Part shown: piece after piece, positions 1-64,000 of the stretch
Layout of the letters: each line of letters begins with the position of its first letter
How positions within the stretch are numbered: position 1 is the stretch's first letter
Source of the DNA: an uncultured Cohaesibacter sp.
GTDB lineage: Bacteria > Pseudomonadota > Alphaproteobacteria > Rhizobiales > Cohaesibacteraceae
NCBI RefSeq assembly: GCF_963677725.1
Contig: NZ_OY782507.1
Span: 3,780,501-3,844,500 of the forward strand
DNA: 64,000 nucleotides
Direction of reading: 5' to 3'
Position numbers and translations under genes: made by a program
Notes under the pieces: model-generated
Database searches by the model: none
What the model was told of the DNA's origin: nothing
The model's input: the letters and a program-made list of their open reading frames with translations, nothing else

Positions 1-820
1 CATAGGCCTCCAGACAGCCGCGCTGGCCGCAGCGGCACAAAGCGCCTTCCAGTTGGACCTTGGTGTGGCCGAATTCTGCGCCAAAGCCTTGGGTGCCGCG
101 ATAGATCGAGCTGTCAATGACGATGCCCAGACCCACGCCCTGCTCGATGGTGACAACGAGGAAATCCGGCGCGTCGCGGCCAAATCCAAACCACAATTCT
201 GCCATTGCCACAGCGTTGGCATCATTTTCGATGAAGGCTGGCATGGGCAGGACTTCTTGCAACACCTCTTGCAGATTGCACTGCTCTTCCTCAATGATCG
301 GACTCCAGTCGGCAAAGCCGTTTTCCGCCTGCACAGTGCCGGGAATGCCGACGCCGATGCAGGACAAGTCCTTGATGTCCATGTTGGCTGATTGGGTCAC
401 AAGATCCACCATGGCGACAATCAGGTTCTGGAATTCCTTGTTGCTAAGCCGTGGGCGTGGCATGGGCAATTGGGCATTGCCCAGCTGGTTGCCTTCCAGA
501 TCGAGAATCACCGCTGTGGCATATTTGTTGGTCAGCTTCATTCCGGCAACAAAATGGGCTTTGCCGCGCAATTTGAGGTCAACCCGTGGCCGCCCCCTGC
601 GCGACTGGCCCGGTTCGACGGTGCGCTGGACTTCTTCAATCAGTCCCAGGCCCAACAATTCAGCCGTAATCGCCGTGACAGTGGCCGGACTCATGCCGGT
701 TTCATTGGCAATATCAATACGGGCGACCTGATGGTTGTTGCGAATGTGAGAGAAGACCAGATGTCGCCCCTGATTGCGCTGTTCTGGAATATGGGACGGT
801 TTTTTGCTGGGTTTGCTCAT
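1..820 (-). CDS. ROK family transcriptional regulator (XylR/NagC type), C-terminus cut by window edge
   Basis: The leftward frame starts with MSKPSKKPSHIPEQRNQGRH and continues past base 1, so the C-terminus is missing. About residues 20-60 form a winged helix-turn-helix (IDIANETGMSPATVTAI). A ROK sugar-kinase-like domain follows, and the zinc motif CRCGQRGCLE lies at the window edge. The ATG at 818-820 is chosen because the nearby upstream ATGs (834, 857) run into stop codons. The gene is divergent from xylF with about 200 bp between, so it is probably the xylose-responsive repressor of xylFHG. That role is inferred from position. The only long frames on the plus strand here are antisense shadows. 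Confidence 0.85.
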   Translation of the reverse strand, partial: MSKPSKKPSHIPEQRNQGRHLVFSHIRNNHQVARIDIANETGMSPATVTAITAELLGLGLIEEVQRTVEPGQSRRGRPRVDLKLRGKAHFVAGMKLTNKYATAVILDLEGNQLGNAQLPMPRPRLSNKEFQNLIVAMVDLVTQSANMDIKDLSCIGVGIPGTVQAENGFADWSPIIEEEQCNLQEVLQEVLPMPAFIENDANAVAMAELWFGFGRDAPDFLVVTIEQGVGLGIVIDSSIYRGTQGFGAEFGHTKVQLEGALCRCGQRGCLEAY

Positions 821-937
821 CTGGCGGGCTTCATTTGTGGATCTTTTTGCAAATCATGATGTGTTTCAAATGACATACTAACGCTCCTTTGTTCGAAAAT
901 CTTGCAGAAATTCTGTGACCAAAGAAAAGAGTTGAAT

Positions 938-957
938 TTTTAATTTGAGCATTAAAA
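938..957. promoter_or_regulatory. Inverted repeat in the ROK/xylF divergent spacer, candidate operator
   Basis: TTTTAAT (938-944), a 6-nt spacer, then ATTAAAA (951-957): 7-bp perfect arms in an AT-rich stretch, followed by AATAAATAATGG. ROK repressors such as NagC and Mlc bind AT-rich symmetric sites, so this is a reasonable site for the neighbouring regulator. The match is short and could be chance in AT-rich DNA. Confidence 0.35.
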
Positions 958-1026
958 TAAATAATGGTATTGATAGTCTGAGCAGCCCATGCTGAACTGG
1001 CTGTTATGTTCTTGGGAGGAACAGAT

Positions 1027-2052
1027 ATGAAAAAATCTCTGCTTATGGCGGCTCTTTTGAGCGCGTCTATCTTTACGCCTGCGCTTGCCGCAGATCTTGT
1101 TGTTGGTGTCAGCTGGTCTAATTTCCAGGAAGAACGCTGGAAAACTGACGAAGCCGCAATTGTTAAAGCGCTCGATGCTGCTGGCGCTAAATATGTTTCC
1201 GCCGATGCTCAGTCTTCTTCGTCCAAACAGCTTAGCGATATTGAAGCGCTGATGGCTCAGGGCGTGAATGCACTGATCGTTCTGGCTCAGGATACCGAAG
1301 CAATCATTCCTGCCGTTCAGAATGCTGCCGACGAAGGTATTCCTGTGATCGCCTATGACCGTCTCATCGAAGATGATCGTGCGTTTTATCTGACCTTTGA
1401 CAATGTTGAAGTTGGTCGCATGCAGGCTCGTGCCGTCTATAAGGTACAGCCAAAAGGCAACTATGTGATGATCAAAGGCTCGCCTACCGATCCAAACGCA
1501 GACTTCCTGCGTGGTGGTCAGCAGGAAGTCCTGCAGCCAGCGATCGACAAAGGTGATATCAAAATTGTTGGCGAAGCCTATACGGATGGCTGGCTGCCTG
1601 CCAACGCTCAGCGCAACATGGAACAGATCCTGACAGCCAACGACAACAAAGTTGACGCTGTTGTGGCTTCCAACGACGGCACCGCTGGTGGTGTTGTTGC
1701 CGCTCTGACCGCTCAGGGCATGGAAGGTATTCCGGTATCTGGTCAGGATGGCGATCATGCCGCGTTGAACCGCGTTGCCAAGGGTACTCAGACCGTGTCT
1801 GTCTGGAAAGACGCTCGTGACCTCGGCAAAGCTGCAGCTGAAATCGCTGTTACTTTGGCTGGCGGTACCGAAATGGCGGATGTCGAAGGCGCAGGCCCAT
1901 GGACTTCCCCATCAGGCACCAAAATGACTGCTCGTTTCCTGGCTCCGATCCCCATCACCAAAGACAACCTGACTGTTGTCACCGACGGTGGCTGGATCTC
2001 CGTAGAAGCTCTTTGCCAGGGCGTTACAAACGGTCCGGCTCCTTGTAACTAA
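1027..2052 (+). CDS. xylF: D-xylose ABC transporter substrate-binding protein
   Basis: This 341-residue periplasmic protein opens with a signal peptide ([21 protein letters not shown], then AD). The mature part is a type I periplasmic-binding fold (PBP1) with XylF-like stretches [25 protein letters not shown] and ASNDGTAGG. It captures D-xylose for XylHG. The start at 1027 is preferred over 1006 because GGGAGGA lies 7-8 bases upstream and the signal peptide begins there. It is the first gene of xylFHG and is followed by a strong hairpin before xylH. Xylose is the family assignment; a related pentose cannot be excluded from sequence alone. Confidence 0.9.
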
Positions 2053-2116
2053 GCGACTAGCGGTCACCCCAAAACTCAGGTGGCCGTTCAATGCTTTGCT
2101 TCCAATATCCGCAATG

Positions 2117-2142
2117 ACCCGGTGGCCTTGTGGCCACCGGGT
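2117..2142 (+). other. Perfect 11-bp intercistronic hairpin between xylF and xylH
   Basis: ACCCGGTGGCC (2117-2127), loop TTGT, GGCCACCGGGT (2132-2142). No T-run follows, so it is more likely an mRNA 3'-end stabiliser or attenuator than a full terminator. It lies 65 bases after the xylF stop and could keep binding protein in excess over permease. Confidence 0.6.
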
Positions 2143-2243
2143 TGGAAGCGGGACCATGATAAGCGATAACAATCAAGCATTGACCATCAGCTTCCGCCTT
2201 GCGCGGCGGAGGTAATGATAACTTGCATGCTGGAGAGCAGCAC

Positions 2244-3545
2244 ATGGGCGAAAGCGTGACTTCCAATCGCGGCCTGCCAAAACAAGCGCGGAAAACAATC
2301 CTCGATACAATGGAAATTGACACCCGACTGCTCGGCATGATCGGTGCGTTTGTCATCATTTGTATCGTGTTTGATTTCTGGACTGGCGGTCGTTTTCTAA
2401 CTCCTCGCAACATTTTTAATCTGACGATCCAGACGGTATCTGTCGCCATCATGGCGACCGGTATGGTGTTTGTGATCGTAACGCGTCATATCGATCTGTC
2501 GGTCGGTGCATTGCTTGCGACCTGTTCGGCGGTGATGGCCATGGTGCAGACTGCGATTCTGCCTCACTGGTTTGGGCTGGAACTGGGCTCCCTTGCGATT
2601 GCACCGATCGCCATACTTGTCGGTCTCGTGGTGGGAGCTCTGGTTGGCTCGTTCCATGGCTGGCTGATTGGCTATCTGACCATTCCTGCCTTTATCGTGA
2701 CGCTCGGCGGTCTTTTTGTCTGGCGCAACGTTGCCTGGCACCTGACCGATGGGCAGACCATCGGGCCGCTTGATCCGACTTTTGTGTCTCTGGGCGGTAT
2801 CGAAGGCACACTGGGTGAAACGGGCAGCTGGGTGCTTGGATTGCTGGTGGCAGCGTTCGTTGTCTATCTCTTGATCGGGGCGCGACGGAACAAGATCTCG
2901 CATGATTTCCCGGTCAAGCCGGTCTGGGCTGAATTGATCATTGGAGCTATCGTTGTAGGTGCGATCCTCGGTTTGGTCTGGATGCTCAATTCCTATGACG
3001 TGCCGATTGGTCGTTTGAAACGCCTGTTCGCGGCACGGGGCGAAGCGATGCCTGAGGGCTACACCGAAGGCTATGGTGTGCCTTACTCTGTGCTGGTGCT
3101 GATCCTGGTGGCAACCGTCATGACGGTGATTGCACAGCGGACCCGGCTGGGACGTTACATCTTCGCCACTGGAGGCAACCCGGAAGCAGCAGCCCTGTCG
3201 GGCATCAATACCCGTCTGCTAACGGTCAAGATCTTCGCCATGGTTGGCGTGCTCTGCGCCATTTCTGCGGTGGTTGCTTCTGCTCGCCTCAACTTCCATT
3301 CCAACGATATCGGGACGCTCGATGAATTGCGGGTCATTGCTGCCGCAGTCATTGGCGGCACGGCTTTGGCCGGTGGCGTCGGCACCATCTATGGCGCCAT
3401 TCTGGGGGCCCTGATCATGCAGTCTTTGCAATCGGGCATGGCAATGGTTGGCGTTGAGGCGCCTTATCAGAATATTGTCGTCGGTATCGTGCTGGTTCTG
3501 GCTGTCTATGTCGACATTGTCTATCGCAAAAGAACGGGAGACTGA
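2244..3545 (+). CDS. xylH: D-xylose ABC transporter permease
   Basis: A 433-residue, highly hydrophobic inner-membrane permease of the CUT2 (RbsC/XylH) family. The N-terminal half carries ITRHIDLSVGALLA-like helices, a hydrophilic stretch lies near residues 220-280, and the C-terminal half has the typical GGNPEAAALSGIN and AAVIGGTALAGGVG motifs. ATG 2244 with GGAGAG upstream is preferred over the TTG at 2199. It forms the membrane channel for xylose with XylG. The next gene starts 3 bases after its stop, so the two are co-transcribed and probably coupled. Confidence 0.9.
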   Translation: MGESVTSNRGLPKQARKTILDTMEIDTRLLGMIGAFVIICIVFDFWTGGRFLTPRNIFNLTIQTVSVAIMATGMVFVIVTRHIDLSVGALLATCSAVMAMVQTAILPHWFGLELGSLAIAPIAILVGLVVGALVGSFHGWLIGYLTIPAFIVTLGGLFVWRNVAWHLTDGQTIGPLDPTFVSLGGIEGTLGETGSWVLGLLVAAFVVYLLIGARRNKISHDFPVKPVWAELIIGAIVVGAILGLVWMLNSYDVPIGRLKRLFAARGEAMPEGYTEGYGVPYSVLVLILVATVMTVIAQRTRLGRYIFATGGNPEAAALSGINTRLLTVKIFAMVGVLCAISAVVASARLNFHSNDIGTLDELRVIAAAVIGGTALAGGVGTIYGAILGALIMQSLQSGMAMVGVEAPYQNIVVGIVLVLAVYVDIVYRKRTGD

Positions 3546-3548
3546 TCG

Positions 3549-4328
3549 ATGCCAAATTCTGCACAAGCTGATCGCGGCACGCCGCTCGTTGAAATGCGCA
3601 ATATGAATCTGTCTTTCGGCGGCATCAATGCTGTCGATGACGTGACGGTCGATCTGTATCCCGGCGAAGTGGTCGGGGTGCTGGGGCACAATGGGGCGGG
3701 TAAGTCTTGCCTGATGAAAATGCTCTCCGGTGCCTACAAAAAGAATAGCGGCGACATTTTCGTAAATGGCGAATTGGTCGAGATCAACAATCCGCGTGAT
3801 GCGCGCAACTATAACATCGAGACCATCTATCAGACGCTGGCGCTGGCGGATAATCTCGATTCGGCTTCAAACATGTTCCTTGGCCGTGAGCTGGTGAACA
3901 GCATGGGGCTGGTTGATGATGCGCAAATGGAAGCGGAAACCCGGAAAATCATGGGGCGCCTCAATCCCAACTTCCAGCGGTTTTCCTCACCTGTGTCCGC
4001 CTTGTCGGGTGGACAGCGTCAAAGTGTCGCGATCAGTCGCGCCGTTTATTTCAATGCCAAAATTCTGATTATGGATGAGCCGACCGCCGCACTCGGTGTC
4101 GAGGAAACCAAGATGGTGGCCGACCTTATTCAGGAATTGAAGTCTCAGGGCTTGGGAATTTTCCTTATTGATCATGATATTCACGCGGTCAAAGCGCTGT
4201 GTGATCGTGCCTCAGTCATGAAGAATGGCAAGCTTGTCGGCACTGTTAAGGTCGATGAGGTGACTGAAGATGACATTCTTGGAATGATTATTCTGGGGAA
4301 ACATCCGCATACGGGTGAAACCATATAA
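3549..4328 (+). CDS. xylG: Xylose ABC transporter ATPase, single-domain form
   Basis: A 259-residue ABC ATPase with Walker A GHNGAGKS, signature LSGGQRQ, Walker B ILIMDEPTAAL and the switch His in LIDHD. It powers XylFH. Enterobacterial XylG is about 510 residues with two fused ATPase domains; this one has a single domain, so it presumably works as a homodimer. That is known in alphaproteobacterial sugar importers, and FrcA in this window is built the same way. It is the last gene of the operon, with a rho-independent terminator 24 bases downstream. Confidence 0.88.
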   Translation: MPNSAQADRGTPLVEMRNMNLSFGGINAVDDVTVDLYPGEVVGVLGHNGAGKSCLMKMLSGAYKKNSGDIFVNGELVEINNPRDARNYNIETIYQTLALADNLDSASNMFLGRELVNSMGLVDDAQMEAETRKIMGRLNPNFQRFSSPVSALSGGQRQSVAISRAVYFNAKILIMDEPTAALGVEETKMVADLIQELKSQGLGIFLIDHDIHAVKALCDRASVMKNGKLVGTVKVDEVTEDDILGMIILGKHPHTGETI

Positions 4329-4351
4329 GTCCAAGATAATAAGTACAATCT

Positions 4352-4395
4352 GGGACCCGGTGTGCTATGCTGAGTAGTCACATCGGGTCCCTTTT
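4352..4395 (+). terminator. Rho-independent terminator after xylG
   Basis: GGGACCCGGTGTG pairs with CACATCGGGTCCC (one G-T wobble) around a 14-nt loop and is followed by TTTT. It separates xylFHG from the di-heme operon. Confidence 0.8.
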
Positions 4396-4559
4396 CAATG
4401 GTACTAGACCCATCTCAAAGTCGAGCTTCCGTTTGTGGCAGCTTACGTTAACATACATCTTGGTTCGCCAGTTTACGTCAAAGATAAAAATAACCGACGC
4501 TGGCTTTGTCAAAACCCTGAGGAGGGGGCATGACCAAGGTGTATATCGGGAGGAATTTT

Positions 4560-6017
4560 ATGCGAGCAGGTTGGCAACAACCCTTGCATTGCGCTGTCGT
4601 GTGCTTTGCATCTTATGCCCTTGCCGGGATGGCTGCGGTCGGTTCTGCCGCGGCGGGGACTGATGCGTCCCCGGTGATCGGCGATGAGCGCGCAGTGCGT
4701 CAGCATCTTGATCTTTCTGACCTTGCAACCATGTCCGTTGAGGCGATCAAGGCCCATGGTCGGATGCTGTTCGACGCCAAATTCACCACACTCGACGGGG
4801 CAGGACGACCTGCAGCGACACAGGCGGAAGTGCCGGTCAAGCGTCGGCCCGGTCGGATGCCAGCGCATTTTCGAACGTCAGGGCCGGATTCCAATGGCTG
4901 CAATGGCTGTCACAATCAGCCCGCGTCCGGTGGGTCAGGTGAATTTGTCGCCAATGCCTTCACCTCCGAAGGGGTGTCGGACGCCGAATTCGATACGCTT
5001 GAAGCACAATTTTCCAATGAGCGTGGCACCCCCCATTTGCATGGCTCGGGCCTTGTGGAGCTGCTGGCCCGCGAAATGACCGCCGATCTGTATGCCCTGC
5101 GCCGCGATGCCGTTGACAAGGCGCGGACTAGTGGTCAGGAAGTCACGGTACATCTGGTCACCAAAGGGGTCGATTTTGGTTCGCTGATCGTTGAGCCGGA
5201 CGGGTTCATCATGATCGACCAGATCAAGGGTATCGATCATGATCTGATCGTGCGGCCCTTCAGCCAGAAAGGGGTCTTCACCTCCCTGCGCCAGTTCAGC
5301 ATCAATGCGATGAACACCCATCATGGCATGCAGAGCGATGAGCGCTGGGGGATGCAATGGACCCATTCCGATGATTTTGATGAAGATGGTCACAAGCAGG
5401 AATTGCTGTCCGGTGACCTGACCGCTGTGGTGCTGTTTCAGGCGGCTTTGCCAACGCCTGTCCAGACGATGCCCAAGCATCCTGTCTTGCAGGATGCGGT
5501 GAAAGAGGGATCCGATCTGTTTGATCAGGCGCTTTGCTCGCAATGCCATGTGAAGGCCTTGCCGCTCAAGTCGCTGACATTCGTGGAACCCGGTCCCTAT
5601 AACGCAGCGGGCAATCTCAGGGCGTCTGATCGCTCTGATTCCGTCTTCTCGTTCCAATTGTCCTCGGCAGGATTGGAGCAAAATGAGAAGGGTGAGTGGA
5701 TGGTGCCGGTCTTCTCAGACTTCAAGCGCCATGTAATCGCCGATGCCGAGAAAAGTCATTTTGGCAATGAACGCCTTTCACAGCGTTTCATTCCGAATGA
5801 CCAATTCCTCACACCCCGTCTTTGGGGTGTGGGCAGCACGGCCCCCTATGGTCATCGTGGTGACGTCTCTACGCTTCGCGAAGTGATTTTGCATCACGGT
5901 GGAGAAGCAAAGGAGGCACGGCTGGCATTCGAAGCGTTGTCAGATCTCGAACAACGTAAAATAATACAATATCTACAATCCCTTACCCTTACTCTAGCCA
6001 CGGAGATACAGCAATGA
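4560..6017 (+). CDS. Secreted di-heme c-type oxidoreductase (DUF1111 / di-heme peroxidase-like)
   Basis: A 485-residue exported protein. The Sec signal (MRAGWQQPLHCAVVCFASYA, cut near GSAAA) is followed by two haem c motifs, CNGCH at about 114-118 and CSQCH at about 326-330. The C-terminal LWGVGSTAPYGHRGD stretch is typical of MauG/CcpA-like and DUF1111 di-heme proteins. The family is periplasmic and mostly uncharacterised; electron transfer or peroxidase-type chemistry is likely. Two starts have good ribosome sites (4530 and 4560); 4560 (GGGAGGA, 5-base gap) gives the better signal peptide. Its stop overlaps the next start (ATGA), so it is coupled to the FG-GAP protein. Confidence 0.75.
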   Translation: MRAGWQQPLHCAVVCFASYALAGMAAVGSAAAGTDASPVIGDERAVRQHLDLSDLATMSVEAIKAHGRMLFDAKFTTLDGAGRPAATQAEVPVKRRPGRMPAHFRTSGPDSNGCNGCHNQPASGGSGEFVANAFTSEGVSDAEFDTLEAQFSNERGTPHLHGSGLVELLAREMTADLYALRRDAVDKARTSGQEVTVHLVTKGVDFGSLIVEPDGFIMIDQIKGIDHDLIVRPFSQKGVFTSLRQFSINAMNTHHGMQSDERWGMQWTHSDDFDEDGHKQELLSGDLTAVVLFQAALPTPVQTMPKHPVLQDAVKEGSDLFDQALCSQCHVKALPLKSLTFVEPGPYNAAGNLRASDRSDSVFSFQLSSAGLEQNEKGEWMVPVFSDFKRHVIADAEKSHFGNERLSQRFIPNDQFLTPRLWGVGSTAPYGHRGDVSTLREVILHHGGEAKEARLAFEALSDLEQRKIIQYLQSLTLTLATEIQQ

Positions 6018-7663
6018 GAGCGATTATCTATGCTATATCTGCCGGTGTCATCGGCGTGTTTGCGTCCCATGCACTGGCAGTAGAAGCGCCTCATATGGTT
6101 GAAGTGACGGAGACATCCGGAGTTGAGCACAGCTACAATGGCGGCTGGGAATATTTTGTTGGCGGTGGCGTTGCGGCCTTTGATTGCAATGGCGACCGTT
6201 ATCCGGAGCTCTATCTGGCAGGAGGGGCTGATCCAGCAGCCCTTTATGTCAATCGCAGCACACTGGGCGGAGCTCTGTCTTTCGAAAAAAAGTCGGATAG
6301 CCCCCTGGCCATAGAAGCGGTCAGCGGGGCCTATCCCCTTGATATCGATAGCGACGGCATTCAGGACCTTTTGGTCCTGCGTGTCGGCGAAAACAAGCTG
6401 TTTCGCGGTCTTGGTAATTGCCAGTTTGAAGACGCCAACAAACGCTGGTCGTTTGATGGTGGGCAGGCGTGGTCGACGGCTTTTGCGGCCATGTGGGAAG
6501 ACGGACAAAGCTTGCCGACGCTGGCGATTGGCAATTATGTGGATCGCGACCAACCGGGTGCCCCTTTTGGCACCTGTCACGATACTGATTTTTTCCGCCC
6601 CGATGGGGCTGATGGATCGGGCGGCTATCGCCATGAGAGCCTGAAACCGGGTTATTGTGCCTTGTCGATGATGTTCACGGACTGGGACCGGTCTGGTCAT
6701 CCGGATCTGCGGGTTGCCAATGATCGGCAATATTATCGCGGTGGTCATGAGCAATTGTGGAAGATCCGCGCGGGAGAAGAGCCTGAGGAATATCGCTCTG
6801 GCGATGGCTGGCGACGGTTGCGGGTTTGGGGCATGGGTATTGCCTCTACGGACCTGACGGGCGACGGGCGGCCGGATTATTACATCACCTCTATGGCCGA
6901 CAACAAGCTTCAGATCCTGACCTCGCGTCGCGGCGAGCCGGACTTTGAGGATGGTGCTTTTCAACGGGGTATTACGGCTCACCGTCCCTTTGTCGGGGAC
7001 AATGTCAATCCGTCCACGTCATGGCATGCGCAATTTGATGACATCAACAATGACAGCTTCATTGATCTGTTCGTCACCAAAGGCAATGTCGAGGCGATGA
7101 CGGATTTCGCCATGGAAGATCCAAACAGCCTGTTGCTTGGCATGCCTGATGGCACCTTCGAGGAAGCTGCCGACAAGGCCAACATGTTGAGCTTTGCACG
7201 CGGTCGCGGGGGTTCGCTGGTTGATCTCAATCTTGATGGCCTGCTCGATAGTGTGGTGGTCAACCGCAAGGTCAATGCCCAGATCTGGCGCAATATGGGC
7301 CAGGTTGAAATCAAGGATGAGGTGAAGAAGGACGAAAAGGCCGCTCCGATGGGCAATTGGGTTGCGTTGCAGTTGCAGCAAACTGGTCCCAATCGTGAGG
7401 CTATAGGGTCATTTTTGGAGGTGCGGATTGCTGACCGGACCCAAAGCCGGGAAGTCACCATTGGTGGTGGCCATGCTGGCGGCAAGGCTGGGTGGCATCA
7501 TTTCGGCATTGGAGTGGCAGAGCGTGCCATCGCCCGGGTTCAGTGGCCTGATGGGGAATGGAGCCCATGGATCCGTCTGTTTGCCAATCAGCATGCGCGG
7601 ATCACGCGGGGCAAATCCACAGCGGACGTCTGGCTGCCAGCACAGGCGGCTATACAAAAGTGA
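6014..7663 (+). CDS. Secreted FG-GAP/VCBS repeat protein with ASPIC/UnbV C-terminal domain (CRTAC1-like)
   Basis: A 549-residue exported protein with signal MRAIIYAISAGVIGVFASHA. Calcium-binding propeller repeats occur through the chain: FDCNGDRYPELYLAGG, LDIDSDGIQDLLVLR, TDLTGDGRPDYYIT, DDINNDSFIDLFVTKG and LVDLNLDGLLDSVVV. The C-terminal part (about 435-530) is an ASPIC/UnbV domain (GSFLEVRIADRTQSREVTIGGGH). The family forms extracytoplasmic beta-propellers; biochemical roles are poorly known. Its start overlaps the di-heme stop by four bases, which argues that the two proteins act together, perhaps as a complex. The gene converges with the MsrQ-like gene. Confidence 0.8.
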   Translation: MRAIIYAISAGVIGVFASHALAVEAPHMVEVTETSGVEHSYNGGWEYFVGGGVAAFDCNGDRYPELYLAGGADPAALYVNRSTLGGALSFEKKSDSPLAIEAVSGAYPLDIDSDGIQDLLVLRVGENKLFRGLGNCQFEDANKRWSFDGGQAWSTAFAAMWEDGQSLPTLAIGNYVDRDQPGAPFGTCHDTDFFRPDGADGSGGYRHESLKPGYCALSMMFTDWDRSGHPDLRVANDRQYYRGGHEQLWKIRAGEEPEEYRSGDGWRRLRVWGMGIASTDLTGDGRPDYYITSMADNKLQILTSRRGEPDFEDGAFQRGITAHRPFVGDNVNPSTSWHAQFDDINNDSFIDLFVTKGNVEAMTDFAMEDPNSLLLGMPDGTFEEAADKANMLSFARGRGGSLVDLNLDGLLDSVVVNRKVNAQIWRNMGQVEIKDEVKKDEKAAPMGNWVALQLQQTGPNREAIGSFLEVRIADRTQSREVTIGGGHAGGKAGWHHFGIGVAERAIARVQWPDGEWSPWIRLFANQHARITRGKSTADVWLPAQAAIQK

Positions 7664-7685
7664 CGCCGCTTGTGCTCGTGATGGG

Positions 7686-8369
7686 TCAGGCGTGCGCGCT
7701 CTGGCCTGTCCGGGTAACAGGTCCTGAAGAGATATTCTTCCAGATGCGGTAGCCTTCCAGCAATGCCAGCGGCACGAAATGGACCAGAGCCGGGCCGAAG
7801 TGATATTCGAGAAAAACCCAGTGGGCGAAGGTGGCAACAGCCGCGCCATAGACGGTGCGCTGGAGGATTTTCCAGGTGCGAGGGCCCATGCTGCGAATGG
7901 ACAGATCATTGGATGTGATCGCCAGCGGCACAAAAATGACGAAGGCCAGCCAGCCGGTCCAGATTCCCAATTTGGTGATGTCTGCCATCACCGCAGACAG
8001 ACTGCCCAGATCGACAACATAATAAAGGGTGTGAAGCGCAGCATAGCCAAAGGCAGCCACACCGAGATAGCGGCGGCGGCGGGCCAGCCAACGGATCCAG
8101 CCAGCTTTCGGGAATAGCATTTTCAACGGTGTCAGCATCATGCAGATGATCATGAAGCGGGCCGAAAACTCCCCCGTCGGGTGAAGCAGACGGTGCAGAT
8201 CGTTGCCTTGCACCGCCCCGAAGATCATCCCAAAGGATGGAAGTGCCAGGATGAGCCAGAAGAAATAGGGAGAATTGAAAAAGCGTTTGACGGGTGAAGA
8301 CGGAGCCGGATTGGATTGCACTGGGGAGGAGGCTGACATTTTCTGATTTCCGTTCTGGACTGCGGGCAT
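7686..8369 (-). CDS. MsrQ/YedZ-like haem b membrane protein (ferric reductase-like domain)
   Basis: A 227-residue integral membrane protein with about six helices. The features match the MsrQ branch of the ferric reductase-like family: RRRRYLGVAAFGYAALHTLYY (His about 113), FAHWVFLEYH (His about 183) and the WKILQRTVY stretch. MsrQ passes quinol electrons to the periplasmic molybdo-enzyme MsrP; no msrP is in this window, so the partner is elsewhere or is the adjacent c-type di-heme protein (inference). A second Met at residue 11 (8339) is a possible start. The N-terminus is Ser/Pro-rich and cytoplasmic. The gene is convergent with the FG-GAP gene. Confidence 0.7.
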   Translation of the reverse strand: MPAVQNGNQKMSASSPVQSNPAPSSPVKRFFNSPYFFWLILALPSFGMIFGAVQGNDLHRLLHPTGEFSARFMIICMMLTPLKMLFPKAGWIRWLARRRRYLGVAAFGYAALHTLYYVVDLGSLSAVMADITKLGIWTGWLAFVIFVPLAITSNDLSIRSMGPRTWKILQRTVYGAAVATFAHWVFLEYHFGPALVHFVPLALLEGYRIWKNISSGPVTRTGQSAHA

Positions 8370-8815
8370 TAAGGGACAATTGCTGGATTGGACCAGACTT
8401 CACGCATAATTTGGAATGCCCTCATGCTAGTCTCTTGGCCTTGGGATTTTCCAGTGATGTTTGGTATCAAATTGTATTCGATTGTAACCTGTTCATGAGC
8501 GACGCGAAGGCGAGTGGCTCGTCGCTGTTCATTTTTTGACCAAACCGGCTGTGAATCATCGCGCAATCTGCTTTTGATCAATTTCTTCTCGGTTTTAGTT
8601 CCTTAAAAAGTAGGCTACTTTTCGGTTTCACGTTCGCTGTTGATGGAGCCGATGTCCATCCTTCCGGTGGGGGAGACCATGCGAGCGTGATTGATGGCAT
8701 GCCCACATTCCTGCTGCCTGCAAAGAGCGCCGGGTCTGACATGCTTTTTTGGTTATTGGCCGTTTGTCGTTGATCCTGCGCTGAGGCCAAAGCAACAAAA
8801 AAAGAAAGCCCGTTC
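8370..8815. other. 446-bp spacer between the MsrQ-like gene and aas; holds one palindrome
   Basis: I see no gene here; the short frames crossing it are antisense tails. The spacer must hold divergent promoters for the MsrQ-like and aas genes. The one clear element is AAAAGTAG-G-CTACTTTT at 8606-8622, an 8-bp perfect inverted repeat around one base, about 195 bp upstream of aas. It could be an operator; the binding factor is unknown. Confidence 0.45.
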
Positions 8816-11800
8816 ATGCGCCCGCATATGATGAGATCGAAACGGTTCGCGCCCCTTTTCTGGACCCAGTTTCTGTCTGCCTTCAATGACAATTTTCTTC
8901 GCTATTCGCTGATCTTTCTGATCCTTGCCAAAGTGGCGAGCGAAGAAGCGGGCTCTCTGGTGACCTTTGCCGGAGCCGTTTTCATGTTCCCGTTTCTCAT
9001 TCTCTCGGCGCTTGGTGGCGAGCTTGCGGACAAGAATGACAAGGGGAGGATGGCCGAAAAGCTCAAACTGGCTGAAATCGGCGCTGCTGTCGTGGCGGTG
9101 TTGGGTATCGGGTTGGGATCGATCTGGCTGTCCATGGTGGCTTTGTTCCTGTTTGGCATCGTGTCTGCTTTGTTCGGGCCGATCAAATATGGCATCCTTC
9201 CCGATCATCTGCCTCGGCGGGAATTGCCGGTGGCCAATGCCTGGGTCGAAGGGGCGACTTTTGTTGCCATTCTGGCAGGCACCATCGTGGCCGGGCTGGC
9301 TGCGACCGGTGGGGTCGATGTGGTGCTGTTCGGGCCGATGATGCTGATCTTTGCGGTTGGGTGCTGGCTGATTAGCCGCAAAATCCCAAATACTGGCTCC
9401 AGTGCGCCGGATCTGGTCATCAACCGCAACATTCTGGCCTCGACCAGTCAGTTGATGGGCGAGCTTTATGATAGTGCCAAATTGTGGCGAGCGAGCCTGA
9501 TTGTCTCCTGGTTCTGGCTCCTTGGTGGCGTCATGACTGCTCTGGTGCCGACCTTCGTCACTCAGATAATGGGTGGTACGCCGATGGTGGTGACCATCTA
9601 TTCGGTGGTCTTCGCGGTTTCGGTGGCCTTTGGCTCGGCCATTGCTGCGTGGCTCTGCGCTGGTCGGGTGGTTCTCTTGCCTGCGCCCTTCGGTGCGGCG
9701 ATGGTTGCCTTTTTCTGCTTCCAGCTGGCATGGAACCTGTCGAACCTCTCAGGCCCGATTGTCTTTGATGGTCTGGTCGATTTCTTCACTCATACCGCTG
9801 CAATCCGCATCGGGATTGATCTGGCAGGATTGGCAATTGGCGGCGCGCTGCTGGTGGTGCCTGCCTTCACCGGGCTACAGACCTGGGCCAAGAAAAGCCG
9901 TCGGGCGCGAGTGATCGCCGCGGTGAATGTGATGAATGCGGCCTTCATCTTCGTGTCGGGTGGGGCCTTGGCTCTGGCTCAGGCGCAAGGGGTATCGATC
10001 CCGCAGATCCTGTTCTTTCTCGGCATGCTGAATGTTGTCGTGGCCTGGACGATGCTGCGCTTTCTGCCAACCAATCCCCTTTGGGATTTGGTCAGCATCT
10101 TGTTCCGCACTTTCTCGCGACTGGAAGTCGAAGGACGGGAAAATCTGGAGAAAGCCGGTAAAGCCCCGATCCTTGCCTGTAACCATGTGAGTTTTCTTGA
10201 CGGGCCGCTGGCCATGGCCATCACCGAGGATGAGCCGGTCTTTGCCATTGATGCCAAGACCGCCAAGGCATGGTGGGTCCATCCTTTCCTGCGATTCTGC
10301 AATTATATCATTCTCGAACCGTCCTTGCCGGTTGCCACTCAAGAGCTTATTCAGGCGATCCAGAGCGGCAAGCCGCTGGTGATTTTCCCTGAAGCGAGGG
10401 TCACCGATACGGGCGGCCTGATGAAGGTTTATGATGTGGCGGCGATGGCCGCTGACATGACCGGTTCGATGGTGGTGCCAATCCGCATTGATGGTCTGGA
10501 ACGCAGCTATACATCGCGGATGGGGTCGCAAAAGGTCCGTCGGCAGATCTTCCCCAAGGTCAAGGTCACCATTCTGGAACCCGTGCGGCTGGAAGTGCCC
10601 GAACGCTTCAAGGGTCGCAAGCGGCGGATGGCTGCCGGGGCGGCGTTGCAGCGATTGATGTCGGAACTGGTTTACCGGACCACCAATGTCGAGCAATCGG
10701 TGTTGAAATCGATCATTGATGTGGGGCGGGATCTAGGCATGCGTCGCCATGCTCTTGAGGATCCTCTGTCCGGACGTATGACCTATGGGCGGCTCCTGAC
10801 CGGTGCGCGGGTGCTGGGCAATCGCTTCTATCACGATTTTGAGCATGAAGAGCGGATCGCGGTGATGCTGCCCAATGCCAATGGCACAGTGGCGGTTCTT
10901 TTGGGGCTGATGTCTGCGGGCAAAATCGCGGCGATGATCAATTTCACCTCCGGCGTTGCCAGCATTCGTTCGGCGTTGAAAACCGCGGAGGTCAATGTCC
11001 TTTTGACCTCGCGAACCTTTATCGAGAATGCCAAGCTTGAAGAGCTGATCGAGGCTTTGCAGGATGATGTGGAGATTGTCTGGGTTGATGACTTGCGCAA
11101 CCGGATTGGCAGCATGGAGAAGATTTCCGGCTTGCTCAATCGGGCCAAGCCGCTTGTGGAGCGGGGGCCGGATGACACAGCGGTGATCCTGTTTACCTCC
11201 GGGTCGGAAGGGGTGCCCAAAGGCGTTGTGCTCAATCATCGCAATCTGCTGGCAAATACTGCGCAAGCCGGGGCAGTGATTGATTTCAGCTTGCAGGATA
11301 GCGTGTTCAATGTGCTGCCGATCTTCCATTGCTTCGGCCTGACGGCTTGCACGATCCTGCCGCTGGTGCGTGGCATGCCGGTCTATTTCTATCCCTCGCC
11401 GTTGCATTATCGGGTCATCCCGGAGCTGCTTTACGGCTCGAATGCGACGATCATGTTTGGCACTGACACGTTTTTGAATGGCTATGCACGTACGGCGCAT
11501 CCGTTCGATTTCCGCTCGGTGCGCTATTGTGTTGCCGGGGCGGAACCGGTCAAGGAATCGACGCGGGAATTGTTCATGGAACGGTTTGGTGTGCGTATTC
11601 TGGAGGGCTATGGGGTGACGGAGGCCTCGCCGGTCATCTCGCTCAACACACCGATGTTCTTTAAGGCCGGGTCGGTCGGCAAGGCATTGCCGGGGATCGA
11701 AACCCGGCTTGAGCCTGTGCCGGGGGTCAAGGAAGGCGGGCAGTTGTTTGTCCGCGGCGCCAACGTGATGACCGGTTATATGCGGGCTGAAAATCCCGGT

Positions 11801-12211
11801 GTTCTGGAACCGCCGAAAGATGGCTGGCATGATACCGGTGACATCGTTACCATCGATGATGATGGCTATATCACCATCATTGGTCGGGCCAAGCGGTTTG
11901 TGGAAATTGCTGGCGAGAAGGTATCCATGGCGGCGATCGAGACACTGGCCGACCAGTTGTGGCCGGGCTTCCTGTCTGCTACGGCCCGCATACCCGATCC
12001 CAAGCGCGGGGAACGGGTGATCATGGTCACCGACAATCCTGATGCCAACCGACCGGATTTTGCCGCCTTTGCCAAATCGCAAGGGGCGACAGAATTGCTT
12101 GTGCCTGCGGAAATCATTGTGCGCACCGTGCCGGTTCTGGGCACGGGCAAGGTGGATTTTGTTTCGGTGCAGAAAATGATCGAAGAAGAATATTTGGCCG
12201 ACCAGGCCTAA
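8816..12211 (+). CDS. aas: Fused lysophospholipid transporter / acyltransferase / acyl-ACP synthetase
   Basis: A 1131-residue three-module protein. Residues about 1-420 are a major-facilitator transporter of the LplT type (12 hydrophobic helices, FWTQFLSAFNDNFLRY). Residues about 425-640 are a PlsC acyltransferase with the HX4D motif in NHVSFLDGP and FPEARVT. Residues about 645-1131 are an AMP-binding ligase with LFTSGSEGVPKG and YGVTEASP. Together they flip 2-acyl lysophospholipid inward and re-acylate it using acyl-ACP made by the ligase module. E. coli splits this into lplT and aas; the three-part fusion is known in other proteobacteria. galM starts 39 bases downstream on the same strand. 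Confidence 0.88.
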   Translation: MRPHMMRSKRFAPLFWTQFLSAFNDNFLRYSLIFLILAKVASEEAGSLVTFAGAVFMFPFLILSALGGELADKNDKGRMAEKLKLAEIGAAVVAVLGIGLGSIWLSMVALFLFGIVSALFGPIKYGILPDHLPRRELPVANAWVEGATFVAILAGTIVAGLAATGGVDVVLFGPMMLIFAVGCWLISRKIPNTGSSAPDLVINRNILASTSQLMGELYDSAKLWRASLIVSWFWLLGGVMTALVPTFVTQIMGGTPMVVTIYSVVFAVSVAFGSAIAAWLCAGRVVLLPAPFGAAMVAFFCFQLAWNLSNLSGPIVFDGLVDFFTHTAAIRIGIDLAGLAIGGALLVVPAFTGLQTWAKKSRRARVIAAVNVMNAAFIFVSGGALALAQAQGVSIPQILFFLGMLNVVVAWTMLRFLPTNPLWDLVSILFRTFSRLEVEGRENLEKAGKAPILACNHVSFLDGPLAMAITEDEPVFAIDAKTAKAWWVHPFLRFCNYIILEPSLPVATQELIQAIQSGKPLVIFPEARVTDTGGLMKVYDVAAMAADMTGSMVVPIRIDGLERSYTSRMGSQKVRRQIFPKVKVTILEPVRLEVPERFKGRKRRMAAGAALQRLMSELVYRTTNVEQSVLKSIIDVGRDLGMRRHALEDPLSGRMTYGRLLTGARVLGNRFYHDFEHEERIAVMLPNANGTVAVLLGLMSAGKIAAMINFTSGVASIRSALKTAEVNVLLTSRTFIENAKLEELIEALQDDVEIVWVDDLRNRIGSMEKISGLLNRAKPLVERGPDDTAVILFTSGSEGVPKGVVLNHRNLLANTAQAGAVIDFSLQDSVFNVLPIFHCFGLTACTILPLVRGMPVYFYPSPLHYRVIPELLYGSNATIMFGTDTFLNGYARTAHPFDFRSVRYCVAGAEPVKESTRELFMERFGVRILEGYGVTEASPVISLNTPMFFKAGSVGKALPGIETRLEPVPGVKEGGQLFVRGANVMTGYMRAENPGVLEPPKDGWHDTGDIVTIDDDGYITIIGRAKRFVEIAGEKVSMAAIETLADQLWPGFLSATARIPDPKRGERVIMVTDNPDANRPDFAAFAKSQGATELLVPAEIIVRTVPVLGTGKVDFVSVQKMIEEEYLADQA

Positions 12212-12250
12212 CCGGCTTTGCCGGAAAATACAGATTTGGGGGAGGACTTT

Positions 12251-13255
12251 ATGTCTCGTGAGATTTTCGGAGCCATGCCGGATGGCAGGCCTGTGGAGCG
12301 TGTGCGTCTATCAGGCGGTGGCCTGACGGCATCTGTGCTGACCTTTGGGGCCGTGGTGCAAGACTTGCGTCTTAATGGCCATGACAAGCCGCTGGTGTTG
12401 GGCTTTGAGGCCTTTGAGCCTTATCTCACCAAGTCGCCCTATTTCGGCGCAATGGCCGGGCGCTATGCCAACCGCATTTGCGATGGACGGTTCGTGCTCG
12501 ATGGGGTGACCCATCAGGTGGATCAGAATTTCCTTGGCAAACATTGTTTGCATGGGGGTGTCGATGGTATTTCGCAGCGACTTTGGAACATTGAGGCGCT
12601 TGACGCGGATGCGGTGACGCTGGTCTGCACGCTTGAAGATGGTCATATGGGCTATCCCGGCGCGATGGACATCCGGCTTCGCTATGCCTTGCAAGAAGGG
12701 GGCTGTCTCGACATTCAGATCGAAGCAAGCGCAGACAAGGCGACCCTGTGCAATCTGGCCCATCACAGTTATTTCAATCTGGATGGCAGCCCAACCATTG
12801 ATGATCATGTCTTGCAGGTGTCGGCCGAGCATTATCTGCCGGTGGATGACGAAGCGATTCCAACCGGTGAGATCGCACCGGTGGAAGGGACATGGATGGA
12901 TTTTCGGAATGCAAAGCGGTTGGGTGATGCCCTTGCCGAGCATTCTATTGATCACAATTTCTGTCTGTCCGAGGCACGTCAGTCGTTACGGCCTATTGCT
13001 TGCCTTCAAAGCCCTGCCTCTCGCGTCAAGATGACCGTGTTGAGCACCGAACCCGGTGTGCAGGCCTATGATGGCTCTTATATCGACGCGGGAATGATTG
13101 GTCTTGACGGTTGTGAGATGGGGCCTCGTGCGGGCTTTTGTCTTGAGCCGCAGGTCTGGCCTGATGCTCCCAATCATCCGGACTTTCCGCAAGCGGTGTT
13201 GCGGCCGGGTGAGACCTATCGCCAGCAAACGCAATATGTGTTTTCCAAGGGCTGA
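12251..13255 (+). CDS. galM: Aldose 1-epimerase (mutarotase)
   Basis: A 334-residue cytoplasmic galactose-mutarotase-fold enzyme interconverting alpha and beta anomers of aldoses. Visible landmarks are NRICDGRF, the catalytic His in NLAHHSYFNLDG, and the catalytic Glu region GFCLEPQVWPDAPNHPDF. ATG 12251, with GGGGGAGG just upstream, is preferred over the ATG at 12218. It follows aas on the same strand but fits functionally with the neighbouring xylose and fructose importers. It ends 26 bases from the convergent ROK regulator. Confidence 0.9.
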   Translation: MSREIFGAMPDGRPVERVRLSGGGLTASVLTFGAVVQDLRLNGHDKPLVLGFEAFEPYLTKSPYFGAMAGRYANRICDGRFVLDGVTHQVDQNFLGKHCLHGGVDGISQRLWNIEALDADAVTLVCTLEDGHMGYPGAMDIRLRYALQEGGCLDIQIEASADKATLCNLAHHSYFNLDGSPTIDDHVLQVSAEHYLPVDDEAIPTGEIAPVEGTWMDFRNAKRLGDALAEHSIDHNFCLSEARQSLRPIACLQSPASRVKMTVLSTEPGVQAYDGSYIDAGMIGLDGCEMGPRAGFCLEPQVWPDAPNHPDFPQAVLRPGETYRQQTQYVFSKG

Positions 13256-13281
13256 TTTAAAGCAATTGGCGAACCGGGTGA

Positions 13282-14499
13282 TTAGCCCAGTTCCTTGAAT
13301 AGCACGCTTTGGTCAAGCAAATAGCGATTGAGCAAGGGCAGGGTGGCCGCGCCAAGGGCACGGGCACCTGACCCAATGGTGCCTTCCTGAATAGAGGGCA
13401 GGACGATGCCTTGCAAATCGATGGTTCCGATGGCTGCGCTGACCTTGTCGATCAGTCTTTTTCGGATCTCTGCGGGGAAGGAGCCGTCAATGATGGCGGC
13501 TTCAAAATCAATGATGGCGCAGGCCGAAATGATCGCCATCGCCAGATAATTGGCGACATGGTCGAGCCATTTTTCCAGGATCTCTCCCAGATTGCTCCAA
13601 TCGGCGTCCACCTCTCGCAGGAAGGTTGGATCGCGGCCTTCTCTCAACAGCAGCTTTTCCAGTGAATAGAGCGAGGTTTCTGCCAAAAGCTGGGTGGAGG
13701 TTTCATGATCGGACATGAGCGGCATTGTGCCAATGGCGCCTGCGTTGCCGGTGCGGCCTGAATAGACCGAATGATTGAGTACGACGCCGCCACCAATGAA
13801 GGTGCCGATAAAGAAATAAATGAAATCGGCAAATTCCGGACCACGGCCAAAGGTGAGTTCTGCACCACAGGCAACGGTCGCATCATTGAGCTGGAACACA
13901 GGAAAGCGGCAGCGTTTCTCCAGCGCTGCGGCAATGTCAAAGCCTTTCCAGACATCCATTGTACCCTTGGGAGCGCCGACCTTTTCCTCCCAGTTCCAAA
14001 GCTGGAAGGGCAGACCGATGCCGATGCCGGCAATCTTCTGCCGCTCTTCGTCGCTGAAGCTGCGTGATGCTTCGAGAATGGCGGTGGTGGCGAAATCGAG
14101 CAGCACATCAGGCATTGGATAGTCATAGGTGATGCGCAGGGATTTCAGAGGTTCGCCAAGGAAATTGATCAGCACCAGATCGGCGCTGCGGCGACCAATC
14201 TTCAGGCCGAACGAGTAGACCCCACAGGGGTTGAGCGCCATCGGGATTGAGGGTTGGCCCACCTTGCCACGGATCGGAGCGCCGCGCAGCAGCAGGCCAT
14301 CGGCTTCCAGACTGCGCATGATGACCGATACCGTCTGGGCGCTCAGGCCGGAGCGGCGGGCAATCTCGGACTTTGCCAAATTGCCATGACGACGCACCAG
14401 CGACAGCACGAGACGCTCATTGTAGGCGCGCACGCGTGTCTGATTGGAGCCCCCCGATGGATCCGAGATGCGGTCATTCGTTTCAAGACCTGTTTGCAT
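13282..14499 (-). CDS. ROK family transcriptional regulator, zinc motif absent
   Basis: A 405-residue regulator. Residues about 30-75 form a winged helix (AKSEIARRSGLSAQTVSVIM), followed by a ROK domain. The usual ROK zinc motif CxCGxxGCxE is not present: the corresponding region reads GNAGAIGTMPLMSDHETSTQ, so this belongs to a zinc-free subgroup. It is divergent from frcBCA across 288 bp that contain a 12-bp inverted repeat overlapping a -35-like TTGACA. The likely job is repression of frcBCA in the absence of its sugar (inference from position). Confidence 0.85.
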   Translation of the reverse strand: MQTGLETNDRISDPSGGSNQTRVRAYNERLVLSLVRRHGNLAKSEIARRSGLSAQTVSVIMRSLEADGLLLRGAPIRGKVGQPSIPMALNPCGVYSFGLKIGRRSADLVLINFLGEPLKSLRITYDYPMPDVLLDFATTAILEASRSFSDEERQKIAGIGIGLPFQLWNWEEKVGAPKGTMDVWKGFDIAAALEKRCRFPVFQLNDATVACGAELTFGRGPEFADFIYFFIGTFIGGGVVLNHSVYSGRTGNAGAIGTMPLMSDHETSTQLLAETSLYSLEKLLLREGRDPTFLREVDADWSNLGEILEKWLDHVANYLAMAIISACAIIDFEAAIIDGSFPAEIRKRLIDKVSAAIGTIDLQGIVLPSIQEGTIGSGARALGAATLPLLNRYLLDQSVLFKELG

Positions 14500-14627
14500 G
14501 GTCTTTCCCTAACACATTTCCCCCTCGCGCATCATTCGCTGATTTTGTTTTGGGTCTTGATAGATGCATTTTTACGTTTTTTGGTTGCTTTTGACCGTAT
14601 GCGCAGGAGGGAAGGATCTCATAGTCT

Positions 14628-14656
14628 AATAAATAAATCAATTGGATTTATTTATT
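14628..14656. promoter_or_regulatory. 29-bp near-perfect palindrome at the frcB promoter, candidate ROK operator
   Basis: AATAAATAAATC (14628-14639), spacer AATTG, GATTTATTTATT (14645-14656): 12 of 12 bases pair. Its right edge overlaps TTGACA at 14655-14660, a consensus -35 box for the frc operon; no good -10 follows at the ideal distance. Binding here would block RNA polymerase. The AT-rich symmetric form suits a ROK regulator, and the divergent gene encodes one. Confidence 0.65.
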
Positions 14657-14787
14657 GACATGGCGGAAATTCGATGTCACCTTACTCGCGCAATTGAGAA
14701 ATTGAACTTTGCAGCTTTGTGGTTTGGGAGAGCAACGGGTTGCATCGAAGCATTATCAAAATGGATTTGAATCCTGGGAGGAAACCA

Positions 14788-15810
14788 ATGAAATCCATCG
14801 TCAAAACAACACTCGTTGCCTTGGCAATGAGCGCTGCCAGCGTCACCTTTGCATCCGCTGCTGATGTTGGTGCATGTCTGATTACCAAAACAGACACCAA
14901 CCCGTTCTTCGTGAAAATGAAGGAAGGTGCAACCGCCAAGGCAGCCGAACTTGGCATTACCCTGAAAAGCTATGCTGGCAAGATCGACGGTGATTCCCAA
15001 AGTCAGGTTGCAGCCATTGAAACCTGCATCGCTGACGGCGCCAAAGGCATTCTGATCACTGCGTCCGATACCAAGGGCATCGTTCCTGCCGTGACCATGG
15101 CACGCGAAGCTGGCCTTCTCGTGATTGCGCTGGATACGCCGCTTGAGCCAATTGATGCGGCTGATGCAACCTTTGCGACCGATAACTTCCTTGCTGGCGA
15201 GCTGATCGGCAAATGGGCTGCTGCGACCCTTGGTGACAAAGCCAAAGACGCGAAAATCGCCATGCTTGATCTTGCTGTTTCCCAGCCATCGGTTGGCGTT
15301 CTGCGAGATCAGGGCTTCATGAAGGGCTTCGGCATTGATCTGGGTGATCCCAAAAAATGGGGCGATGAAAAAGATCCGCGCATTGTGGGTCATGACGTGA
15401 CTGCAGGGAACGAAGAAGGCGGCCGCAAGGCAATGGAAAACCTTCTCACCAAAGACCCTGAAATCAATGTTGTCTATACCATCAACGAACCTGCTGCTGC
15501 CGGTGCCTATGAGGCTTTGAAAGCGCTTGGTCGTGAAAATGAAGCTCTGATCGTGTCTGTTGATGGCGGTTGCCCTGGCGTTGCCAACGTGAAAGACGGC
15601 GTGATCGGTGCTACCTCCCAGCAATATCCTTTGCTTATGGCTTCCAAAGGCATCGAAGCAATTGCTGCTTGGGCAAAAGATGGCACCAAACCTGCCAACA
15701 CCCCGGGCAAAAACTTCTTTGATACCGGCGTGAACCTTGTCACTGACAAGCCTGCCCCTGGCGTTGACTCGATCAGTGTCAAAGAAGGTACCGACCGGTG
15801 CTGGGGCTGA
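14788..15810 (+). CDS. frcB: Fructose-type ABC transporter substrate-binding protein
   Basis: A 340-residue periplasmic protein. The signal peptide ([20 protein letters not shown], cut after FASA) precedes a PBP1 sugar-binding domain. [18 protein letters not shown] and [15 protein letters not shown] closely resemble rhizobial FrcB, which binds fructose with ribose and mannose as side substrates. The start at 14788 has GGGAGG upstream and begins the signal peptide; the upstream in-frame ATGs do not. It is the first gene of frcBCA. Its stop lies inside a hairpin (15805-15827). Confidence 0.85.
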
Positions 15811-15827
15811 TCTTTAAAGGATCAGCC
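15805..15827 (+). other. Hairpin at the frcB stop codon
   Basis: GGCTGATC, loop TTTAAAG, GATCAGCC: 8-bp perfect stem that includes the stop codon. A second hairpin, GGGCGGC (15849-15855) with GCCGCCC (15871-15877), follows. Neither has a T-run. They probably protect frcB mRNA or reduce read-through into frcC. Confidence 0.5.
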
Positions 15828-15930
15828 GTTGTAATGTGAGACGAAACGGGGCGGCTTTCGCGTGCTGGAGGCCGCCCTATTCATATCGCACGCAACCAGA
15901 CTGTCGGGTATGGTCTGGTGGGAGGTATAG

Positions 15931-17013
15931 ATGGCAGACACGGAAACAAAATCCAGCAAGATGCAGGATTTTGAACTGGTGCTGGAAGGTAGCGACAAGG
16001 GCATCGCTTCCTTCGATAGCAACAAGAAAAGCGGCGTCGAGAAAATCCAGCAGATCCTGCATTCAAACCCGGCCTTCGTGCCGATGATCGTGCTGATCTT
16101 GTCGCTGTTGATATTCGGTTTCATTCTGGGCTCGAAGCTCTTTTCGCCCTTTGCACTGACGCTGATCCTGCAACAGGTGGCAATCGTCGGTATTCTGGGT
16201 GCAGCCCAGACGATGATCATTCTCACCGCCGGGATCGACCTGTCGGTTGGTGCGGTGATGGTGATGTCCTCAACGGTGATGGGGCAGGTTGCCTTCCGCT
16301 ATGGACTTCCCCCAGAACTTGCGGTTCTCGCAGGGTTTGCCGTGGGTGGTTTTTGCGGTTTCATCAATGGTGTGCTGGTTGCGCGGGTCAAGCTGCCCCC
16401 CTTCATCGTCACCCTTGGCATGTGGCAGATCGTGTTGGCGACCAACTTCCTGTATTCGGCAAACGAAACCATCCGCAGTCAGGAAATCGCAGCAAATGCC
16501 CCGATTCTTCAGTTTTTTGGCGAAAAGATCATTATTGGCGGTGCCGTCTTCACCTATGGGGTGATCATGATGCTGGCACTGGTCTTCATTCTGGCCTATG
16601 TGCTCAATTACACCGCATGGGGACGGCATGTCTATGCGCTAGGGGACGACCCGGATGCAGCAGAATTGTCCGGCGTGCAGGTGCAGAAAACCCTGATTTC
16701 GGTTTATGTGATCGGCGGTTTGATTTGTGCGTTGGCCGGTTGGGCCCTCATTGGCCGGCTGGGATCGGTCTCGCCGACTGCTGGTCAGAATGCCAATATC
16801 GAATCCATCACTGCTGTGGTGATTGGCGGTATCTCGCTGTTTGGCGGGCGTGGTTCCATTCTGGGCATGTTGTTCGGCGCGTTGATCGTTGGTGTCTTCT
16901 CACTCGGCTTGCGGTTGATCGGGACCGACCCACAATGGACCTATCTGTTGATTGGCCTGTTGATCATCATCGCTGTTGCAATTGACCAATGGATCAGAAA
17001 GGTGGCGTCATGA
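15931..17013 (+). CDS. frcC: Fructose-type ABC transporter permease
   Basis: A 360-residue CUT2 inner-membrane permease. A hydrophilic N-terminal arm of about 45 residues is followed by about ten helices, with the family motifs TAGIDLSVGAVMV, ALGDDPDAAELSGVQ and VIGGISLFGGRGS. It forms the sugar channel with FrcA. It lies 120 bases after frcB and overlaps frcA by four bases (ATGA at 17010). Confidence 0.87.
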   Translation: MADTETKSSKMQDFELVLEGSDKGIASFDSNKKSGVEKIQQILHSNPAFVPMIVLILSLLIFGFILGSKLFSPFALTLILQQVAIVGILGAAQTMIILTAGIDLSVGAVMVMSSTVMGQVAFRYGLPPELAVLAGFAVGGFCGFINGVLVARVKLPPFIVTLGMWQIVLATNFLYSANETIRSQEIAANAPILQFFGEKIIIGGAVFTYGVIMMLALVFILAYVLNYTAWGRHVYALGDDPDAAELSGVQVQKTLISVYVIGGLICALAGWALIGRLGSVSPTAGQNANIESITAVVIGGISLFGGRGSILGMLFGALIVGVFSLGLRLIGTDPQWTYLLIGLLIIIAVAIDQWIRKVAS

Positions 17014-17801
17014 CCGGACCTGACTATGAAGCAGAACCGATCCTTACAGCGCGTGGCGTGGTCAAGCGCTATGGCAGGGTCACTGCGCTCAATCATGCGG
17101 ATTTCGATCTTTATCCGGGCGAAATCCGGGCGGTGATTGGTGATAACGGCGCGGGCAAATCCACGCTGATCAAGGCGATTTCCGGCGCTCTCATTCCCGA
17201 TGCCGGTGAAATCCGTCTCTATGGCAAGAAGGTGCAATTCAACTCACCCATGGCGGCGCGAAATGCGGGCATCGAGACGGTGTATCAAAATCTTGCTCTG
17301 TCGCCCGCTTTGTCGATCACCGACAATATGTTCATGGGGCGCGAAATCCGCAAGGAAGGGCCGCTGGGAACCTATTTTCGGATGCTCGACCGGGCGAAGA
17401 TGGAAAAGATCGCCCGTGACAAGCTCACGGAATTGGGGTTGATGACCATTCAGAATATCAACCAGTCGGTTGAATCCCTCTCGGGTGGTCAGCGTCAGGG
17501 GGTTGCGGTGGCCCGTGCGGCGGCCTTCGGGTCTCGTGTGGTGATCATGGATGAGCCGACGGCGGCCCTTGGGGTGAAAGAATCCCGCAAGGTGCTGGAA
17601 CTCATTCAGGATGTGCGCTCACGTGGCCTGCCGATCATTCTGATCTCGCACAATATGCCTCATGTGTTCGAGGTTGCTGACCGCATTCACGTTCATCGGT
17701 TGGGGCGGCAACTATGTGTCATTGATCCCAAGAAATACTCCATGTCCGATGCGGTGGCTTTCATGACCGGTGCAAAGAAACCAGACGAAGCAACAGAATA
17801 A
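17010..17801 (+). CDS. frcA: Fructose-type ABC transporter ATPase
   Basis: A 263-residue single-domain ABC ATPase: Walker A GDNGAGKST, signature LSGGQRQ, Walker B VVIMDEPTAALG and switch His in LISHNM. It energises FrcBC. The start at 17010 gives the ATGA overlap with frcC; 16989 is possible. The length fits rhizobial FrcA. A terminator follows 36 bases after the stop. Confidence 0.87.
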   Translation: MTGPDYEAEPILTARGVVKRYGRVTALNHADFDLYPGEIRAVIGDNGAGKSTLIKAISGALIPDAGEIRLYGKKVQFNSPMAARNAGIETVYQNLALSPALSITDNMFMGREIRKEGPLGTYFRMLDRAKMEKIARDKLTELGLMTIQNINQSVESLSGGQRQGVAVARAAAFGSRVVIMDEPTAALGVKESRKVLELIQDVRSRGLPIILISHNMPHVFEVADRIHVHRLGRQLCVIDPKKYSMSDAVAFMTGAKKPDEATE

Positions 17802-17837
17802 AAAAAACTGGTCTGAAAGGCTGGATATGGATAGGAA

Positions 17838-17872
17838 AACCGCGCCCTGCTGACTGCAAGGCGCGGTTTTTT
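17838..17872 (+). terminator. Rho-independent terminator after frcA
   Basis: AACCGCGCC (17838-17846) pairs with GGCGCGGTT (17860-17868) and runs into six T residues. It lies between convergent frcA and the chemoreceptor gene; the A-run on the left side may give some termination in the other direction too. Confidence 0.8.
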
Positions 17873-17907
17873 CGATTTCTTGTTTCAGCGTTAGGGTCTG
17901 GACTTGA

Positions 17908-19968
17908 TCAGGCCGCGGCCACCTTGTCGAGGAAATCATCGATCACGTCGCGCATTTCGGTAGCGACATTGGCGACCGTGGTGGAGGCATTCTCCACTTC
18001 CAGCGCAGAGTGCCGGGTATCCTCGGTTGACTGGGCGACTTCGGAGATGTTGGTCACAATCTCACGGGTGCCTTGGGCGGCCTGCTGGATATTGTGAGAA
18101 ATCTCGTTGGTTGAGGAGTTTTGCTGGTTCACTGCGGCACTGATGGCAGTGGTGTATTCGCTGATTTCCGTCATCTTGGTGGCAATAGCCCGAATGGCTT
18201 CAACGGATGCGCCGCTTGATGACTGTATCGCCTGAATGCGGTTGGAGATATCCTCGGTTGCCTTGCCGGTCTGGGCTGCGAGATCTTTCACTTCGGCGGC
18301 CACAACGGCAAAGCCGCGGCCCGCTTCGCCCGCCCGTGCCGCCTCGATGGTGGCATTGAGCGCCAACAGATTGGTCTGTTCGGAAATGTCCCGGATCAGG
18401 GAGATGACCTCACCGATTTTTTCAGCCGCGCTGGCGAGGCCCGCCATTTTGGCATCCGTTTCCTGCGCTTCGGTGGAGGCAGCACTAACCAGATCATTGG
18501 TGCGATGGACCTGCTCGCCAATCTCGGCAATGGAGGAGGTCATCTGGGTACTGGCGGCGGCCATCATCTGGACATTTTCAGCGGACTGGCTAGAAGCCTC
18601 GTTGACCGACTGGGCGCGTTCTGATGTGGCAGTTGACTGGCTGTTCAGGGCTGTTGCGGATTTGTGCATCAGTTCTGCGCGGGCCGAGACAGTCTCAAGG
18701 GAGCTCTGGATTTTCGAGCGGAAATCTTGCAGCAAGGCATCGATGCGCATCTGCCGTTCGCGCTGCTCCTTGAAATGCAGCTCGCTTTCCTTCTCCAGCT
18801 TCTGGCGTTCCAAGGCATTGTCCTTGAAAATGGCGATGGCTTGGCTCATTGAGCCTATTTCGTCGGTTCGGTCGCTGCCTGTGGCCTCAACCGTGAGGTC
18901 GTTTTGCGCCAGACGAAGCATCACCGAGGTCAACCGATGCAGCGGTTTGGTCAGCAATTTGTTCAGGGCAAAGGCGAGCGTGGCGATGGTCAGCAAGAAG
19001 AAGAAGAGCTTGGAGCCAATACTCATCATGGAGGCCTCTTCGCGGGACTCGATCAGGCTCGTGTTGGCCGCATTCAACTCGGCGGTATATTGCCTTGTCT
19101 GGGTTGCAACCCGCGCACGCTCGGTTTCGCTTGCCTTGACGAGCGTTGCCTTTTCGGTCTGCAATCGGTCATCAAGCTCTTTGATCAGTTTCTCAGACTT
19201 GGCGCGCAAGGCCAGCAATTCGTCATTGGCAACCGCCACCTCCAGCACCCCACGGACCTTTTCTTTGGGATCGTGGCAGCTCTGGCAATCTTCACTATTT
19301 TTCAGAATAAAATAGGAATAGGTGACCGAGACGGGCTTGTCGTCGTCATCCTTGAGCGTCGATTCAAGACTTTCATGATTGGAATCCTTGGCTAAGGCCT
19401 GATCCAAAACTGCCTTGCGGTCGGCTGAAATCTTGACCGACCCTTCATCCTCACGCAACTCGAAGGCATCAGATTCAACGAACTTGTTTACCTTCTGGAT
19501 GGTCTTGTTGTCGCGAAAGGCAAGATCCCCGTCCGTGCGCCAGAGATTGATGGCGGCGATCTGGTCATTTTCCAGCAGAATATCAATCTGGTCGACAGCG
19601 GCTTCCGCATCTCCGGACATCATGGCCGAACTGACCAGAGAGGCGACAGATAGCGAAATGCCATTGCGGGTGCCTTCAAGAAAGGCTGCGGTATGCTCGG
19701 TTTCCGCTTTCAGTGCCTTGGTGGAAAGGGACTGAGAGAGGTCCTGATGGCTTTTCTTTGAATCAAGGAGCCCTGACAGTAACGACTGGATTTGATGATC
19801 CTTCTCCTCCACAATATTGCGCATCTGACCGGTGAGGGCCTCGGTACGGTCATAGACGCTCTGGGTGATGGAACGTGTCAGGAGTGTGTCCGCAATGAAT
19901 GCGAATGCGACAAATGTGAAGATCGCTGCAACGATCTTTGCACTCAAGGACCTAAAGTGTTTCATCAT
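17908..19968 (-). CDS. Methyl-accepting chemotaxis protein with a haem c motif in the sensor domain
   Basis: A 686-residue chemoreceptor. Helix 1 spans about 11-30, a periplasmic sensor 31-317, helix 2 about 318-337, HAMP about 338-390 and the signalling hairpin about 430-680 (tip [20 protein letters not shown]). The sensor contains CQSCH at 228-232 (context [14 protein letters not shown]), the covalent haem c attachment motif. Haem c chemoreceptors are known from Geobacter, so redox, oxygen or NO sensing is plausible; ligand and haem loading are not shown by sequence. No che genes are nearby, so it feeds a remote pathway. It is monocistronic. Confidence 0.88.
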
Positions 19969-20365
19969 TTCTCGTTGTCTTTCTTGGCCAAAATTATCTC
20001 GATTGGCCTGCTGGACGCCGGGTCTTTTTTCGCAAGAAATGGTTTATTGCGAATATTTCTAAGTAATAAAACAATTATTCGATAAAATTGCCTTAACCGG
20101 ATGTTTTTGCATCGTCATAAATTGGACGCATGTGGTGGAAAACTGCGGTTTAATACTTTAGTTTAAAAGGTTGTTTCTCTGCTCAAAAAATGCTCCGTAT
20201 GTTGAATGACTTAAGGGCTTGCACAGGGGAATTGCGAGAGGCACTGCCGATCACGCTTCTGTTTTTGGACATTTGCCGTTTGGGGTGAGGTCCAGTCACT
20301 TTCTGCTGGTCAGGATGATGGATGGGCGTGTAAAAGTAATTGGTCAGGCAATTGGAGGGACGTTC
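19969..20365. other. 397-bp divergent spacer, chemoreceptor / pxpA
   Basis: No gene is visible. It is AT-rich and must hold promoters in both directions. TTCGCAA (20029-20035) and TTGCGAA (20047-20053) form a 7-bp inverted repeat with an 11-nt spacer near the chemoreceptor start. The in-frame upstream extension of pxpA (TTG at 20219) is not credible because GGAGGG lies at the ATG 20366. Confidence 0.4.
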
Positions 20366-21145
20366 ATGCATGTTGTTGATTTAAATGCGGATCTTGGTGA
20401 AAGCTTTGGTGCTTATACAATCGGTGACGATGGCGCGATGCTCGATATCATCAGCTCAGCCAATGTGGCTTGTGGCTTTCACGGTGGCGATGCGCTGGTA
20501 ATGCATGACATATTGACACAGGCCAGAGAAAAGGGCGTCGGCATTGGCGCCCATCCGGGCTTTCAGGATCTTTGGGGCTTTGGCCGTCGCCCGATACAGG
20601 GTGAAAAACCCGCCGATATCGAAAAGCAGCTGGTTTACCAGCTCGGTGCAATCCTCGGGATGGCAAAGGCGGTCGGTGCGACGGTCGGGCATTTCAAGGT
20701 CCATGGGGCGCTTAACAACATGGCCTGTGTCGATGCGGAGCTGGCCATGGCGACAGCAAAGGCGTTGAAGTCCGTAGACCCAGACCTGATCTATCTGGTC
20801 ATGCCGGGTAGCGAAATGGAAAAAGCGGGCGAGGCGCTCGGTCTCAATATTGCGCGTGAAATCTTTGCCGACCGGGCCTATGACGATCATGGCATGCTGG
20901 TTTCGCGCAAATTGCCCGGCGCGATGATTGAGGATGCGGATGAGGCGGCACGGCGGATGGTTGACTTTGTCACCTCAGGCATTGTCGAGAGTGTCAGCGG
21001 TAAGCGCATTCCGGTGGCGATCGACTCCATCTGCGTTCATGGAGACAATCCCCATGCGGTGGCAACAGCCCGCAAGGTGCGTGCCGCTCTGGAAGAGGCG
21101 GGTGTCAGCATCCGGCCAATGGCGGAAAGCTTGAGGGCTGGTTGA
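20366..21145 (+). CDS. pxpA: 5-oxoprolinase subunit A (LamB/YcsF family)
   Basis: A 259-residue cytoplasmic protein. DLNADLGESFG at the N-terminus, SSANVACGFHGGD and IGAHPGFQDLWGFGRR are hallmarks of the LamB/YcsF family. With PxpB and PxpC it performs ATP-dependent opening of 5-oxoproline (pyroglutamate) to glutamate, clearing a damage metabolite. The start is set by GGAGGG seven bases upstream. It is the first gene of pxpABC and its stop overlaps pxpB. Confidence 0.93.
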   Translation: MHVVDLNADLGESFGAYTIGDDGAMLDIISSANVACGFHGGDALVMHDILTQAREKGVGIGAHPGFQDLWGFGRRPIQGEKPADIEKQLVYQLGAILGMAKAVGATVGHFKVHGALNNMACVDAELAMATAKALKSVDPDLIYLVMPGSEMEKAGEALGLNIAREIFADRAYDDHGMLVSRKLPGAMIEDADEAARRMVDFVTSGIVESVSGKRIPVAIDSICVHGDNPHAVATARKVRAALEEAGVSIRPMAESLRAG

Positions 21146-21864
21146 TGGCGGTGCAGTTTCTTGCCTCCGGTGATACCGGGCTGACGGTGCAGTTTGGCTT
21201 TGACGTGGATCGGGGCTTGAGTGCCCAGATCATGGCCCTACGCTCGGCGGTGGACGATGCCAGCTTGGTAGGGGTGGTCGAAACCGTGCCGACCTATCGC
21301 TCATTGCTTGTGCATTATGATCCGATGCTGACATCGCAATCCAAGCTGATCGCGGCCTTGAAGCCGATGATCGCCCAGTTGGATGGGGGACGAAATGACA
21401 AGGCGCGGCTCTTCACTTTGCCACTTTGCTGGGAAGGGGACTTGGCGCCTGATCTCGCCCATGTCGCCGACTTTGCCAAAATGAGTCCCGAAGAGGTGAT
21501 TTCCGTTCTCACCGAGACAGAGCATTTCATCTATATGCTCGGCTTTGCGCCGGGGATGCCCTATATGGGGGATTTGCCTCAGGCGCTGAATATTCCGCGC
21601 AAAACAGTGCCGGTCAAGCGGGTGGAAAAAGGGTCGGTGATGGTTGCAACCGGCCTGACCGTCATTTATCCGGCGGCCAATCCGACTGGCTGGCATGTGG
21701 TTGGGCGTTGTCCCGTTCCGATCTTTGATCTGGGGCGGGCTGATCCGGTCTTTCTGTCGCCGGGGGATCGGGTGCGATTCCGGGTGGTTGATACTGCGGA
21801 TTTTGCCCGGATCGAGAGCCTGGTGGCGGAGGGGCACTTTGATCTTGAGGAGTTGGCGGGATGA
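21145..21864 (+). CDS. pxpB: 5-oxoprolinase subunit B
   Basis: A 239-residue member of the KipI/PxpB family (AHS1 domain). Diagnostic stretches are DTGLTVQFG near the N-terminus and MLGFAPGMPYMGDLP, with PRKTVPVKRVEKGSV and YPAANPTGWHVVGR in the C-terminal half. It forms a complex with PxpC and acts with PxpA on 5-oxoproline. Start and stop overlap the neighbours (TGATG and ATGA), so the three subunits are translationally coupled. Confidence 0.92.
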   Translation: MAVQFLASGDTGLTVQFGFDVDRGLSAQIMALRSAVDDASLVGVVETVPTYRSLLVHYDPMLTSQSKLIAALKPMIAQLDGGRNDKARLFTLPLCWEGDLAPDLAHVADFAKMSPEEVISVLTETEHFIYMLGFAPGMPYMGDLPQALNIPRKTVPVKRVEKGSVMVATGLTVIYPAANPTGWHVVGRCPVPIFDLGRADPVFLSPGDRVRFRVVDTADFARIESLVAEGHFDLEELAG

Positions 21865-22892
21865 GTGGTGCCATGTTGGAAATCGTCAATCCGGGCATGA
21901 TGGCCTCGATTCAGGATCTGGGCCGGTTTGGCTATCAGGCCAAGGGCGTGCCGACCTCAGGGGCGCTCGACTTTGTCAATCTGCGGCTGGCCAATTGTCT
22001 GGTGGGCAATGAAGCGGGGCAAGGAGCGCTTGAATTCCGCATTATGGGGCCAACCATGCGCGTGCTGGCCAAAAGTGTGCGGATCGCGCTGGCGGGCACG
22101 CAAGCGGTTATCGAGCAGCTGGAGCCTGTGGCCAAACGCATTCCTGCCTATCAGTCCGTGACCCTGACAGAAGGCGTGCTGTTTCGCATCGGTGTGACGG
22201 CGGATACAGCGGTTGCTTATCTGGCGGTGGAAGGCGGCTTTGATGTGCCCGACATTTATGCCAGCCAATCAACTTATATGTCTGGTGGCTTCGGCGGGTT
22301 TGAGGGCCGCGGCTTGCAGGCCGGGGATCATGTGCCTCTGGCGTTTGAGGCTGCACCAGAGCGGCGAGAGTTGCTCTGTGATGCACCAATCGCGCTTGAC
22401 AGTGTCGATCCGATCCGGGTCGTGCCGGGGCCACAAAAGGACTATTTCAGCAAAACTGGTCTGAAGACCTTCTTCTCGGAAAGCTTCACGATTTCTGGCG
22501 ATTCCAACCGTATGGGCGCGCGGCTTGAAGGAGTGCCGGTGGCGCATGAAAAAGGCGCGGATATCAATTCCGATGGCATCGTGACCGGGGCCATTCAGGT
22601 GCCGGGCAATGGCTTGCCGATTGTGCTGCTGGCCGACCATCAGACGACGGGTGGCTATCCGAAAATTGGCTGTGTGGCGAGCGCCGACCTGCCACGACTT
22701 GGTCGGATGAAACCGGGCAGCGCACTGAGCTTTGCCTCCATCACGGTGGCGCAAGCGGAAAAGGCCCGAAGGAGGCTTGAGGCGCAGATTGTCGAAACAA
22801 TCGCTTCCTTTAGGGACGTGCCAAGTGAGGAAGAACAACTCTGGGCGCGTCTCTTTGGATGCAACCTTATTGATGGGGTTGTGGGTGCGTAG
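21861..22892 (+). CDS. pxpC: 5-oxoprolinase subunit C (biotin-dependent carboxyltransferase-like, AHS2)
   Basis: A 343-residue KipA/PxpC protein. Landmarks are PGMMASIQDLGRFGYQAKGVP at the N-terminus, RVVPGPQKDYF, and ILLADHQTTGGYPKIG-type residues near 250 (seen as VLLADHQTTGGYPKIG). It completes the 5-oxoprolinase complex. The ATG overlaps the pxpB stop by four bases. About 280 bp of AT-rich spacer separate it from panC. Confidence 0.92.
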   Translation: MSGAMLEIVNPGMMASIQDLGRFGYQAKGVPTSGALDFVNLRLANCLVGNEAGQGALEFRIMGPTMRVLAKSVRIALAGTQAVIEQLEPVAKRIPAYQSVTLTEGVLFRIGVTADTAVAYLAVEGGFDVPDIYASQSTYMSGGFGGFEGRGLQAGDHVPLAFEAAPERRELLCDAPIALDSVDPIRVVPGPQKDYFSKTGLKTFFSESFTISGDSNRMGARLEGVPVAHEKGADINSDGIVTGAIQVPGNGLPIVLLADHQTTGGYPKIGCVASADLPRLGRMKPGSALSFASITVAQAEKARRRLEAQIVETIASFRDVPSEEEQLWARLFGCNLIDGVVGA

Positions 22893-23173
22893 GATATTCA
22901 TTCTTACGTCAAAGTAATGCCAATTTTGAGCAAGACTAACTCTAAAGGACCAATCTGCTAGACGTCTAATCAAGCCGTTTGTTGCATTGTTTAAGTGTTT
23001 GTCGATTGTTTTTTCTTGCTTTTTCTCAATCTTATACCAAGGGGCAGTTCGGTTTTAGTGGTTAAGACTGGAAATCACTTGCCTTGATCGATATGTTGCA
23101 GCCACTCAATTGGCAGGTCCGGCTAGCGGACCTTGCCGAACCGAAGGGCTGTGAAGGAGCCGGAAGGACGCAT

Positions 23174-24022
23174 ATGCAGATCTGCCGTACGAAGGCCGAG
23201 ATGAGGACGCTTGTACGCCGGTGGCGCCAAGAGGGGCTGCTGGTGGGCCTCGTTCCTACCATGGGATATTTGCATGAAGGACATTTGTCGCTTGTGCGGA
23301 TGGCGGGGGACCAAGCGGACCGGGTGGTGGTGTCGATCTTTGTCAATCCGACCCAATTTGGCCCGAATGAAGATCTGGACAGCTATCCGCGTGATGAAGC
23401 CCGCGATCTGGCATTGCTGGAGGCTGAGGGGGTGGATGCGGTGCTGATGCCTGATGTCGCGGAAATGTATGCTTCGATGGGCGATAGTCTGGTCGAGGTG
23501 CCGGGGCTGTCGGGCATTTTGCAGGGCGCATTGCGGCCGGGGCATTTTCGTGGTGTGACCACGGTGGTGACCAAGCTGTTCAATATCGTCACGCCGGATA
23601 TCGCTGTGTTTGGCGAGAAGGACTATCAGCAATTGACGGTGATCCGGCAGATGGTCCGTGATCTTGATGTGCCGGTGGAGATCATTGGTCATCCAACGGT
23701 GCGCGAGGCGGACGGGCTCGCCATGTCGTCACGCAATGTGCGGCTGTTGCCCTCCCACCGGGCGCAGGCTGTGGCTCTGTCCCGTGCTCTGCAGACAGCG
23801 GCAGAGATGATGGTTGATGAGCCAACCGTCGAAGACTTGCGCGATGCCATCCGTGCGGTGTTGGCCGAAGCCCCGGATGGGGTCGTCAAAAGCGTCGACA
23901 TACGCGATGCTCGCTCGCTGGAGCCTTTGGAAGGGCACCTCAAGGGCGCTGCGGTCATTTTGCTCGCTGTACAGTTCGGCTCGGTCATGCTGATCGATCA
24001 ACAGGTGGTTTATCCCGATTGA
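23174..24022 (+). CDS. panC: Pantothenate synthetase (pantoate-beta-alanine ligase)
   Basis: A 283-residue cytoplasmic enzyme joining pantoate and beta-alanine with ATP to make pantothenate. The nucleotide-binding HxGH motif is in PTMGYLHEGHLSL, FVNPTQFGPNEDL follows, and the KMSKS-like loop is MSSRN. The start at 23174 has GGAAGGA upstream and matches family N-termini; the in-frame ATG at 23084 would add an unlikely extension. panB follows 45 bases on, forming a vitamin B5 pair. Confidence 0.93.
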   Translation: MQICRTKAEMRTLVRRWRQEGLLVGLVPTMGYLHEGHLSLVRMAGDQADRVVVSIFVNPTQFGPNEDLDSYPRDEARDLALLEAEGVDAVLMPDVAEMYASMGDSLVEVPGLSGILQGALRPGHFRGVTTVVTKLFNIVTPDIAVFGEKDYQQLTVIRQMVRDLDVPVEIIGHPTVREADGLAMSSRNVRLLPSHRAQAVALSRALQTAAEMMVDEPTVEDLRDAIRAVLAEAPDGVVKSVDIRDARSLEPLEGHLKGAAVILLAVQFGSVMLIDQQVVYPD

Positions 24023-24067
24023 GCCTCAGGCTCTCGTTTCCCAATCCAAAATCCGAAAGGACATGTC

Positions 24068-24877
24068 ATGAGCGTCCAAAAACAGGTTCGTCGCATCACT
24101 GTGCCACAGATCGCAGCCCGCAAGGGCGGTGAGCCGATTGTCTCCCTTACCTCCTATCACGCCCATACGGCGGCGATTGTCGATCAATATGCGGATTTCA
24201 TTCTGGTTGGTGACAGTCTGGGGATGGTGATGCATGGGATGGAATCGACCGTTGGCGTGTCGCTGGAGCTGATGATCATGCATGGCAAAGCGGTGGTGCG
24301 CGGCACCGAAAAGGCCCTTGTGGTGGTTGATATGCCGTTTGGCTCCTATGAGGAAAGCCCGTCGGTGGCCTTTCGCAATGCGGCCCATATCATGAAGGAA
24401 ACCCAGTGCGGGGCGGTGAAGCTGGAAGGCGGTGCGCGGATGGCCGAGACGATCCGGTTCTTGACTGAGCGCGGCATTCCGGTGATGGCCCATATTGGCC
24501 TGACCCCACAATCGGTGCATACGATGGGGGGCTTCAAGACCCAAGGGCGGCAGGAAGCCGACTGGGAGCAGCATTTCGAAGATGCCCGTGCCGTGACTGA
24601 AGCCGGGGCTTTTGCTATGGTGCTCGAAGGCATGGTCGAGCCGCTGGCGGCTGAAATCACCCGCAGGATCGCCATTCCGACCATTGGCATCGGGGCGTCG
24701 GCGGTGTGTGACGGGCAGATTTTGGTGCTGGAAGACATGCTCGGTTTCAATCCCAAGCCACCCAAATTCGTCAAGGTCTATGGCAATCTGGGTGAGCAGA
24801 TCGACCAGGCGGTCAAGAGTTATGCGGACGAGGTGAAAAATCGCACATTCCCCAGTGAAGACCAGATTTATCGCTGA
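24068..24877 (+). CDS. panB: 3-methyl-2-oxobutanoate hydroxymethyltransferase
   Basis: A 269-residue TIM-barrel enzyme that makes ketopantoate from 2-ketoisovalerate and methylene-tetrahydrofolate, the first committed step of pantothenate synthesis. Visible motifs are the magnesium site in [21 protein letters not shown], and [15 protein letters not shown]. The length is as usual for PanB. It lies directly after panC on the same strand. panD and panE are not in the window. Confidence 0.94.
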
Positions 24878-25068
24878 GCTGGAGCGGATTTGAACTTCGT
24901 CAACATGACCTAGAGATTTCTGATCCGATTGCTGGTAAAGAGGGACCAAACAAGGCCCGTCTCCCGTTGGAAGGCTGCGTCCAATCCGGCGCGATCCAAG
25001 ATCAGGCGGACCTGTGACCCTTGAAAGACCAGCAGCCGCTCGCGCTTGCGCGCATGGTTGCCAAGAGG

Positions 25069-26133
25069 ATGGAGTTTCTTTCCGTGAGCCAAGCCGAGAT
25101 TGTGATCCGCCGCCCCGACGACTGGCACCTGCATTTGCGCGATGGTGCCATGCTGGAAGCGGTTCTGCCCCATACCAGTGCCAATTTCGCCCGCGCGATC
25201 ATCATGCCCAATCTGGTGCCGCCTGTGGTAACCGTTGCTGATGCGACCGCCTATCGCGAGCGTATCATGGCGGCCTTGCCGAAAGGGCATCGGTTCGAGC
25301 CGTTGATGACGCTCTATCTGACCGAGGCGACCGATCCGGCCGATGTGGAACAAGGGGTGAAAGACGGTCTGATCAAGGCGCTGAAGCTTTATCCGGCCGG
25401 GGCAACGACCAATTCGGACAGTGGCGTCAGGACCATCGAAAAGGTCTATCCTGTGCTTGAGAAGATGGCCGAGATTGGTGTGCCGCTCTGTGTGCATGGA
25501 GAAGTGACCGACGCGGATATCGATATCTATGATCGCGAGGCGGTGTTTATCGAGCGGGTCCTGTCGCCGATCCGCTCGCGCTTTGCCGATCTGCGGATCG
25601 TGATGGAGCATATCACCACCGAAGACGGGGTGGCCTTTGTCAGCGAAGCAGGCGAGAATACGGCTGCGACCATCACCACCCATCACCTGATCATCAACCG
25701 CAATGCCTATCTGGTTGGTGGCATCAAGCCGCATTATTATTGCTTGCCGGTGGCCAAGCGCGAGAAGCACCGGTTGGCGTTGCGAGCGGCGGCTGTGTCG
25801 GGCAACGGGAAATTTTTCCTTGGGACCGATTCCGCGCCACATCCCACCCATGCCAAGGAAAGCGCTTGCGGCTGCGCGGGGATTTATACCTCGATCAACA
25901 CGATCAGCTGTCTTGCGCATGTGTTTGAGCAAGAGGGCGCGCTCGACCAGCTTGAGGGCTTTGCCTCGCTCAATGGTCCGGCTTTCTATCGCTTGCCGGT
26001 CAATGAAGACAAGATCCGTCTCTACAAGAGCGACGAGCCGCTTGATCTGCCGACCAAAGTGGCTGTCGAGAGCGAGACTGTAACGGTGTTCGATCCCGGC
26101 TTTCCGCTCCACTGGCATCATGAGGATGTTTGA
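25069..26133 (+). CDS. pyrC: Dihydroorotase, class II
   Basis: A zinc amidohydrolase of pyrimidine synthesis (carbamoyl-aspartate to dihydroorotate), about 350 residues. Metal ligands appear in WHLHLRDG, the carbamylated-Lys segment [25 protein letters not shown] and TDSAPHP. Two starts are close: ATG 25069 and GTG 25084. The GTG has GGAG at a good 9-base distance and gives the E. coli-like N-terminus, so the true protein may begin at 25084. It stands alone, followed by a terminator. Confidence 0.93.
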
Positions 26134-26163
26134 TCAGCCGCAACCGCGCAATTGAAATGACAA

Positions 26164-26196
26164 GAGCCCTGCCAACGTCAGTCGGCAGGGCTTTTT
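26164..26196 (+). terminator. Rho-independent terminator after pyrC
   Basis: GCCCTGCC (26166-26173) pairs with GGCAGGGC (26184-26191), followed by TTTTT. It sits between convergent pyrC and the universal stress gene. Confidence 0.85.
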
Positions 26197-26211
26197 CGTG
26201 ATGGGGAGCGT

Positions 26212-26619
26212 TTAGCGGGTCACATGCACCGCACAATTGGCGTGGCGAACCACACGGGCGGCGGTGGAGCCCAGGAAATAATCCTGCAGTCCCGGGCGGT
26301 GGGACGCCACCACGATCAAGTCGATGTCGTGGTCGTCGGCATATTCGACAATGGACGTGCCAGGGTGACCATCAATCACCACGATTTCGGCATCAGGAAA
26401 AATCTCTGCCTTGTTTTTCAGCTCATGCTTGATCTTGTCGCGGGCCTCGATGCGGACTTGCTTTGGCACTTGGGCGGCGACATAGGCGGGCACTGCGTCC
26501 AGAACATGGATCAGGGTGACCTTGCTGCCCTGATCGGCCAGCACCTTGGCGGCAGCCAAAGCCATGGATGGATCATGGTCGGCGTCAAAGGCGACGGGAA
26601 CCAGAATTTTCTTGTACAT
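26212..26619 (-). CDS. Universal stress protein, UspA family
   Basis: A 135-residue single Usp domain: N-terminal KKILVPVAFDADHDPS, VIDGHPGTSIVEYA, and VVASHRPGLQDYFLGSTAARVVRHANCAVHV at the C-terminus. The glycine-rich loop resembles ATP-binding Usps but lacks one of the usual glycines, so nucleotide binding is uncertain. Usps form small cytoplasmic dimers that respond to starvation or stress. It is transcribed alone, leftward, toward the pyrC terminator. Confidence 0.88.
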   Translation of the reverse strand: MYKKILVPVAFDADHDPSMALAAAKVLADQGSKVTLIHVLDAVPAYVAAQVPKQVRIEARDKIKHELKNKAEIFPDAEIVVIDGHPGTSIVEYADDHDIDLIVVASHRPGLQDYFLGSTAARVVRHANCAVHVTR

Positions 26620-27028
26620 TTATTCCTCCACTTTGCGAAACGATCACGCCCCGATAGGGATCGCTGTTCCACGTTATTTCGATTGCGTCACGACGGTTTC
26701 AGCTTCCTCATGTTGCTGATGTCGCGATTGATCGAGGGATCGGCATGGTGCCTTTTGCCGGTCATTGACCGTCATGATCAGTCTGCGCCAAGGGGCAGAT
26801 GACCTTTTCCCTTATCATATCATGTGGGCCGGATTCCAACACATTATTTTGCTATATCAATTCGTTGGAGGCAGTTTGGCCGTCAAGAAAGGATGGTCTT
26901 GCTGCGGGATGGAGACGGTTTTGCCGCAGGCTGGCCGTGTGTGGCCGGTCTTGAATGATTGGCTTGACCCGCTCGCAGTTTTGAGGCTGCGAGCGGGTGC
27001 TTTATGGGTGTCTCCACACCGGGGTCAC
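26620..27028. other. 409-bp spacer upstream of the stress gene; hairpin near its right end
   Basis: No gene seen. The left part must hold the promoter of the universal stress gene. At 26967-26998, ACCCGCTCGCAG pairs perfectly with CTGCGAGCGGGT around an 8-nt loop. This hairpin lies about 30 bp past the end of the leftward alcohol dehydrogenase gene and is the likely 3' end of that operon, although no strong T-run follows. Confidence 0.5.
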
Positions 27029-28174
27029 TCAGAGAACGGCCTCGAACAAGCCGCGCACATTGTCCGCATCAAGCTCGATCGGATTTCCGCCACAGGACGG
27101 ATCCTTCAGCGCGCCTTCGATCAGCTTGTCGATATCGGGGTCGGTGACGCCAAGGCCGGACATGCGCTTTGGAATGTTGAAACTGTCATTGAAGTCATCA
27201 ACAAAGGCGCAGAAGCCGTCAAAGCCACCACTGAGGCCGAGATATTCGGTGACAGTGTTAAAACGGGCTTCAATGGCCGGGCGGTTGAATTGCAACACCG
27301 CTGGCATGCAGACCGCGTTGGTGGTGCCGTGATGGGTGTGATACATCGCGCCCAGCGGATGGCTCAGTGCATGAATGGCACCAAGCCCCTTCTGGAAGGC
27401 GGTGGCCCCCATGGCGGCTGCGGACATCATGTGGGCGCGGGCCTCGATGTCGGAGCCGTCCTTATAGGCGCGCGGCAGGTTTTCGACCACAAGGCGCATG
27501 CCTTCAAGGGCGATGCCTTGGCTCATTGGATGATAGAAAGGCGAGGAGAAGGCTTCCACGCAGTGGGCAAAGGCATCAAGGCCGGTGCCTGCGGTGATGG
27601 CCGGTGGCATGCCGACGGTCAATTCCGGATCGCAAATGACGATTGTCGGCAGGACCTTTGGATGGAAAATGATCTTCTTCTCGTGGGTTTGGGAATTGGT
27701 GATGACGCTGGCGCGGCCCACTTCCGATCCGGTGCCAGCGGTGGTTGGCACGGCAACGATGGGCGCAATGGCGTCAGCGTCGGCGCGGGTCCACCAGTCA
27801 CCGATATCTTCAAAATCCCAAACCGGGCGGGTCTGGCCAGCCATGAAGGCAACCATCTTGGCCAGATCAAGGCCCGAGCCACCGCCAAAGGCAATGACAC
27901 CATCATGACCACCCGCCTTATAGGCGGCGACACCGGCATCGAGATTTGTCTCGTTCGGGTTCGGGTCGACTTCGCTAAAGATGGCACGGCCAAGGCCTGC
28001 GGCTTCCATCACATCAAGGGTGGACTGGGTGACAGGCAAAGAGGCAAGGCCCCGGTCGGTGACCAGTAGCGGTTTGGTGATGCCCGCCTGCGCGCAGGCG
28101 GCGCCCAATTCCGCAATACGACCCGCACCGAATTTGATGGCGGTCGGGTAATTCCAGTTTCCTACAAGAGTCAT
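27029..28174 (-). CDS. Iron-containing (group III) alcohol dehydrogenase
   Basis: A 381-residue member of the Fe-ADH family, NAD(P)- and metal-dependent. The dinucleotide region contains FGGGSGLDLAKMVAF, and the metal ligands lie in GTGLDAFAHCVEAF, ALSHPLGAMYHTHHG. It overlaps the aldehyde dehydrogenase stop by ATGA at 28171-28174, so the two are coupled and presumably carry out successive oxidations, alcohol to aldehyde to acid. It is the last gene of a seven-gene leftward operon that includes a glutamine synthetase-like ligase. The substrate is not recognisable from sequence; a gamma-glutamylated amino alcohol is my inference. Confidence 0.87.
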   Translation of the reverse strand: MTLVGNWNYPTAIKFGAGRIAELGAACAQAGITKPLLVTDRGLASLPVTQSTLDVMEAAGLGRAIFSEVDPNPNETNLDAGVAAYKAGGHDGVIAFGGGSGLDLAKMVAFMAGQTRPVWDFEDIGDWWTRADADAIAPIVAVPTTAGTGSEVGRASVITNSQTHEKKIIFHPKVLPTIVICDPELTVGMPPAITAGTGLDAFAHCVEAFSSPFYHPMSQGIALEGMRLVVENLPRAYKDGSDIEARAHMMSAAAMGATAFQKGLGAIHALSHPLGAMYHTHHGTTNAVCMPAVLQFNRPAIEARFNTVTEYLGLSGGFDGFCAFVDDFNDSFNIPKRMSGLGVTDPDIDKLIEGALKDPSCGGNPIELDADNVRGLFEAVL

Positions 28175-29550
28175 TTTGTCACCTTCTTGAGATGATAAGA
28201 TTTTGGACGGGTCAGATTGTGGAAGCCGATGATCGACAGACCACCACCGCGGCCGGTCTGTTTGCAGCCTGTCCAGCACAGGCCCGGATCAAGATAGTCG
28301 GCGCGGTTCATGAAGACAGTGCCGGTTTCGATCTGGTCACCCACCGCGATGGCGCGGTCGACATCCTTGGTCCAGAGGCTGGCGGTGAGGCCGAAATCGC
28401 TGTCATTCATCAGGGCAATGGCTTCTGCATCATCCTTGACCTTCATGATACCGACGACCGGGCCAAAGCTCTCCTCGCGCATCACCCGCATGTCATGGGT
28501 GACATTGGTCAGGATCTGCGGAGTGAGATAGGCACCGCCGTCATCCTCAGCGAAGGTGTCTATATGGGCCACAGCACCGGCCTCAATGGCTTCAGCAGTC
28601 TGGGCACGGACCTCGTCGGCAAAGCGCACATTGGCCATCGGACCCATAGTGGTGTCTGGGTCGAGCGGGTCGCCGAGCTTGTAGCCCTTGACGATGGCAA
28701 TGGCTTTTTCGAGGAAAGCATCATACAGGCTCTCATGGACATAGATGCGTTCTATGCCGCAGCAGCATTGGCCGGAATTGAACATCGCACCATCGATCAA
28801 GGTGTCGACGGCGGCGTCAAGATCCGCATCTTCCATCACATAGCCGGGATCCTTGCCGCCCAGCTCGGTGCCGACACCGGTAAAAGTGCCTGCGGCTGCC
28901 TTCTCCATTGCAACGCCACCACCAACAGAGCCGGTGAAATTGATGAAATCAAAGGCATTGTCGGCAATCAGGGCCGAGGTGGTGCCATGGTCAAGGAAGA
29001 CATTCTGGAACACGTCCTGCGGCACACCTGCGGCATGGAAGGCTTCGGCCATCCGCTCGCCGACCAAGAGGGTCTGGGTGGCATGTTTGAGCATGACCGT
29101 GTTGCCAGCGATCAGGGCCGGGGCGACGGTGTTGATCGCTGTCATGTAAGGATAGTTCCATGGCGCGACCACGAAGACGACCCCGTGCGGGATGCGCTTG
29201 ATGAAGCGTTTGAACGTGGCATCTTCGCCAACTTCGATATCCGCCAAGGCCTCTTGGGCGATGGCTGCCATATGAGAGGCGCGTTCATTGAAGCCACCAA
29301 ACTCGCCGCCATAGCGGACCGGGCGGCCCATCATTCTGGCAAGCTCCGGCACGATCGCGTCATTCATCTCGCCCACTTTGGCGACACCGGCCATCACTAG
29401 CGCGATGCGTTCGCTCAATGGGCGTGCGGCCCATTCTTTCTGGGCTGTGCGGGCCTTGTCTGCGGCCTCTTTTGCTGCCTCTAACGATAGGACAGGTCTT
29501 TCAGCAAAGACCGATCCATCGATTGGCGAGATACAGGTCAGCATCTTCAT
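28171..29550 (-). CDS. Aldehyde dehydrogenase (NAD(P)-dependent)
   Basis: A 459-residue ALDH superfamily enzyme. VVAPWNYPYMTAIN is the cofactor-binding start, the general-base Glu is in GVGTELGGKDPGYV, and the catalytic Cys is in FNSGQCCCGIERIYV. EESFGPVVGIMKV is present near the C-terminus. It converts the aldehyde made by the overlapping Fe-ADH to an acid. In the classic puu route the equivalent enzyme is PuuC acting on gamma-glutamyl-aminobutyraldehyde. The gene lies 27 bases after the glutamine synthetase-like gene. Confidence 0.9.
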   Translation of the reverse strand: MKMLTCISPIDGSVFAERPVLSLEAAKEAADKARTAQKEWAARPLSERIALVMAGVAKVGEMNDAIVPELARMMGRPVRYGGEFGGFNERASHMAAIAQEALADIEVGEDATFKRFIKRIPHGVVFVVAPWNYPYMTAINTVAPALIAGNTVMLKHATQTLLVGERMAEAFHAAGVPQDVFQNVFLDHGTTSALIADNAFDFINFTGSVGGGVAMEKAAAGTFTGVGTELGGKDPGYVMEDADLDAAVDTLIDGAMFNSGQCCCGIERIYVHESLYDAFLEKAIAIVKGYKLGDPLDPDTTMGPMANVRFADEVRAQTAEAIEAGAVAHIDTFAEDDGGAYLTPQILTNVTHDMRVMREESFGPVVGIMKVKDDAEAIALMNDSDFGLTASLWTKDVDRAIAVGDQIETGTVFMNRADYLDPGLCWTGCKQTGRGGGLSIIGFHNLTRPKSYHLKKVTK

Positions 29551-29577
29551 TCTTTACGTCCTTGACTGGAGCGCCGG

Positions 29578-30927
29578 TCAGGCTTTTTCAAAACCGCGCG
29601 CGATTTCATAGTCGGTTACAACCCGGTTGAATTCTTCGATTTCCCATTCTGCCGCACGGGCATAATGGTCGATCACCTCGTCGCCCATCGCTTCGCGCAG
29701 CATGGCCGATTGCATCAGGCTATCGCGGGCATCCCGCAGGGTGCGCGGGATGTGATGGGTTTCATCATCGGAATAGGCGTCGCCGGTGAAGGCGGCGGGC
29801 AGTTCCAGCTTTTCCTCAATCCCCTTAAGGCCTGCGGCCAACATGGCAGCAAGGCCGAGATAGGGGTTCATGTCGGCGCCCGGTGTGCGACATTCAACCC
29901 GCACGCCCTTGGTGCCATCGCCACACAGACGGAAGGCAGCGGTGCGATTGTCGACGGACCAGACAATTTGGGTCGGCGCAAAGGTGCCTTTGGCAAAGCG
30001 TTTGTAGCTGTTGATATAGGGCGCCAGAAAATAGGTATAGTCGGACGCATATTTGATAAGCCCCGCCATATAATGATCCATCAATTCGGACTTGGCGAGC
30101 GGTTTTGAGGGGTCATAGAAGGCATTTGCACCCTCTTTCCAGATCGACTGGTGGACGTGGGAGGCGCTGCCGACACGGTCCTGATGCCATTTGGGCAGGA
30201 AGCTGGCGGCCACCCCGTGCTGGTGGGCAATTTCCTTGATGCCATGTTTGGCGATGGTGTGGTGATCGGCGGTCGCCAGAGCGTCTGCATATTTGATATT
30301 CAGCTCTTCCTGACCGGCTTCGGCTTCGCCTTTCGAGCCTTCGATCGGAATGCCCATTTCGCGCAAATGATTGCGGATCGGGCGCATCACGAACTCTTCC
30401 TTGGAGGTCTGGAAGATGTGATAATCCTCGTTATAGCTCGAGATCGTCTCCAGCTTGAAGCCATTGCGGGCAATCTCGTCATGGGTGCCGTTGAAGAGGA
30501 AAAATTCAAGCTCAGTCGCCATCACGGCATCAAAGCCTAAGGCTTTGGCGCGGGCGATCTGTTTTTGCAGCATTGCGCGCGGGGCATGGGCCACCGGTTC
30601 GTGACTGTGATGGTCGATCACGTCACACATCACCATGGCGGTGCCTTCCAGCCACGGCATCGGGCGGATGGTGCCAAGGTCCGGTTTCATCACATAGTCA
30701 CCATAACCGCTTTGCCAGCTCGTCGAGCGATAGCCATCCGGGGTCGCCATGGCCAGATCCGTGGCGAGCAGATAGTTGCAGCAATGGGTTTCGTCCTGGG
30801 CAATATCGAGAAAGGCCTCTGCATGGAAGCGCTTGCCCATAAGGCGGCCCTGCATGTCGACTAGGCAAACCAGAACGGTATCGATGCTTTTGCCAGCAAT
30901 GGCTTGTTTCAGTTCTTCAAAGGTCAT
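29578..30927 (-). CDS. Glutamine synthetase-like gamma-glutamyl-amine ligase
   Basis: A 449-residue class of glutamine synthetase fold. The metal and nucleotide elements show as ATELEFFLF, EAEAGQEELNIKYADAL, GSASHVHQSIW and NRTAAFRLCG. It groups by eye with PuuA/GlnT/IpuC-like ligases rather than GlnA: the N-terminus (VLVCLVDMQGRLMGKRF) is typical of these, and the gene neighbours are catabolic. Such enzymes join glutamate to amines with ATP. ATG 30927 is preferred over the upstream in-frame start at 30978. The amine substrate is unknown. Confidence 0.82.
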   Translation of the reverse strand: MTFEELKQAIAGKSIDTVLVCLVDMQGRLMGKRFHAEAFLDIAQDETHCCNYLLATDLAMATPDGYRSTSWQSGYGDYVMKPDLGTIRPMPWLEGTAMVMCDVIDHHSHEPVAHAPRAMLQKQIARAKALGFDAVMATELEFFLFNGTHDEIARNGFKLETISSYNEDYHIFQTSKEEFVMRPIRNHLREMGIPIEGSKGEAEAGQEELNIKYADALATADHHTIAKHGIKEIAHQHGVAASFLPKWHQDRVGSASHVHQSIWKEGANAFYDPSKPLAKSELMDHYMAGLIKYASDYTYFLAPYINSYKRFAKGTFAPTQIVWSVDNRTAAFRLCGDGTKGVRVECRTPGADMNPYLGLAAMLAAGLKGIEEKLELPAAFTGDAYSDDETHHIPRTLRDARDSLMQSAMLREAMGDEVIDHYARAAEWEIEEFNRVVTDYEIARGFEKA

Positions 30928-30981
30928 GGCGTGCTTTCCAAAAGGGAACCGAAGGCGGCGAACCGCCTCCGGTGACACTCA

Positions 30982-32019
30982 TCAGGTGTAACGATATGGA
31001 CGGCCGGCTTTCTGCATGTCGGCGTTGTATTTCTTGATTATTTCAACAACCTTGGCCTTGGTTTCGGACTCGGCTGCAATTTCGTCCCAGAATTTGACCG
31101 CAGCTTCTTCAACCTGCGCCCATTCTGCATCCGGAATCGAGGTGAGCTTCATTTTGGTGCCATTGACACGCAAGGATGCTTCGCCACCCCAATACCACCA
31201 CTGGCGATAATAGTGGGACTGATCACAGCAGACGCGGAACAGGGTCTGGAGATCTTCAGGCAATTCGTTCCAGCGGCCCATATTGGCGAAGAAGGATCCA
31301 GCCCAGGCACCGGAGATGTTGTTGGTCAGGAAGTAGTTGGTCACGTCTGCCCAACCAACGGTGTAGTCTTCGGTGATGCCGGACCATGCGATGCCGTCCA
31401 GCTCGCCGGTCTGCACTGCTACTTCGATGTCTTCCCACGGCAGGGTCACAGGGACCACGCCAAACTGGCTGAGGAAGCGGCCTGCGGTCGGGAAGGTGAA
31501 GACGCGCTTGCCCTTGAGGTCCGCGAGCGAGTTGATCGGATCTTTGGTGGCGAAGTGGCAAGGATCCCAAGACCCCGCAGAGATGTGCTTGACGCCGACT
31601 TTGGAATATTCCTCATCCCAGATCTCGTTGAGGCCATACTGGTTGAACAATACAGGCACATCGAGGGAGTAGCGTGAGGCAAATGGGAAATAGCCGCCAA
31701 ACACGGTCACGTCGGTTGGCGACGCCATGGAATCATCGTCGGACTGAACTGCATCGATGGTGCCGCGCTGCAAGGCGCGGAACAGCTCGCCAGTCGGCAC
31801 CAACTGATCGGAATAGAACAGCTCGATCTGCATGCGGTCACCAGCGATCTGGTTGAACATCTTGATGGCTGGATCAATCACGTGGGCGGCCAATGCCGGG
31901 CCAGCATAGGTCTGCATGCGCCATTTGATGGTGCTGCTGGCGATAGCCGGTGCCGCCAGAGGCGTGGCAGCTGCACCGATTGCAGCTGTCTTCAGGAAAT
32001 TACGTCTCGTGGTAGTCAT
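30982..32019 (-). CDS. dctP: TRAP transporter substrate-binding protein (DctP family)
   Basis: A 345-residue periplasmic binding protein with a twin-arginine signal (TTTRRNFLKTAAIGAAATPL, cut after APAIA). Typical DctP landmarks are GELFRALQRGTIDAVQ and SLADLKGKRVFTFPTAG. The acidic-ligand arginine of classic C4-dicarboxylate DctPs is not obvious, and the domain looks closer to the TakP-like branch. It supplies a solute, probably the amine or amino alcohol used by the downstream enzymes (inference). It lies 119 bases after dctM. Confidence 0.88.
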   Translation of the reverse strand: MTTTRRNFLKTAAIGAAATPLAAPAIASSTIKWRMQTYAGPALAAHVIDPAIKMFNQIAGDRMQIELFYSDQLVPTGELFRALQRGTIDAVQSDDDSMASPTDVTVFGGYFPFASRYSLDVPVLFNQYGLNEIWDEEYSKVGVKHISAGSWDPCHFATKDPINSLADLKGKRVFTFPTAGRFLSQFGVVPVTLPWEDIEVAVQTGELDGIAWSGITEDYTVGWADVTNYFLTNNISGAWAGSFFANMGRWNELPEDLQTLFRVCCDQSHYYRQWWYWGGEASLRVNGTKMKLTSIPDAEWAQVEEAAVKFWDEIAAESETKAKVVEIIKKYNADMQKAGRPYRYT

Positions 32020-32138
32020 CGTTCGTCTCCGTTAAGGTGATTGCGGTTTCTTTTTCAGAAACTCTTAGGGTTTATTCGAGTTGATTGCCTTTATTGGTCT
32101 TTTCTTCTTGTCTTAATTCTTGGATTGCAAAACCATCC

Positions 32139-33458
32139 TTACTTGCCATAGACCATTTCTGGCAGCCACAGCGCAATCTGCGGGAAGACCATGATGATGA
32201 TCAGGGCAAGGACCATGACGACCACGAAGGGCAGGATGGATTTGTAAATGTCGCGTAGACTGATTTCCGGTGGCGCCATGGCGCGCATCAGGAACAGATT
32301 ATAGCCGAACGGGGGCGTCATATAAGCGATCTGGGTGGTGATGGTATAAAGCACGCCATACCAGATGAGATCAAAGCCCAATTCTCCAACCAACGGCACA
32401 TAAAGCGGGGCAACAATCACCAGCATTGCTGTGTCGTCAAGGAAGGTGCCCATCAGGATGAAGCTCAGCTGCATCAGGATCAGGATCATCCAGGGGGACA
32501 GGCCCATTTGCTCGGTGAAGAGATTGTCGATGGCCTTCACGGCCCCCAATCCATCAAAGACCGCGCCGAAGCCCAGAGCGGCCAGGATGATCCACATAAA
32601 CATGCAGGAAATACCCAAGGTCTGACGGGTGCAGGTCTGGAACACCTTCCAGCTCATGCGGCGTTTGAGGATCGAGGCTGCCAGAGCGGTCAGGGCACCA
32701 ATGGCGGAGCTTTCCACCAGTGATGTCCAGCCATTGACAAAGGGCACCATCATGGCGGCGAAAATGGCCAGAGGCAGAATGCCTGCACCCAGCAGGCGCA
32801 TTTTCTCTGCGCGTGGCACGTCGGTGGCATCCTTGAGCGCTGGTCCAAGCTCTGGTTGGAGGCGGCAGCGGATCCAGATATAGAGCACGAACATCGCTGC
32901 CATCATCAGGCCGGGCAGGATGCCTGCAAGCCACAATTGGCCAACCGGCTGGCGGGCGATCATCGCGTAGAGCACCAGAACCACCGATGGCGGCACCAGG
33001 ATGCCAAGCGACGAGCCTGCCTGAATAACGCCGGTGACCATGATCTTGTCATAGCCACGACGGAGCAATTCCGGCAGGGCAATGGTCGCGCCGATAGCCA
33101 TGCCCGCAACGGACAGACCATTCATGGCGGAAATCAGCACCATCAGGCCAATGGTGCCCATGGCGAGGCCGCCATTCACATTGCCGAACCAGACATGGAA
33201 CATGCGATAAAGGTCGTCCGCCAGACGGCTTTCTGACAAAACGTAGCCCATGAAAATGAACATCGGCAGGGTCAGCAACGGATACCATTTCATCAGCTTC
33301 ATGGCGGCGGAAAAGGGAATGTCCTGACCACCAGTGCCCCACAGGGCAATGGCCGAAATGGCTGCGATGGCCCCGATGGCGCCAAAGACGCGCTGACCGG
33401 AAAAGAGCATCAGCATCATCGAAGCGAACATGAAAAGGGCGATATGCTCCTGGTTCAT
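32139..33458 (-). CDS. dctM: TRAP transporter large permease (DctM family)
   Basis: A 439-residue integral membrane protein with about 12-13 helices. PMFIFMGYVLSES, AGSSLGILVPPSVVLVLYAM and YMTPPFGYNLFLMRA are family hallmarks. It is the sodium-coupled transport subunit. The ATG overlaps the dctQ stop by four bases (33455-33458). Together with DctQ and DctP it makes a complete TRAP carrier. Confidence 0.92.
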   Translation of the reverse strand: MNQEHIALFMFASMMLMLFSGQRVFGAIGAIAAISAIALWGTGGQDIPFSAAMKLMKWYPLLTLPMFIFMGYVLSESRLADDLYRMFHVWFGNVNGGLAMGTIGLMVLISAMNGLSVAGMAIGATIALPELLRRGYDKIMVTGVIQAGSSLGILVPPSVVLVLYAMIARQPVGQLWLAGILPGLMMAAMFVLYIWIRCRLQPELGPALKDATDVPRAEKMRLLGAGILPLAIFAAMMVPFVNGWTSLVESSAIGALTALAASILKRRMSWKVFQTCTRQTLGISCMFMWIILAALGFGAVFDGLGAVKAIDNLFTEQMGLSPWMILILMQLSFILMGTFLDDTAMLVIVAPLYVPLVGELGFDLIWYGVLYTITTQIAYMTPPFGYNLFLMRAMAPPEISLRDIYKSILPFVVVMVLALIIIMVFPQIALWLPEMVYGK

Positions 33459-34036
33459 TCTTTTGTCTCCGGGATGATGTGCCCGTTCAGACGCAGAATG
33501 TCTTTGCAGAGCTCAGAAATGGATTGCAGGAGCATCATCAGGATACCGATGATCATGATGACCTTAATGGGCCAGGCATAAGGCCGCCAAGCGGTGGAAG
33601 AGCGTTCGAGACGGCCGATTTGTTCGCTGCCATCGACTAACCCCATGAAAAAGCTAATCGGGTCCATGCCCCAATAGCCCAGTGAATAGGCCGTGGAGCC
33701 GAGCGCGCCGTAGAGCAGGACGCCGAGATAGAAGATCAGAAACATTACCGTGAAGCAGTCCACGGCGGCCTTGCGGCGGATTGTCCAGTCGCCATAGAAA
33801 AGGTCCATGCGGACGTTGGAGCCCATCAGCAACGAATAGGGCCCGCCCAACATGTAATAGGCGACCATGGCGAACTGGGCCATTTCCAGCGTCCAGAGCG
33901 AGGGGCGAAAGAAGGTCTTCGAAATCGAGGACCAGAGCAGGATCGCCATCAGGACAAACACGCCATACATCACGAAACGGCCTACGCGCAGGTTGAAGCC
34001 GTCAATGATGTCGACGAAGCGGAGAAGGGGTGTCAT
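33455..34036 (-). CDS. dctQ: TRAP transporter small permease (DctQ family)
   Basis: A 193-residue membrane protein with four predicted helices (LRVGRFVMYGVFVLMAILLW at the first). The RPSLWTLEMAQFAMVAYYML stretch is the conserved DctQ region. It stabilises the DctM/DctP complex. Four-base overlaps join it to both the amidohydrolase gene upstream (34033-34036) and dctM downstream. Confidence 0.88.
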   Translation of the reverse strand: MTPLLRFVDIIDGFNLRVGRFVMYGVFVLMAILLWSSISKTFFRPSLWTLEMAQFAMVAYYMLGGPYSLLMGSNVRMDLFYGDWTIRRKAAVDCFTVMFLIFYLGVLLYGALGSTAYSLGYWGMDPISFFMGLVDGSEQIGRLERSSTAWRPYAWPIKVIMIIGILMMLLQSISELCKDILRLNGHIIPETKE

Positions 34037-34809
34037 GCGGACACCTGCCTTAATCGTTGCACAGCCTCATGGGAGCGGAGGATGGAACGGGAGAGGTGAT
34101 TTGCCATTGTGATTGCTTTGTCTCTTGTCTTGATCAGATCGTTACGGATCTCGATCATTGTCGAGTCCAGCCCATGGTCTTCGCCATGTTTTCTAAGGCT
34201 GTAGGTGACGCCGTCGGTGGCGTCGTAAGGCTCGTTGAGGGCGGTCTTGTATGTGCCCTTTGCGGCCTCGATGGATTGCATCTGTTCGCTGAAGGCGGCT
34301 GTCTTGTCGAACAGGAAGCCAATTTCCACTTCCCGATGGCCGCCATGATAGATCGGTGTGAAGCTGTGAATGGTCAGAATGGTCAGCGCATCGCCCACCC
34401 GTTCGCGCTGGGTGCGGACCAATTCAGCTGCGGTGTTGTGGAACGGATTGTGAATGAGGCCAAAGCGGTTTTTGCGTTCTGCATCGCTGAGGCCCTCATT
34501 GCCCGGCACCGCAAAGATCTCGCTTTTGGCAGGCATTGCATCGGGTGCTTCAAGGGGCCTGTTGCAATCATAGACCAGACGCGAGACGCCGCCAGCCACC
34601 AAAGGCGCATCGAGCAGGTCCGACAGGGCGGAGGCAACGTCCAGCGCTCCGATGTCCCAGGCCGCATGCGACGTTGCGGTTTCGGTATCGATGCCTAATC
34701 CGTTGAATTCATTTGGAATATGCAGGGATGCATGCTCGCAAAGCAGCACGAAGGGCGCGGATCCTGTCGTCCGTTGCACATGAACTGGCGACCAAATGGC
34801 TTCGGGCAT
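34033..34809 (-). CDS. N-formylglutamate amidohydrolase family enzyme
   Basis: A 258-residue zinc-type hydrolase of the HutG/PF05013 family: LLCEHASLHIPNEFNGLG carries the N-terminal metal ligands, RLVYDCNRPLEAPDAMP follows, and LTIHSFTPIYHG is the third signature. Family members cleave N-acyl glutamates. No hut genes are present; instead it leads an operon with a TRAP importer, a glutamate ligase and two dehydrogenases, so it may release glutamate from a gamma-glutamyl product, as PuuD does with another fold (inference). GGGAGA precedes the ATG. Confidence 0.83.
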   Translation of the reverse strand: MPEAIWSPVHVQRTTGSAPFVLLCEHASLHIPNEFNGLGIDTETATSHAAWDIGALDVASALSDLLDAPLVAGGVSRLVYDCNRPLEAPDAMPAKSEIFAVPGNEGLSDAERKNRFGLIHNPFHNTAAELVRTQRERVGDALTILTIHSFTPIYHGGHREVEIGFLFDKTAAFSEQMQSIEAAKGTYKTALNEPYDATDGVTYSLRKHGEDHGLDSTMIEIRNDLIKTRDKAITMANHLSRSILRSHEAVQRLRQVSA

Positions 34810-34831
34810 CTTGCTTTCTCCCTGTTAACTT

Positions 34832-34911
34832 ATGTAAAGAAAACTACATGGTGGGCACCAGTGTCAATTTTTTTCTGTATTTTTTTCTACATTTTTGAGT
34901 AGGATGTAGAA
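34832..34911. promoter_or_regulatory. Operator cluster between the amidohydrolase operon and the RpiR gene
   Basis: Two copies of TGTA-N8-TACA occur: 34833-34848 (core AAGAAAAC) and 34876-34891 (core TTTTTTTC). Their centres are 43 bp apart, about four helical turns. A further 8-bp perfect repeat, TTCTACAT (34885-34892) with ATGTAGAA (34904-34911), overlaps the second. The sites flank both divergent promoters and fit binding by the adjacent RpiR-type regulator. Confidence 0.65.
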
Positions 34912-34938
34912 ATGAAACAAAAACCCGAAAGGGGAAAC

Positions 34939-35793
34939 ATGCTAGTTCGTGATCTGATCGAGGCGCATAAGGCCGACCTGACCCCGGCGGAACGTCGGCT
35001 GGTGCCTTATATCAAGGATGACTCGCTGGCGATTGAATTGAAGTCGATCACCAAGCTCGCTGAGGCGGCGGATGTGTCGACACCGACCGTTATTCGGTTT
35101 GCGCGCAAGCTGGGGTTTGACGGCTTTCCCGATATGCAAAATGCCATTCGCACGGAGTTGGCCGAACGGATCAAGCAGCCGCTTGCCAAGTTCAAGACCA
35201 AGCTGGGGGCCGAGCATGAACGGCATGTGGTCAATCGCTTCACCATGCATGTGGTGGAGAATGTCAACCGGACCATGAACCAGCTTGATTATGAAGTGTT
35301 CGATCAGGTCGCCGAGATGTTGGCGGACACCGATAACAAGATCTATTTGCGCGGGGGCAAGATTTCCCAATCCAGCGCCTTTCATTTCTTCAATCACCTT
35401 CAGATCATCCGGCCCAATGTCAGCATGCTGGGGGCGTCGCCAAGCGTCTGGCCGCAGACTTTGCTTGATATGGATGACAAGTCGGTTCTGATCCTGTTTG
35501 ACATTCGCCGCTATGAGCAGGTGCTGGAACGTCTTGCCTCGCTGGCTTCCTTGCAAGGGGCGAAGATTGTGCTGTTTACCGATCAATGGGGCTCGCCGAT
35601 CGAGGGGATAGCCGACAAGTGTTTCCGTGCCATGGTGGAAGCACCGTCAAGTTGGGACAGCACGATTGCCATCAACCTCTTGGTTGAAGCGATGATTGCG
35701 CAGATCCAGCTCCTCAGCCCGGACGAGAGCAGCAAGCGCATCCGGGAAATGGAAAATATGATCGGTGTCACCGAAATTTTCCGCAAAGCGTGA
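34939..35793 (+). CDS. MurR/RpiR family transcriptional regulator
   Basis: A 284-residue regulator. The N-terminal HTH (about 1-75) contains ITKLAEAADVSTPTVIRFAR and the C-terminal half is a SIS domain (LRGGKISQSSAFHFFNHLQI). It probably controls the divergent amidohydrolase-TRAP-ligase operon. ATG 34939 has GGGGAAAC just before it; the alternative ATG 34912 abuts an operator-like repeat, which makes it less likely. SIS domains usually sense phosphosugars, so control of an amine pathway would be a departure; the ligand is unknown. Confidence 0.87.
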   Translation: MLVRDLIEAHKADLTPAERRLVPYIKDDSLAIELKSITKLAEAADVSTPTVIRFARKLGFDGFPDMQNAIRTELAERIKQPLAKFKTKLGAEHERHVVNRFTMHVVENVNRTMNQLDYEVFDQVAEMLADTDNKIYLRGGKISQSSAFHFFNHLQIIRPNVSMLGASPSVWPQTLLDMDDKSVLILFDIRRYEQVLERLASLASLQGAKIVLFTDQWGSPIEGIADKCFRAMVEAPSSWDSTIAINLLVEAMIAQIQLLSPDESSKRIREMENMIGVTEIFRKA

Positions 35794-35824
35794 CCGGTCT
35801 GTGGCTGGCTGCGCTCGATTGGGC

Positions 35825-35868
35825 AAAAAAGCACCCCGCCAGATGGGCACTGACGGGGTGAAGGTTTT
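35825..35868. terminator. Bidirectional terminator between rpiR-type and Gfo/Idh genes
   Basis: CACCCCG (35832-35838) pairs with CGGGGTG (35854-35860). An A6 run on the left and a TTTTT run on the right give T-tracts on both strands, suiting two convergent genes. Confidence 0.75.
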
Positions 35869-35922
35869 TCGTCGTTTCTTGGGAGCGTCTTTTTTTTGGG
35901 GGGGGGAGGGACTTCGGTTCGC

Positions 35923-37086
35923 CTAGCCGATGGTGACCCAGGCGGCATTGTCCTTTGATGATCGAACACAGGCATCAATGAACTGAACGCCCTTCAGCCC
36001 GTCCTGAACGGTTGGATAGGTCACGGCCGGATCCGGCGGTGACCCGTCCCGTTTGGCCAGAATGGCGGCTGCAGCTTCGCTGTAGATGTTGGCAAAGCCT
36101 TCAAGATAGCCTTCTGGATGTCCGGATGGAACGCGGCTCAGTCTGCCTGCCACATCACTGGCCCCGGCTCCGTTGCGCGTGATCAGGCGTTTGGGTTCAC
36201 CAAAGGGCGTGAACCAGAGATAGTTCGGGTCTTCCTGGCTCCATTCCAGTCCGCCCTTGACGCCATAGACACGGAGCTTCAAGGCATTTTCGTTGCCCGG
36301 AGCCACCTGACTGCACCAGAGCATGCCTCGGGCACCGCCCTTGAAGCGCATCATCACATGGCCATTGTCATCGACCTGACGGCCCGGCACGAAGGATTGC
36401 AGGTCTGCGGCGAGGCTTTCCAGCTCCAGTCCGGTGACAAAGCTTGCCAGATTGAAGGCATGGGTGCCGATGTCGCCGGTGGACCCACCCGCGCCAGAGC
36501 GAGCGGGATCGGTGCGCCATGCGGCCTGTTTGAAATCGGCAAATTCAGTCAGCCAGTCTTGCGGATATTCCACCTGCACCACGCGGATGGTGCCAATGTC
36601 GCCGTTGGCAATCATTTCGCGGGCCTGACGCACCATTGGGTAGCCGGTGTAATTGTGGGTCAGGATGAACAGAGCGTCGGACTGTTCGGCCTCTTTGACG
36701 AGCTTTTCTGCGTCTTCCAAAGTGGAGGTCAGGGGTTTGTCGCAAATGACATGGATGCCCCGGCGCAGAAACTCGATCGCTGCGGCGAAATGCATGTGGT
36801 TTGGGGTAACGATCGATACCGCCTCAATGCCATCCTCGCGGTTGGCCTCCATTTCCGCCATCAGGGTGAAATTGTCGTAGCTGCGCTCGGGATCCAGTCC
36901 CAAGGCTGCTGCCGAGGCGTGAGATTTTTCAGGCGTCGAGGAGAGTGCACCTGCGACCAGCTGATATTTGTCATCAATGCGCGAAGCGATGCGATGTACA
37001 CCGCCGATGAAGGCGTCGTTGCCGCCGCCCACCATGCCAAGGCGGATGCGGCCGCCAAGGCTCTCATTGCGTCCGGTGATGGCCAT
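35923..37086 (-). CDS. Gfo/Idh/MocA family oxidoreductase
   Basis: A 387-residue NAD(P)-dependent dehydrogenase. The Rossmann start is RLGMVGGGNDAFIGGVHR, VTPNHMHFAAA follows, and the catalytic Lys is in CDKPLTS (DKP in place of EKP, a common variant). GAGGSTGDIGTHAFNLA is the conserved C-terminal domain His region. It oxidises a sugar or polyol; substrate unknown. It is the last gene of a five-gene sugar operon and lies one base past the isomerase stop. Confidence 0.87.
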   Translation of the reverse strand: MAITGRNESLGGRIRLGMVGGGNDAFIGGVHRIASRIDDKYQLVAGALSSTPEKSHASAAALGLDPERSYDNFTLMAEMEANREDGIEAVSIVTPNHMHFAAAIEFLRRGIHVICDKPLTSTLEDAEKLVKEAEQSDALFILTHNYTGYPMVRQAREMIANGDIGTIRVVQVEYPQDWLTEFADFKQAAWRTDPARSGAGGSTGDIGTHAFNLASFVTGLELESLAADLQSFVPGRQVDDNGHVMMRFKGGARGMLWCSQVAPGNENALKLRVYGVKGGLEWSQEDPNYLWFTPFGEPKRLITRNGAGASDVAGRLSRVPSGHPEGYLEGFANIYSEAAAAILAKRDGSPPDPAVTYPTVQDGLKGVQFIDACVRSSKDNAAWVTIG

Positions 37087-37087
37087 C

Positions 37088-38146
37088 TTAATCCTCCAGT
37101 CCGAGCATCTTGCGGTTCATGGCATCGTCTGCGCCACCATCGGCAAAGTCGTCAAAGGCTTTCTCGGTGACGCGGATGATATGGTCCGAAACGAACTGCG
37201 CGCCTTCGCGGGCACCATCTTCAGGATGCTTGAGGCAGCATTCCCATTCGACAACAGCCCAGCCGTCAAAGTCATTGGCGGCAAATTTCGAGAAGATCGC
37301 GCCGAAATCGACCTGTCCATCGCCCAGCGAGCGGAAGCGACCTGCCCGGTCAACCCAACTCTGATATCCGCCATAAACACCTTGGCGTCCGGTGGGGTTG
37401 AACTCGGCGTCCTTGACGTGGAACATCTTGATCCGGTCTTTGTAGATGTCGAAATTATCCAGATAGTCAAGGCACTGCAGGACATAGTGCGATGGGTCAT
37501 AGAGCATGTTGGCGCGGGAATGGTTGTTGACGCGCTCAAGGAACATCTCAAAGCTCACACCATCATGCAGGTCTTCGCCAGGATGGATTTCGTAGCAAAG
37601 ATTGACATCGCATTCATCCGCGAAATCGAGCAAGGGTTGCCAGCGGGCGGCCAGCTCGTCAAATGCCGCTTCCACCAAACCTGCGGGGCGTTGTGGCCAT
37701 GGATACATGTAGGGCCAGCACAGCGCGCCGGAGAAGGTGGCGTGATTGCGTATTCCCATCAGGCGCGAGGCCATCAGGGCCTTTTTGACCTGATCAACGG
37801 CCCAGAGCTGGCGGGCCTTTGGATTGCCGCGCACTTCCGGGGCGGCAAAGCCGTCAAAGGCTTCGTCATAGGCGGGATGGACAGCAACCAGCTGACCCTG
37901 CAAATGGGTCGACAATTCGGTGACTTCCACACCGGCCTCGGACGCAACGCCCTTGAATTCGTCGCAATAGTCTTTTGAATTGGAGGCCTTGTCCAGATCA
38001 ATCAGGCGGCCATCCCAAGAGGGGACCTGTACGCCTTTATAGCCGCAATCCGCAGCCCAGCGGGTGATGTCGGCCCAGCTGTTGAATGGTGCGTCGTCGC
38101 TGGCAAATTGTGCCAGAAACAGCGCCGGACCCTTAATGGTTTTCAT
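37088..38146 (-). CDS. Sugar phosphate isomerase/epimerase family protein (TIM barrel)
   Basis: A 352-residue AP-endonuclease-2/xylose isomerase-like TIM barrel. Metal-binding positions appear in CYEIHPGEDLHDG, LYDPSHYVL, FHVKDAEF and VVEWECC. Members isomerise or epimerise free sugars or keto-polyols. ATG 38146 (MKTIKGPALFLAQF) is chosen; 38161 is possible. It works with the adjacent Gfo/Idh dehydrogenase and CUT2 importer, a combination often seen for inositol-like or rare-sugar use. The sugar is not identifiable here. Confidence 0.83.
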   Translation of the reverse strand: MKTIKGPALFLAQFASDDAPFNSWADITRWAADCGYKGVQVPSWDGRLIDLDKASNSKDYCDEFKGVASEAGVEVTELSTHLQGQLVAVHPAYDEAFDGFAAPEVRGNPKARQLWAVDQVKKALMASRLMGIRNHATFSGALCWPYMYPWPQRPAGLVEAAFDELAARWQPLLDFADECDVNLCYEIHPGEDLHDGVSFEMFLERVNNHSRANMLYDPSHYVLQCLDYLDNFDIYKDRIKMFHVKDAEFNPTGRQGVYGGYQSWVDRAGRFRSLGDGQVDFGAIFSKFAANDFDGWAVVEWECCLKHPEDGAREGAQFVSDHIIRVTEKAFDDFADGGADDAMNRKMLGLED

Positions 38147-38268
38147 GGCTTTGTCTCCCAAGATCTTTGGCGCCGTCGATTGGCGGATCGCCTTTAATTG
38201 CTGTCATTCCTGTCGGGCATGCCGGGCTCGGCGCTCATGGCTTGGCAAGGCGCTAAGAGCGGGGCGAT

Positions 38269-38303
38269 GAGCCGGGGCTCTTGGAAGGTCCCGGCTCTTT
38301 TTT
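38269..38303 (+). other. Hairpin between the binding-protein gene and the isomerase gene
   Basis: GAGCCGGG (38269-38276) pairs with CCCGGCTC (38290-38297), followed on the plus strand by six T. The flanking genes run leftward, where the A-run precedes and no T-run follows, so for them it acts at most as an mRNA stabiliser of the binding-protein transcript. Confidence 0.5.
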
Positions 38304-38358
38304 CTCATTCAGCCTGATGCGCAGAAGCTGGCCTCAGGCATTGTGTTATGACTGTTCC

Positions 38359-39315
38359 CTAGAACGGAGAGTCCGGGAAGTAGAAGTCCTTGGCATTGTC
38401 CTTGGTGATGAGGGTCGCGCCGAGAATATAGCGACCCGCCACCGGACCATTGGACTTGAAGGCTGCAACGGTGACATCCATGGCGGTTGCGATCATTGCA
38501 GGTGGATAAAGTACATCAACCGGTACCAGTTCGTTGCCGTCCATGACGCCTTTGATGGTTTCTTTCATGCCAGCGCCGCCGACGACGAACATGCCATTGC
38601 CATCACGGCCGGCCTGTTTGAGAGCTGCAACCACACCGATGGCGATGTCGTCATCTTGTGCCCATACGGCGTCAATGTCCGGGAAGCGAGACAGGAAGTC
38701 CTGCATGACCTCAAAGCCATCATCACGGTTCCAGTTGGCATGTTTGTGGTCGAGCACATTGATGCCGGTATCCTTGATGACTTCCATGAATGCGTCGAAG
38801 CGTTCATTGTCGATGATGGTGGGAATGCCGCGCAGAATGACGATATTGTCACCGGATTTCAGGCGCGACTTCATATATTCAGCGGAGACACGACCCATTT
38901 CGGGGTTGTTGCCTGCAACATAGATGTCTTCGATGCCCGGCTGGCTGAGGCCACGGTCAACAACGGTGATCATCGCGCCGGATTTCTTGGCGTTGAGCAC
39001 CGGATCGGTGAGGGGCTCGGATTCAAATGGCAACACCACAAGGGCGTCAATCTGATGGACAGAGACCAGATCTTCGATGGCCGATGCCTGTTGGCTCGGA
39101 TCCGGCGAGTTGACAAGGATCAGGTCAACATCGGGATAGAGGGCTTCGAGGCGTTTTTCCGCTTTTTCGGCATGCCAGTTCATGCCAGCCGCCCAAGCGT
39201 GGGTCGGGGTTGGATAGGACACGCCGATCTTGATCTTGTCGGCGGCGAGTGCCGTGCCTGCGAGCATCATCGCTCCGGTCAGTGCGGCGGTGAATAGTGC
39301 TTTGGGTGCTTTCAT
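38359..39315 (-). CDS. CUT2 sugar ABC transporter substrate-binding protein
   Basis: A 318-residue periplasmic binding protein with signal MKAPKALFTAALTGAMMLAG (cut after TALA). It has the PBP1 ribose-type fold: IKIGVSYPTPTHAWAAGMNW, DALVVLPFESEPLTDPV, AVWAQDDDIAIGV. It delivers an unidentified sugar to the permease and ATPase encoded upstream. It is third in the leftward operon and is followed by a hairpin. Confidence 0.87.
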   Translation of the reverse strand: MKAPKALFTAALTGAMMLAGTALAADKIKIGVSYPTPTHAWAAGMNWHAEKAEKRLEALYPDVDLILVNSPDPSQQASAIEDLVSVHQIDALVVLPFESEPLTDPVLNAKKSGAMITVVDRGLSQPGIEDIYVAGNNPEMGRVSAEYMKSRLKSGDNIVILRGIPTIIDNERFDAFMEVIKDTGINVLDHKHANWNRDDGFEVMQDFLSRFPDIDAVWAQDDDIAIGVVAALKQAGRDGNGMFVVGGAGMKETIKGVMDGNELVPVDVLYPPAMIATAMDVTVAAFKSNGPVAGRYILGATLITKDNAKDFYFPDSPF

Positions 39316-39465
39316 CTTTTCCTCCCAGAATATTAGAAATGCGCCAGTTAGCAGAATTATGGGTCTTGACGAGTGGGTGGGGTTTTTGTGCTCCCCTGTC
39401 GGCCCGCAGGGCAGGTCAACGGTCTTGCCTTGGTGGTCGAGATATGGTCGATGTCGGTGGTCCGA

Positions 39466-40485
39466 TTAGATCTTTGCTTCCTTCTTGCGGCCAAAGTTGC
39501 CGCGTTGGAGCCATACAGCGGTGATGATGATCAGGCCTTGCATGGTGCCGTTCAGATAGTTGGAAATCATGTCGGTGAAATTGAGAATGTTGCCGATGGT
39601 GGTCAGGATCAGGGCGCCCAGAATGGTGCCACCAATCCGGCCATAACCACCTTTGAGCACCGTGCCGCCAATGATCACCGCAGCAATGGCTTCCAGCTCC
39701 CACAACACACCGGTCGAAGAGGAGGCCGAGCCAAGGCGGGGCACATAAATGATGGTGGCAAGCGCGACGCAGATGCCCTGGATGACATAGGTCCATGTCT
39801 TGATGCGGTCGACCTTGATGGCGGAATATTTGGCCACGGCCTCATTGGAGCCAATGGCCGTGCAATAGCGGCCAAAGGCGGTCCGGTTGAGCAATACCCA
39901 GCCGATGATGGCAACGCTGATGAAGACCCAAACCGGGATGGGTAGGCCCATGAAGCTGTCATAATAGACCGGGCGATAGGTGCCTCGAATGCCATAGTCC
40001 AGAGACAAGGTGCCGCCATCGGCGAAATAGGTGACCAGGGAGCGGAATATGCCCATGGTGCCCAAGGTCACGATGAAGGCTTCGATTTTGCCCTTGGTGG
40101 TCAGCAGTCCGTTGACCAGACCGGCCCCAAGACCCAGCCCAATCGAAATGGCGCATCCAATCAGCACCGTGGTGATGCCGGTGCCGGTGATGGGCACGAG
40201 CATGTTCATGATGATGATCATGACGCCCGCAATCACAGCGGCCATTGAGCCGACAGACAGATCGATGCCGCCCGACGTAATCACGAAGGTTGCGCCAACG
40301 GCGATGATGCCGATAAAGGCCGAGCGCGTCAGCAGGTTTGTGATGTTGCCTTCCGACAGAAAGGCCGAGTTGAGCGAAAAACCGATAACGCACAGCAACA
40401 ATAGCGCGATGGCGGGCCCAAGTGTTTTAAAGTCTGTCGCAAAAGGCAGGCTTTTCGCCTTTTTGCCCGCGGGATTCTCTGTCAT
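39466..40485 (-). CDS. CUT2 sugar ABC transporter permease
   Basis: A 339-residue RbsC-type permease with about ten helices. Family motifs are VITSGGIDLSVGSMAAV, TAIGSNEAVAKYSAIKV and AVIIGGTVLKGGYGRIGG. It overlaps the ATPase gene by four bases. The spacer to the binding-protein gene is 150 bp. Confidence 0.9.
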   Translation of the reverse strand: MTENPAGKKAKSLPFATDFKTLGPAIALLLLCVIGFSLNSAFLSEGNITNLLTRSAFIGIIAVGATFVITSGGIDLSVGSMAAVIAGVMIIIMNMLVPITGTGITTVLIGCAISIGLGLGAGLVNGLLTTKGKIEAFIVTLGTMGIFRSLVTYFADGGTLSLDYGIRGTYRPVYYDSFMGLPIPVWVFISVAIIGWVLLNRTAFGRYCTAIGSNEAVAKYSAIKVDRIKTWTYVIQGICVALATIIYVPRLGSASSSTGVLWELEAIAAVIIGGTVLKGGYGRIGGTILGALILTTIGNILNFTDMISNYLNGTMQGLIIITAVWLQRGNFGRKKEAKI

Positions 40486-42005
40486 GCGCTGGCCTCCTCC
40501 TTCAAGCCGGCCGCGAAGCGGACTATTTCATGTTCGTTGATGGCATCGCCGGTGAGCTCTCCGGTGATGCGGCCTTCACGCATCACAATCACCCGATGAC
40601 AGATCCCGATGATTTCGGGCATTTCCGATGAGATGACGACGACCGACATGCCTTCGGCTGCCAGCGCCGCGATGAAATGATAGATTTGCTGCTTGGTACC
40701 CACATCAATGCCGCGGGTCGGTTCGTCGACAATGACAATCCGCGGGTCGCATTCCATAACCTTGGCGAGCAGCAATTTTTGCTGGTTGCCGCCAGACATT
40801 TCCGAGACCTTGCAGTTGGGATCGCGGGCGCGGATGTCAAACCGGCGGACGCCGCGGCGCAGGGCCTGTTCTTCGCCCTTTCGGTCGATCAGCACGCCTT
40901 TGAGGAATTTCGGCAAGGCAAAAAGGGTTAGGTTCGGCTGCATTTGCTTATCAACCAGCAGTCCCTTGCCCTTGCGGTCCTTGGTAAGATAGGCGATGCC
41001 AGCATTGCGCGCGTCAGCGGCAGAGCGGATATGGGCCTCCTCGCCAAACAGGATGATATGACCCGATGTCATGGAGCGCAGACCGCAAATGGCCTCGAAC
41101 AGCTCGGTTCGGCCTGAGCCAATCAGTCCTGAAAATCCCAGAATTTCGCCCTTGCGCAGGGAGAAGGAGGCTTTCTTGACCAGATCGGTGCTTAGATTCT
41201 TTACTTCCAGCACCCGCTCTGCGTCATAGTCGGCTTCGGTCATGGGCGGGAAGAGGTCGGACAATTCGCGGCCCACCATCATTTGTGCCATGGTATCGAG
41301 GGTGAAATCCTCGGTCGGCTTGGTGGTGATCCACTGGCCATCACGCAGAATGGTGATGCGGTCGGCGATGGCGGCGACTTCCTTCAATTTGTGCGAGACA
41401 AACATAACTGCAGTGCCTTGCGCCTTGAGGCGTCTGACCTGCTTGAAAAACAGGTCCGTCTCCGCTTCGGTCAACACCGCTGTCGGCTCATCCATGATCA
41501 GGATGCGGGCATTGCGGCTCATCGCCTTGACGATCTCGACCATTTGCTTCTGGGCAATCGACAGGCTCGAAATGCGATCATCGGGGGAGATGTCCAGACC
41601 AATCTCTGTCAGCATCTTGAGGACTTCGTCATGCATTTCCGAGCGCTTGAGGAAGCCTTTGGTGATATGTTCGCGGCCTAGGAAAATATTCTCTTCCACC
41701 GTCATTTGCTCGGCGAGATTGAGCTCCTGGTGGATCAATACAATGCCGAGATCTTCCGCCTGTCCGTTGGGGGGCAGGATCACCGGCTCACCATCCAGAA
41801 GGATCGTGCCAGACGTGGCAGGGTGGAAGCCCGAGAGAATTTTCATGAGGGTGGATTTGCCCGCGCCATTCTCTCCGATCACCGCATGCACTTCGCCTGC
41901 ACAGATCTCGAAATTGATGGAGAATAGGACGGGCACCGAGCCAAAGGATTTGCTTACCCTTTGCGCAGCCAGAATCGGAGCGTCGTCAAGACACTTTTCC
42001 AACAC
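40482..42005 (-). CDS. CUT2 sugar ABC transporter ATPase, tandem domain
   Basis: A 507-residue RbsA/XylG-type protein with two ABC domains. Domain 1 has Walker A GENGAGKST, a variant signature (LSIAQKQ) and ILIMDEPTAVL. Domain 2 has a degenerate P-loop (GLIGSGRTE), MSGGNQQK and IVIVDEPTRGID. That asymmetry is normal for CUT2. It differs from the single-domain XylG and FrcA in the same window, so this importer belongs to a separate lineage. It is the first gene of the operon, with tandem LacI-type operators upstream. Confidence 0.92.
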   Translation of the reverse strand: MLEKCLDDAPILAAQRVSKSFGSVPVLFSINFEICAGEVHAVIGENGAGKSTLMKILSGFHPATSGTILLDGEPVILPPNGQAEDLGIVLIHQELNLAEQMTVEENIFLGREHITKGFLKRSEMHDEVLKMLTEIGLDISPDDRISSLSIAQKQMVEIVKAMSRNARILIMDEPTAVLTEAETDLFFKQVRRLKAQGTAVMFVSHKLKEVAAIADRITILRDGQWITTKPTEDFTLDTMAQMMVGRELSDLFPPMTEADYDAERVLEVKNLSTDLVKKASFSLRKGEILGFSGLIGSGRTELFEAICGLRSMTSGHIILFGEEAHIRSAADARNAGIAYLTKDRKGKGLLVDKQMQPNLTLFALPKFLKGVLIDRKGEEQALRRGVRRFDIRARDPNCKVSEMSGGNQQKLLLAKVMECDPRIVIVDEPTRGIDVGTKQQIYHFIAALAAEGMSVVVISSEMPEIIGICHRVIVMREGRITGELTGDAINEHEIVRFAAGLKEEASA

Positions 42006-42061
42006 TTGCTTTCCTCCCTAGCACAAGCGTTTGTCCGGCCTTTTGATGCCGGTTTTGGAAA

Positions 42062-42098
42062 ATGTAAACCTTTTCATAATGGATGTAAACCTTTTCAT
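42062..42098. promoter_or_regulatory. Tandem LacI-type operators
   Basis: ATGTAAACCTTTTCAT occurs twice, at 42062-42077 and 42083-42098, with a 21-bp period (two helical turns). Each contains TGTAAAC-CTTTTCA, which fits the LacI-family half-site pattern TGnAAn/nTTnCA. They lie between the CUT2 operon start (42005) and the LacI gene (42218), so the LacI protein probably binds here. Confidence 0.75.
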
Positions 42099-42217
42099 GG
42101 TGCAAATTGAAGCGTAAAGTGGGACGGGGATCAGAGCTGCCTTATAGACCTGCCCGACCAATTTCTCTACACTTCACCGACTTTGACACCACCTTGATTT
42201 GATGATGGGAAAACCGA

Positions 42218-43249
42218 TTGGAACCGACAGGAAAAAAAGCTGCCACCATTGAAGATGTGGCCAAGCTTGCCGGGGTTTCGATTGCCACCGTCAGTCGGGC
42301 GATGCGAACGCCTGAGAAGGTGGCCGAAAGCACCCGCAAAAAGGTCACTGCCGCCATTGCGCGCACTGGCTATACGGTCAATGCCATGGCGCAGAATTTG
42401 CGCATGCAGCGCTCCAAGATGGTGATGGCGCTGGCACCGTCCATTTCTGATCCGAATTTTTCAGGTATTTTGGTGGGGCTTGAAAAAGTCGCCAACCAGC
42501 GGGGCTATGGGGTGCTGATTGGCAACACCGAGGGCAATGTGGAGCATGAGGAAAAGTATCTCCACTTCCTTTCGACCGGCCTGGTGGATGGTCTGGTTCT
42601 GTTGACGGGGCATTTGCCCGTCGCCGGATGGCCAGATCGCCATGCATCTAGCTTCCCGCCAATGGTTGCTGCCTGCAACCCGATTGAACATACCGAGGTT
42701 TCCTACGTCGGGGTCGATGATACGGCGGCGGCCAAGGTGGCCACAGAATATCTGATTTCGCTCGGTCATCGCAGGATCGCCTATGTGTCCGGGCAGCAAG
42801 GCAGCATGGTCGATGACATGCGCTATGCGGGCTATTGTCAGGCGATGCTCGAGTCGTTTGATCGGCCCGACATCTGGAAGGTGCGCGGGGATGGCTCGAC
42901 CGAAGGCGGACGCGCTGCGGTGGAAACGCTGTTCATTCGCGATACGTTGCCAACGGCTTTCTTCTGTTTTAGCGACAGCACGGCCATCGGTGTGATCAGC
43001 GCGCTGAATTCAAGAGGGATGCGGGTGCCTCATGATTTTTCAGTTGTCGGCTTTGATGATATTCCCTTCTCCAGCCATATCACGCCAGCACTGACGACCA
43101 TCCGCCAGCCGCGCACGCATATCGGCGAGATTGCCATGACCGAGTTGCTTGATATGCTCAACAATCAGGGGCGCAAATTGGCCCGGACGCTGTTGCATGG
43201 GGATCTGATCGTGCGCAGTTCATGCTCAACGCCGCACGCCATCGATTGA
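42218..43249 (+). CDS. LacI family transcriptional regulator
   Basis: A 343-residue repressor. The N-terminal HTH is [21 protein letters not shown], the hinge region ends near residue 60, and a PBP1-like sugar-sensing domain follows ([37 protein letters not shown]). The start is a TTG codon; the nearby ATGs are out of frame. It is divergent from the CUT2 operon and likely its repressor. It is convergent with the 43265 gene, 15 bases apart. Confidence 0.9.
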
Positions 43250-43264
43250 AAACCAGTGAGCGCG

Positions 43265-43876
43265 TCACGTGCTCTTTTGCCGGTTTGCCATGATGCGTTT
43301 GATCGTCCTTATTATGCGATCATAATCCTCGGGTTCGGCGCGCAGCATGCCGATCATTCGCCCTTTGCTATTGAGCAGTTTGAAATCTTTCCTTGGTCCA
43401 GCAGGTTTGATGTCGGTGACCTTTTCCCATGGGGTGAATTTGGCGTCCCGGCGCTGAGCCAAAAGGCCAATGCCCTGCATGGTCATGTCATCAGAAAGTG
43501 CCAGCAGTAAATTTCCAAGAATAGATGCGCCCTTCTTGCCTGCGCCGATGGTGGCCGAAATCAACCCCTGATCGGTGATCACATAACCGACCCTGAGACG
43601 ATTTCCGGTCAGGGCGACGGCGAGCAGATAACAAAGGCCAAGAAAGATCGAAAAGCCCAAAGCGCCGAGATAGACGCCCAAAACCGGCATATAAACACCT
43701 TCATAGAGGGAGTAGCCGATCAAAAGCGTGGCAAGGAAAAGGGGAACGCCGACGAGCGGCATGGCGATTTGCTTTATCACGCTCAGCGAGAGCACAGGGT
43801 AATCGTACTCCCAGTAAAGGGGTTCCTTGACGATTGGATCAGACGCTTGCTGATCGGGTGATTGGTCTTTGGGCAT
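43265..43876 (-). CDS. Membrane protein of unknown function, two helices plus C-terminal cytoplasmic domain
   Basis: 203 residues. Two hydrophobic helices (about 35-57 and 64-90) are followed by a soluble domain of about 110 residues with GYVITDQGLIS and KFTPWEKVTDIKPAGPRKDF, which suggests a PH-like (bPH) domain. I do not recognise a named family. The protein aligns by eye over its whole length with the product of the adjacent leftward gene, so the two look like an old tandem duplication. Function unknown. Confidence 0.72.
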   Translation of the reverse strand: MPKDQSPDQQASDPIVKEPLYWEYDYPVLSLSVIKQIAMPLVGVPLFLATLLIGYSLYEGVYMPVLGVYLGALGFSIFLGLCYLLAVALTGNRLRVGYVITDQGLISATIGAGKKGASILGNLLLALSDDMTMQGIGLLAQRRDAKFTPWEKVTDIKPAGPRKDFKLLNSKGRMIGMLRAEPEDYDRIIRTIKRIMANRQKST

Positions 43877-43915
43877 GGCGGCCTCCTTTTGCCGCTTGGG
43901 CCGCGCGGGAGCCGC

Positions 43916-44515
43916 TCACTGGTTATTATACATGACCTTTGCTTCGATCCGCCTGCAAACGTCCTGGAAATTGTCCGGCGTGCAGAAAATCGCATCGAGG
44001 ACCAACAAACCGGAGTGCAAGACGATGGTATTTTGCGAGCGGATGATCTCCAACTCGTCAATATCCTCCCACCGGGTTTGTCTGCCGCTGTTGCTGCTTG
44101 CCAGCAAACCGGCCCCTGCCAAACCGGGATTGAAGGTGATCAGACCAAGGGAAATGGCCAAGCGACGGCTGACCTTGGCACGATTGTCTGTGATGTTTGA
44201 GGTAATGTCGTCGCGGCCCAGCCGAAATTTCATATGCACGCGATTGCCCAACACCAGTAGAACGGCGATGGCAACAAGGAAGGTCAGTATGGCAATGGCT
44301 GCGAAGAACAGGATCACTGCGCTCTTGATTTCGCCCGGATTGTTGTCAATGACGCCCAGAACCAGTATGAGCAACGCAAGAGTGGCTGCGGGAATGACGA
44401 TAATGAGTGCGAGTTGCCGCAGGACCACTCGATTGGTTGCCAGAGGCACGTCGATGCGCCATTCGATGGGGGAGCTGTCCAAGCTATCCAGGCAGTCGCA
44501 CGGCGCTGCTGTCAT
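43916..44515 (-). CDS. Membrane protein of unknown function, paralogue of the adjacent gene
   Basis: About 199 residues from ATG 44515. Two helices (LALIIVIPAATLALLILVLG and ILFFAAIAILTFLVAIAVLL) precede a soluble part with VHMKFRLGRDDITSN, RQTRWEDIDELEII and a C-terminal CTPDNFQDVCRRIEAKV. These line up with GYVITDQGLIS, KFTPWEKVTDI and EPEDYDRIIRTIKRI in the neighbour. The frame is open upstream to 44620 but without a convincing start. The two genes are 39 bases apart and probably co-transcribed. Confidence 0.7.
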   Translation of the reverse strand: MTAAPCDCLDSLDSSPIEWRIDVPLATNRVVLRQLALIIVIPAATLALLILVLGVIDNNPGEIKSAVILFFAAIAILTFLVAIAVLLVLGNRVHMKFRLGRDDITSNITDNRAKVSRRLAISLGLITFNPGLAGAGLLASSNSGRQTRWEDIDELEIIRSQNTIVLHSGLLVLDAIFCTPDNFQDVCRRIEAKVMYNNQ

Positions 44516-44661
44516 GTGAGTTTGTCCGCAAATAATGAAAGGGAGATTGCCTTCATCATAGAGGAAATGGAGGGGCGTTGCGGACGCGACTTGTCGCACC
44601 AGACATTTGTAGCATTGCATATGTGGGGTATTTGCAAAGCTGGCTTGAGGTCTGAACGCAT

Positions 44662-44688
44662 CATGGCCGAGGGGGTGCCTCGGCCATG
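44662..44688. other. 11-bp hairpin after the CUT1 ATPase gene
   Basis: CATGGCCGAGG (44662-44672), loop GGGTG, CCTCGGCCATG (44678-44688). It lies 30 bases past the leftward ATPase gene. There is no T-run, so it may be a weak terminator or an mRNA end protector for the amino-sugar import operon. Confidence 0.55.
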
Positions 44689-44718
44689 ACGAAATGACTG
44701 ATAGACCGGGCGGTCGCC

Positions 44719-45696
44719 CTAGCTGTCGAAATAGTGCAGTTTTGCCGGATCAAAGCCCAGCGTGAGTTTTTGACCGGGATGGATGTTGTGCTGTCCGAAC
44801 AGGCGCACGGTGGAATCGATATTTGCAATCTTAGTGATGACATTGGTGTCGCCACCCAGATGTTCTACAAGCTGCACATCGGCGGTTAGCGGGCCGTCAT
44901 CTGCAAGATAGAGATCTTCGGGGCGCAGGCCGATGACGCGGCTGTCGCCTGCTTCCAGCAGGGAGGCGGGCAGGAAATTCATTGCCGGGGACCCAAGGAA
45001 ACCCGCAACGAATTTGTTGGCCGGTTGGTTATAGAGATCCATCGGGCTGCCGATCTGCTCGACCCGACCATCGCGCAGGACGACGATCTTGTCAGCCAGG
45101 GTCATCGCTTCGGTCTGGTCGTGGGTCACATAGATCATCGAAGCATTGAGCTGCTTATGCAGATTGGCGATCTCGATGCGAGTGTTCATTCTGAGCGCTG
45201 CATCGAGGTTCGATAAAGGCTCATCCAACAGGAACAGCTTGGGCTGGCGCACAATGGCGCGGCCAATGGCGACGCGTTGGCGCTGGCCGCCGGACAATTC
45301 GGACGGATAGCGGGTCAGATACTCACCGAGTTTCAGCATGCGCGAGGCTTCATTGACTCGGGCAGTGATCTGGTCTTTGGGTATCCCTTCCTGCTTCAAG
45401 GCCAGCGACATGTTGTTGGCAACATTGAGATGCGGATAAAGGGCGTAAGACTGGAACACCATGGCGATGCCGCGCTTGGAGGGCGGCACATTGTTGACGA
45501 CTTCGCCAGCAATGGACACCTCGCCGGAGGAGGCATCCTCAAGGCCTGCAATCACCCGCAGCAAAGTGGACTTGCCGCAGCCGGACGGGCCGACAAAGAC
45601 GACGAATTCGCCTTCTTCAACGTCAATATTGATGTCTTTGAGAACCTCGGTCTTGCCAAAGGCCTTGCATACATTTTTCAGGGTCAGCGCGGTCAC
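44719..45696 (-). CDS. CUT1 sugar ABC transporter ATPase (MalK/UgpC type)
   Basis: A 325-residue ATPase: Walker A GPSGCGKST, signature LSGGQRQRVA, Walker B LFLLDEPLSNLD, switch His in VTHDQTEAMTLADKI. A C-terminal TOBE region (VIGLRPEDLYLADDG) is shorter than usual (MalK about 370). It energises the 46724/47579 permeases. The start overlaps the Gfo/Idh stop (45693-45696). It is the last gene of the leftward murQ operon. Confidence 0.9.
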   Translation of the reverse strand: MTALTLKNVCKAFGKTEVLKDINIDVEEGEFVVFVGPSGCGKSTLLRVIAGLEDASSGEVSIAGEVVNNVPPSKRGIAMVFQSYALYPHLNVANNMSLALKQEGIPKDQITARVNEASRMLKLGEYLTRYPSELSGGQRQRVAIGRAIVRQPKLFLLDEPLSNLDAALRMNTRIEIANLHKQLNASMIYVTHDQTEAMTLADKIVVLRDGRVEQIGSPMDLYNQPANKFVAGFLGSPAMNFLPASLLEAGDSRVIGLRPEDLYLADDGPLTADVQLVEHLGGDTNVITKIANIDSTVRLFGQHNIHPGQKLTLGFDPAKLHYFDS

Positions 45697-46727
45697 AGCG
45701 TTGTCTCCTCAAGCATTACAGGTTTGCCGGTACGGATGCTCTGGTCGGCGGCAAGGCAAATGGCTAGCGATTGCACCGCATCCTGCATATGTCGTTCCAG
45801 ATCGATATCGTCCTTGATGGCCCGCAGAATGAAATCCTGCTCATTGGCGCAAAGCTCGTTATGGCCGGGCTCGCCTGCCAGATCGATGGTCTTGTCACCT
45901 TCGGGTTTGTGGACCAATAGGCCGCCCACTTTGGTGTGGCCGTCAATGTCAGCCGAGGCACCCTTGTTGCCATCGGTGATCGAGACCGAGCCATTGGGGG
46001 AGACGATGTCTTTGACGAAAAAGGCGGTCTCGGACATCATCGGCCCCCAGCCTGCCTCATACCAGCCGATCGAGCCGTCGGCGAAGGTGACTTGCAACTG
46101 GCCGTAATTATACATGTCCTCGGCGATCTCGTCGGACAGGCGCAGTCCCATGCCATTGACGCTGACGGGCTTGGCGTCGGTGATCTGGCACATCACATCA
46201 ACATAGTGGACGCCGCAATCGACAATCGGGCTGGTGGTTTGCATCAGGGCCTTGTGGGTTTCCCATTCCGCGCCGCTCGATTGCTGATTGAGATTGAGGC
46301 GGAAGACATAGGGACCACCAAGGGCACGGGCTTCCTGGACAAAGCGGATCCAGGATGGATGATGGCGCAGGATATAGCCGACCACCAGTTTGCGCTTGGT
46401 CCGCTTGGCGGTGGCGACCACCCGTTCCGCATCCGCCACGCTCATGGCCAGTGGTTTTTCGACAAAGACATGGGACCCGGCTTCCATTGCCGCGCAGGCA
46501 AAGTCGACATGGGTGTCTGTATAGGTGGCGATCACAACGAGGTCGGGTTTGGTCTCGCTCAGCGCTTGATGAAAGTCGTCAAAGAAAGGATAGTCTGCCA
46601 GCGCGTCTTTCTGGGCGGCTGGCGAGCGTGCCACGAGGCCGACAATTTCCGAACTCGGGTGATGATGGTGGGCGAGGGCATGGGCAAAGCCCATATTGCC
46701 AAGGCCTGCAATCAGGGTTCTGATCAT
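45693..46727 (-). CDS. Gfo/Idh/MocA family oxidoreductase within the amino-sugar import operon
   Basis: A 344-residue dehydrogenase: Rossmann start TLIAGLGNMGFAHALAHH, catalytic VEKPLAMS, and IVDCGVHYVDVM in the C-terminal domain. NAD(P) is the likely cofactor. It sits between the CUT1 permease and ATPase genes with four-base overlaps on both sides, so its substrate should be the imported sugar or a derivative. Members of this superfamily include NAD-dependent glycosidases (GH109) as well as sugar dehydrogenases, so the reaction is open. Confidence 0.85.
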   Translation of the reverse strand: MIRTLIAGLGNMGFAHALAHHHHPSSEIVGLVARSPAAQKDALADYPFFDDFHQALSETKPDLVVIATYTDTHVDFACAAMEAGSHVFVEKPLAMSVADAERVVATAKRTKRKLVVGYILRHHPSWIRFVQEARALGGPYVFRLNLNQQSSGAEWETHKALMQTTSPIVDCGVHYVDVMCQITDAKPVSVNGMGLRLSDEIAEDMYNYGQLQVTFADGSIGWYEAGWGPMMSETAFFVKDIVSPNGSVSITDGNKGASADIDGHTKVGGLLVHKPEGDKTIDLAGEPGHNELCANEQDFILRAIKDDIDLERHMQDAVQSLAICLAADQSIRTGKPVMLEETTL

Positions 46728-47566
46728 TTCACCGCTCCTGACGTGATGCCGCGAATGAGCTGGCGGGAGAAGATGACATAGAGGATGAGCACTGGCAGAA
46801 TGGCCATCGACAGGGCGGATAGGACCGCATTCCAGTCGGTGACGAACTGGCCGATAAAGACCTGACTGCCGAGCGTCAGGGTTTTGGTTTCCTCAGCTGG
46901 TGCAAGAATCAGCGGGAACCAGAGGTCGTTCCAGATGGGGATCATGTTGAAGACTGCAACCGTTGCCATGGCTGGGCGGACCAGAGGCACAACGATGCGC
47001 CCGAAGATGACATATTCGTTGAGGCCATCGACGCGGGCGGCGTCTTTGAGATCGTTGGACACCTGCTTCATGAATTCGCTTAAGATGAACACGGCCAGCG
47101 GCAGGCCCTGAGCCGTATAGACCAGTATCAGCGCCCAGAGAGTGTTCACCAAGCCAGTGGCGACCATCATTTCCAGAATGGCAACTGTGCCAATGCGTAT
47201 CGGTATCATGATGCCAAGGGCCAGATAAAGCCCCATGACGGTGTTGCCCTTGAAGCGATATTCGCTAAGCGCAAAGGCAGCCATGGCGCCGAACAGCAAG
47301 ATGAAAAACAGCGAGGCGACGGTGACAATGAAGCTGTTCTGGAAATAGAGGAAGAAATCACCCTGTTTCATCACGGTTTCATAGCCGATCAGCGAGAAGC
47401 TGTCTGCATCGGGCAGGGCCAAAGGCTCACGGAATATGGCCTTGCGAGTCTTGAAACTGTTGATCAGGATGACGAAGACCGGGAACAGGGCGATCAGGGT
47501 ATAAAGACCAAGCGCGCCATGCATGGCCAGCGCATTCAAACGATTGGTACGGGCTGAATTTTCCAT
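46724..47566 (-). CDS. CUT1 sugar ABC transporter permease (MalG type)
   Basis: A 280-residue inner-membrane permease with six helices. The EAA loop region reads KDAARVDGLNEYVIFGRIVVPL, followed by LILAPAEETKTL. It pairs with the 47579-48493 permease. It starts 13 bases after that gene and overlaps the dehydrogenase start. Confidence 0.9.
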   Translation of the reverse strand: MENSARTNRLNALAMHGALGLYTLIALFPVFVILINSFKTRKAIFREPLALPDADSFSLIGYETVMKQGDFFLYFQNSFIVTVASLFFILLFGAMAAFALSEYRFKGNTVMGLYLALGIMIPIRIGTVAILEMMVATGLVNTLWALILVYTAQGLPLAVFILSEFMKQVSNDLKDAARVDGLNEYVIFGRIVVPLVRPAMATVAVFNMIPIWNDLWFPLILAPAEETKTLTLGSQVFIGQFVTDWNAVLSALSMAILPVLILYVIFSRQLIRGITSGAVK

Positions 47567-47578
47567 GTCTGCTTCCTT

Positions 47579-48493
47579 CTACATCTGATAGCGGCGCAGG
47601 CGCGTCTGAATGCCGAACAAATAGACGCAAACGCCGATGAGAATGATCGCAAACATGGAGCCGGCAATGGCCGAACCCATATGCGGGTCACCCAATTGCA
47701 GCTGGAAGCCGAAGAAGGTGCGATACATGAAGGTGCCCAGAATGTCGGTCGAGAAGTCCGGACCGGCAAGCGCCCCTTGGGCGGTATAGATCAGGTCGAA
47801 GGCGTTGAAGTTGCCCACGAAGGTTAGGATCGAAATGATGCCTATGGAAGGCAGGATCAGCGGCAACTTGATTTTCCAGAAAGCGGAAATGCCGGTGATG
47901 CCATCGATCTCGCCTGCTTCAAGTACTTCTTCCGGGATCGAGAGGAGGGCCGCATAGATCAGCATCATCGGGATGCCGACAAACTGCCAGACCGAGACCA
48001 GCGACAGGGCGGTCAGAGCATAGGCTTCCTTGCCGAGCCATGGTGCGAAGAGCGCCTTGAGGCCAATCGCGTCGAGCATGCTTGGCGCAATGCCCCAAAT
48101 GGGCGACAGGATCAGCTTCCATGCAAAGCCGACAATCACGAAACTGAGAATGGTCGGGATGAAGATGGCGGAGCGATAGAGCGCAGCAAATCTCAAGCGT
48201 GGATGAGAGAGGATCGCCGCCAGCACGACGCCGATGGGATTCTGGACCATCATATGGATGAAGAAGAACCAGAAATTGTTGCCAAGGGCGTTCCAGAATT
48301 GGTCGGACCAGATCGGATCACCGAACAGCCGTTCGAAATTGGTGAAGCCGACATAGGTGCGCACATTCTCGATCTCGCTATAAAGAGCGAGGCGCAGGGT
48401 GTTGAAAAGCGGAAAGATCATGACCGCCGTATAGACCAGCACCGCAGGTGCCAAAAACACGACAATGTGCCATCGAAATCGGGGTGCTTGCAT
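47579..48493 (-). CDS. CUT1 sugar ABC transporter permease (MalF type)
   Basis: A 304-residue permease with six helices; the EAA loop appears as EVLEAGEIDGITGISAFWKIKLP. ATG 48493 (MQAPRFRWHIVVFLAPAVLV) with GGAGA upstream is preferred; the open frame runs further up to 48664 but the extension is hydrophilic and unlike the family. It follows the binding-protein gene after a 267-bp spacer containing a hairpin. Confidence 0.88.
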   Translation of the reverse strand: MQAPRFRWHIVVFLAPAVLVYTAVMIFPLFNTLRLALYSEIENVRTYVGFTNFERLFGDPIWSDQFWNALGNNFWFFFIHMMVQNPIGVVLAAILSHPRLRFAALYRSAIFIPTILSFVIVGFAWKLILSPIWGIAPSMLDAIGLKALFAPWLGKEAYALTALSLVSVWQFVGIPMMLIYAALLSIPEEVLEAGEIDGITGISAFWKIKLPLILPSIGIISILTFVGNFNAFDLIYTAQGALAGPDFSTDILGTFMYRTFFGFQLQLGDPHMGSAIAGSMFAIILIGVCVYLFGIQTRLRRYQM

Positions 48494-48719
48494 CACATTC
48501 TCCAGTTTCAAAGCCCATCGCATTTTCCCGGTCCGATGTGGCTTGAAAATCAGTCTGTTGCTTGCAATATGCTCGATGTCGTTGCTCTCATTTTGGCCAG
48601 GTCTGGGACTTTGGCCAAGAGCGTGTCTTGGTGGTGCGGACATCGATGATTGGACGAGGGCCATTTCATGGCCAAGCCACTTCTATCCGCAGCGGATGGG
48701 CTGCGGACAGAATAGGCGA

Positions 48720-48751
48720 GGGAAGCGAAACAAGGCAAATGTTCGCTTCCC
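48720..48751. other. 10-bp hairpin between the CUT1 binding-protein and permease genes
   Basis: GGGAAGCGAA (48720-48729) pairs perfectly with TTCGCTTCCC (48742-48751) around a 12-nt loop. A smaller stem TCCGCAG/CTGCGGA lies beside it. There is no T-run on the minus strand. A likely role is to raise binding-protein mRNA relative to the permeases. Confidence 0.55.
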
Positions 48752-48760
48752 GGCTTGGTC

Positions 48761-50014
48761 TTACATTTGCGGTTTGTACCAGCTTGCCAGACCGTCTTGT
48801 AGTTTTTTGCCCAGCTCTTCTGGGGTCGCTGTGCCCTTGATGGCGGCAGCAGATGCGCCCCAGGTTTCGTTTTCAAGGTTTGGCGTGCCACGCGACAGGA
48901 TTTGATAGGTGGAGCGGATGGTGCTCTCACATTTGCCACGCCAGCTGACAAATTCCTTGGCGAGTGGATCTTGCATCTCGACAGGAGTGTTGGACAGCGG
49001 GAAGAAGCCCGGCAGGGCATTGCCGAAGATTTCAGCAAATTCAGGCGAGGCAACCCACGACAGGAAGGTTTTGGCAGCTTCCGGATTCGGCGTTTTGGCG
49101 TTCATGCCAATACCGATATCGGTGTGATCGGAAATGTAGCATTTGTCGCCTGCCTTTTTGACCGGGGGCATGAAGGCACCCATCTTGAAGTCAGCCTGTG
49201 TGTTGAAGCCTGAAATTTCCCAAGAACCGGCCGGATAAATGGCGGCACGGCCAAGGGTGAAAAGGTTCTGGCTGTCTGGATAGGTCTGGGCTTCAAAACC
49301 GTCGCCGAGATAAGGCGCCCATTTGGCCAGAGTTGCATAAGGCTCAACCCATTGCGGGTCGGTCAGCTTCTGTTCGCCCTTGATCAGCGCCAGACGGCCT
49401 TCTTCGCCTTTCCAGTAGTTTGGACCGATATTCTGGTAACCCATGGTGGCGGCTTCCCACTGGTCGTTTGTGCCCATGGCCATTGGGATATAGGTGCCGT
49501 CTTCCTTGATTTTCTCAAGCACTGCGAAGAATTCTTCTTCGGTTTCAGGGGCTTTGAGGCCCAGCTCGTCAAAGGCGTCCTTGTTGTAAATGAAGCCGTG
49601 GATCACGGATGCCATGGGGACGCAGAATGTGGCGGAGCCATCGTCGGTCTGCCAAGCGGATTTGGCGACGTTGGAGAAATTGTTCATGGCTTCCATGTCA
49701 TCCAGCTTGGCCAGATGACCGGCATCATACAGAGCCAGCGATGCGTCGAATGGGCGGCAAGTGATGATGTCACCGGCAGAGCCTGCATCCAGCTTTGAGT
49801 TCAGCACCGCGTTATATTCGGTTGGAGCCGATGGGGTGAACTTGATTTTGATGCCCGGATGCTTGGCTTCAAAGGCTGGAATGATCTTGTCCTGCCAAAG
49901 CTTCAGATCGTCATTGCGCCAGCTCTCGATGGTGAGGGTTGCGTCCGCGGCATAGGCAGCGCTGGTCAGCACGGTGGCTGCGAGTAGGACTGCGGTTGTC
50001 AATTTGATGTTCAC
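48761..50014 (-). CDS. CUT1 sugar ABC transporter substrate-binding protein
   Basis: A 417-residue extracytoplasmic binding protein with signal MNIKLTTAVLLAATVLTSAA (cut after YA). The type 2 fold (SBP_bac_1) shows in TIESWRNDDLKLWQDKIIP, FEAKHPGIKIKF and GRAAIYPAGSWEISGF. It captures the sugar for the two permeases. Its position next to murQ and opposite nagA suggests an amino sugar such as GlcNAc or MurNAc (inference). Confidence 0.88.
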   Translation of the reverse strand: MNIKLTTAVLLAATVLTSAAYAADATLTIESWRNDDLKLWQDKIIPAFEAKHPGIKIKFTPSAPTEYNAVLNSKLDAGSAGDIITCRPFDASLALYDAGHLAKLDDMEAMNNFSNVAKSAWQTDDGSATFCVPMASVIHGFIYNKDAFDELGLKAPETEEEFFAVLEKIKEDGTYIPMAMGTNDQWEAATMGYQNIGPNYWKGEEGRLALIKGEQKLTDPQWVEPYATLAKWAPYLGDGFEAQTYPDSQNLFTLGRAAIYPAGSWEISGFNTQADFKMGAFMPPVKKAGDKCYISDHTDIGIGMNAKTPNPEAAKTFLSWVASPEFAEIFGNALPGFFPLSNTPVEMQDPLAKEFVSWRGKCESTIRSTYQILSRGTPNLENETWGASAAAIKGTATPEELGKKLQDGLASWYKPQM

Positions 50015-50075
50015 GATGAACCTCTCTGTATGTTGGTTGCTTGATTACAAAGTGATTTGCATTTTGCTTTTTTTG

Positions 50076-50981
50076 TTATGGGCTGGTCTGGTCTTTGGCA
50101 GCGAGCGCGGTGAGCGCCGCTCGTAGATGGTCGTTATGGTGTGATAGCAAGGCTTCGGCTTCCGACATCTCGTTCATGCCCGAGCAGAGCAGAATGGCGA
50201 TTTTGATATTGCCGTTAGCTGTCTCAAGCGCTGCCTTCGCGTCGGTTGCCGAGACTTTGGCAATGGTCTGGACCATGGTCGTAGCACGCTGGCGCAGTTT
50301 GGCATTGTCGGCCTTCAAATTGATCATCATTCCATCATGGACATGACCCAGATAGATTGCCATCAGGGTGGAGAGCATGTTCAGCGCCATTTTTTGCGCG
50401 GTCGCAGCCCCCATGCGCGTTGAGCCGGAAATGACCTCCGCAGGGGTCTGTAACAGAATTGGACAGTCGCTGAGATCAAGCAAGAGGGTGTTGGCATTGT
50501 TGGCAATGCCGATCACATACGCGCCTTTGTCCTTTGCAATTTGGGCGGCTTGCACTGTGTAGGGTGTGTTGCCGCTGGCCGAAATGGCGATCAGACAGTC
50601 CCGGTTGGACAGATCGGACAGGCTGTTCTCAAGGTCGGAGATGTCATCTTCGGTATCGCCGGGCATGTCGCCGTCAATGGGAACGCCGCCTGCCATCAGG
50701 ATCCGTATCTTGGCTGTGTCGATGCCGAATGTGCCGCCAAGCTCGGAGGCGTCCGCAAGGGCCATAAGGCCCGATGAGCCAGCTGCGGCATAAATCAATG
50801 TGCCACCGTTGCCGACCTGACGCGCCATCACCGCAGCGCCGTCGCATATTGCAGGCTTTGCCGCTTCAATCGCCTTGGCTGCTTCGATCTGGCCATCGGC
50901 AAGAATCGTTGCAATGTCCAGCGGGGGCTGGATTTCCAGGCCGATCGCGCTTTTGTGGCGTGTTTCGGTGACAAGCTCCAC
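50076..50981 (-). CDS. murQ: N-acetylmuramic acid 6-phosphate etherase
   Basis: A 301-residue SIS-fold enzyme that removes lactate from MurNAc 6-phosphate to give GlcNAc 6-phosphate. Family marks are AAAGSSGLMALADASEL (with the catalytic Glu), AISASGNTPYTVQAAQIAKD and EVISGSTRMGAATAQKMALN. Start codon is GTG at 50981 with GGAGGAG at a good distance. The product feeds NagA encoded on the opposite strand, so the cluster can recycle or consume peptidoglycan amino sugars. It leads the CUT1 operon. Confidence 0.92.
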   Translation of the reverse strand: MELVTETRHKSAIGLEIQPPLDIATILADGQIEAAKAIEAAKPAICDGAAVMARQVGNGGTLIYAAAGSSGLMALADASELGGTFGIDTAKIRILMAGGVPIDGDMPGDTEDDISDLENSLSDLSNRDCLIAISASGNTPYTVQAAQIAKDKGAYVIGIANNANTLLLDLSDCPILLQTPAEVISGSTRMGAATAQKMALNMLSTLMAIYLGHVHDGMMINLKADNAKLRQRATTMVQTIAKVSATDAKAALETANGNIKIAILLCSGMNEMSEAEALLSHHNDHLRAALTALAAKDQTSP

Positions 50982-51014
50982 TGCTTACTCCTCCAGACAG
51001 GGGTCGCCAATATA

Positions 51015-51115
51015 ATACCTTTTAAATACCATCTGTCCACCTCTAAAATTTGCATAATACTTAGGCTTGTGCGAAAAATTTTTGCTTATTGATATATTTG
51101 GTCTTATTTTGGTCT
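51015..51115. promoter_or_regulatory. Paired direct-repeat half-sites in the murQ/gntR spacer
   Basis: On the plus strand TGGTCTT occurs at 51099 and 51110. On the minus strand GGTATT occurs twice (51015-51019 and 51026-51030 on the plus-strand scale), also with an 11-bp period. The two pairs thus have the same pattern on opposite strands, one beside each divergent operon. TGGTMT is the half-site type reported for NagR/DasR regulators, which makes them candidate sites for the adjacent GntR protein. Confidence 0.5.
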
Positions 51116-51261
51116 TTCTTTATTTGGCCCTCTCATGTATGACTTAATGAGATTGGAATTGGTTTTGGAGGAACTTTGCGCAGGCTGCGCTTTTGGCATT
51201 CTGATCCGGATGCGGGAGGAGCCCGAAGAGAGGCGCAATCAGGACTGTGAGGCATGCCTTG

Positions 51262-52017
51262 ATGACAGTGGAAGACTATCTGCGAGCAGGAGACTGGTTG
51301 AGCAAGAAGGCTGGGCCTCTGTATGTGTTGCTCTCTCGGCGGATCGAGCAGGCCATTGCCATGGGTTTGTTGTTGCCGGACCATTCCTTGCCTGCCGAAC
51401 GGGAAATTGCCGACCTGACCGACCTGTCACGGGTGACCGTGCGCAAGGCCATTCAGGAGCTGGTCAAAAAAGGGGCGGTGGAGCAGCGCCATGGCTCCGG
51501 TTCGTTTGTGCGTCAGCAGCCGGGCAAGATGGAACAGTCACTGTCTCATCTAACGTCCTTTACCGAAGACATGATGGCGCGGGGGTTTGAAACCTCGTCA
51601 ATCTGGCTCGAACGTGAAGTGCGCAGACCGTCGCCGGACGAGATGTTTACACTGGGCCTGTCCGGTGGTGTTTCGGTGGCGTGCCTCAACCGCCTGCGCG
51701 AGGCCAATGGTCAGCCTATGGCGCTCGAATGCGCGGTGTTGCCGGTCGATATTCTGTCCGATCCATCCAAGGTGACAACGTCACTTTATGACCAGCTCGA
51801 TCGGGATGGCAATCGCCCGGTGCGGGCCGTTCAGAAGATTTCCGCAGTCAATCTTGGGCCACCCGAGGCCGAATTGCTTGGCGTGACGGTGGGGATGGCG
51901 GGGCTTAGCATTCGCCGCATTTCCTATTTGCAAAGCGGCCGAGCCATTGAATTGACCAAATCCATTTATCGCGGCGATGCTTATGATTTTGTCGCCGAAA
52001 TGAGTTTTTCACATTAA
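51262..52017 (+). CDS. GntR family transcriptional regulator (HutC/NagR subfamily)
   Basis: About 251 residues. The N-terminal winged helix contains PAEREIADLTDLSRVTVRKA and RHGSGSFV; the rest is a UTRA ligand domain (LNRLREANGQPMALECAVLP, IRRISYLQSGRAIELTKSIY). It is related to NagR and likely senses a GlcNAc-type phosphosugar. It is the first gene of gntR-SIS-nagA-nagK-cutC and faces murQ. GTG 51247 is an alternative start. Confidence 0.88.
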   Translation: MTVEDYLRAGDWLSKKAGPLYVLLSRRIEQAIAMGLLLPDHSLPAEREIADLTDLSRVTVRKAIQELVKKGAVEQRHGSGSFVRQQPGKMEQSLSHLTSFTEDMMARGFETSSIWLEREVRRPSPDEMFTLGLSGGVSVACLNRLREANGQPMALECAVLPVDILSDPSKVTTSLYDQLDRDGNRPVRAVQKISAVNLGPPEAELLGVTVGMAGLSIRRISYLQSGRAIELTKSIYRGDAYDFVAEMSFSH

Positions 52018-52033
52018 GCAAAGGCAGGGCGCA

Positions 52034-53053
52034 ATGACGAAGATGCGGCAAGAAACCGAAGAAATTCCAGTGGCGGTGGAGCGACTTCTGAAAAGTGTCC
52101 CTGACTGCATCGAACCCGTCGCAGCTGTCCTTCGTGCGCGTGATCCCAAGGTTGTGGTTACCATCGCACGCGGTTCTTCCGATCATGCAGCCTATTTCAT
52201 GAAATATGCCATCGAGTTGGTGATGGGGTTGCCGGTTGCTTCGCAGGGACCGTCAATCGCCTCGATCTACGGGGCAAAGATGAAGATGGACAGTGCAGCT
52301 GTTTTTGCCATTTCCCAGTCCGGCGCCAGTGCCGATATCGTGGCAATGGCCAAGGCCGCACGCGAAGGTGGGGCGCTGACCACCGCTCTTGTCAACACGC
52401 TGCCGTCCGATCTGGCCACGCAGTGCGAATTGGCAATTGATCTCTGTGCTGGTGAAGAGCAAGCCGTGGCGGCGACCAAAAGCTATGTGAATTCGATCGT
52501 TGCTGGCCTGTCGATCCTTGCGGAATGGGCCGAGGATTATACACTGAAACATGCCCTTGCCCGCTTGCCTGAGCATCTCAATACTGCCTTGTCGATTGAC
52601 TGGTCTGCGATGATCGAACCGGTCTCGAAAGCCAATTCTCTCTATATGCTGGGGCGTGGGCCGACCATGGCGATTGCGGCGGAGGCCGCGCTCAAATGCA
52701 AGGAAACGTGCGAGTTGCATGCGGAGGCCTATTCATCGGCCGAAATGCTGCATGGGCCGGTGTCGCTGGTCGATCGGGACTTTCCCGTCATTGCCTTTGC
52801 CGCGCGGGACGCTGCCGAAGGTTCGATTGTTGAAATCGTCAATGGTGTGGTGGCGAAAAATCCCCATTGCTTCATTTCGTCCAACCATGCAGGTGACGCG
52901 GTGCGACTGCCCTTTGTGGTGACCGGTCATCCACTGACCGATGCCCTGACGCTGATTGTGCCTTTCTATCGTTTCGTTGAGCAATTGTCGCGCCATCGGG
53001 GCCTTGATCCGGACAAGCCCGCGGCTTTGAAGAAAGTGACGGTGACACGATGA
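52034..53053 (+). CDS. SIS-domain glucosamine-6-phosphate deaminase (NagB-II / AgaS-like)
   Basis: 339 residues with two SIS domains: IARGSSDHAAYFMKYAIEL, ISQSGASADIVAMAKAAREG, and KCKETCELHAEAYSSAEMLHG. It resembles the isomerase half of GlmS without the glutaminase. Such proteins serve as NagB-II, converting glucosamine 6-phosphate to fructose 6-phosphate and ammonia. No classic NagB is in the window, so it fills that step after NagA. Its stop overlaps the nagA start by four bases. Confidence 0.86.
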   Translation: MTKMRQETEEIPVAVERLLKSVPDCIEPVAAVLRARDPKVVVTIARGSSDHAAYFMKYAIELVMGLPVASQGPSIASIYGAKMKMDSAAVFAISQSGASADIVAMAKAAREGGALTTALVNTLPSDLATQCELAIDLCAGEEQAVAATKSYVNSIVAGLSILAEWAEDYTLKHALARLPEHLNTALSIDWSAMIEPVSKANSLYMLGRGPTMAIAAEAALKCKETCELHAEAYSSAEMLHGPVSLVDRDFPVIAFAARDAAEGSIVEIVNGVVAKNPHCFISSNHAGDAVRLPFVVTGHPLTDALTLIVPFYRFVEQLSRHRGLDPDKPAALKKVTVTR

Positions 53054-54210
53054 GCGGTTCGGTTGCCTATCCCGCAAAGCGTCTGTTTGACGGTGAGCAT
53101 TTTTATGAGGATGTTGCCCTCTTGGTCCGGGACGGATCGGTGGCGGGGCATGTGCCAGTTTCTGATCTGCCCGATGGGTATGAATTGCATGATCATGAGG
53201 CAGAACTGCTGGTGCCAGGCTTCGTTGATTTGCAGGTTAATGGCGGTGGCGGTGCCTTGCTGAATGACACGCCGACCAAGGCGGCAATTGAGACCATTTG
53301 TTCAGCCAATGCCCGTTTTGGCACCACCTCGGTGCTGCCGACACTCATCACCGATGGGCCTGATGCCCGTGACGCGGTGCTTGCTGCAGGACGGGACGCC
53401 AAGGCTGCAAATGTGCCGGGCTTTCTGGGGTTGCATCTTGAAGGGCCGCATTTGTCACGCGCCCGCAAAGGGGCTCACGTCGAGGGTTTCATCCGGCCGA
53501 TGAATGAGGCAGATCTTGCCATTTTGACAGACGCTGCCGGAAGCTTCGGGCAGGCCATGACAACCATTGCACCGGAAAATGTCACGCGGGAGCAGGTCAA
53601 GGCTCTGGTGGCGGCAGGATGGAAGGTCAGCGTTGGCCATACGGACTGCAAGGCCGCTGACGCCAAGGCCTATTTCGAGGCCGGGGCATCGATGGTGACC
53701 CATCTGTTCAACGCGATGAGCCAGATGGGCAATCGTGAGCCGGGGGTGGTTGGCGCTGCTCTGACCAGTGACAATGTCTGGTGTGGATTGATCGCCGATT
53801 GTGTCCATGTGGATCCGCTCTCCATGGCAATTGCCTTGCGGGCCAAGCAGGGGGCGGGGCGGATTTTCTTTGTCACCGACGCCATGTCGCCCACAGGCAC
53901 CGATGCGACGGAGTTCATTCTTGGGGGGCGGACCATCTATCGCCGCGACGGGAGATTGACGCTCGCGGACGGCACGTTGGCGGGGGCCGATATCGACATG
54001 CTCGCGATGATCAAGCTGGCCCTTGAACGGTTGCCCTTGTCTTTGGCTGATGTACTGAAAATGGCGTCCCTTTATCCCTCACAAGCCATTGGTGCTGCCA
54101 ATAAGGGGCACTTGCGTGCCGGGGCGGATGCGGATTTCGTGTTGCTGGGGGCCGATCTGTCGCTTCATTCCACCTGGATTGGTGGTCAATGTTGCTTTGC
54201 CAGTGGGTGA
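53050..54210 (+). CDS. nagA: N-acetylglucosamine-6-phosphate deacetylase
   Basis: A 386-residue metal-dependent amidohydrolase: LVPGFVDLQVNGGGG, the metal Glu in GLHLEGPHL, then SVGHTDCKAAD, THLFNAMSQM and the catalytic Asp in FVTDAMSPTG. It deacetylates GlcNAc 6-phosphate, supplied by MurQ or by the kinase downstream. The length matches E. coli NagA (382). Confidence 0.94.
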   Translation: MSGSVAYPAKRLFDGEHFYEDVALLVRDGSVAGHVPVSDLPDGYELHDHEAELLVPGFVDLQVNGGGGALLNDTPTKAAIETICSANARFGTTSVLPTLITDGPDARDAVLAAGRDAKAANVPGFLGLHLEGPHLSRARKGAHVEGFIRPMNEADLAILTDAAGSFGQAMTTIAPENVTREQVKALVAAGWKVSVGHTDCKAADAKAYFEAGASMVTHLFNAMSQMGNREPGVVGAALTSDNVWCGLIADCVHVDPLSMAIALRAKQGAGRIFFVTDAMSPTGTDATEFILGGRTIYRRDGRLTLADGTLAGADIDMLAMIKLALERLPLSLADVLKMASLYPSQAIGAANKGHLRAGADADFVLLGADLSLHSTWIGGQCCFASG

Positions 54211-54262
54211 CGTCGGGGACAGCGGAAAGACTGTTGATGCTGGGGATTTTGGGGGCACTTCA

Positions 54263-55171
54263 ATGATTGTCTGTTTCGATATTGGCGGCACCAGTATCAA
54301 GGGGGCGTTTGGTACAGATCCGCGCTCGCTGGAGATCGTGCCGCGCATACCGACACCGGGAACGTGCTTTGATGCCTTTGCTTCTGCCTTGCGCAGCGTC
54401 ATCGATGCGGCACCGCAAAAGCCCCGCTGCGTTGCCATTTCGATTGCCGGGATCGTTGATCCCAAGACCGGATTGGCGGTGGTGGCCAATATTCCCTGTC
54501 TGCATGGGCGGCCGATGCAGGCCGATCTGGAGGCGACCCTCGGTCTGCCGGTGATCATCGCCAATGATGCCGATTGTTTTGCCTTGGCCGAGGCCGAACT
54601 TGGGTCAGCCAAAGGTCATGACGTCGTATTCGGAGTCATTCTTGGCACCGGGGTTGGCGGTGGTCTGGTGATTGACGGGCAATTGATCAATCGCCGTGGT
54701 GGTTATGCGGGCGAGTGGGGGCATGGGCCGGTGGCTGCTACTCTGGCCGGGGACCCGCCCGTTCATTTGCCGCGCTTTGCATGTGGTTGCGGCCTCAAGG
54801 GCTGCATTGATGCCACTTGCAGTGCACGCGGGCTTGAAAAACTCCACAAGCATCTGACCGGTGTCTGCCTCACAGCTGAAGAGATTGTCGCCGACTGGGA
54901 AGCGGGGGAGGAACTCGCCAGCAAGACCATTGAGGTTTATGTGGATCTGATCTCAGCCCCGCTGGCCTTGGTGATCAATGTGACGGGCGCATCCATTGTG
55001 CCGGTTGGTGGCGGCTTGTCCAATGCGGCGGCTTTGATAGCTGCAATCGATGCGAAGGTGCGCGCGCGCATTCTGGTCCATGGCCTTGAACGCATTGTCG
55101 TTGCGGCGGAAAATCGCATCGAGCCGGGTATTTTGGGAGCGGCCATTCTTGGAAGCCGCTTTGAAGCCTGA
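54263..55171 (+). CDS. nagK: ROK family sugar kinase, probable N-acetylglucosamine kinase
   Basis: 302 residues: ATP-binding DIGGTSIKGAFG, catalytic Asp in IANDADCFALAEAELG, GVILGTGVGGGLVIDG, and the ROK zinc motif CGCGLKGCID. It phosphorylates a free amino sugar; because import here is by an ABC system rather than a phosphotransferase, a cytoplasmic kinase is needed before MurQ/NagA. GlcNAc is the best guess; MurNAc kinase activity is possible. The frame is open upstream, but the ROK start is at ATG 54263. Confidence 0.85.
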   Translation: MIVCFDIGGTSIKGAFGTDPRSLEIVPRIPTPGTCFDAFASALRSVIDAAPQKPRCVAISIAGIVDPKTGLAVVANIPCLHGRPMQADLEATLGLPVIIANDADCFALAEAELGSAKGHDVVFGVILGTGVGGGLVIDGQLINRRGGYAGEWGHGPVAATLAGDPPVHLPRFACGCGLKGCIDATCSARGLEKLHKHLTGVCLTAEEIVADWEAGEELASKTIEVYVDLISAPLALVINVTGASIVPVGGGLSNAAALIAAIDAKVRARILVHGLERIVVAAENRIEPGILGAAILGSRFEA

Positions 55172-55231
55172 CGCCAAAAGCCGCTCATCAATCCTGAAAA
55201 AAAAAGGACAAGCCTTCAAAAAGGATATGTG

Positions 55232-55987
55232 ATGTCATCCTCTGAACACCAAGCTGGCGTGCCACGGATTCTGTTGGAAGTCTGTGTCGATGATGTCGAA
55301 GGGCTTGAGGCTGCGTTGGCGGGTGGCGCGGACCGGATTGAGCTTTGCTCATCCCTTGCCGTGGGAGGCTTGACACCATCGGCAGGCTTCATGGCCCATG
55401 CGGCAGTGCGTTCCCAAGTCCCGGTCTATGGCATGATCCGGCCTAGGGCCGGGGATTTCTGCTTTTCTGATGATGAGATCTCCCTGATGTGCCGCGATAT
55501 TCAAAGCGCTCGTGAGGCTGGCCTTGCTGGCGTGGTGATCGGGGCGGGGTGTCCGGATTCCTCACTTGATCTACAAGCCTTGGCGCGGATGGTCGAGGCC
55601 GCAGAAGGCATGGGCGTGACCTTGCATCGGGTGTTCGATCTGGTGGCTGACCCTGAAACTGCCATTGAAGAGGCGGTTTCTCTGGGCATCGAGCGAATCC
55701 TGACCTCTGGCGGTGCGTCTTGCATTGATGAAGGGCGCGACCAGTTGCAGGCGTCCCTTGGTTGGGCGGCAGGACGGATCAGCATCATGCCAGGCGGTGG
55801 TGTGCGTTTGGACAATGTGTTGGACCTGCGCGCCATGGGCTTTACAGAAATACACGCGTCCTGCTCGTCACCTTGTCACAAAGGGGGGAGCAGAGGGCGG
55901 GAGCAAGCGCTTGGCTTTGTTGCGGCCGGGGCTAAAACAACAGACCGCGACAAGGTCGCGGCCCTTAAGGCTGCAATCAACCAGTAG
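55232..55987 (+). CDS. cutC: CutC family protein
   Basis: A 251-residue TIM-barrel protein: ILLEVCVDDVEGLEAALAGG, ADRIELCSSLAVGGLTPSAG, VFDLVADPETAIEEAVSLG and ILTSGGASCIDE. CutC was named for copper homeostasis in E. coli, a role that has been disputed. Here it closes an amino-sugar operon, which points to sugar metabolism instead (inference). It lies 60 bases after the kinase. Start codon 55232 (ATG) is preferred over GTG 55229. Confidence 0.88.
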   Translation: MSSSEHQAGVPRILLEVCVDDVEGLEAALAGGADRIELCSSLAVGGLTPSAGFMAHAAVRSQVPVYGMIRPRAGDFCFSDDEISLMCRDIQSAREAGLAGVVIGAGCPDSSLDLQALARMVEAAEGMGVTLHRVFDLVADPETAIEEAVSLGIERILTSGGASCIDEGRDQLQASLGWAAGRISIMPGGGVRLDNVLDLRAMGFTEIHASCSSPCHKGGSRGREQALGFVAAGAKTTDRDKVAALKAAINQ

Positions 55988-56076
55988 CGGCGGATGGCTG
56001 TTTGGAGCAATTCACGCCACCTTCTGGCCCACGAGAGCGGGCGGAAAGAGGTACGGGGCCGGGTGCGGTTGAAGTG

Positions 56077-57177
56077 TCAGTCAGCCTTGGCGAGATCGGG
56101 GAACAGGGCTGCAAGACCTTCCCGGCTGGCCTCACAAACGCCGCGTTCCGTGATCAATCCGGTGACCAGCCTGTTCGGGGTGACGTCAAAGGCCGGATTG
56201 CCGCCTTCGGTGCCCTTCGGGGTGACTTGGACCGTGCCGATGTCCCCTGCATCCGTCAGCCCCTGAACGTGGGTAGTTTCAAAGGCGTTGCGTTCCTCGA
56301 TGGGAATTTCCGCAACTCCATCATCCACCGTCCAGTCGATGGTTGGAGACGGCAGGGCAACATAGAAAGGCACCCCATTGTCGTGGGCGGCAAGCGCCTT
56401 AAGGTAGGTGCCGATCTTGTTGCAGACATCGCCACGACGGGTGGTTCGGTCCGTGCCGACGATCACCATGTCCACCAGACCATGTTGCATCAGATGGCCG
56501 CCGGCATTGTCGACGATATATTTATGCTCCACTCCATGGCTGCCCAATTCCCAAGCGGTGATGGCCCCCTGATTGCGCGGGCGGGTTTCATCTACCCAGA
56601 CATGGAGCGGAATGCCTTCGTTATAGGCCTGATACATTGGCGAGGTCGCGGTGCCCCAGTCGACGGTGGCTAGCCAGCCTGCATTGCAGTGGGTGAGAAT
56701 GCGCACCGGTTGGCCAGCCGGTTTCTTGGCGGCGATTTCGCGGATGATGGCAAGGCCATTTTCCCCGATCTTGCGGTTGATCTCCACATCCTCATCCGCG
56801 ATCTCATGGGCCAGTTGCAAGGCAGCTGCTGCGCGGTCTGCTTCGGGCAGGGGAGTGAGATGGGCCTTGCAGCGGTTGAGTGCCCAGCGCAGATTGATCG
56901 CTGTGGGGCGGGTCTTGTCGAGATAGTGCCATGCCTCGTTGAGATTTTTGTCAGACGGGTCAAGCTTCATCGCCAAGGCCATGCCATAGGCTGCTGTTGC
57001 GCCGATCAGCGGTGCCCCACGGACACGCATTTCGACGATGGCGTCGGCAAATTCTTCCATGGTGGTGACAGGCTGGGTGCGGAATTCGTGGGGCAGCCAG
57101 CGCTGGTCGATGATGCAGACAGCGTTGAGGCTTTCATCCCACCAGAGTGAACGATAGTGTTTTCCGTTGACCTTCAT
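56077..57177 (-). CDS. mtnA: S-methyl-5-thioribose-1-phosphate isomerase
   Basis: A 366-residue aldose-phosphate isomerase: [18 protein letters not shown], the catalytic Cys in [12 protein letters not shown], the catalytic Asp in [12 protein letters not shown], then GTYLKALAA. It acts in methionine salvage or in the MTA/5-deoxyribose shunts. The loop before the Asp (GTDRTTRR) differs from the common GADRIAAN, so a related 5-deoxy-sugar 1-phosphate could be the substrate. No mtnK or mtnP is adjacent. Convergent with cutC. Confidence 0.87.
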
Positions 57178-57599
57178 AGGATGTTCCTCTTGTTGAAGTC
57201 GCGTATCATGGCCGCATAATAAGGATCAGTGAAGACCAGAGCCTCGGTGATGGTGGGAATTTTTACCCCATGTTGGTTGTAGACTGACGTCAAATTATTC
57301 AAACGTCAAGCGGACTTACACATGAATAAACTGCGTTGATTGTCGTTCTTGCAAACGACGTCGCACTGGCAGGCGCAGGGTGGAATAGTTGACGGAAGCA
57401 GCGCTTAAAGTGGTCGGACTGCGCAAGCCGTTCGGTCAAAACCGAGCGCCCCGCTGCCTTCGTAATGCAAGCAGTAACCCCCGCTGAGCGCCCGGCTGGC
57501 ATCCTCGAAATATGCCAAAGTCAGGCTTTTTGTTTCCTGTTAAGTCCTCTCAAGGAAGCGTGATACACTTCATGTCGGAATGATGGATGGAGCATTAAA
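57178..57599. other. 422-bp spacer, mtnA / FucU-type gene; no convincing gene
   Basis: Divergent promoters are expected here. A 67-codon leftward frame (57299-57502) ends in TTINAVYSCVSPLDV, and another leftward frame that begins inside the downstream gene enters the spacer and reads HEVYHASLRGLNRKQKA before its stop at 57521. Neither has a ribosome site or recognisable family. ACGTCAA is repeated at 57287 and 57303. The stretch could be a degenerate repeat or transposon remnant; I cannot confirm that from one copy. Confidence 0.35.
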
Positions 57600-58043
57600 A
57601 TGTTGATTGGAATTGATGGTCGCATGACCCCGGATCTGCTGCATTGTCTGGCACGGATGGGGCATGGTGATGAGATTGTTGTTGCGGATGCCAACTTCCC
57701 GGCAAACTCAACCGCGCAGCATTGCATCATCAAGGAAGCGATTCAGTTGCCCGGCCTTGACGCACCCACAGCGATTGAGTTGATCACCCAATTGATGCCG
57801 CTTGAGGGCCTTGCCGACTATTCTGCTCTCAGGATGGAAATTGACCGCGAGCCGGAAATGCTTGGCGAGGTGCATCAGGCTGGCTTTGCGGTGATGAAGC
57901 CACGGCTTCCCAAGACGGGCTCGCTGTCCAGCCTTGAGCGGCAAGACTTCTATGCGCAGGCCAAGCGTGCCTTTGCGGTGGTCAGAACCACCGAAGCCCG
58001 GCCCTTTGGTTGCTTCATCCTGCGCAAGGGCGTCGTCTTTTAG
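57600..58043 (+). CDS. RbsD/FucU family sugar mutarotase
   Basis: 147 residues, matching FucU in length and start: MLIGIDGRMTPDLLHCLARM, then GHGDEIVVADANFPANS with the active-site His region. FucU interconverts anomers of L-fucose; RbsD acts on ribose. The FucU branch fits better. No fucose genes are in the window, so the substrate is unknown; the neighbouring MtnA could share a deoxy-sugar link (weak inference). Confidence 0.83.
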   Translation: MLIGIDGRMTPDLLHCLARMGHGDEIVVADANFPANSTAQHCIIKEAIQLPGLDAPTAIELITQLMPLEGLADYSALRMEIDREPEMLGEVHQAGFAVMKPRLPKTGSLSSLERQDFYAQAKRAFAVVRTTEARPFGCFILRKGVVF

Positions 58044-58220
58044 GAGACATTCTACAAAAGCATTTTGTCCGGCGACCTGCCCGAACAGGTCGGTCGTCTG
58101 ATCTTCTCATTCTCCCTAGATAGGCCGTCACTTTATCAGCGTGAAGGGGCGAGCAGATTGGTGATGCCATTCGCCAGATGCGGGCTGCACTTGATGGCTA
58201 AAGGTGATTGCTGAAGACCA

Positions 58221-58262
58221 AAAGGCGGCGTCTCATTTTGGTTTGGGGCATCGCCTTTTTTG
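58221..58262. terminator. Rho-independent terminator between the FucU-type gene and maiA
   Basis: AAAAGGCG (58221-58228) pairs with CGCCTTTT (58253-58260), followed by TT; the A-run gives a T-run on the minus strand too, so it can serve both convergent genes. The 58044-58220 stretch before it holds no gene I recognise. Confidence 0.65.
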
Positions 58263-58272
58263 TCTCTGGGGT

Positions 58273-58890
58273 TCAGTGAGGGCTCTGATCCGGGTGGGCC
58301 GCGGCAAAGGCCGGAATGGTGCCCAGATGGGCTTCGATGCGACGGATCTTCGGCATCGCTTCAAGGCTGACACCCCAGCGATGGGCATTGTAAAGCTGTG
58401 GCACAAGGCAGATATCGGCGAGCGAGAGACTGTTGCCAAAGCAAAAATCGCCGTCGCCAAGCATGGCTTCAAAGGCATGCAAGGCAGGCTCTATATGGGC
58501 TTGCATCCAGTTTTCCATTGTGATCCCGCCCTTGGAATGGCTGACCGCATATTTGGCGACGCGCAAATTGCAGACCGGATGGAGATCCATGGCAATGGCA
58601 TAGGCAAGCGCTCTGACCTTAGCGCGGCCAACCGCTTCATCGGGCAGCAAGGACAGGGAGCGGGTCTCGTCAAGATATTCGATGATTGCCATCGACTGGG
58701 TGAAGCTCTCGCCATCAATGTCCAACACTGGGACCAGCCCCTGGGGATTGCGTGCCAGATGGGCCTTGGTGCTTTGCTCGCCTTCAACCAGATTGATCGG
58801 GTTCGATTGCCACTCAAGGCCCGCAAGACCAAGGGCAATGCGGACGCGATAGCTGGCCGTCGAGCGCCAATAATCGTGTAAGGTGATCAT
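58273..58890 (-). CDS. maiA: Maleylacetoacetate isomerase (zeta-class glutathione transferase)
   Basis: 205 residues. The N-terminal thioredoxin-like domain has the zeta-class active site in YWRSTASYRVRIALGLAG; LVPVLDIDGESFTQSMAIIE binds glutathione; the helical C-terminal domain has NSLSLADICLVPQLYNAHRWG. It isomerises maleylacetoacetate to fumarylacetoacetate between HmgA and FahA. It overlaps the upstream MarR gene by four bases. Confidence 0.92.
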   Translation of the reverse strand: MITLHDYWRSTASYRVRIALGLAGLEWQSNPINLVEGEQSTKAHLARNPQGLVPVLDIDGESFTQSMAIIEYLDETRSLSLLPDEAVGRAKVRALAYAIAMDLHPVCNLRVAKYAVSHSKGGITMENWMQAHIEPALHAFEAMLGDGDFCFGNSLSLADICLVPQLYNAHRWGVSLEAMPKIRRIEAHLGTIPAFAAAHPDQSPH

Positions 58891-59342
58891 GGCTGTTTGT
58901 CTCCGATGATCTTGTCCAGTCCTGCCTCAAAGCCCTCGAAGGTCGCGCCGAGGCGTCGTTCCACTTCTTTCTGGTAGGCTTGGGCGATGGGCAGCAAGTC
59001 AACCATCAGGGCACGGCCCTCTGCGGTCAGGGAAAGATGGATCAGCCGCCGGTCCTGCGCGTTGATTTGCTTGGTCACGAAGCCGCGTTGCTCCAGTCGG
59101 GTGGCGGCACGGCTGACTTTTGATTTTTCCATGCCGACGCGGGCTTCGATATCGCGCACCGACGCGCCCCCTGAATGAGACACATGAACAATCACTCGCC
59201 ATTCGGGAATCGAAATGCCGAACCGCTCTCGATACTGTTTTGCCAGCTCTTCACTAAGTGTTTGAGCAGCAACAGCTAATCGATAGGGCGTATACCCCAT
59301 CAGGTCAAACTCGGGTAGTGGCGGTGGCGTCTCGTCCGTCAT
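58887..59342 (-). CDS. MarR family transcriptional regulator, probable homogentisate pathway repressor
   Basis: A 151-residue MarR protein: SVRDIEARVGMEKSKVSRAATRLEQ is the recognition region and NAQDRRLIHLSLTAEGR the wing. It is co-transcribed with maiA (four-base overlap) and divergent from hmgA. Two symmetric GTTGC/GCAAC elements sit in the shared spacer, one between the hmgA -35 and -10. This is the layout of an HmgR-like repressor released by homogentisate (inference). Confidence 0.88.
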   Translation of the reverse strand: MTDETPPPLPEFDLMGYTPYRLAVAAQTLSEELAKQYRERFGISIPEWRVIVHVSHSGGASVRDIEARVGMEKSKVSRAATRLEQRGFVTKQINAQDRRLIHLSLTAEGRALMVDLLPIAQAYQKEVERRLGATFEGFEAGLDKIIGDKQP

Positions 59343-59403
59343 GCATCTTTCCTCTCATGTTCGCGATATTAGGCTGGGCTTTTTTCCAATTGCAAGTATT
59401 TTC

Positions 59404-59456
59404 GTTGCATCCGCAACAATTTCCTCTTGACAACGTTGCAGATGCAACGAAATACT
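59404..59456 (+). promoter_or_regulatory. hmgA promoter with two MarR-type operators
   Basis: Operator 1 is GTTGCATCCGCAAC (59404-59417) and operator 2 is GTTGCAGATGCAAC (59435-59448), centres 31 bp apart (three turns). TTGACA at 59427-59432 and AATACT at 59451-59456 (18-bp spacing) are the likely -35 and -10, so operator 2 fills the promoter spacer. The outer flanks, TTTCGTTGCATC and GATGCAACGAAA, also form a 12-bp inverted repeat. Confidence 0.75.
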
Positions 59457-59508
59457 GGGGCCAACAATAATACGGGAAAACCCGCAAGGAAAAGACGGCG
59501 AGGGAGGA

Positions 59509-60897
59509 ATGATCATGGCTGAATTTGGGTTGAGCGAAGGCATGGTGCGTGCACAAGGCACACCAGGCGCTCATCCGGGTTATATGCCCGGATTTGGCAA
59601 TGATTTCGAGACCGAAGCCCTGCCGGATGCCCTGCCACAGGGGCAGAATTCGCCTCAAAGGTGCAATTATGGCCTCTATGCGGAGCAATTGTCCGGTACG
59701 GCCTTCACCGCGCCTCGGGGCCAGAATGAGCGGACATGGTGCTATCGCATTCGCCCCTCGGTCAAACATGCAGGTCGTTTTTCGCGAATTGATGTGCCCT
59801 ACTGGAAAAGCGCCCCGCACGTGACGACCGATAAGGACAATGGTGGCAGCGATATCGTCTCGCTGGGGCAATATCGCTGGGACCCGGTGCCTCATTCCGA
59901 TCAGCCGCTGACATGGATTACGGGCATGCGGACCATGACCACAGCGGGCGATGTCAACACACAAGTCGGCATGGCGTCCCACATCTATCTGGTCAACGAG
60001 TCGATGGTGGATGAGTATTTCTATTCCGCCGATTCCGAGTTGCTAGTGGTGCCACAGGAAGGGCGGCTGCGTTTCTGTACCGAGCTTGGCATCATTGATC
60101 TGGAGCCAAAGGAAGTTGCCATCCTGCCGCGCGGTCTGGTCTATCGGGTCGAGGTTCTGGAAGGGCCTTGCCGGGGCTTTGTTTGTGAGAATTATGGTCA
60201 GAAATTCGATCTGCCGGATCGCGGCCCGATCGGGGCCAATTGCCTTGCCAATCCGCGTGATTTCAAATGTCCCGTGGCGGCTTTTGAAGATCGCGACGCC
60301 AAGAGCCGGGTGGTCATCAAATGGTGCGGTCAGTTCCACGAGACCTTCATCGGCCATTCGCCGCTCGATGTGGTGGCGTGGCATGGCAATTACTGTGCTT
60401 ATAAATATGATCTGCGGACCTACAGCCCGGTCGGGGCGATCCTGTTTGATCATCCCGATCCGTCAATCTTCACAGTGTTGACGGCGCCGTCGGGTCAGCC
60501 GGGAACGGCGAATATCGATTTTGTGCTGTTCCGCGAGCGCTGGCTGGTGGCTGAACACACTTTCCGTCCGCCTTGGTATCACAAGAATCTGATGTCCGAG
60601 CTAATGGGCAATATCTATGGCATTTATGACGCCAAGCCCGAAGGCTTCGTGCCCGGTGGCATGAGTCTGCATAATTGCATGCTGCCCCATGGGCCGGATC
60701 TCGACGCCTTCAATCACGGCTCAAACGAGCCGATGGAGCCTGCTTTCCTCGACAAGACCATGTCTTTCATGTTTGAAACCCGCTTCCCGCAACATTTGAC
60801 CGCATTTGCAGCCAGTGAGGCTCCGATGCAGGATAACTATATCGATTGCTGGACGAGCCTTGAGAAGAAATTCGACGGCACGCCCGGAGCGAAGTAG
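59509..60897 (+). CDS. hmgA: Homogentisate 1,2-dioxygenase
   Basis: A 462-residue iron(II) cupin enzyme opening the homogentisate ring to maleylacetoacetate. Family marks are [18 protein letters not shown] near the N-terminus and the iron-binding segment [20 protein letters not shown] with [17 protein letters not shown] 59509 follows GGGAGGAA; the second in-frame Met (59515) is also possible. It is the first gene of hmgA-MBL-fahA-MBL. Confidence 0.95.
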
Positions 60898-60959
60898 AAC
60901 ACTGCAAAGGTAAGTCTGCGCCGATAAGGGGTGCAAGGCAGGTTGATAAGGAGACGGTG

Positions 60960-61814
60960 ATGACAAATAGCGTGACTCTGTTGGGAACCAAAGGTGGTCC
61001 CGCCATTCGCCCCGGCACGCCGATGCCGACCTCTTTGCTGGTCGAGATGGATGGCTTGCGGTTGCTGGTGGATGCGGGTTTGGGAGTGACGCGTGGCCTG
61101 TGTGATGCGGGTGTTGCCCTGACCGAGCTTGATGGCATTCTGATCACCCATTTGCATTCAGATCATTATCTGGAGTTGGGGCCGTTGCTGCATACGGCAT
61201 GGACGGCGGGGTTGAGAAAGCCGCTCACAGTCTGGGGGCCAGACGGACTGGCGCATTATTGGGAGAAATTTCTCGATAGCATGGCGTTCGATATTGACCT
61301 GCGGGTGCGCGATGAGGGACGGCCTGATCTGGCCAGCCTTCTGATCATTGAGCGTCTGGTGGAAGGTGCTTTTGCTTTCAATGGCCTGTCAATCGAAGCC
61401 ATTTTGAATGTGCATCCGCCGATTGAGGAAAGCTATGCGCTGAAGATTTCGGGCAAAGATCATCAAGTCGTGTTGTCGGGCGATACCGCGCCGATGGAGG
61501 CAATGGTGGCTTTTGCCAAGGGTGCGGACCTGTTGGTCCATGAAGCTATGCTGACGGCGGGGATCGAAGCGCTCTGCGCCCGGGTCGGCAATGGCGATGA
61601 CCGGCTGCGCATTCATCTTGAGCGCTCCCACAGTGCGGCTGGTGAAGTGGCTAAAATCGCCAAGGCTGCCGGGGTCAAAAAACTGGCGCTCAATCATCTT
61701 ATTCCCTCGGATGATCCGGATTTCGGGCCTGAGGATTGGAACCACGAAGTGTCCGCCCATTGGACCGGCCCATGGGATTTGGGCGTCGACAATATGAGGA
61801 TAGAGTTAGAATGA
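60960..61814 (+). CDS. Metallo-beta-lactamase-fold hydrolase in the homogentisate operon
   Basis: 284 residues with the canonical zinc motif in ITHLHSDHYLELG, a later SGDTAP, and a C-terminal LALNHLIPSDDPDFG. It resembles the ribonuclease Z/arylsulfatase-like branch, but the substrate is unknown. It sits between hmgA and fahA and overlaps fahA by ATGA, so it probably acts on a pathway intermediate or side product, perhaps a lactone or thioester (inference). ATG 60960 is chosen over GTG 60957. Confidence 0.8.
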   Translation: MTNSVTLLGTKGGPAIRPGTPMPTSLLVEMDGLRLLVDAGLGVTRGLCDAGVALTELDGILITHLHSDHYLELGPLLHTAWTAGLRKPLTVWGPDGLAHYWEKFLDSMAFDIDLRVRDEGRPDLASLLIIERLVEGAFAFNGLSIEAILNVHPPIEESYALKISGKDHQVVLSGDTAPMEAMVAFAKGADLLVHEAMLTAGIEALCARVGNGDDRLRIHLERSHSAAGEVAKIAKAAGVKKLALNHLIPSDDPDFGPEDWNHEVSAHWTGPWDLGVDNMRIELE

Positions 61815-63055
61815 GTGACAAGCTTTTGACCAGCTGGCTGGAAAGTGCCAATGGCGACACGGATTTCCCGATCCAGAATTTGCCCTATGGGGTGTTTGAT
61901 GATGGGAAGGGCGCGCGCGTCGGGGTGGCAATTGGCGACCAGATCATTGATGTTAGCGCGATTGACCATGGGCAAGACCCTGCCTTGTTTGCGGTGCCTG
62001 CATGGAATTTATTCATGGCGTCGGGTCGTGATGTCTGGGCGTCTTTCCGGGCGCGGCTGACAGAGCTGATGTCCGATGAAAGCCACCGGTCGGCGGTTGA
62101 GCCACATTTGGTGCCGCAAGCTAATGTCACCATGCAGCTGCCTTTGGTCGTGGCTGAATATACCGATTTTTATGCGGCAAAAAACCATGCTTTCAATGTC
62201 GGATCCATGTTTCGTGGACCGGAAAATGCCCTGCCGCCCAACTGGCTGTCGGTCCCCATCGGTTATAATGGCCGCGCTTCCTCGGTTGTCGTCTCGGGCA
62301 CAGATGTCACCCGTCCGTGGGGACAGGTGAAGAGCCCCAATGAGGATCTTCCACGCTTTGCCAAATGCGCCCGTTTTGACCTTGAGTTGGAAATGGGGGC
62401 GATTGTCGGCACGCCATCCAGCGGCATGGTGTCGGTGGCTGAAGCCGATGACATGATCTTTGGCTATGTGCTGCTCAATGACTGGTCGGCGCGGGACATT
62501 CAGGCGTGGGAATATCAACCGCTTGGTCCGTTCCAATCCAAGGCCACGGCAACGACGATCAGTCCGTGGATCGTGCCAAAGGCGGCGTTGGAGCCTTTCC
62601 GTGTCTCAACGCCAGCGAGGGAGCGGGAGTTGCTGCCCTATCTCACAGAGCCCGGCCCGATGCTGTATGACATCGAATTGGAGGTCGGGCTGGCGCCTGA
62701 CGGCAAGGCTGAAAGCATCATTTCACGGACCAACTATTCCCAGATGTATTACTCCGCCGCGCAACAACTGGCACATCATACCTCATCGGGGTGTGTGATG
62801 CGGACCGGTGACATGTTGGGGTCGGGGACCATTTCCGGTGAGAGCAAAGAGTCTCGCGGCTCACTGTTGGAGCTGAGCTGGGGTGGCAAGGAGCCGCTAA
62901 AGCTGGCAACCGGCGAAGAGCGCAGCTTTCTGGAAGATGGTGACACTCTGACCTTGCGAGGGGCGGCCAAAGGTGATGGCTACCGCGTCGGGTTTGGGGA
63001 ATGCACGGGCAAGGTATTGCCTGCAATTGATCTGCCCGATTGGGCGAAGAACTAA
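61811..63055 (+). CDS. fahA: Fumarylacetoacetase
   Basis: 414 residues: N-terminal FAA domain (FPIQNLPYGVFDD), then the catalytic domain with EYTDFYAAKNHAFNVGSMFRG, FDLELEMGAIVG, LLNDWSARDIQAWEYQPLGPF and SGCVMRTGDMLGSGTISG. It splits fumarylacetoacetate into fumarate and acetoacetate, the last step of tyrosine breakdown. The ATG overlaps the preceding stop by four bases. Confidence 0.94.
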   Translation: MSDKLLTSWLESANGDTDFPIQNLPYGVFDDGKGARVGVAIGDQIIDVSAIDHGQDPALFAVPAWNLFMASGRDVWASFRARLTELMSDESHRSAVEPHLVPQANVTMQLPLVVAEYTDFYAAKNHAFNVGSMFRGPENALPPNWLSVPIGYNGRASSVVVSGTDVTRPWGQVKSPNEDLPRFAKCARFDLELEMGAIVGTPSSGMVSVAEADDMIFGYVLLNDWSARDIQAWEYQPLGPFQSKATATTISPWIVPKAALEPFRVSTPARERELLPYLTEPGPMLYDIELEVGLAPDGKAESIISRTNYSQMYYSAAQQLAHHTSSGCVMRTGDMLGSGTISGESKESRGSLLELSWGGKEPLKLATGEERSFLEDGDTLTLRGAAKGDGYRVGFGECTGKVLPAIDLPDWAKN

Positions 63056-63066
63056 GGAAAGACACA

Positions 63067-64000
63067 ATGGCAAAGGCGTTTGCTTCCCAAGGGGACATGG
63101 AAGAGAAGAAAATCAGCTTCACCGAAGTGGGCGAGGGGCTTTATGCCTTCACCGCAGAAGGGGATCCCAATACCGGTGTGATCATTGGTGATGACAGCGT
63201 GATGATTGTCGAGGCGCAAGCCACACCGCGTCTGGCACGCAAGGTGATCGAGTGCGTGCGCTCGGTGACCGACAAGCCGATTTCTCATCTTGTGCTGACC
63301 CATTATCATGCGGTGCGGGTGCTTGGGGCTTCTGCTTACGGCGCGCGCGAGATCATCATGTCGGATGTGGCAGCCGCGATGGTTGAAGAGCGCGGGCAAG
63401 AGGATTGGGACAGCGAGTTTGGCCGTTTCCCGCGCCTGTTTGAAGGGCATGAGGAAATTCCCGGCCTGACCCGTCCCACCACCACTTTTTCTGAAAGCAT
63501 GACCGTTTATCTGGGCAAACGCCGGGTTGACATCATGAAGCTTGGGCGTGCGCACACTGCTGGCGACACTGTGATCTGGGTGCCGGATCAGGAGGTGATG
63601 TTTACTGGCGATATCGTTGAATATCACTCGGCTTGCTATTGCGGCGATGGGCATTTTCAGGACTGGCCAGAGACACTTGCCAATATCGCAAGCTTTGAGC
63701 CACAGGCCATTGCGCCGGGACGCGGCGATGCGCTGATCGGCGAGGAGATGGTCTCGGCTGCGATTACCAACACGGCCGACTTCATCGAAAGCACCTACAA
63801 GCCGGTGGCTCGTGTTGTGGCGCGTGGTGGCAGCCTGAAAGAGGCATGGGACGCGGTGCGCGCGGCATGTGACAGCAAATTTGGCGACTATGCGATCTAT
63901 GAGCATTGCCTGCCCTTCAATGTGGCCCGCGCCTATGACGAAGCGCGCGGTATCGATACCCCTCGCGTCTGGACCGCGGAGCGTGACGTGGCGATGTGGA
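63067..64000 (+). CDS. Metallo-beta-lactamase-fold protein with degenerate zinc motif, cut by window end
   Basis: At least 311 residues, open at the right edge. The fold shows in NTGVIIGDDSVMIVEAQATP, LTHYHAVRVLGAS (79-91), GRAHTAGDTVIWVP and MFTGDIVEYHSAC. The usual HxHxDH motif is HYHAVR at 79-84: the two His are kept, but Asp and the last His are Val and Arg, so at most one normal metal site remains. GGAAAG lies just upstream of the ATG. It is downstream of fahA, so it is part of the homogentisate operon; substrate unknown. Confidence 0.78.
   Translation, partial: MAKAFASQGDMEEKKISFTEVGEGLYAFTAEGDPNTGVIIGDDSVMIVEAQATPRLARKVIECVRSVTDKPISHLVLTHYHAVRVLGASAYGAREIIMSDVAAAMVEERGQEDWDSEFGRFPRLFEGHEEIPGLTRPTTTFSESMTVYLGKRRVDIMKLGRAHTAGDTVIWVPDQEVMFTGDIVEYHSACYCGDGHFQDWPETLANIASFEPQAIAPGRGDALIGEEMVSAAITNTADFIESTYKPVARVVARGGSLKEAWDAVRAACDSKFGDYAIYEHCLPFNVARAYDEARGIDTPRVWTAERDVAMW

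Follow-up and report, generated by a model that had tools for sequence, protein, structure and literature searches.

The gene cluster at 27029-35793 of the window (the whole 64,000-nucleotide stretch of DNA that was analyzed) is very probably an operon for ethanolamine utilization by gamma-glutamylation, and in gene content and order it matches the eto operon of the marine bacterium Phaeobacter sp. MED193. Seven leftward genes (27029-34809) encode an Fe-containing alcohol dehydrogenase (Fe-ADH), an aldehyde dehydrogenase (ALDH), a glutamine synthetase (GS)-like ligase, DctP, DctM, DctQ and an amidohydrolase of the FGase type; next to them an RpiR gene, read in the opposite direction, occupies 34912-35793 (+). 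The pathway and its gene set have already been described: the available text of PMC10132767 gives the MED193 operon as RpiR, GGAH, EtoV, EtoW, EtoX, ETAGA, GAADDH and GETADH. Likened by names and locus tags, the two clusters agree in all eight genes and in their order (in the window RpiR - FGase-DctQ-DctM-DctP-GS-ALDH-FeADH), although the hosts differ and the window copy is known from sequence. The statement in the initial annotation that no described pathway has exactly this set is therefore superseded, whereas its reading of an amino-alcohol gamma-glutamylation, in which an alcohol dehydrogenase stands in for PuuB and an FGase fold for PuuD, corresponds to the literature assignment, with ethanolamine as the substrate. 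The features are:

27029..28174, minus strand: Fe-containing alcohol dehydrogenase, predicted gamma-glutamylethanolamide dehydrogenase in the GETADH role (PF00465 3.4e-49, PF25137 1.2e-41)
28171..29550, minus strand: aldehyde dehydrogenase, predicted gamma-glutamylacetaldehyde dehydrogenase in the GAADDH role (PF00171 2.4e-116)
29578..30927, minus strand: glutamine-synthetase-like ligase, predicted ethanolamine gamma-glutamyl ligase in the ETAGA role (PF00120 1.2e-100; PDB 5dm3 2e-204; tree)
30948..30973, minus strand: intercistronic hairpin in the dctP/ligase gap (11-pair stem)
30982..32019, minus strand: TRAP solute-binding protein, predicted EtoX role (PF03480 9.3e-21; TIGR01409; PDB 4uab 3e-190)
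32139..33458, minus strand: TRAP large permease DctM, predicted EtoW role (PF06808 8.9e-67)
33455..34036, minus strand: TRAP small permease DctQ, predicted EtoV role (PF04290 5.1e-13)
34033..34809, minus strand: FGase-family amidohydrolase, predicted gamma-glutamylglycine amidohydrolase in the GGAH role (PF05013 1.2e-37; PDB 2odf 5.4e-60)
34833..34848, minus strand: candidate RpiR operator 2, TGTAGTTTTCTTTACA (10/10 to TGTAR-N6-YTACA)
34862..34867, minus strand: TTGACA lying between both operators, candidate -35 box for the promoter of the operon (recurrence in spacers)
34876..34891, minus strand: candidate RpiR operator 1, TGTAGAAAAAAATACA (9/10 to TGTAR-N6-YTACA)
34912..35793, plus strand: RpiR-type regulator (HTH_6 + SIS), divergent (PF01418 3.4e-18, PF01380 1.9e-14)

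No stop codon interrupts any of the eight reading frames, and their products exceed the Pfam gathering scores for Fe-ADH, Aldedh, Gln-synt_C, DctP, DctM, DctQ, FGase and HTH_6+SIS, confirming the leftward operon with its own TRAP importer and RpiR regulator that had been proposed. The four-base overlaps also claimed number three by coordinates: ADH/ALDH (28171-28174), DctM/DctQ (33455-33458) and DctQ/FGase (34033-34036). ATG 28174 is the better ADH start over GTG 28279, and ATG 30927 suits the ligase, for which the searches used 29578-30933, two codons longer.

We then compared the cluster across ligase-bearing loci, retaining the best 80 of at least 598 candidates, so that the set is biased toward near relatives. 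Sixty of the 80 extend far enough to hold the complete operon, and the remaining 20 were set aside; among the 60, the seven genes are complete and in the same order in 42, all of which (42/42) carry RpiR on the opposite strand. Over all 80 loci, again the best of at least 598, 44 are complete in order and 43 of these have RpiR, and plasmid 1 of P. denitrificans carries the identical eight-gene set. The gene order is not the product of chance. Because 18 of the 60 evaluable loci miss part of the set, some keeping ligase and ADH with no matching ALDH or FGase, the gene set is not strictly fixed. TeaD, a universal stress protein, is the partner of the ectoine TRAP system, and a universal stress protein gene at 26212-26619, downstream of the cluster, was considered as an importer partner; it was excluded from the operon because 409 bp separate it from the ADH gene and only 1 of the 80 loci (L006) has a relative, 62 of the 80 extending at least 1000 bases past the ADH match.

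The window DctP aligns with PDB 4uab at 3e-190, gapless over 27-344, and the next PDB sequence follows at 4e-18; 4uab is Csal_0678 with ethanolamine bound (PMC12410723). Position 174, aligned with the Arg of 2hzk and 4yzz, is Phe in the window, and among 52 aligned sequences (the window and 51 loci) it is F in 44 and Y in 8. Csal_0678 is likewise reported without the TRAP Arg, Phe being its most frequent substitute (PMC4646407), and the window DctP falls in the Csal_0678/EtoX group, the carboxylate-binding Arg being absent. E217 is invariant in 52/52 aligned sequences, is the same residue in the 4uab chain and, if a numbering shift of 3 applies, would correspond to Glu220 of Csal_0678, the acidic residue clamping ethanolamine (PMC12410723). 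A TAT signal of DctP scores below the Pfam gathering score (19.8 vs 22.7 bits) and above the cut-off of NCBIfam TIGR01409 (22 vs 16.7 bits).

The ligase matches PDB 5dm3, which we take to be the Chromohalobacter salexigens ligase, at 2e-204 with 65% identity over the matched stretch. In a tree of 17 of the 80 loci and nine other rows it lies in a 19-row clade with 5dm3 (support 97/99), within which 5dm3 pairs with Vreelandella arcis, Halomonadaceae (100/97). The rows for IpuC, GlnT, PuuA and GlnA fall outside at 26-40% identity, their closer order (PuuA, IpuC, GlnT) being unsure because of very long branches. Among the matches listed, the nearest named ligase is that of Cohaesibacter celericrescens (82%).

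That the main natural substrate is not ethanolamine but a different small amino alcohol, for example (S)-2-amino-1-propanol (alaninol), and the product alanine rather than glycine, is very unlikely; such a compound may be used to some extent beside ethanolamine. Support for this reading comes from a second PDB entry, 4xf5, identical in sequence to 4uab and presumably containing an aminopropanol ligand, and from the annotated IpuC (gamma-glutamylisopropylamide synthetase) of P. aurescens TC1, the nearest named relative outside the ligase clade among the tree rows used (39.5%), near whose gene on a plasmid lies an alanine dehydrogenase gene. However, the P450, ferredoxin and glutamine-amidotransferase genes of the IpuC neighborhood are missing from the window operon. 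Moreover, the reported ligand of both Csal_0678 (PMC12410723) and MED193 EtoX (Kd 7.9 uM; PMC10132767) is ethanolamine, and phosphorylethanolamine raises five of the eight MED193 eto proteins (PMC10132767). Ethanolamine binding (Csal_0678 structure, MED193 EtoX) and induction (MED193) are thus shown in relatives in the available text of these papers. Phosphate starvation by itself likewise raises MED193 EtoX (+2.14; PMC10132767), and therefore induction is not by substrate only.

A role of the ligase in nitrogen assimilation, as a glutamine synthetase (GlnA or GlnT) caught by chance in a transport operon, seems to us scarcely credible. The enzyme does belong to Pfam Gln-synt_C, and its best NCBIfam model is type III glutamate-ammonia ligase, but its 249.2 bits fall short of the cut-off of 469.6 there, as do its 247.4 bits of the 429.15 for the GlnA model, and the GS N-terminal Pfam domain stays below its gathering score (19.6 vs 33.4 bits). 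Identity is 26% to GlnA of E. coli and of the host itself, and 30% to GlnT. Neither DGSS, presumably the GlnA loop, nor NLYDLP, presumably the GlnA adenylylation site, is present in the window ligase, a difference that separates it from GlnA, although the GlnT, PuuA and IpuC rows also lack both. The host's own GlnA is encoded elsewhere in its genome. The placement suggested in the initial annotation as a check was thus obtained, with no clustering with GlnA, and the assignment as true GlnA is rejected on motifs, cut-off and separate clade.

A place of the operon in histidine breakdown, with the amidohydrolase acting as N-formylglutamate deformylase, can be dismissed with similar assurance: the enzyme belongs to PF05013, but it gives 22.4 bits with the HutG model TIGR02017 (cut-off 278.75), and a true match of 379.9 bits, the host's own HutG, is a separate gene elsewhere in the genome, so that the sequence does not bear out the objection raised earlier, a hydrolase specific for N-formylglutamate. 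Its sole solved relative at E < 0.001 is Atu2144 (PDB 2odf, 5.4e-60), whose species is named among holders of the ethanolamine pathway (PMC10132767).

For the ethanolamine operon, we infer by analogy that the window proteins would act as counterparts of Csal_0678 and of the MED193 proteins, and we infer the role of RpiR and the steps after the ligase as well. Periplasmic DctP would bind ethanolamine and DctQM would carry it inward; the ligase would join it to glutamate with ATP, yielding gamma-glutamylethanolamide, which Fe-ADH would convert to gamma-glutamylacetaldehyde and ALDH to gamma-glutamylglycine. The FGase-fold enzyme would split the latter into glycine and glutamate, so that glutamate would be regenerated. 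Residues that we take to be the ADH metal ligands (D200, H204, H268, H282) and the ALDH catalytic residues (N132, K155, E229, C262-C264) are invariant in 69/69 (window and 68 loci) and 65/65 (window and 64 loci) aligned sequences, respectively, counts restricted, like those for DctP, to loci with sufficiently long matches.

The same four enzyme families (PF00120, PF00465, PF00171, PF05013) are given for ethanolamine gamma-glutamylation in C. salexigens (PMC9397018 Table 2), to which the window further resembles in a DctP near 4uab and a ligase near 5dm3. Streptomyces coelicolor GlnA4 likewise makes gamma-glutamylethanolamide, and the chain proposed from there to glycine and glutamate is the same (PMC6529630). 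By contrast, the Fig. 2 legend of that account gives a short-chain dehydrogenase where the Fe-ADH would stand and names neither a TRAP nor an RpiR gene; as the hydrolase the legend gives a glutamine amidotransferase, and the discussion a formylglutamate amidohydrolase (PMC6529630). The E. coli Puu pathway shares the scheme of glutamylation, oxidation and release, but differs in its PuuB oxidase, PuuD hydrolase, PuuP symporter and PuuR. Puu membership is rejected: Pfam finds no oxidase family among the operon proteins, and the ligase scores 208.6 bits under a GGputSyn cut-off of 650, with 27.6% identity to PuuA.

This pathway gives bacteria access to membrane-lipid ethanolamine without a B12-dependent lyase or microcompartment; a search of the host genome (99.56% complete) for EutB gave no match. 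Roughly 5 to 10% of marine bacteria are reported to carry the importer gene, with expression at every sampled depth (PMC10132767). In the available text of the published accounts (PMC10132767, PMC9397018, PMC6529630) the post-ligase steps are assigned, not assayed, and the intact operon is therefore a useful test system for oxidation and hydrolysis. The window contributes a further host and a testable candidate operator pair.

The divergent spacer would be where RpiR acts on the operon, probably repressing it at two sites flanking the promoter. Paired TGTAR-N6-YTACA sites, spaced 43 bp in the window around TTGACA, are likely RpiR operators, judging from the spacer sequences. Since a sigma-70 scan of 26100-36000 found no complete promoter (0 vs 4.4 expected by shuffling), the candidate -35 box rests on the recurrence of TTGACA or TTGACG in 47/51 spacers. 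Operator pairs were counted at 7/10 or more matches per site, with consensus and 41-46 bp spacing picked from the same spacers; requiring 9/10 at both sites leaves only 9/51 spacers, and a 29-bp spacing, partly due to the TTGACA box, is more frequent (30/51). The motif search used 20 random starts per width for the real set and 8 for shuffled sets, three per width, and the genome-wide operator pattern was loosened at one position to fit the weaker window site. We tentatively propose, at somewhat short of even odds, that RpiR represses the operon on two sites about four helical turns apart flanking the -35 box, and that a pathway compound in the SIS domain, for example a gamma-glutamyl intermediate and not ethanolamine, releases it. 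Mentions of RpiR in the available text of PMC10132767 merely name the gene, and neither the operator pair nor the dctP hairpin was found in the available portions of published accounts of the ethanolamine pathway. An Rfam search of 24000-38500 returned zero matches. The dctP/ligase gap with the hairpin has an MFE of -23.9 kcal/mol, and it folds below -10 (raw MFE) in 49 of the 53 loci where the gap could be excised.

All seven leftward genes (27029-34809, -) and the divergent RpiR gene (34912-35793, +) claimed in the initial annotation are complete, with Pfam names that agree with that claim. In reading order, the operon encodes an FGase-type amidohydrolase, DctQ, DctM, DctP, a glutamine synthetase-like (GS-like) ligase, an aldehyde dehydrogenase (ALDH) and an Fe-alcohol dehydrogenase (Fe-ADH), with preferred starts at 30927 for the ligase and 28174 for the ADH; the reported four-base overlaps were found at three junctions. 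The gamma-glutamylation pathway deduced in that annotation from sequence alone was a correct reading and matches a published ethanolamine operon. It had known of no described pathway with this set; however, the Phaeobacter sp. MED193 operon, in the excerpted text of PMC10132767, has the same gene set and, judged by locus tag, the same order. That operon comprises RpiR (MED193_10021), gamma-glutamylglycine amidohydrolase (10026), the permeases EtoV (10031) and EtoW (10036), the ethanolamine-binding protein EtoX (10041), ethanolamine gamma-glutamylase (10046), gamma-glutamylacetylaldehydeamide dehydrogenase (10051) and gamma-glutamylethanolamide dehydrogenase (10056). Phosphorylethanolamine raises five of these eight proteins (10026, 10041, 10046, 10051 and 10056), phosphate starvation alone also raises EtoX, and EtoX binds ethanolamine with a Kd of 7.9 +/- 1.9 uM (PMC10132767). 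The same source, citing Vetting et al. 2015, states that related genes of C. salexigens and A. tumefaciens have been demonstrated to work. The C. salexigens pathway, whose steps are termed proposed, uses the same four enzyme families as the window, PF00120, PF00465, PF00171 and PF05013 (PMC9397018, Table 2). For S. coelicolor GlnA4, the first step is demonstrated and the same subsequent chain only proposed (PMC6529630). The window operon is this known operon in one further host.

The solute-binding protein DctP (30982-32019, -) aligns with PDB 4uab, which is Csal_0678 with ethanolamine (PMC12410723), at 3e-190 and gapless across residues 27-344, the next solved relative reaching only 4e-18. 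Its Phe174 aligns with the Arg of 2hzk and 4yzz, and this position is F in 44 and Y in 8 of 52 aligned sequences; Csal_0678 is described as being without the TRAP arginine, with Phe the commonest replacement (PMC4646407). E217, invariant in all 52, may be Glu220 of Csal_0678, the ethanolamine clamp, assuming a numbering shift.

The ligase (29578-30927, -) shares 65% identity with 5dm3, 56% with 11zs, 40% with an annotated IpuC, 30% with a GlnT, 28% with PuuA and 26% with GlnA. The tree comparison proposed initially, here with 26 rows, placed it with 5dm3 in a 19-row clade (support 97/99), within a larger 21-row clade (95/99) that excludes IpuC, PuuA, GlnT and GlnA. Neither DGSS nor NLYDLP, motifs common to E. 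coli GlnA and the host's own, is present in the window ligase or in the GlnT, PuuA and IpuC rows, and the ligase falls under the cut-offs of the NCBIfam models for GlnA, type III ligase and gamma-glutamylputrescine synthetase. The host genome has one further Gln-synt_C gene, a GlnA with 61% identity to that of E. coli.

Fe-ADH residues D200, H204, H268 and H282, which we take to be metal ligands, are kept in 69/69 sequences, and ALDH C262-C264 and E229, presumably catalytic, in 65/65. The sole solved relative of the amidohydrolase (34033-34809, -) at E < 0.001 is Atu2144 (2odf). A HutG identity for this enzyme was rejected (22.4 bits against a cut-off of 278.75); a separate host gene reaches 379.9 bits. 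Since EutB had no match in the host genome, a B12-dependent ethanolamine route is unlikely there.

De novo search of 51 RpiR/FGase spacers returned a palindrome of width 16, consensus TGTAAAaATtTTTACA, with a log-likelihood gain of 241 versus 50-52 in three shuffled sets, suggesting the form TGTAR-N6-YTACA. In the window, this form appears as:

34833-34891, paired TGTAR-N6-YTACA palindromes flanking TTGACA, 9/10 and 10/10 sites, 43 bp apart

Sites with at least 8/10 matches occur in 44/51 spacers (shuffled mean 10.4, maximum 22 in 200 rounds), pairs 41-46 bp apart with at least 7/10 per site in 25/51 (shuffled mean 4.1, maximum 10), and pairs with both sites at 9/10 or better in nine. With one position relaxed, the paired form has a single match across the 4.6 Mb of the genome, at the window spacer, and none in the reversed control; form, spacing, thresholds and relaxation were chosen post hoc. 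On this pattern, the pair is likely to represent RpiR operators. A second element lies within the operon:

30948-30973, strong hairpin just past the dctP stop, in the dctP-ligase gap, -23.9 kcal/mol

This gap folds below -10 kcal/mol in 49/53 loci of varied sequence (raw folding energies, no shuffled baseline), and the hairpin possibly keeps dctP message above that of downstream genes. We found no account of the operator pair or hairpin in the excerpted ethanolamine-operon papers cited here; both are ordinary in kind.

Conservation was assessed in the best 80 of at least 598 ligase-relative candidate loci, 60 of which have room for the entire operon. Among these 60, 42 keep the complete seven-gene order and have RpiR on the opposite strand, and the other 18 show losses or swaps. 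ABC transporter genes precede the ligase at L020 5326-12495, with no TRAP match; this locus, itself too short and outside the 60-locus count, represents the kind of L027, and its 13.8 kb gave no match to ALDH or FGase. At L061 5929-8379, a close ligase relative is accompanied by genes for an ABC permease and DeoR, and DeoR adjoins FGase-ligase-ALDH-ADH at L046 8432-9999. Across these three loci, ABC transporter genes or a DeoR regulator take the place of TRAP and RpiR beside close ligase relatives. Such relatives may handle another amino alcohol, or the missing steps may be encoded elsewhere.

With a threshold of 1e-60, 20/41 related genomes (the window's own included) have a DctP relative, and the ligase gene adjoins DctP in 4/5 4-kb stretches taken from other genomes, none being seen in the fifth (L099). 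Within the window's genus, this DctP relative is patchy (8/17 other genomes at the same threshold), and one of the eight carries two copies.

Below the operon sits a universal stress protein gene (26212-26619), followed by a terminator-like hairpin (26165-26192); a relative lies near the operon in one of the best 80 of at least 598 candidate loci. Leftward genes at 35923-40485 (Gfo/Idh/MocA oxidoreductase, xylose-isomerase-like protein, periplasmic binding protein and permease) look like a separate operon of sugar or inositol type, the substrate class being a guess. On plasmid 1 of P. denitrificans PD1222, the entire eight-gene operon is plasmid-borne and is followed by acetate-CoA ligase and sodium:solute symporter genes.
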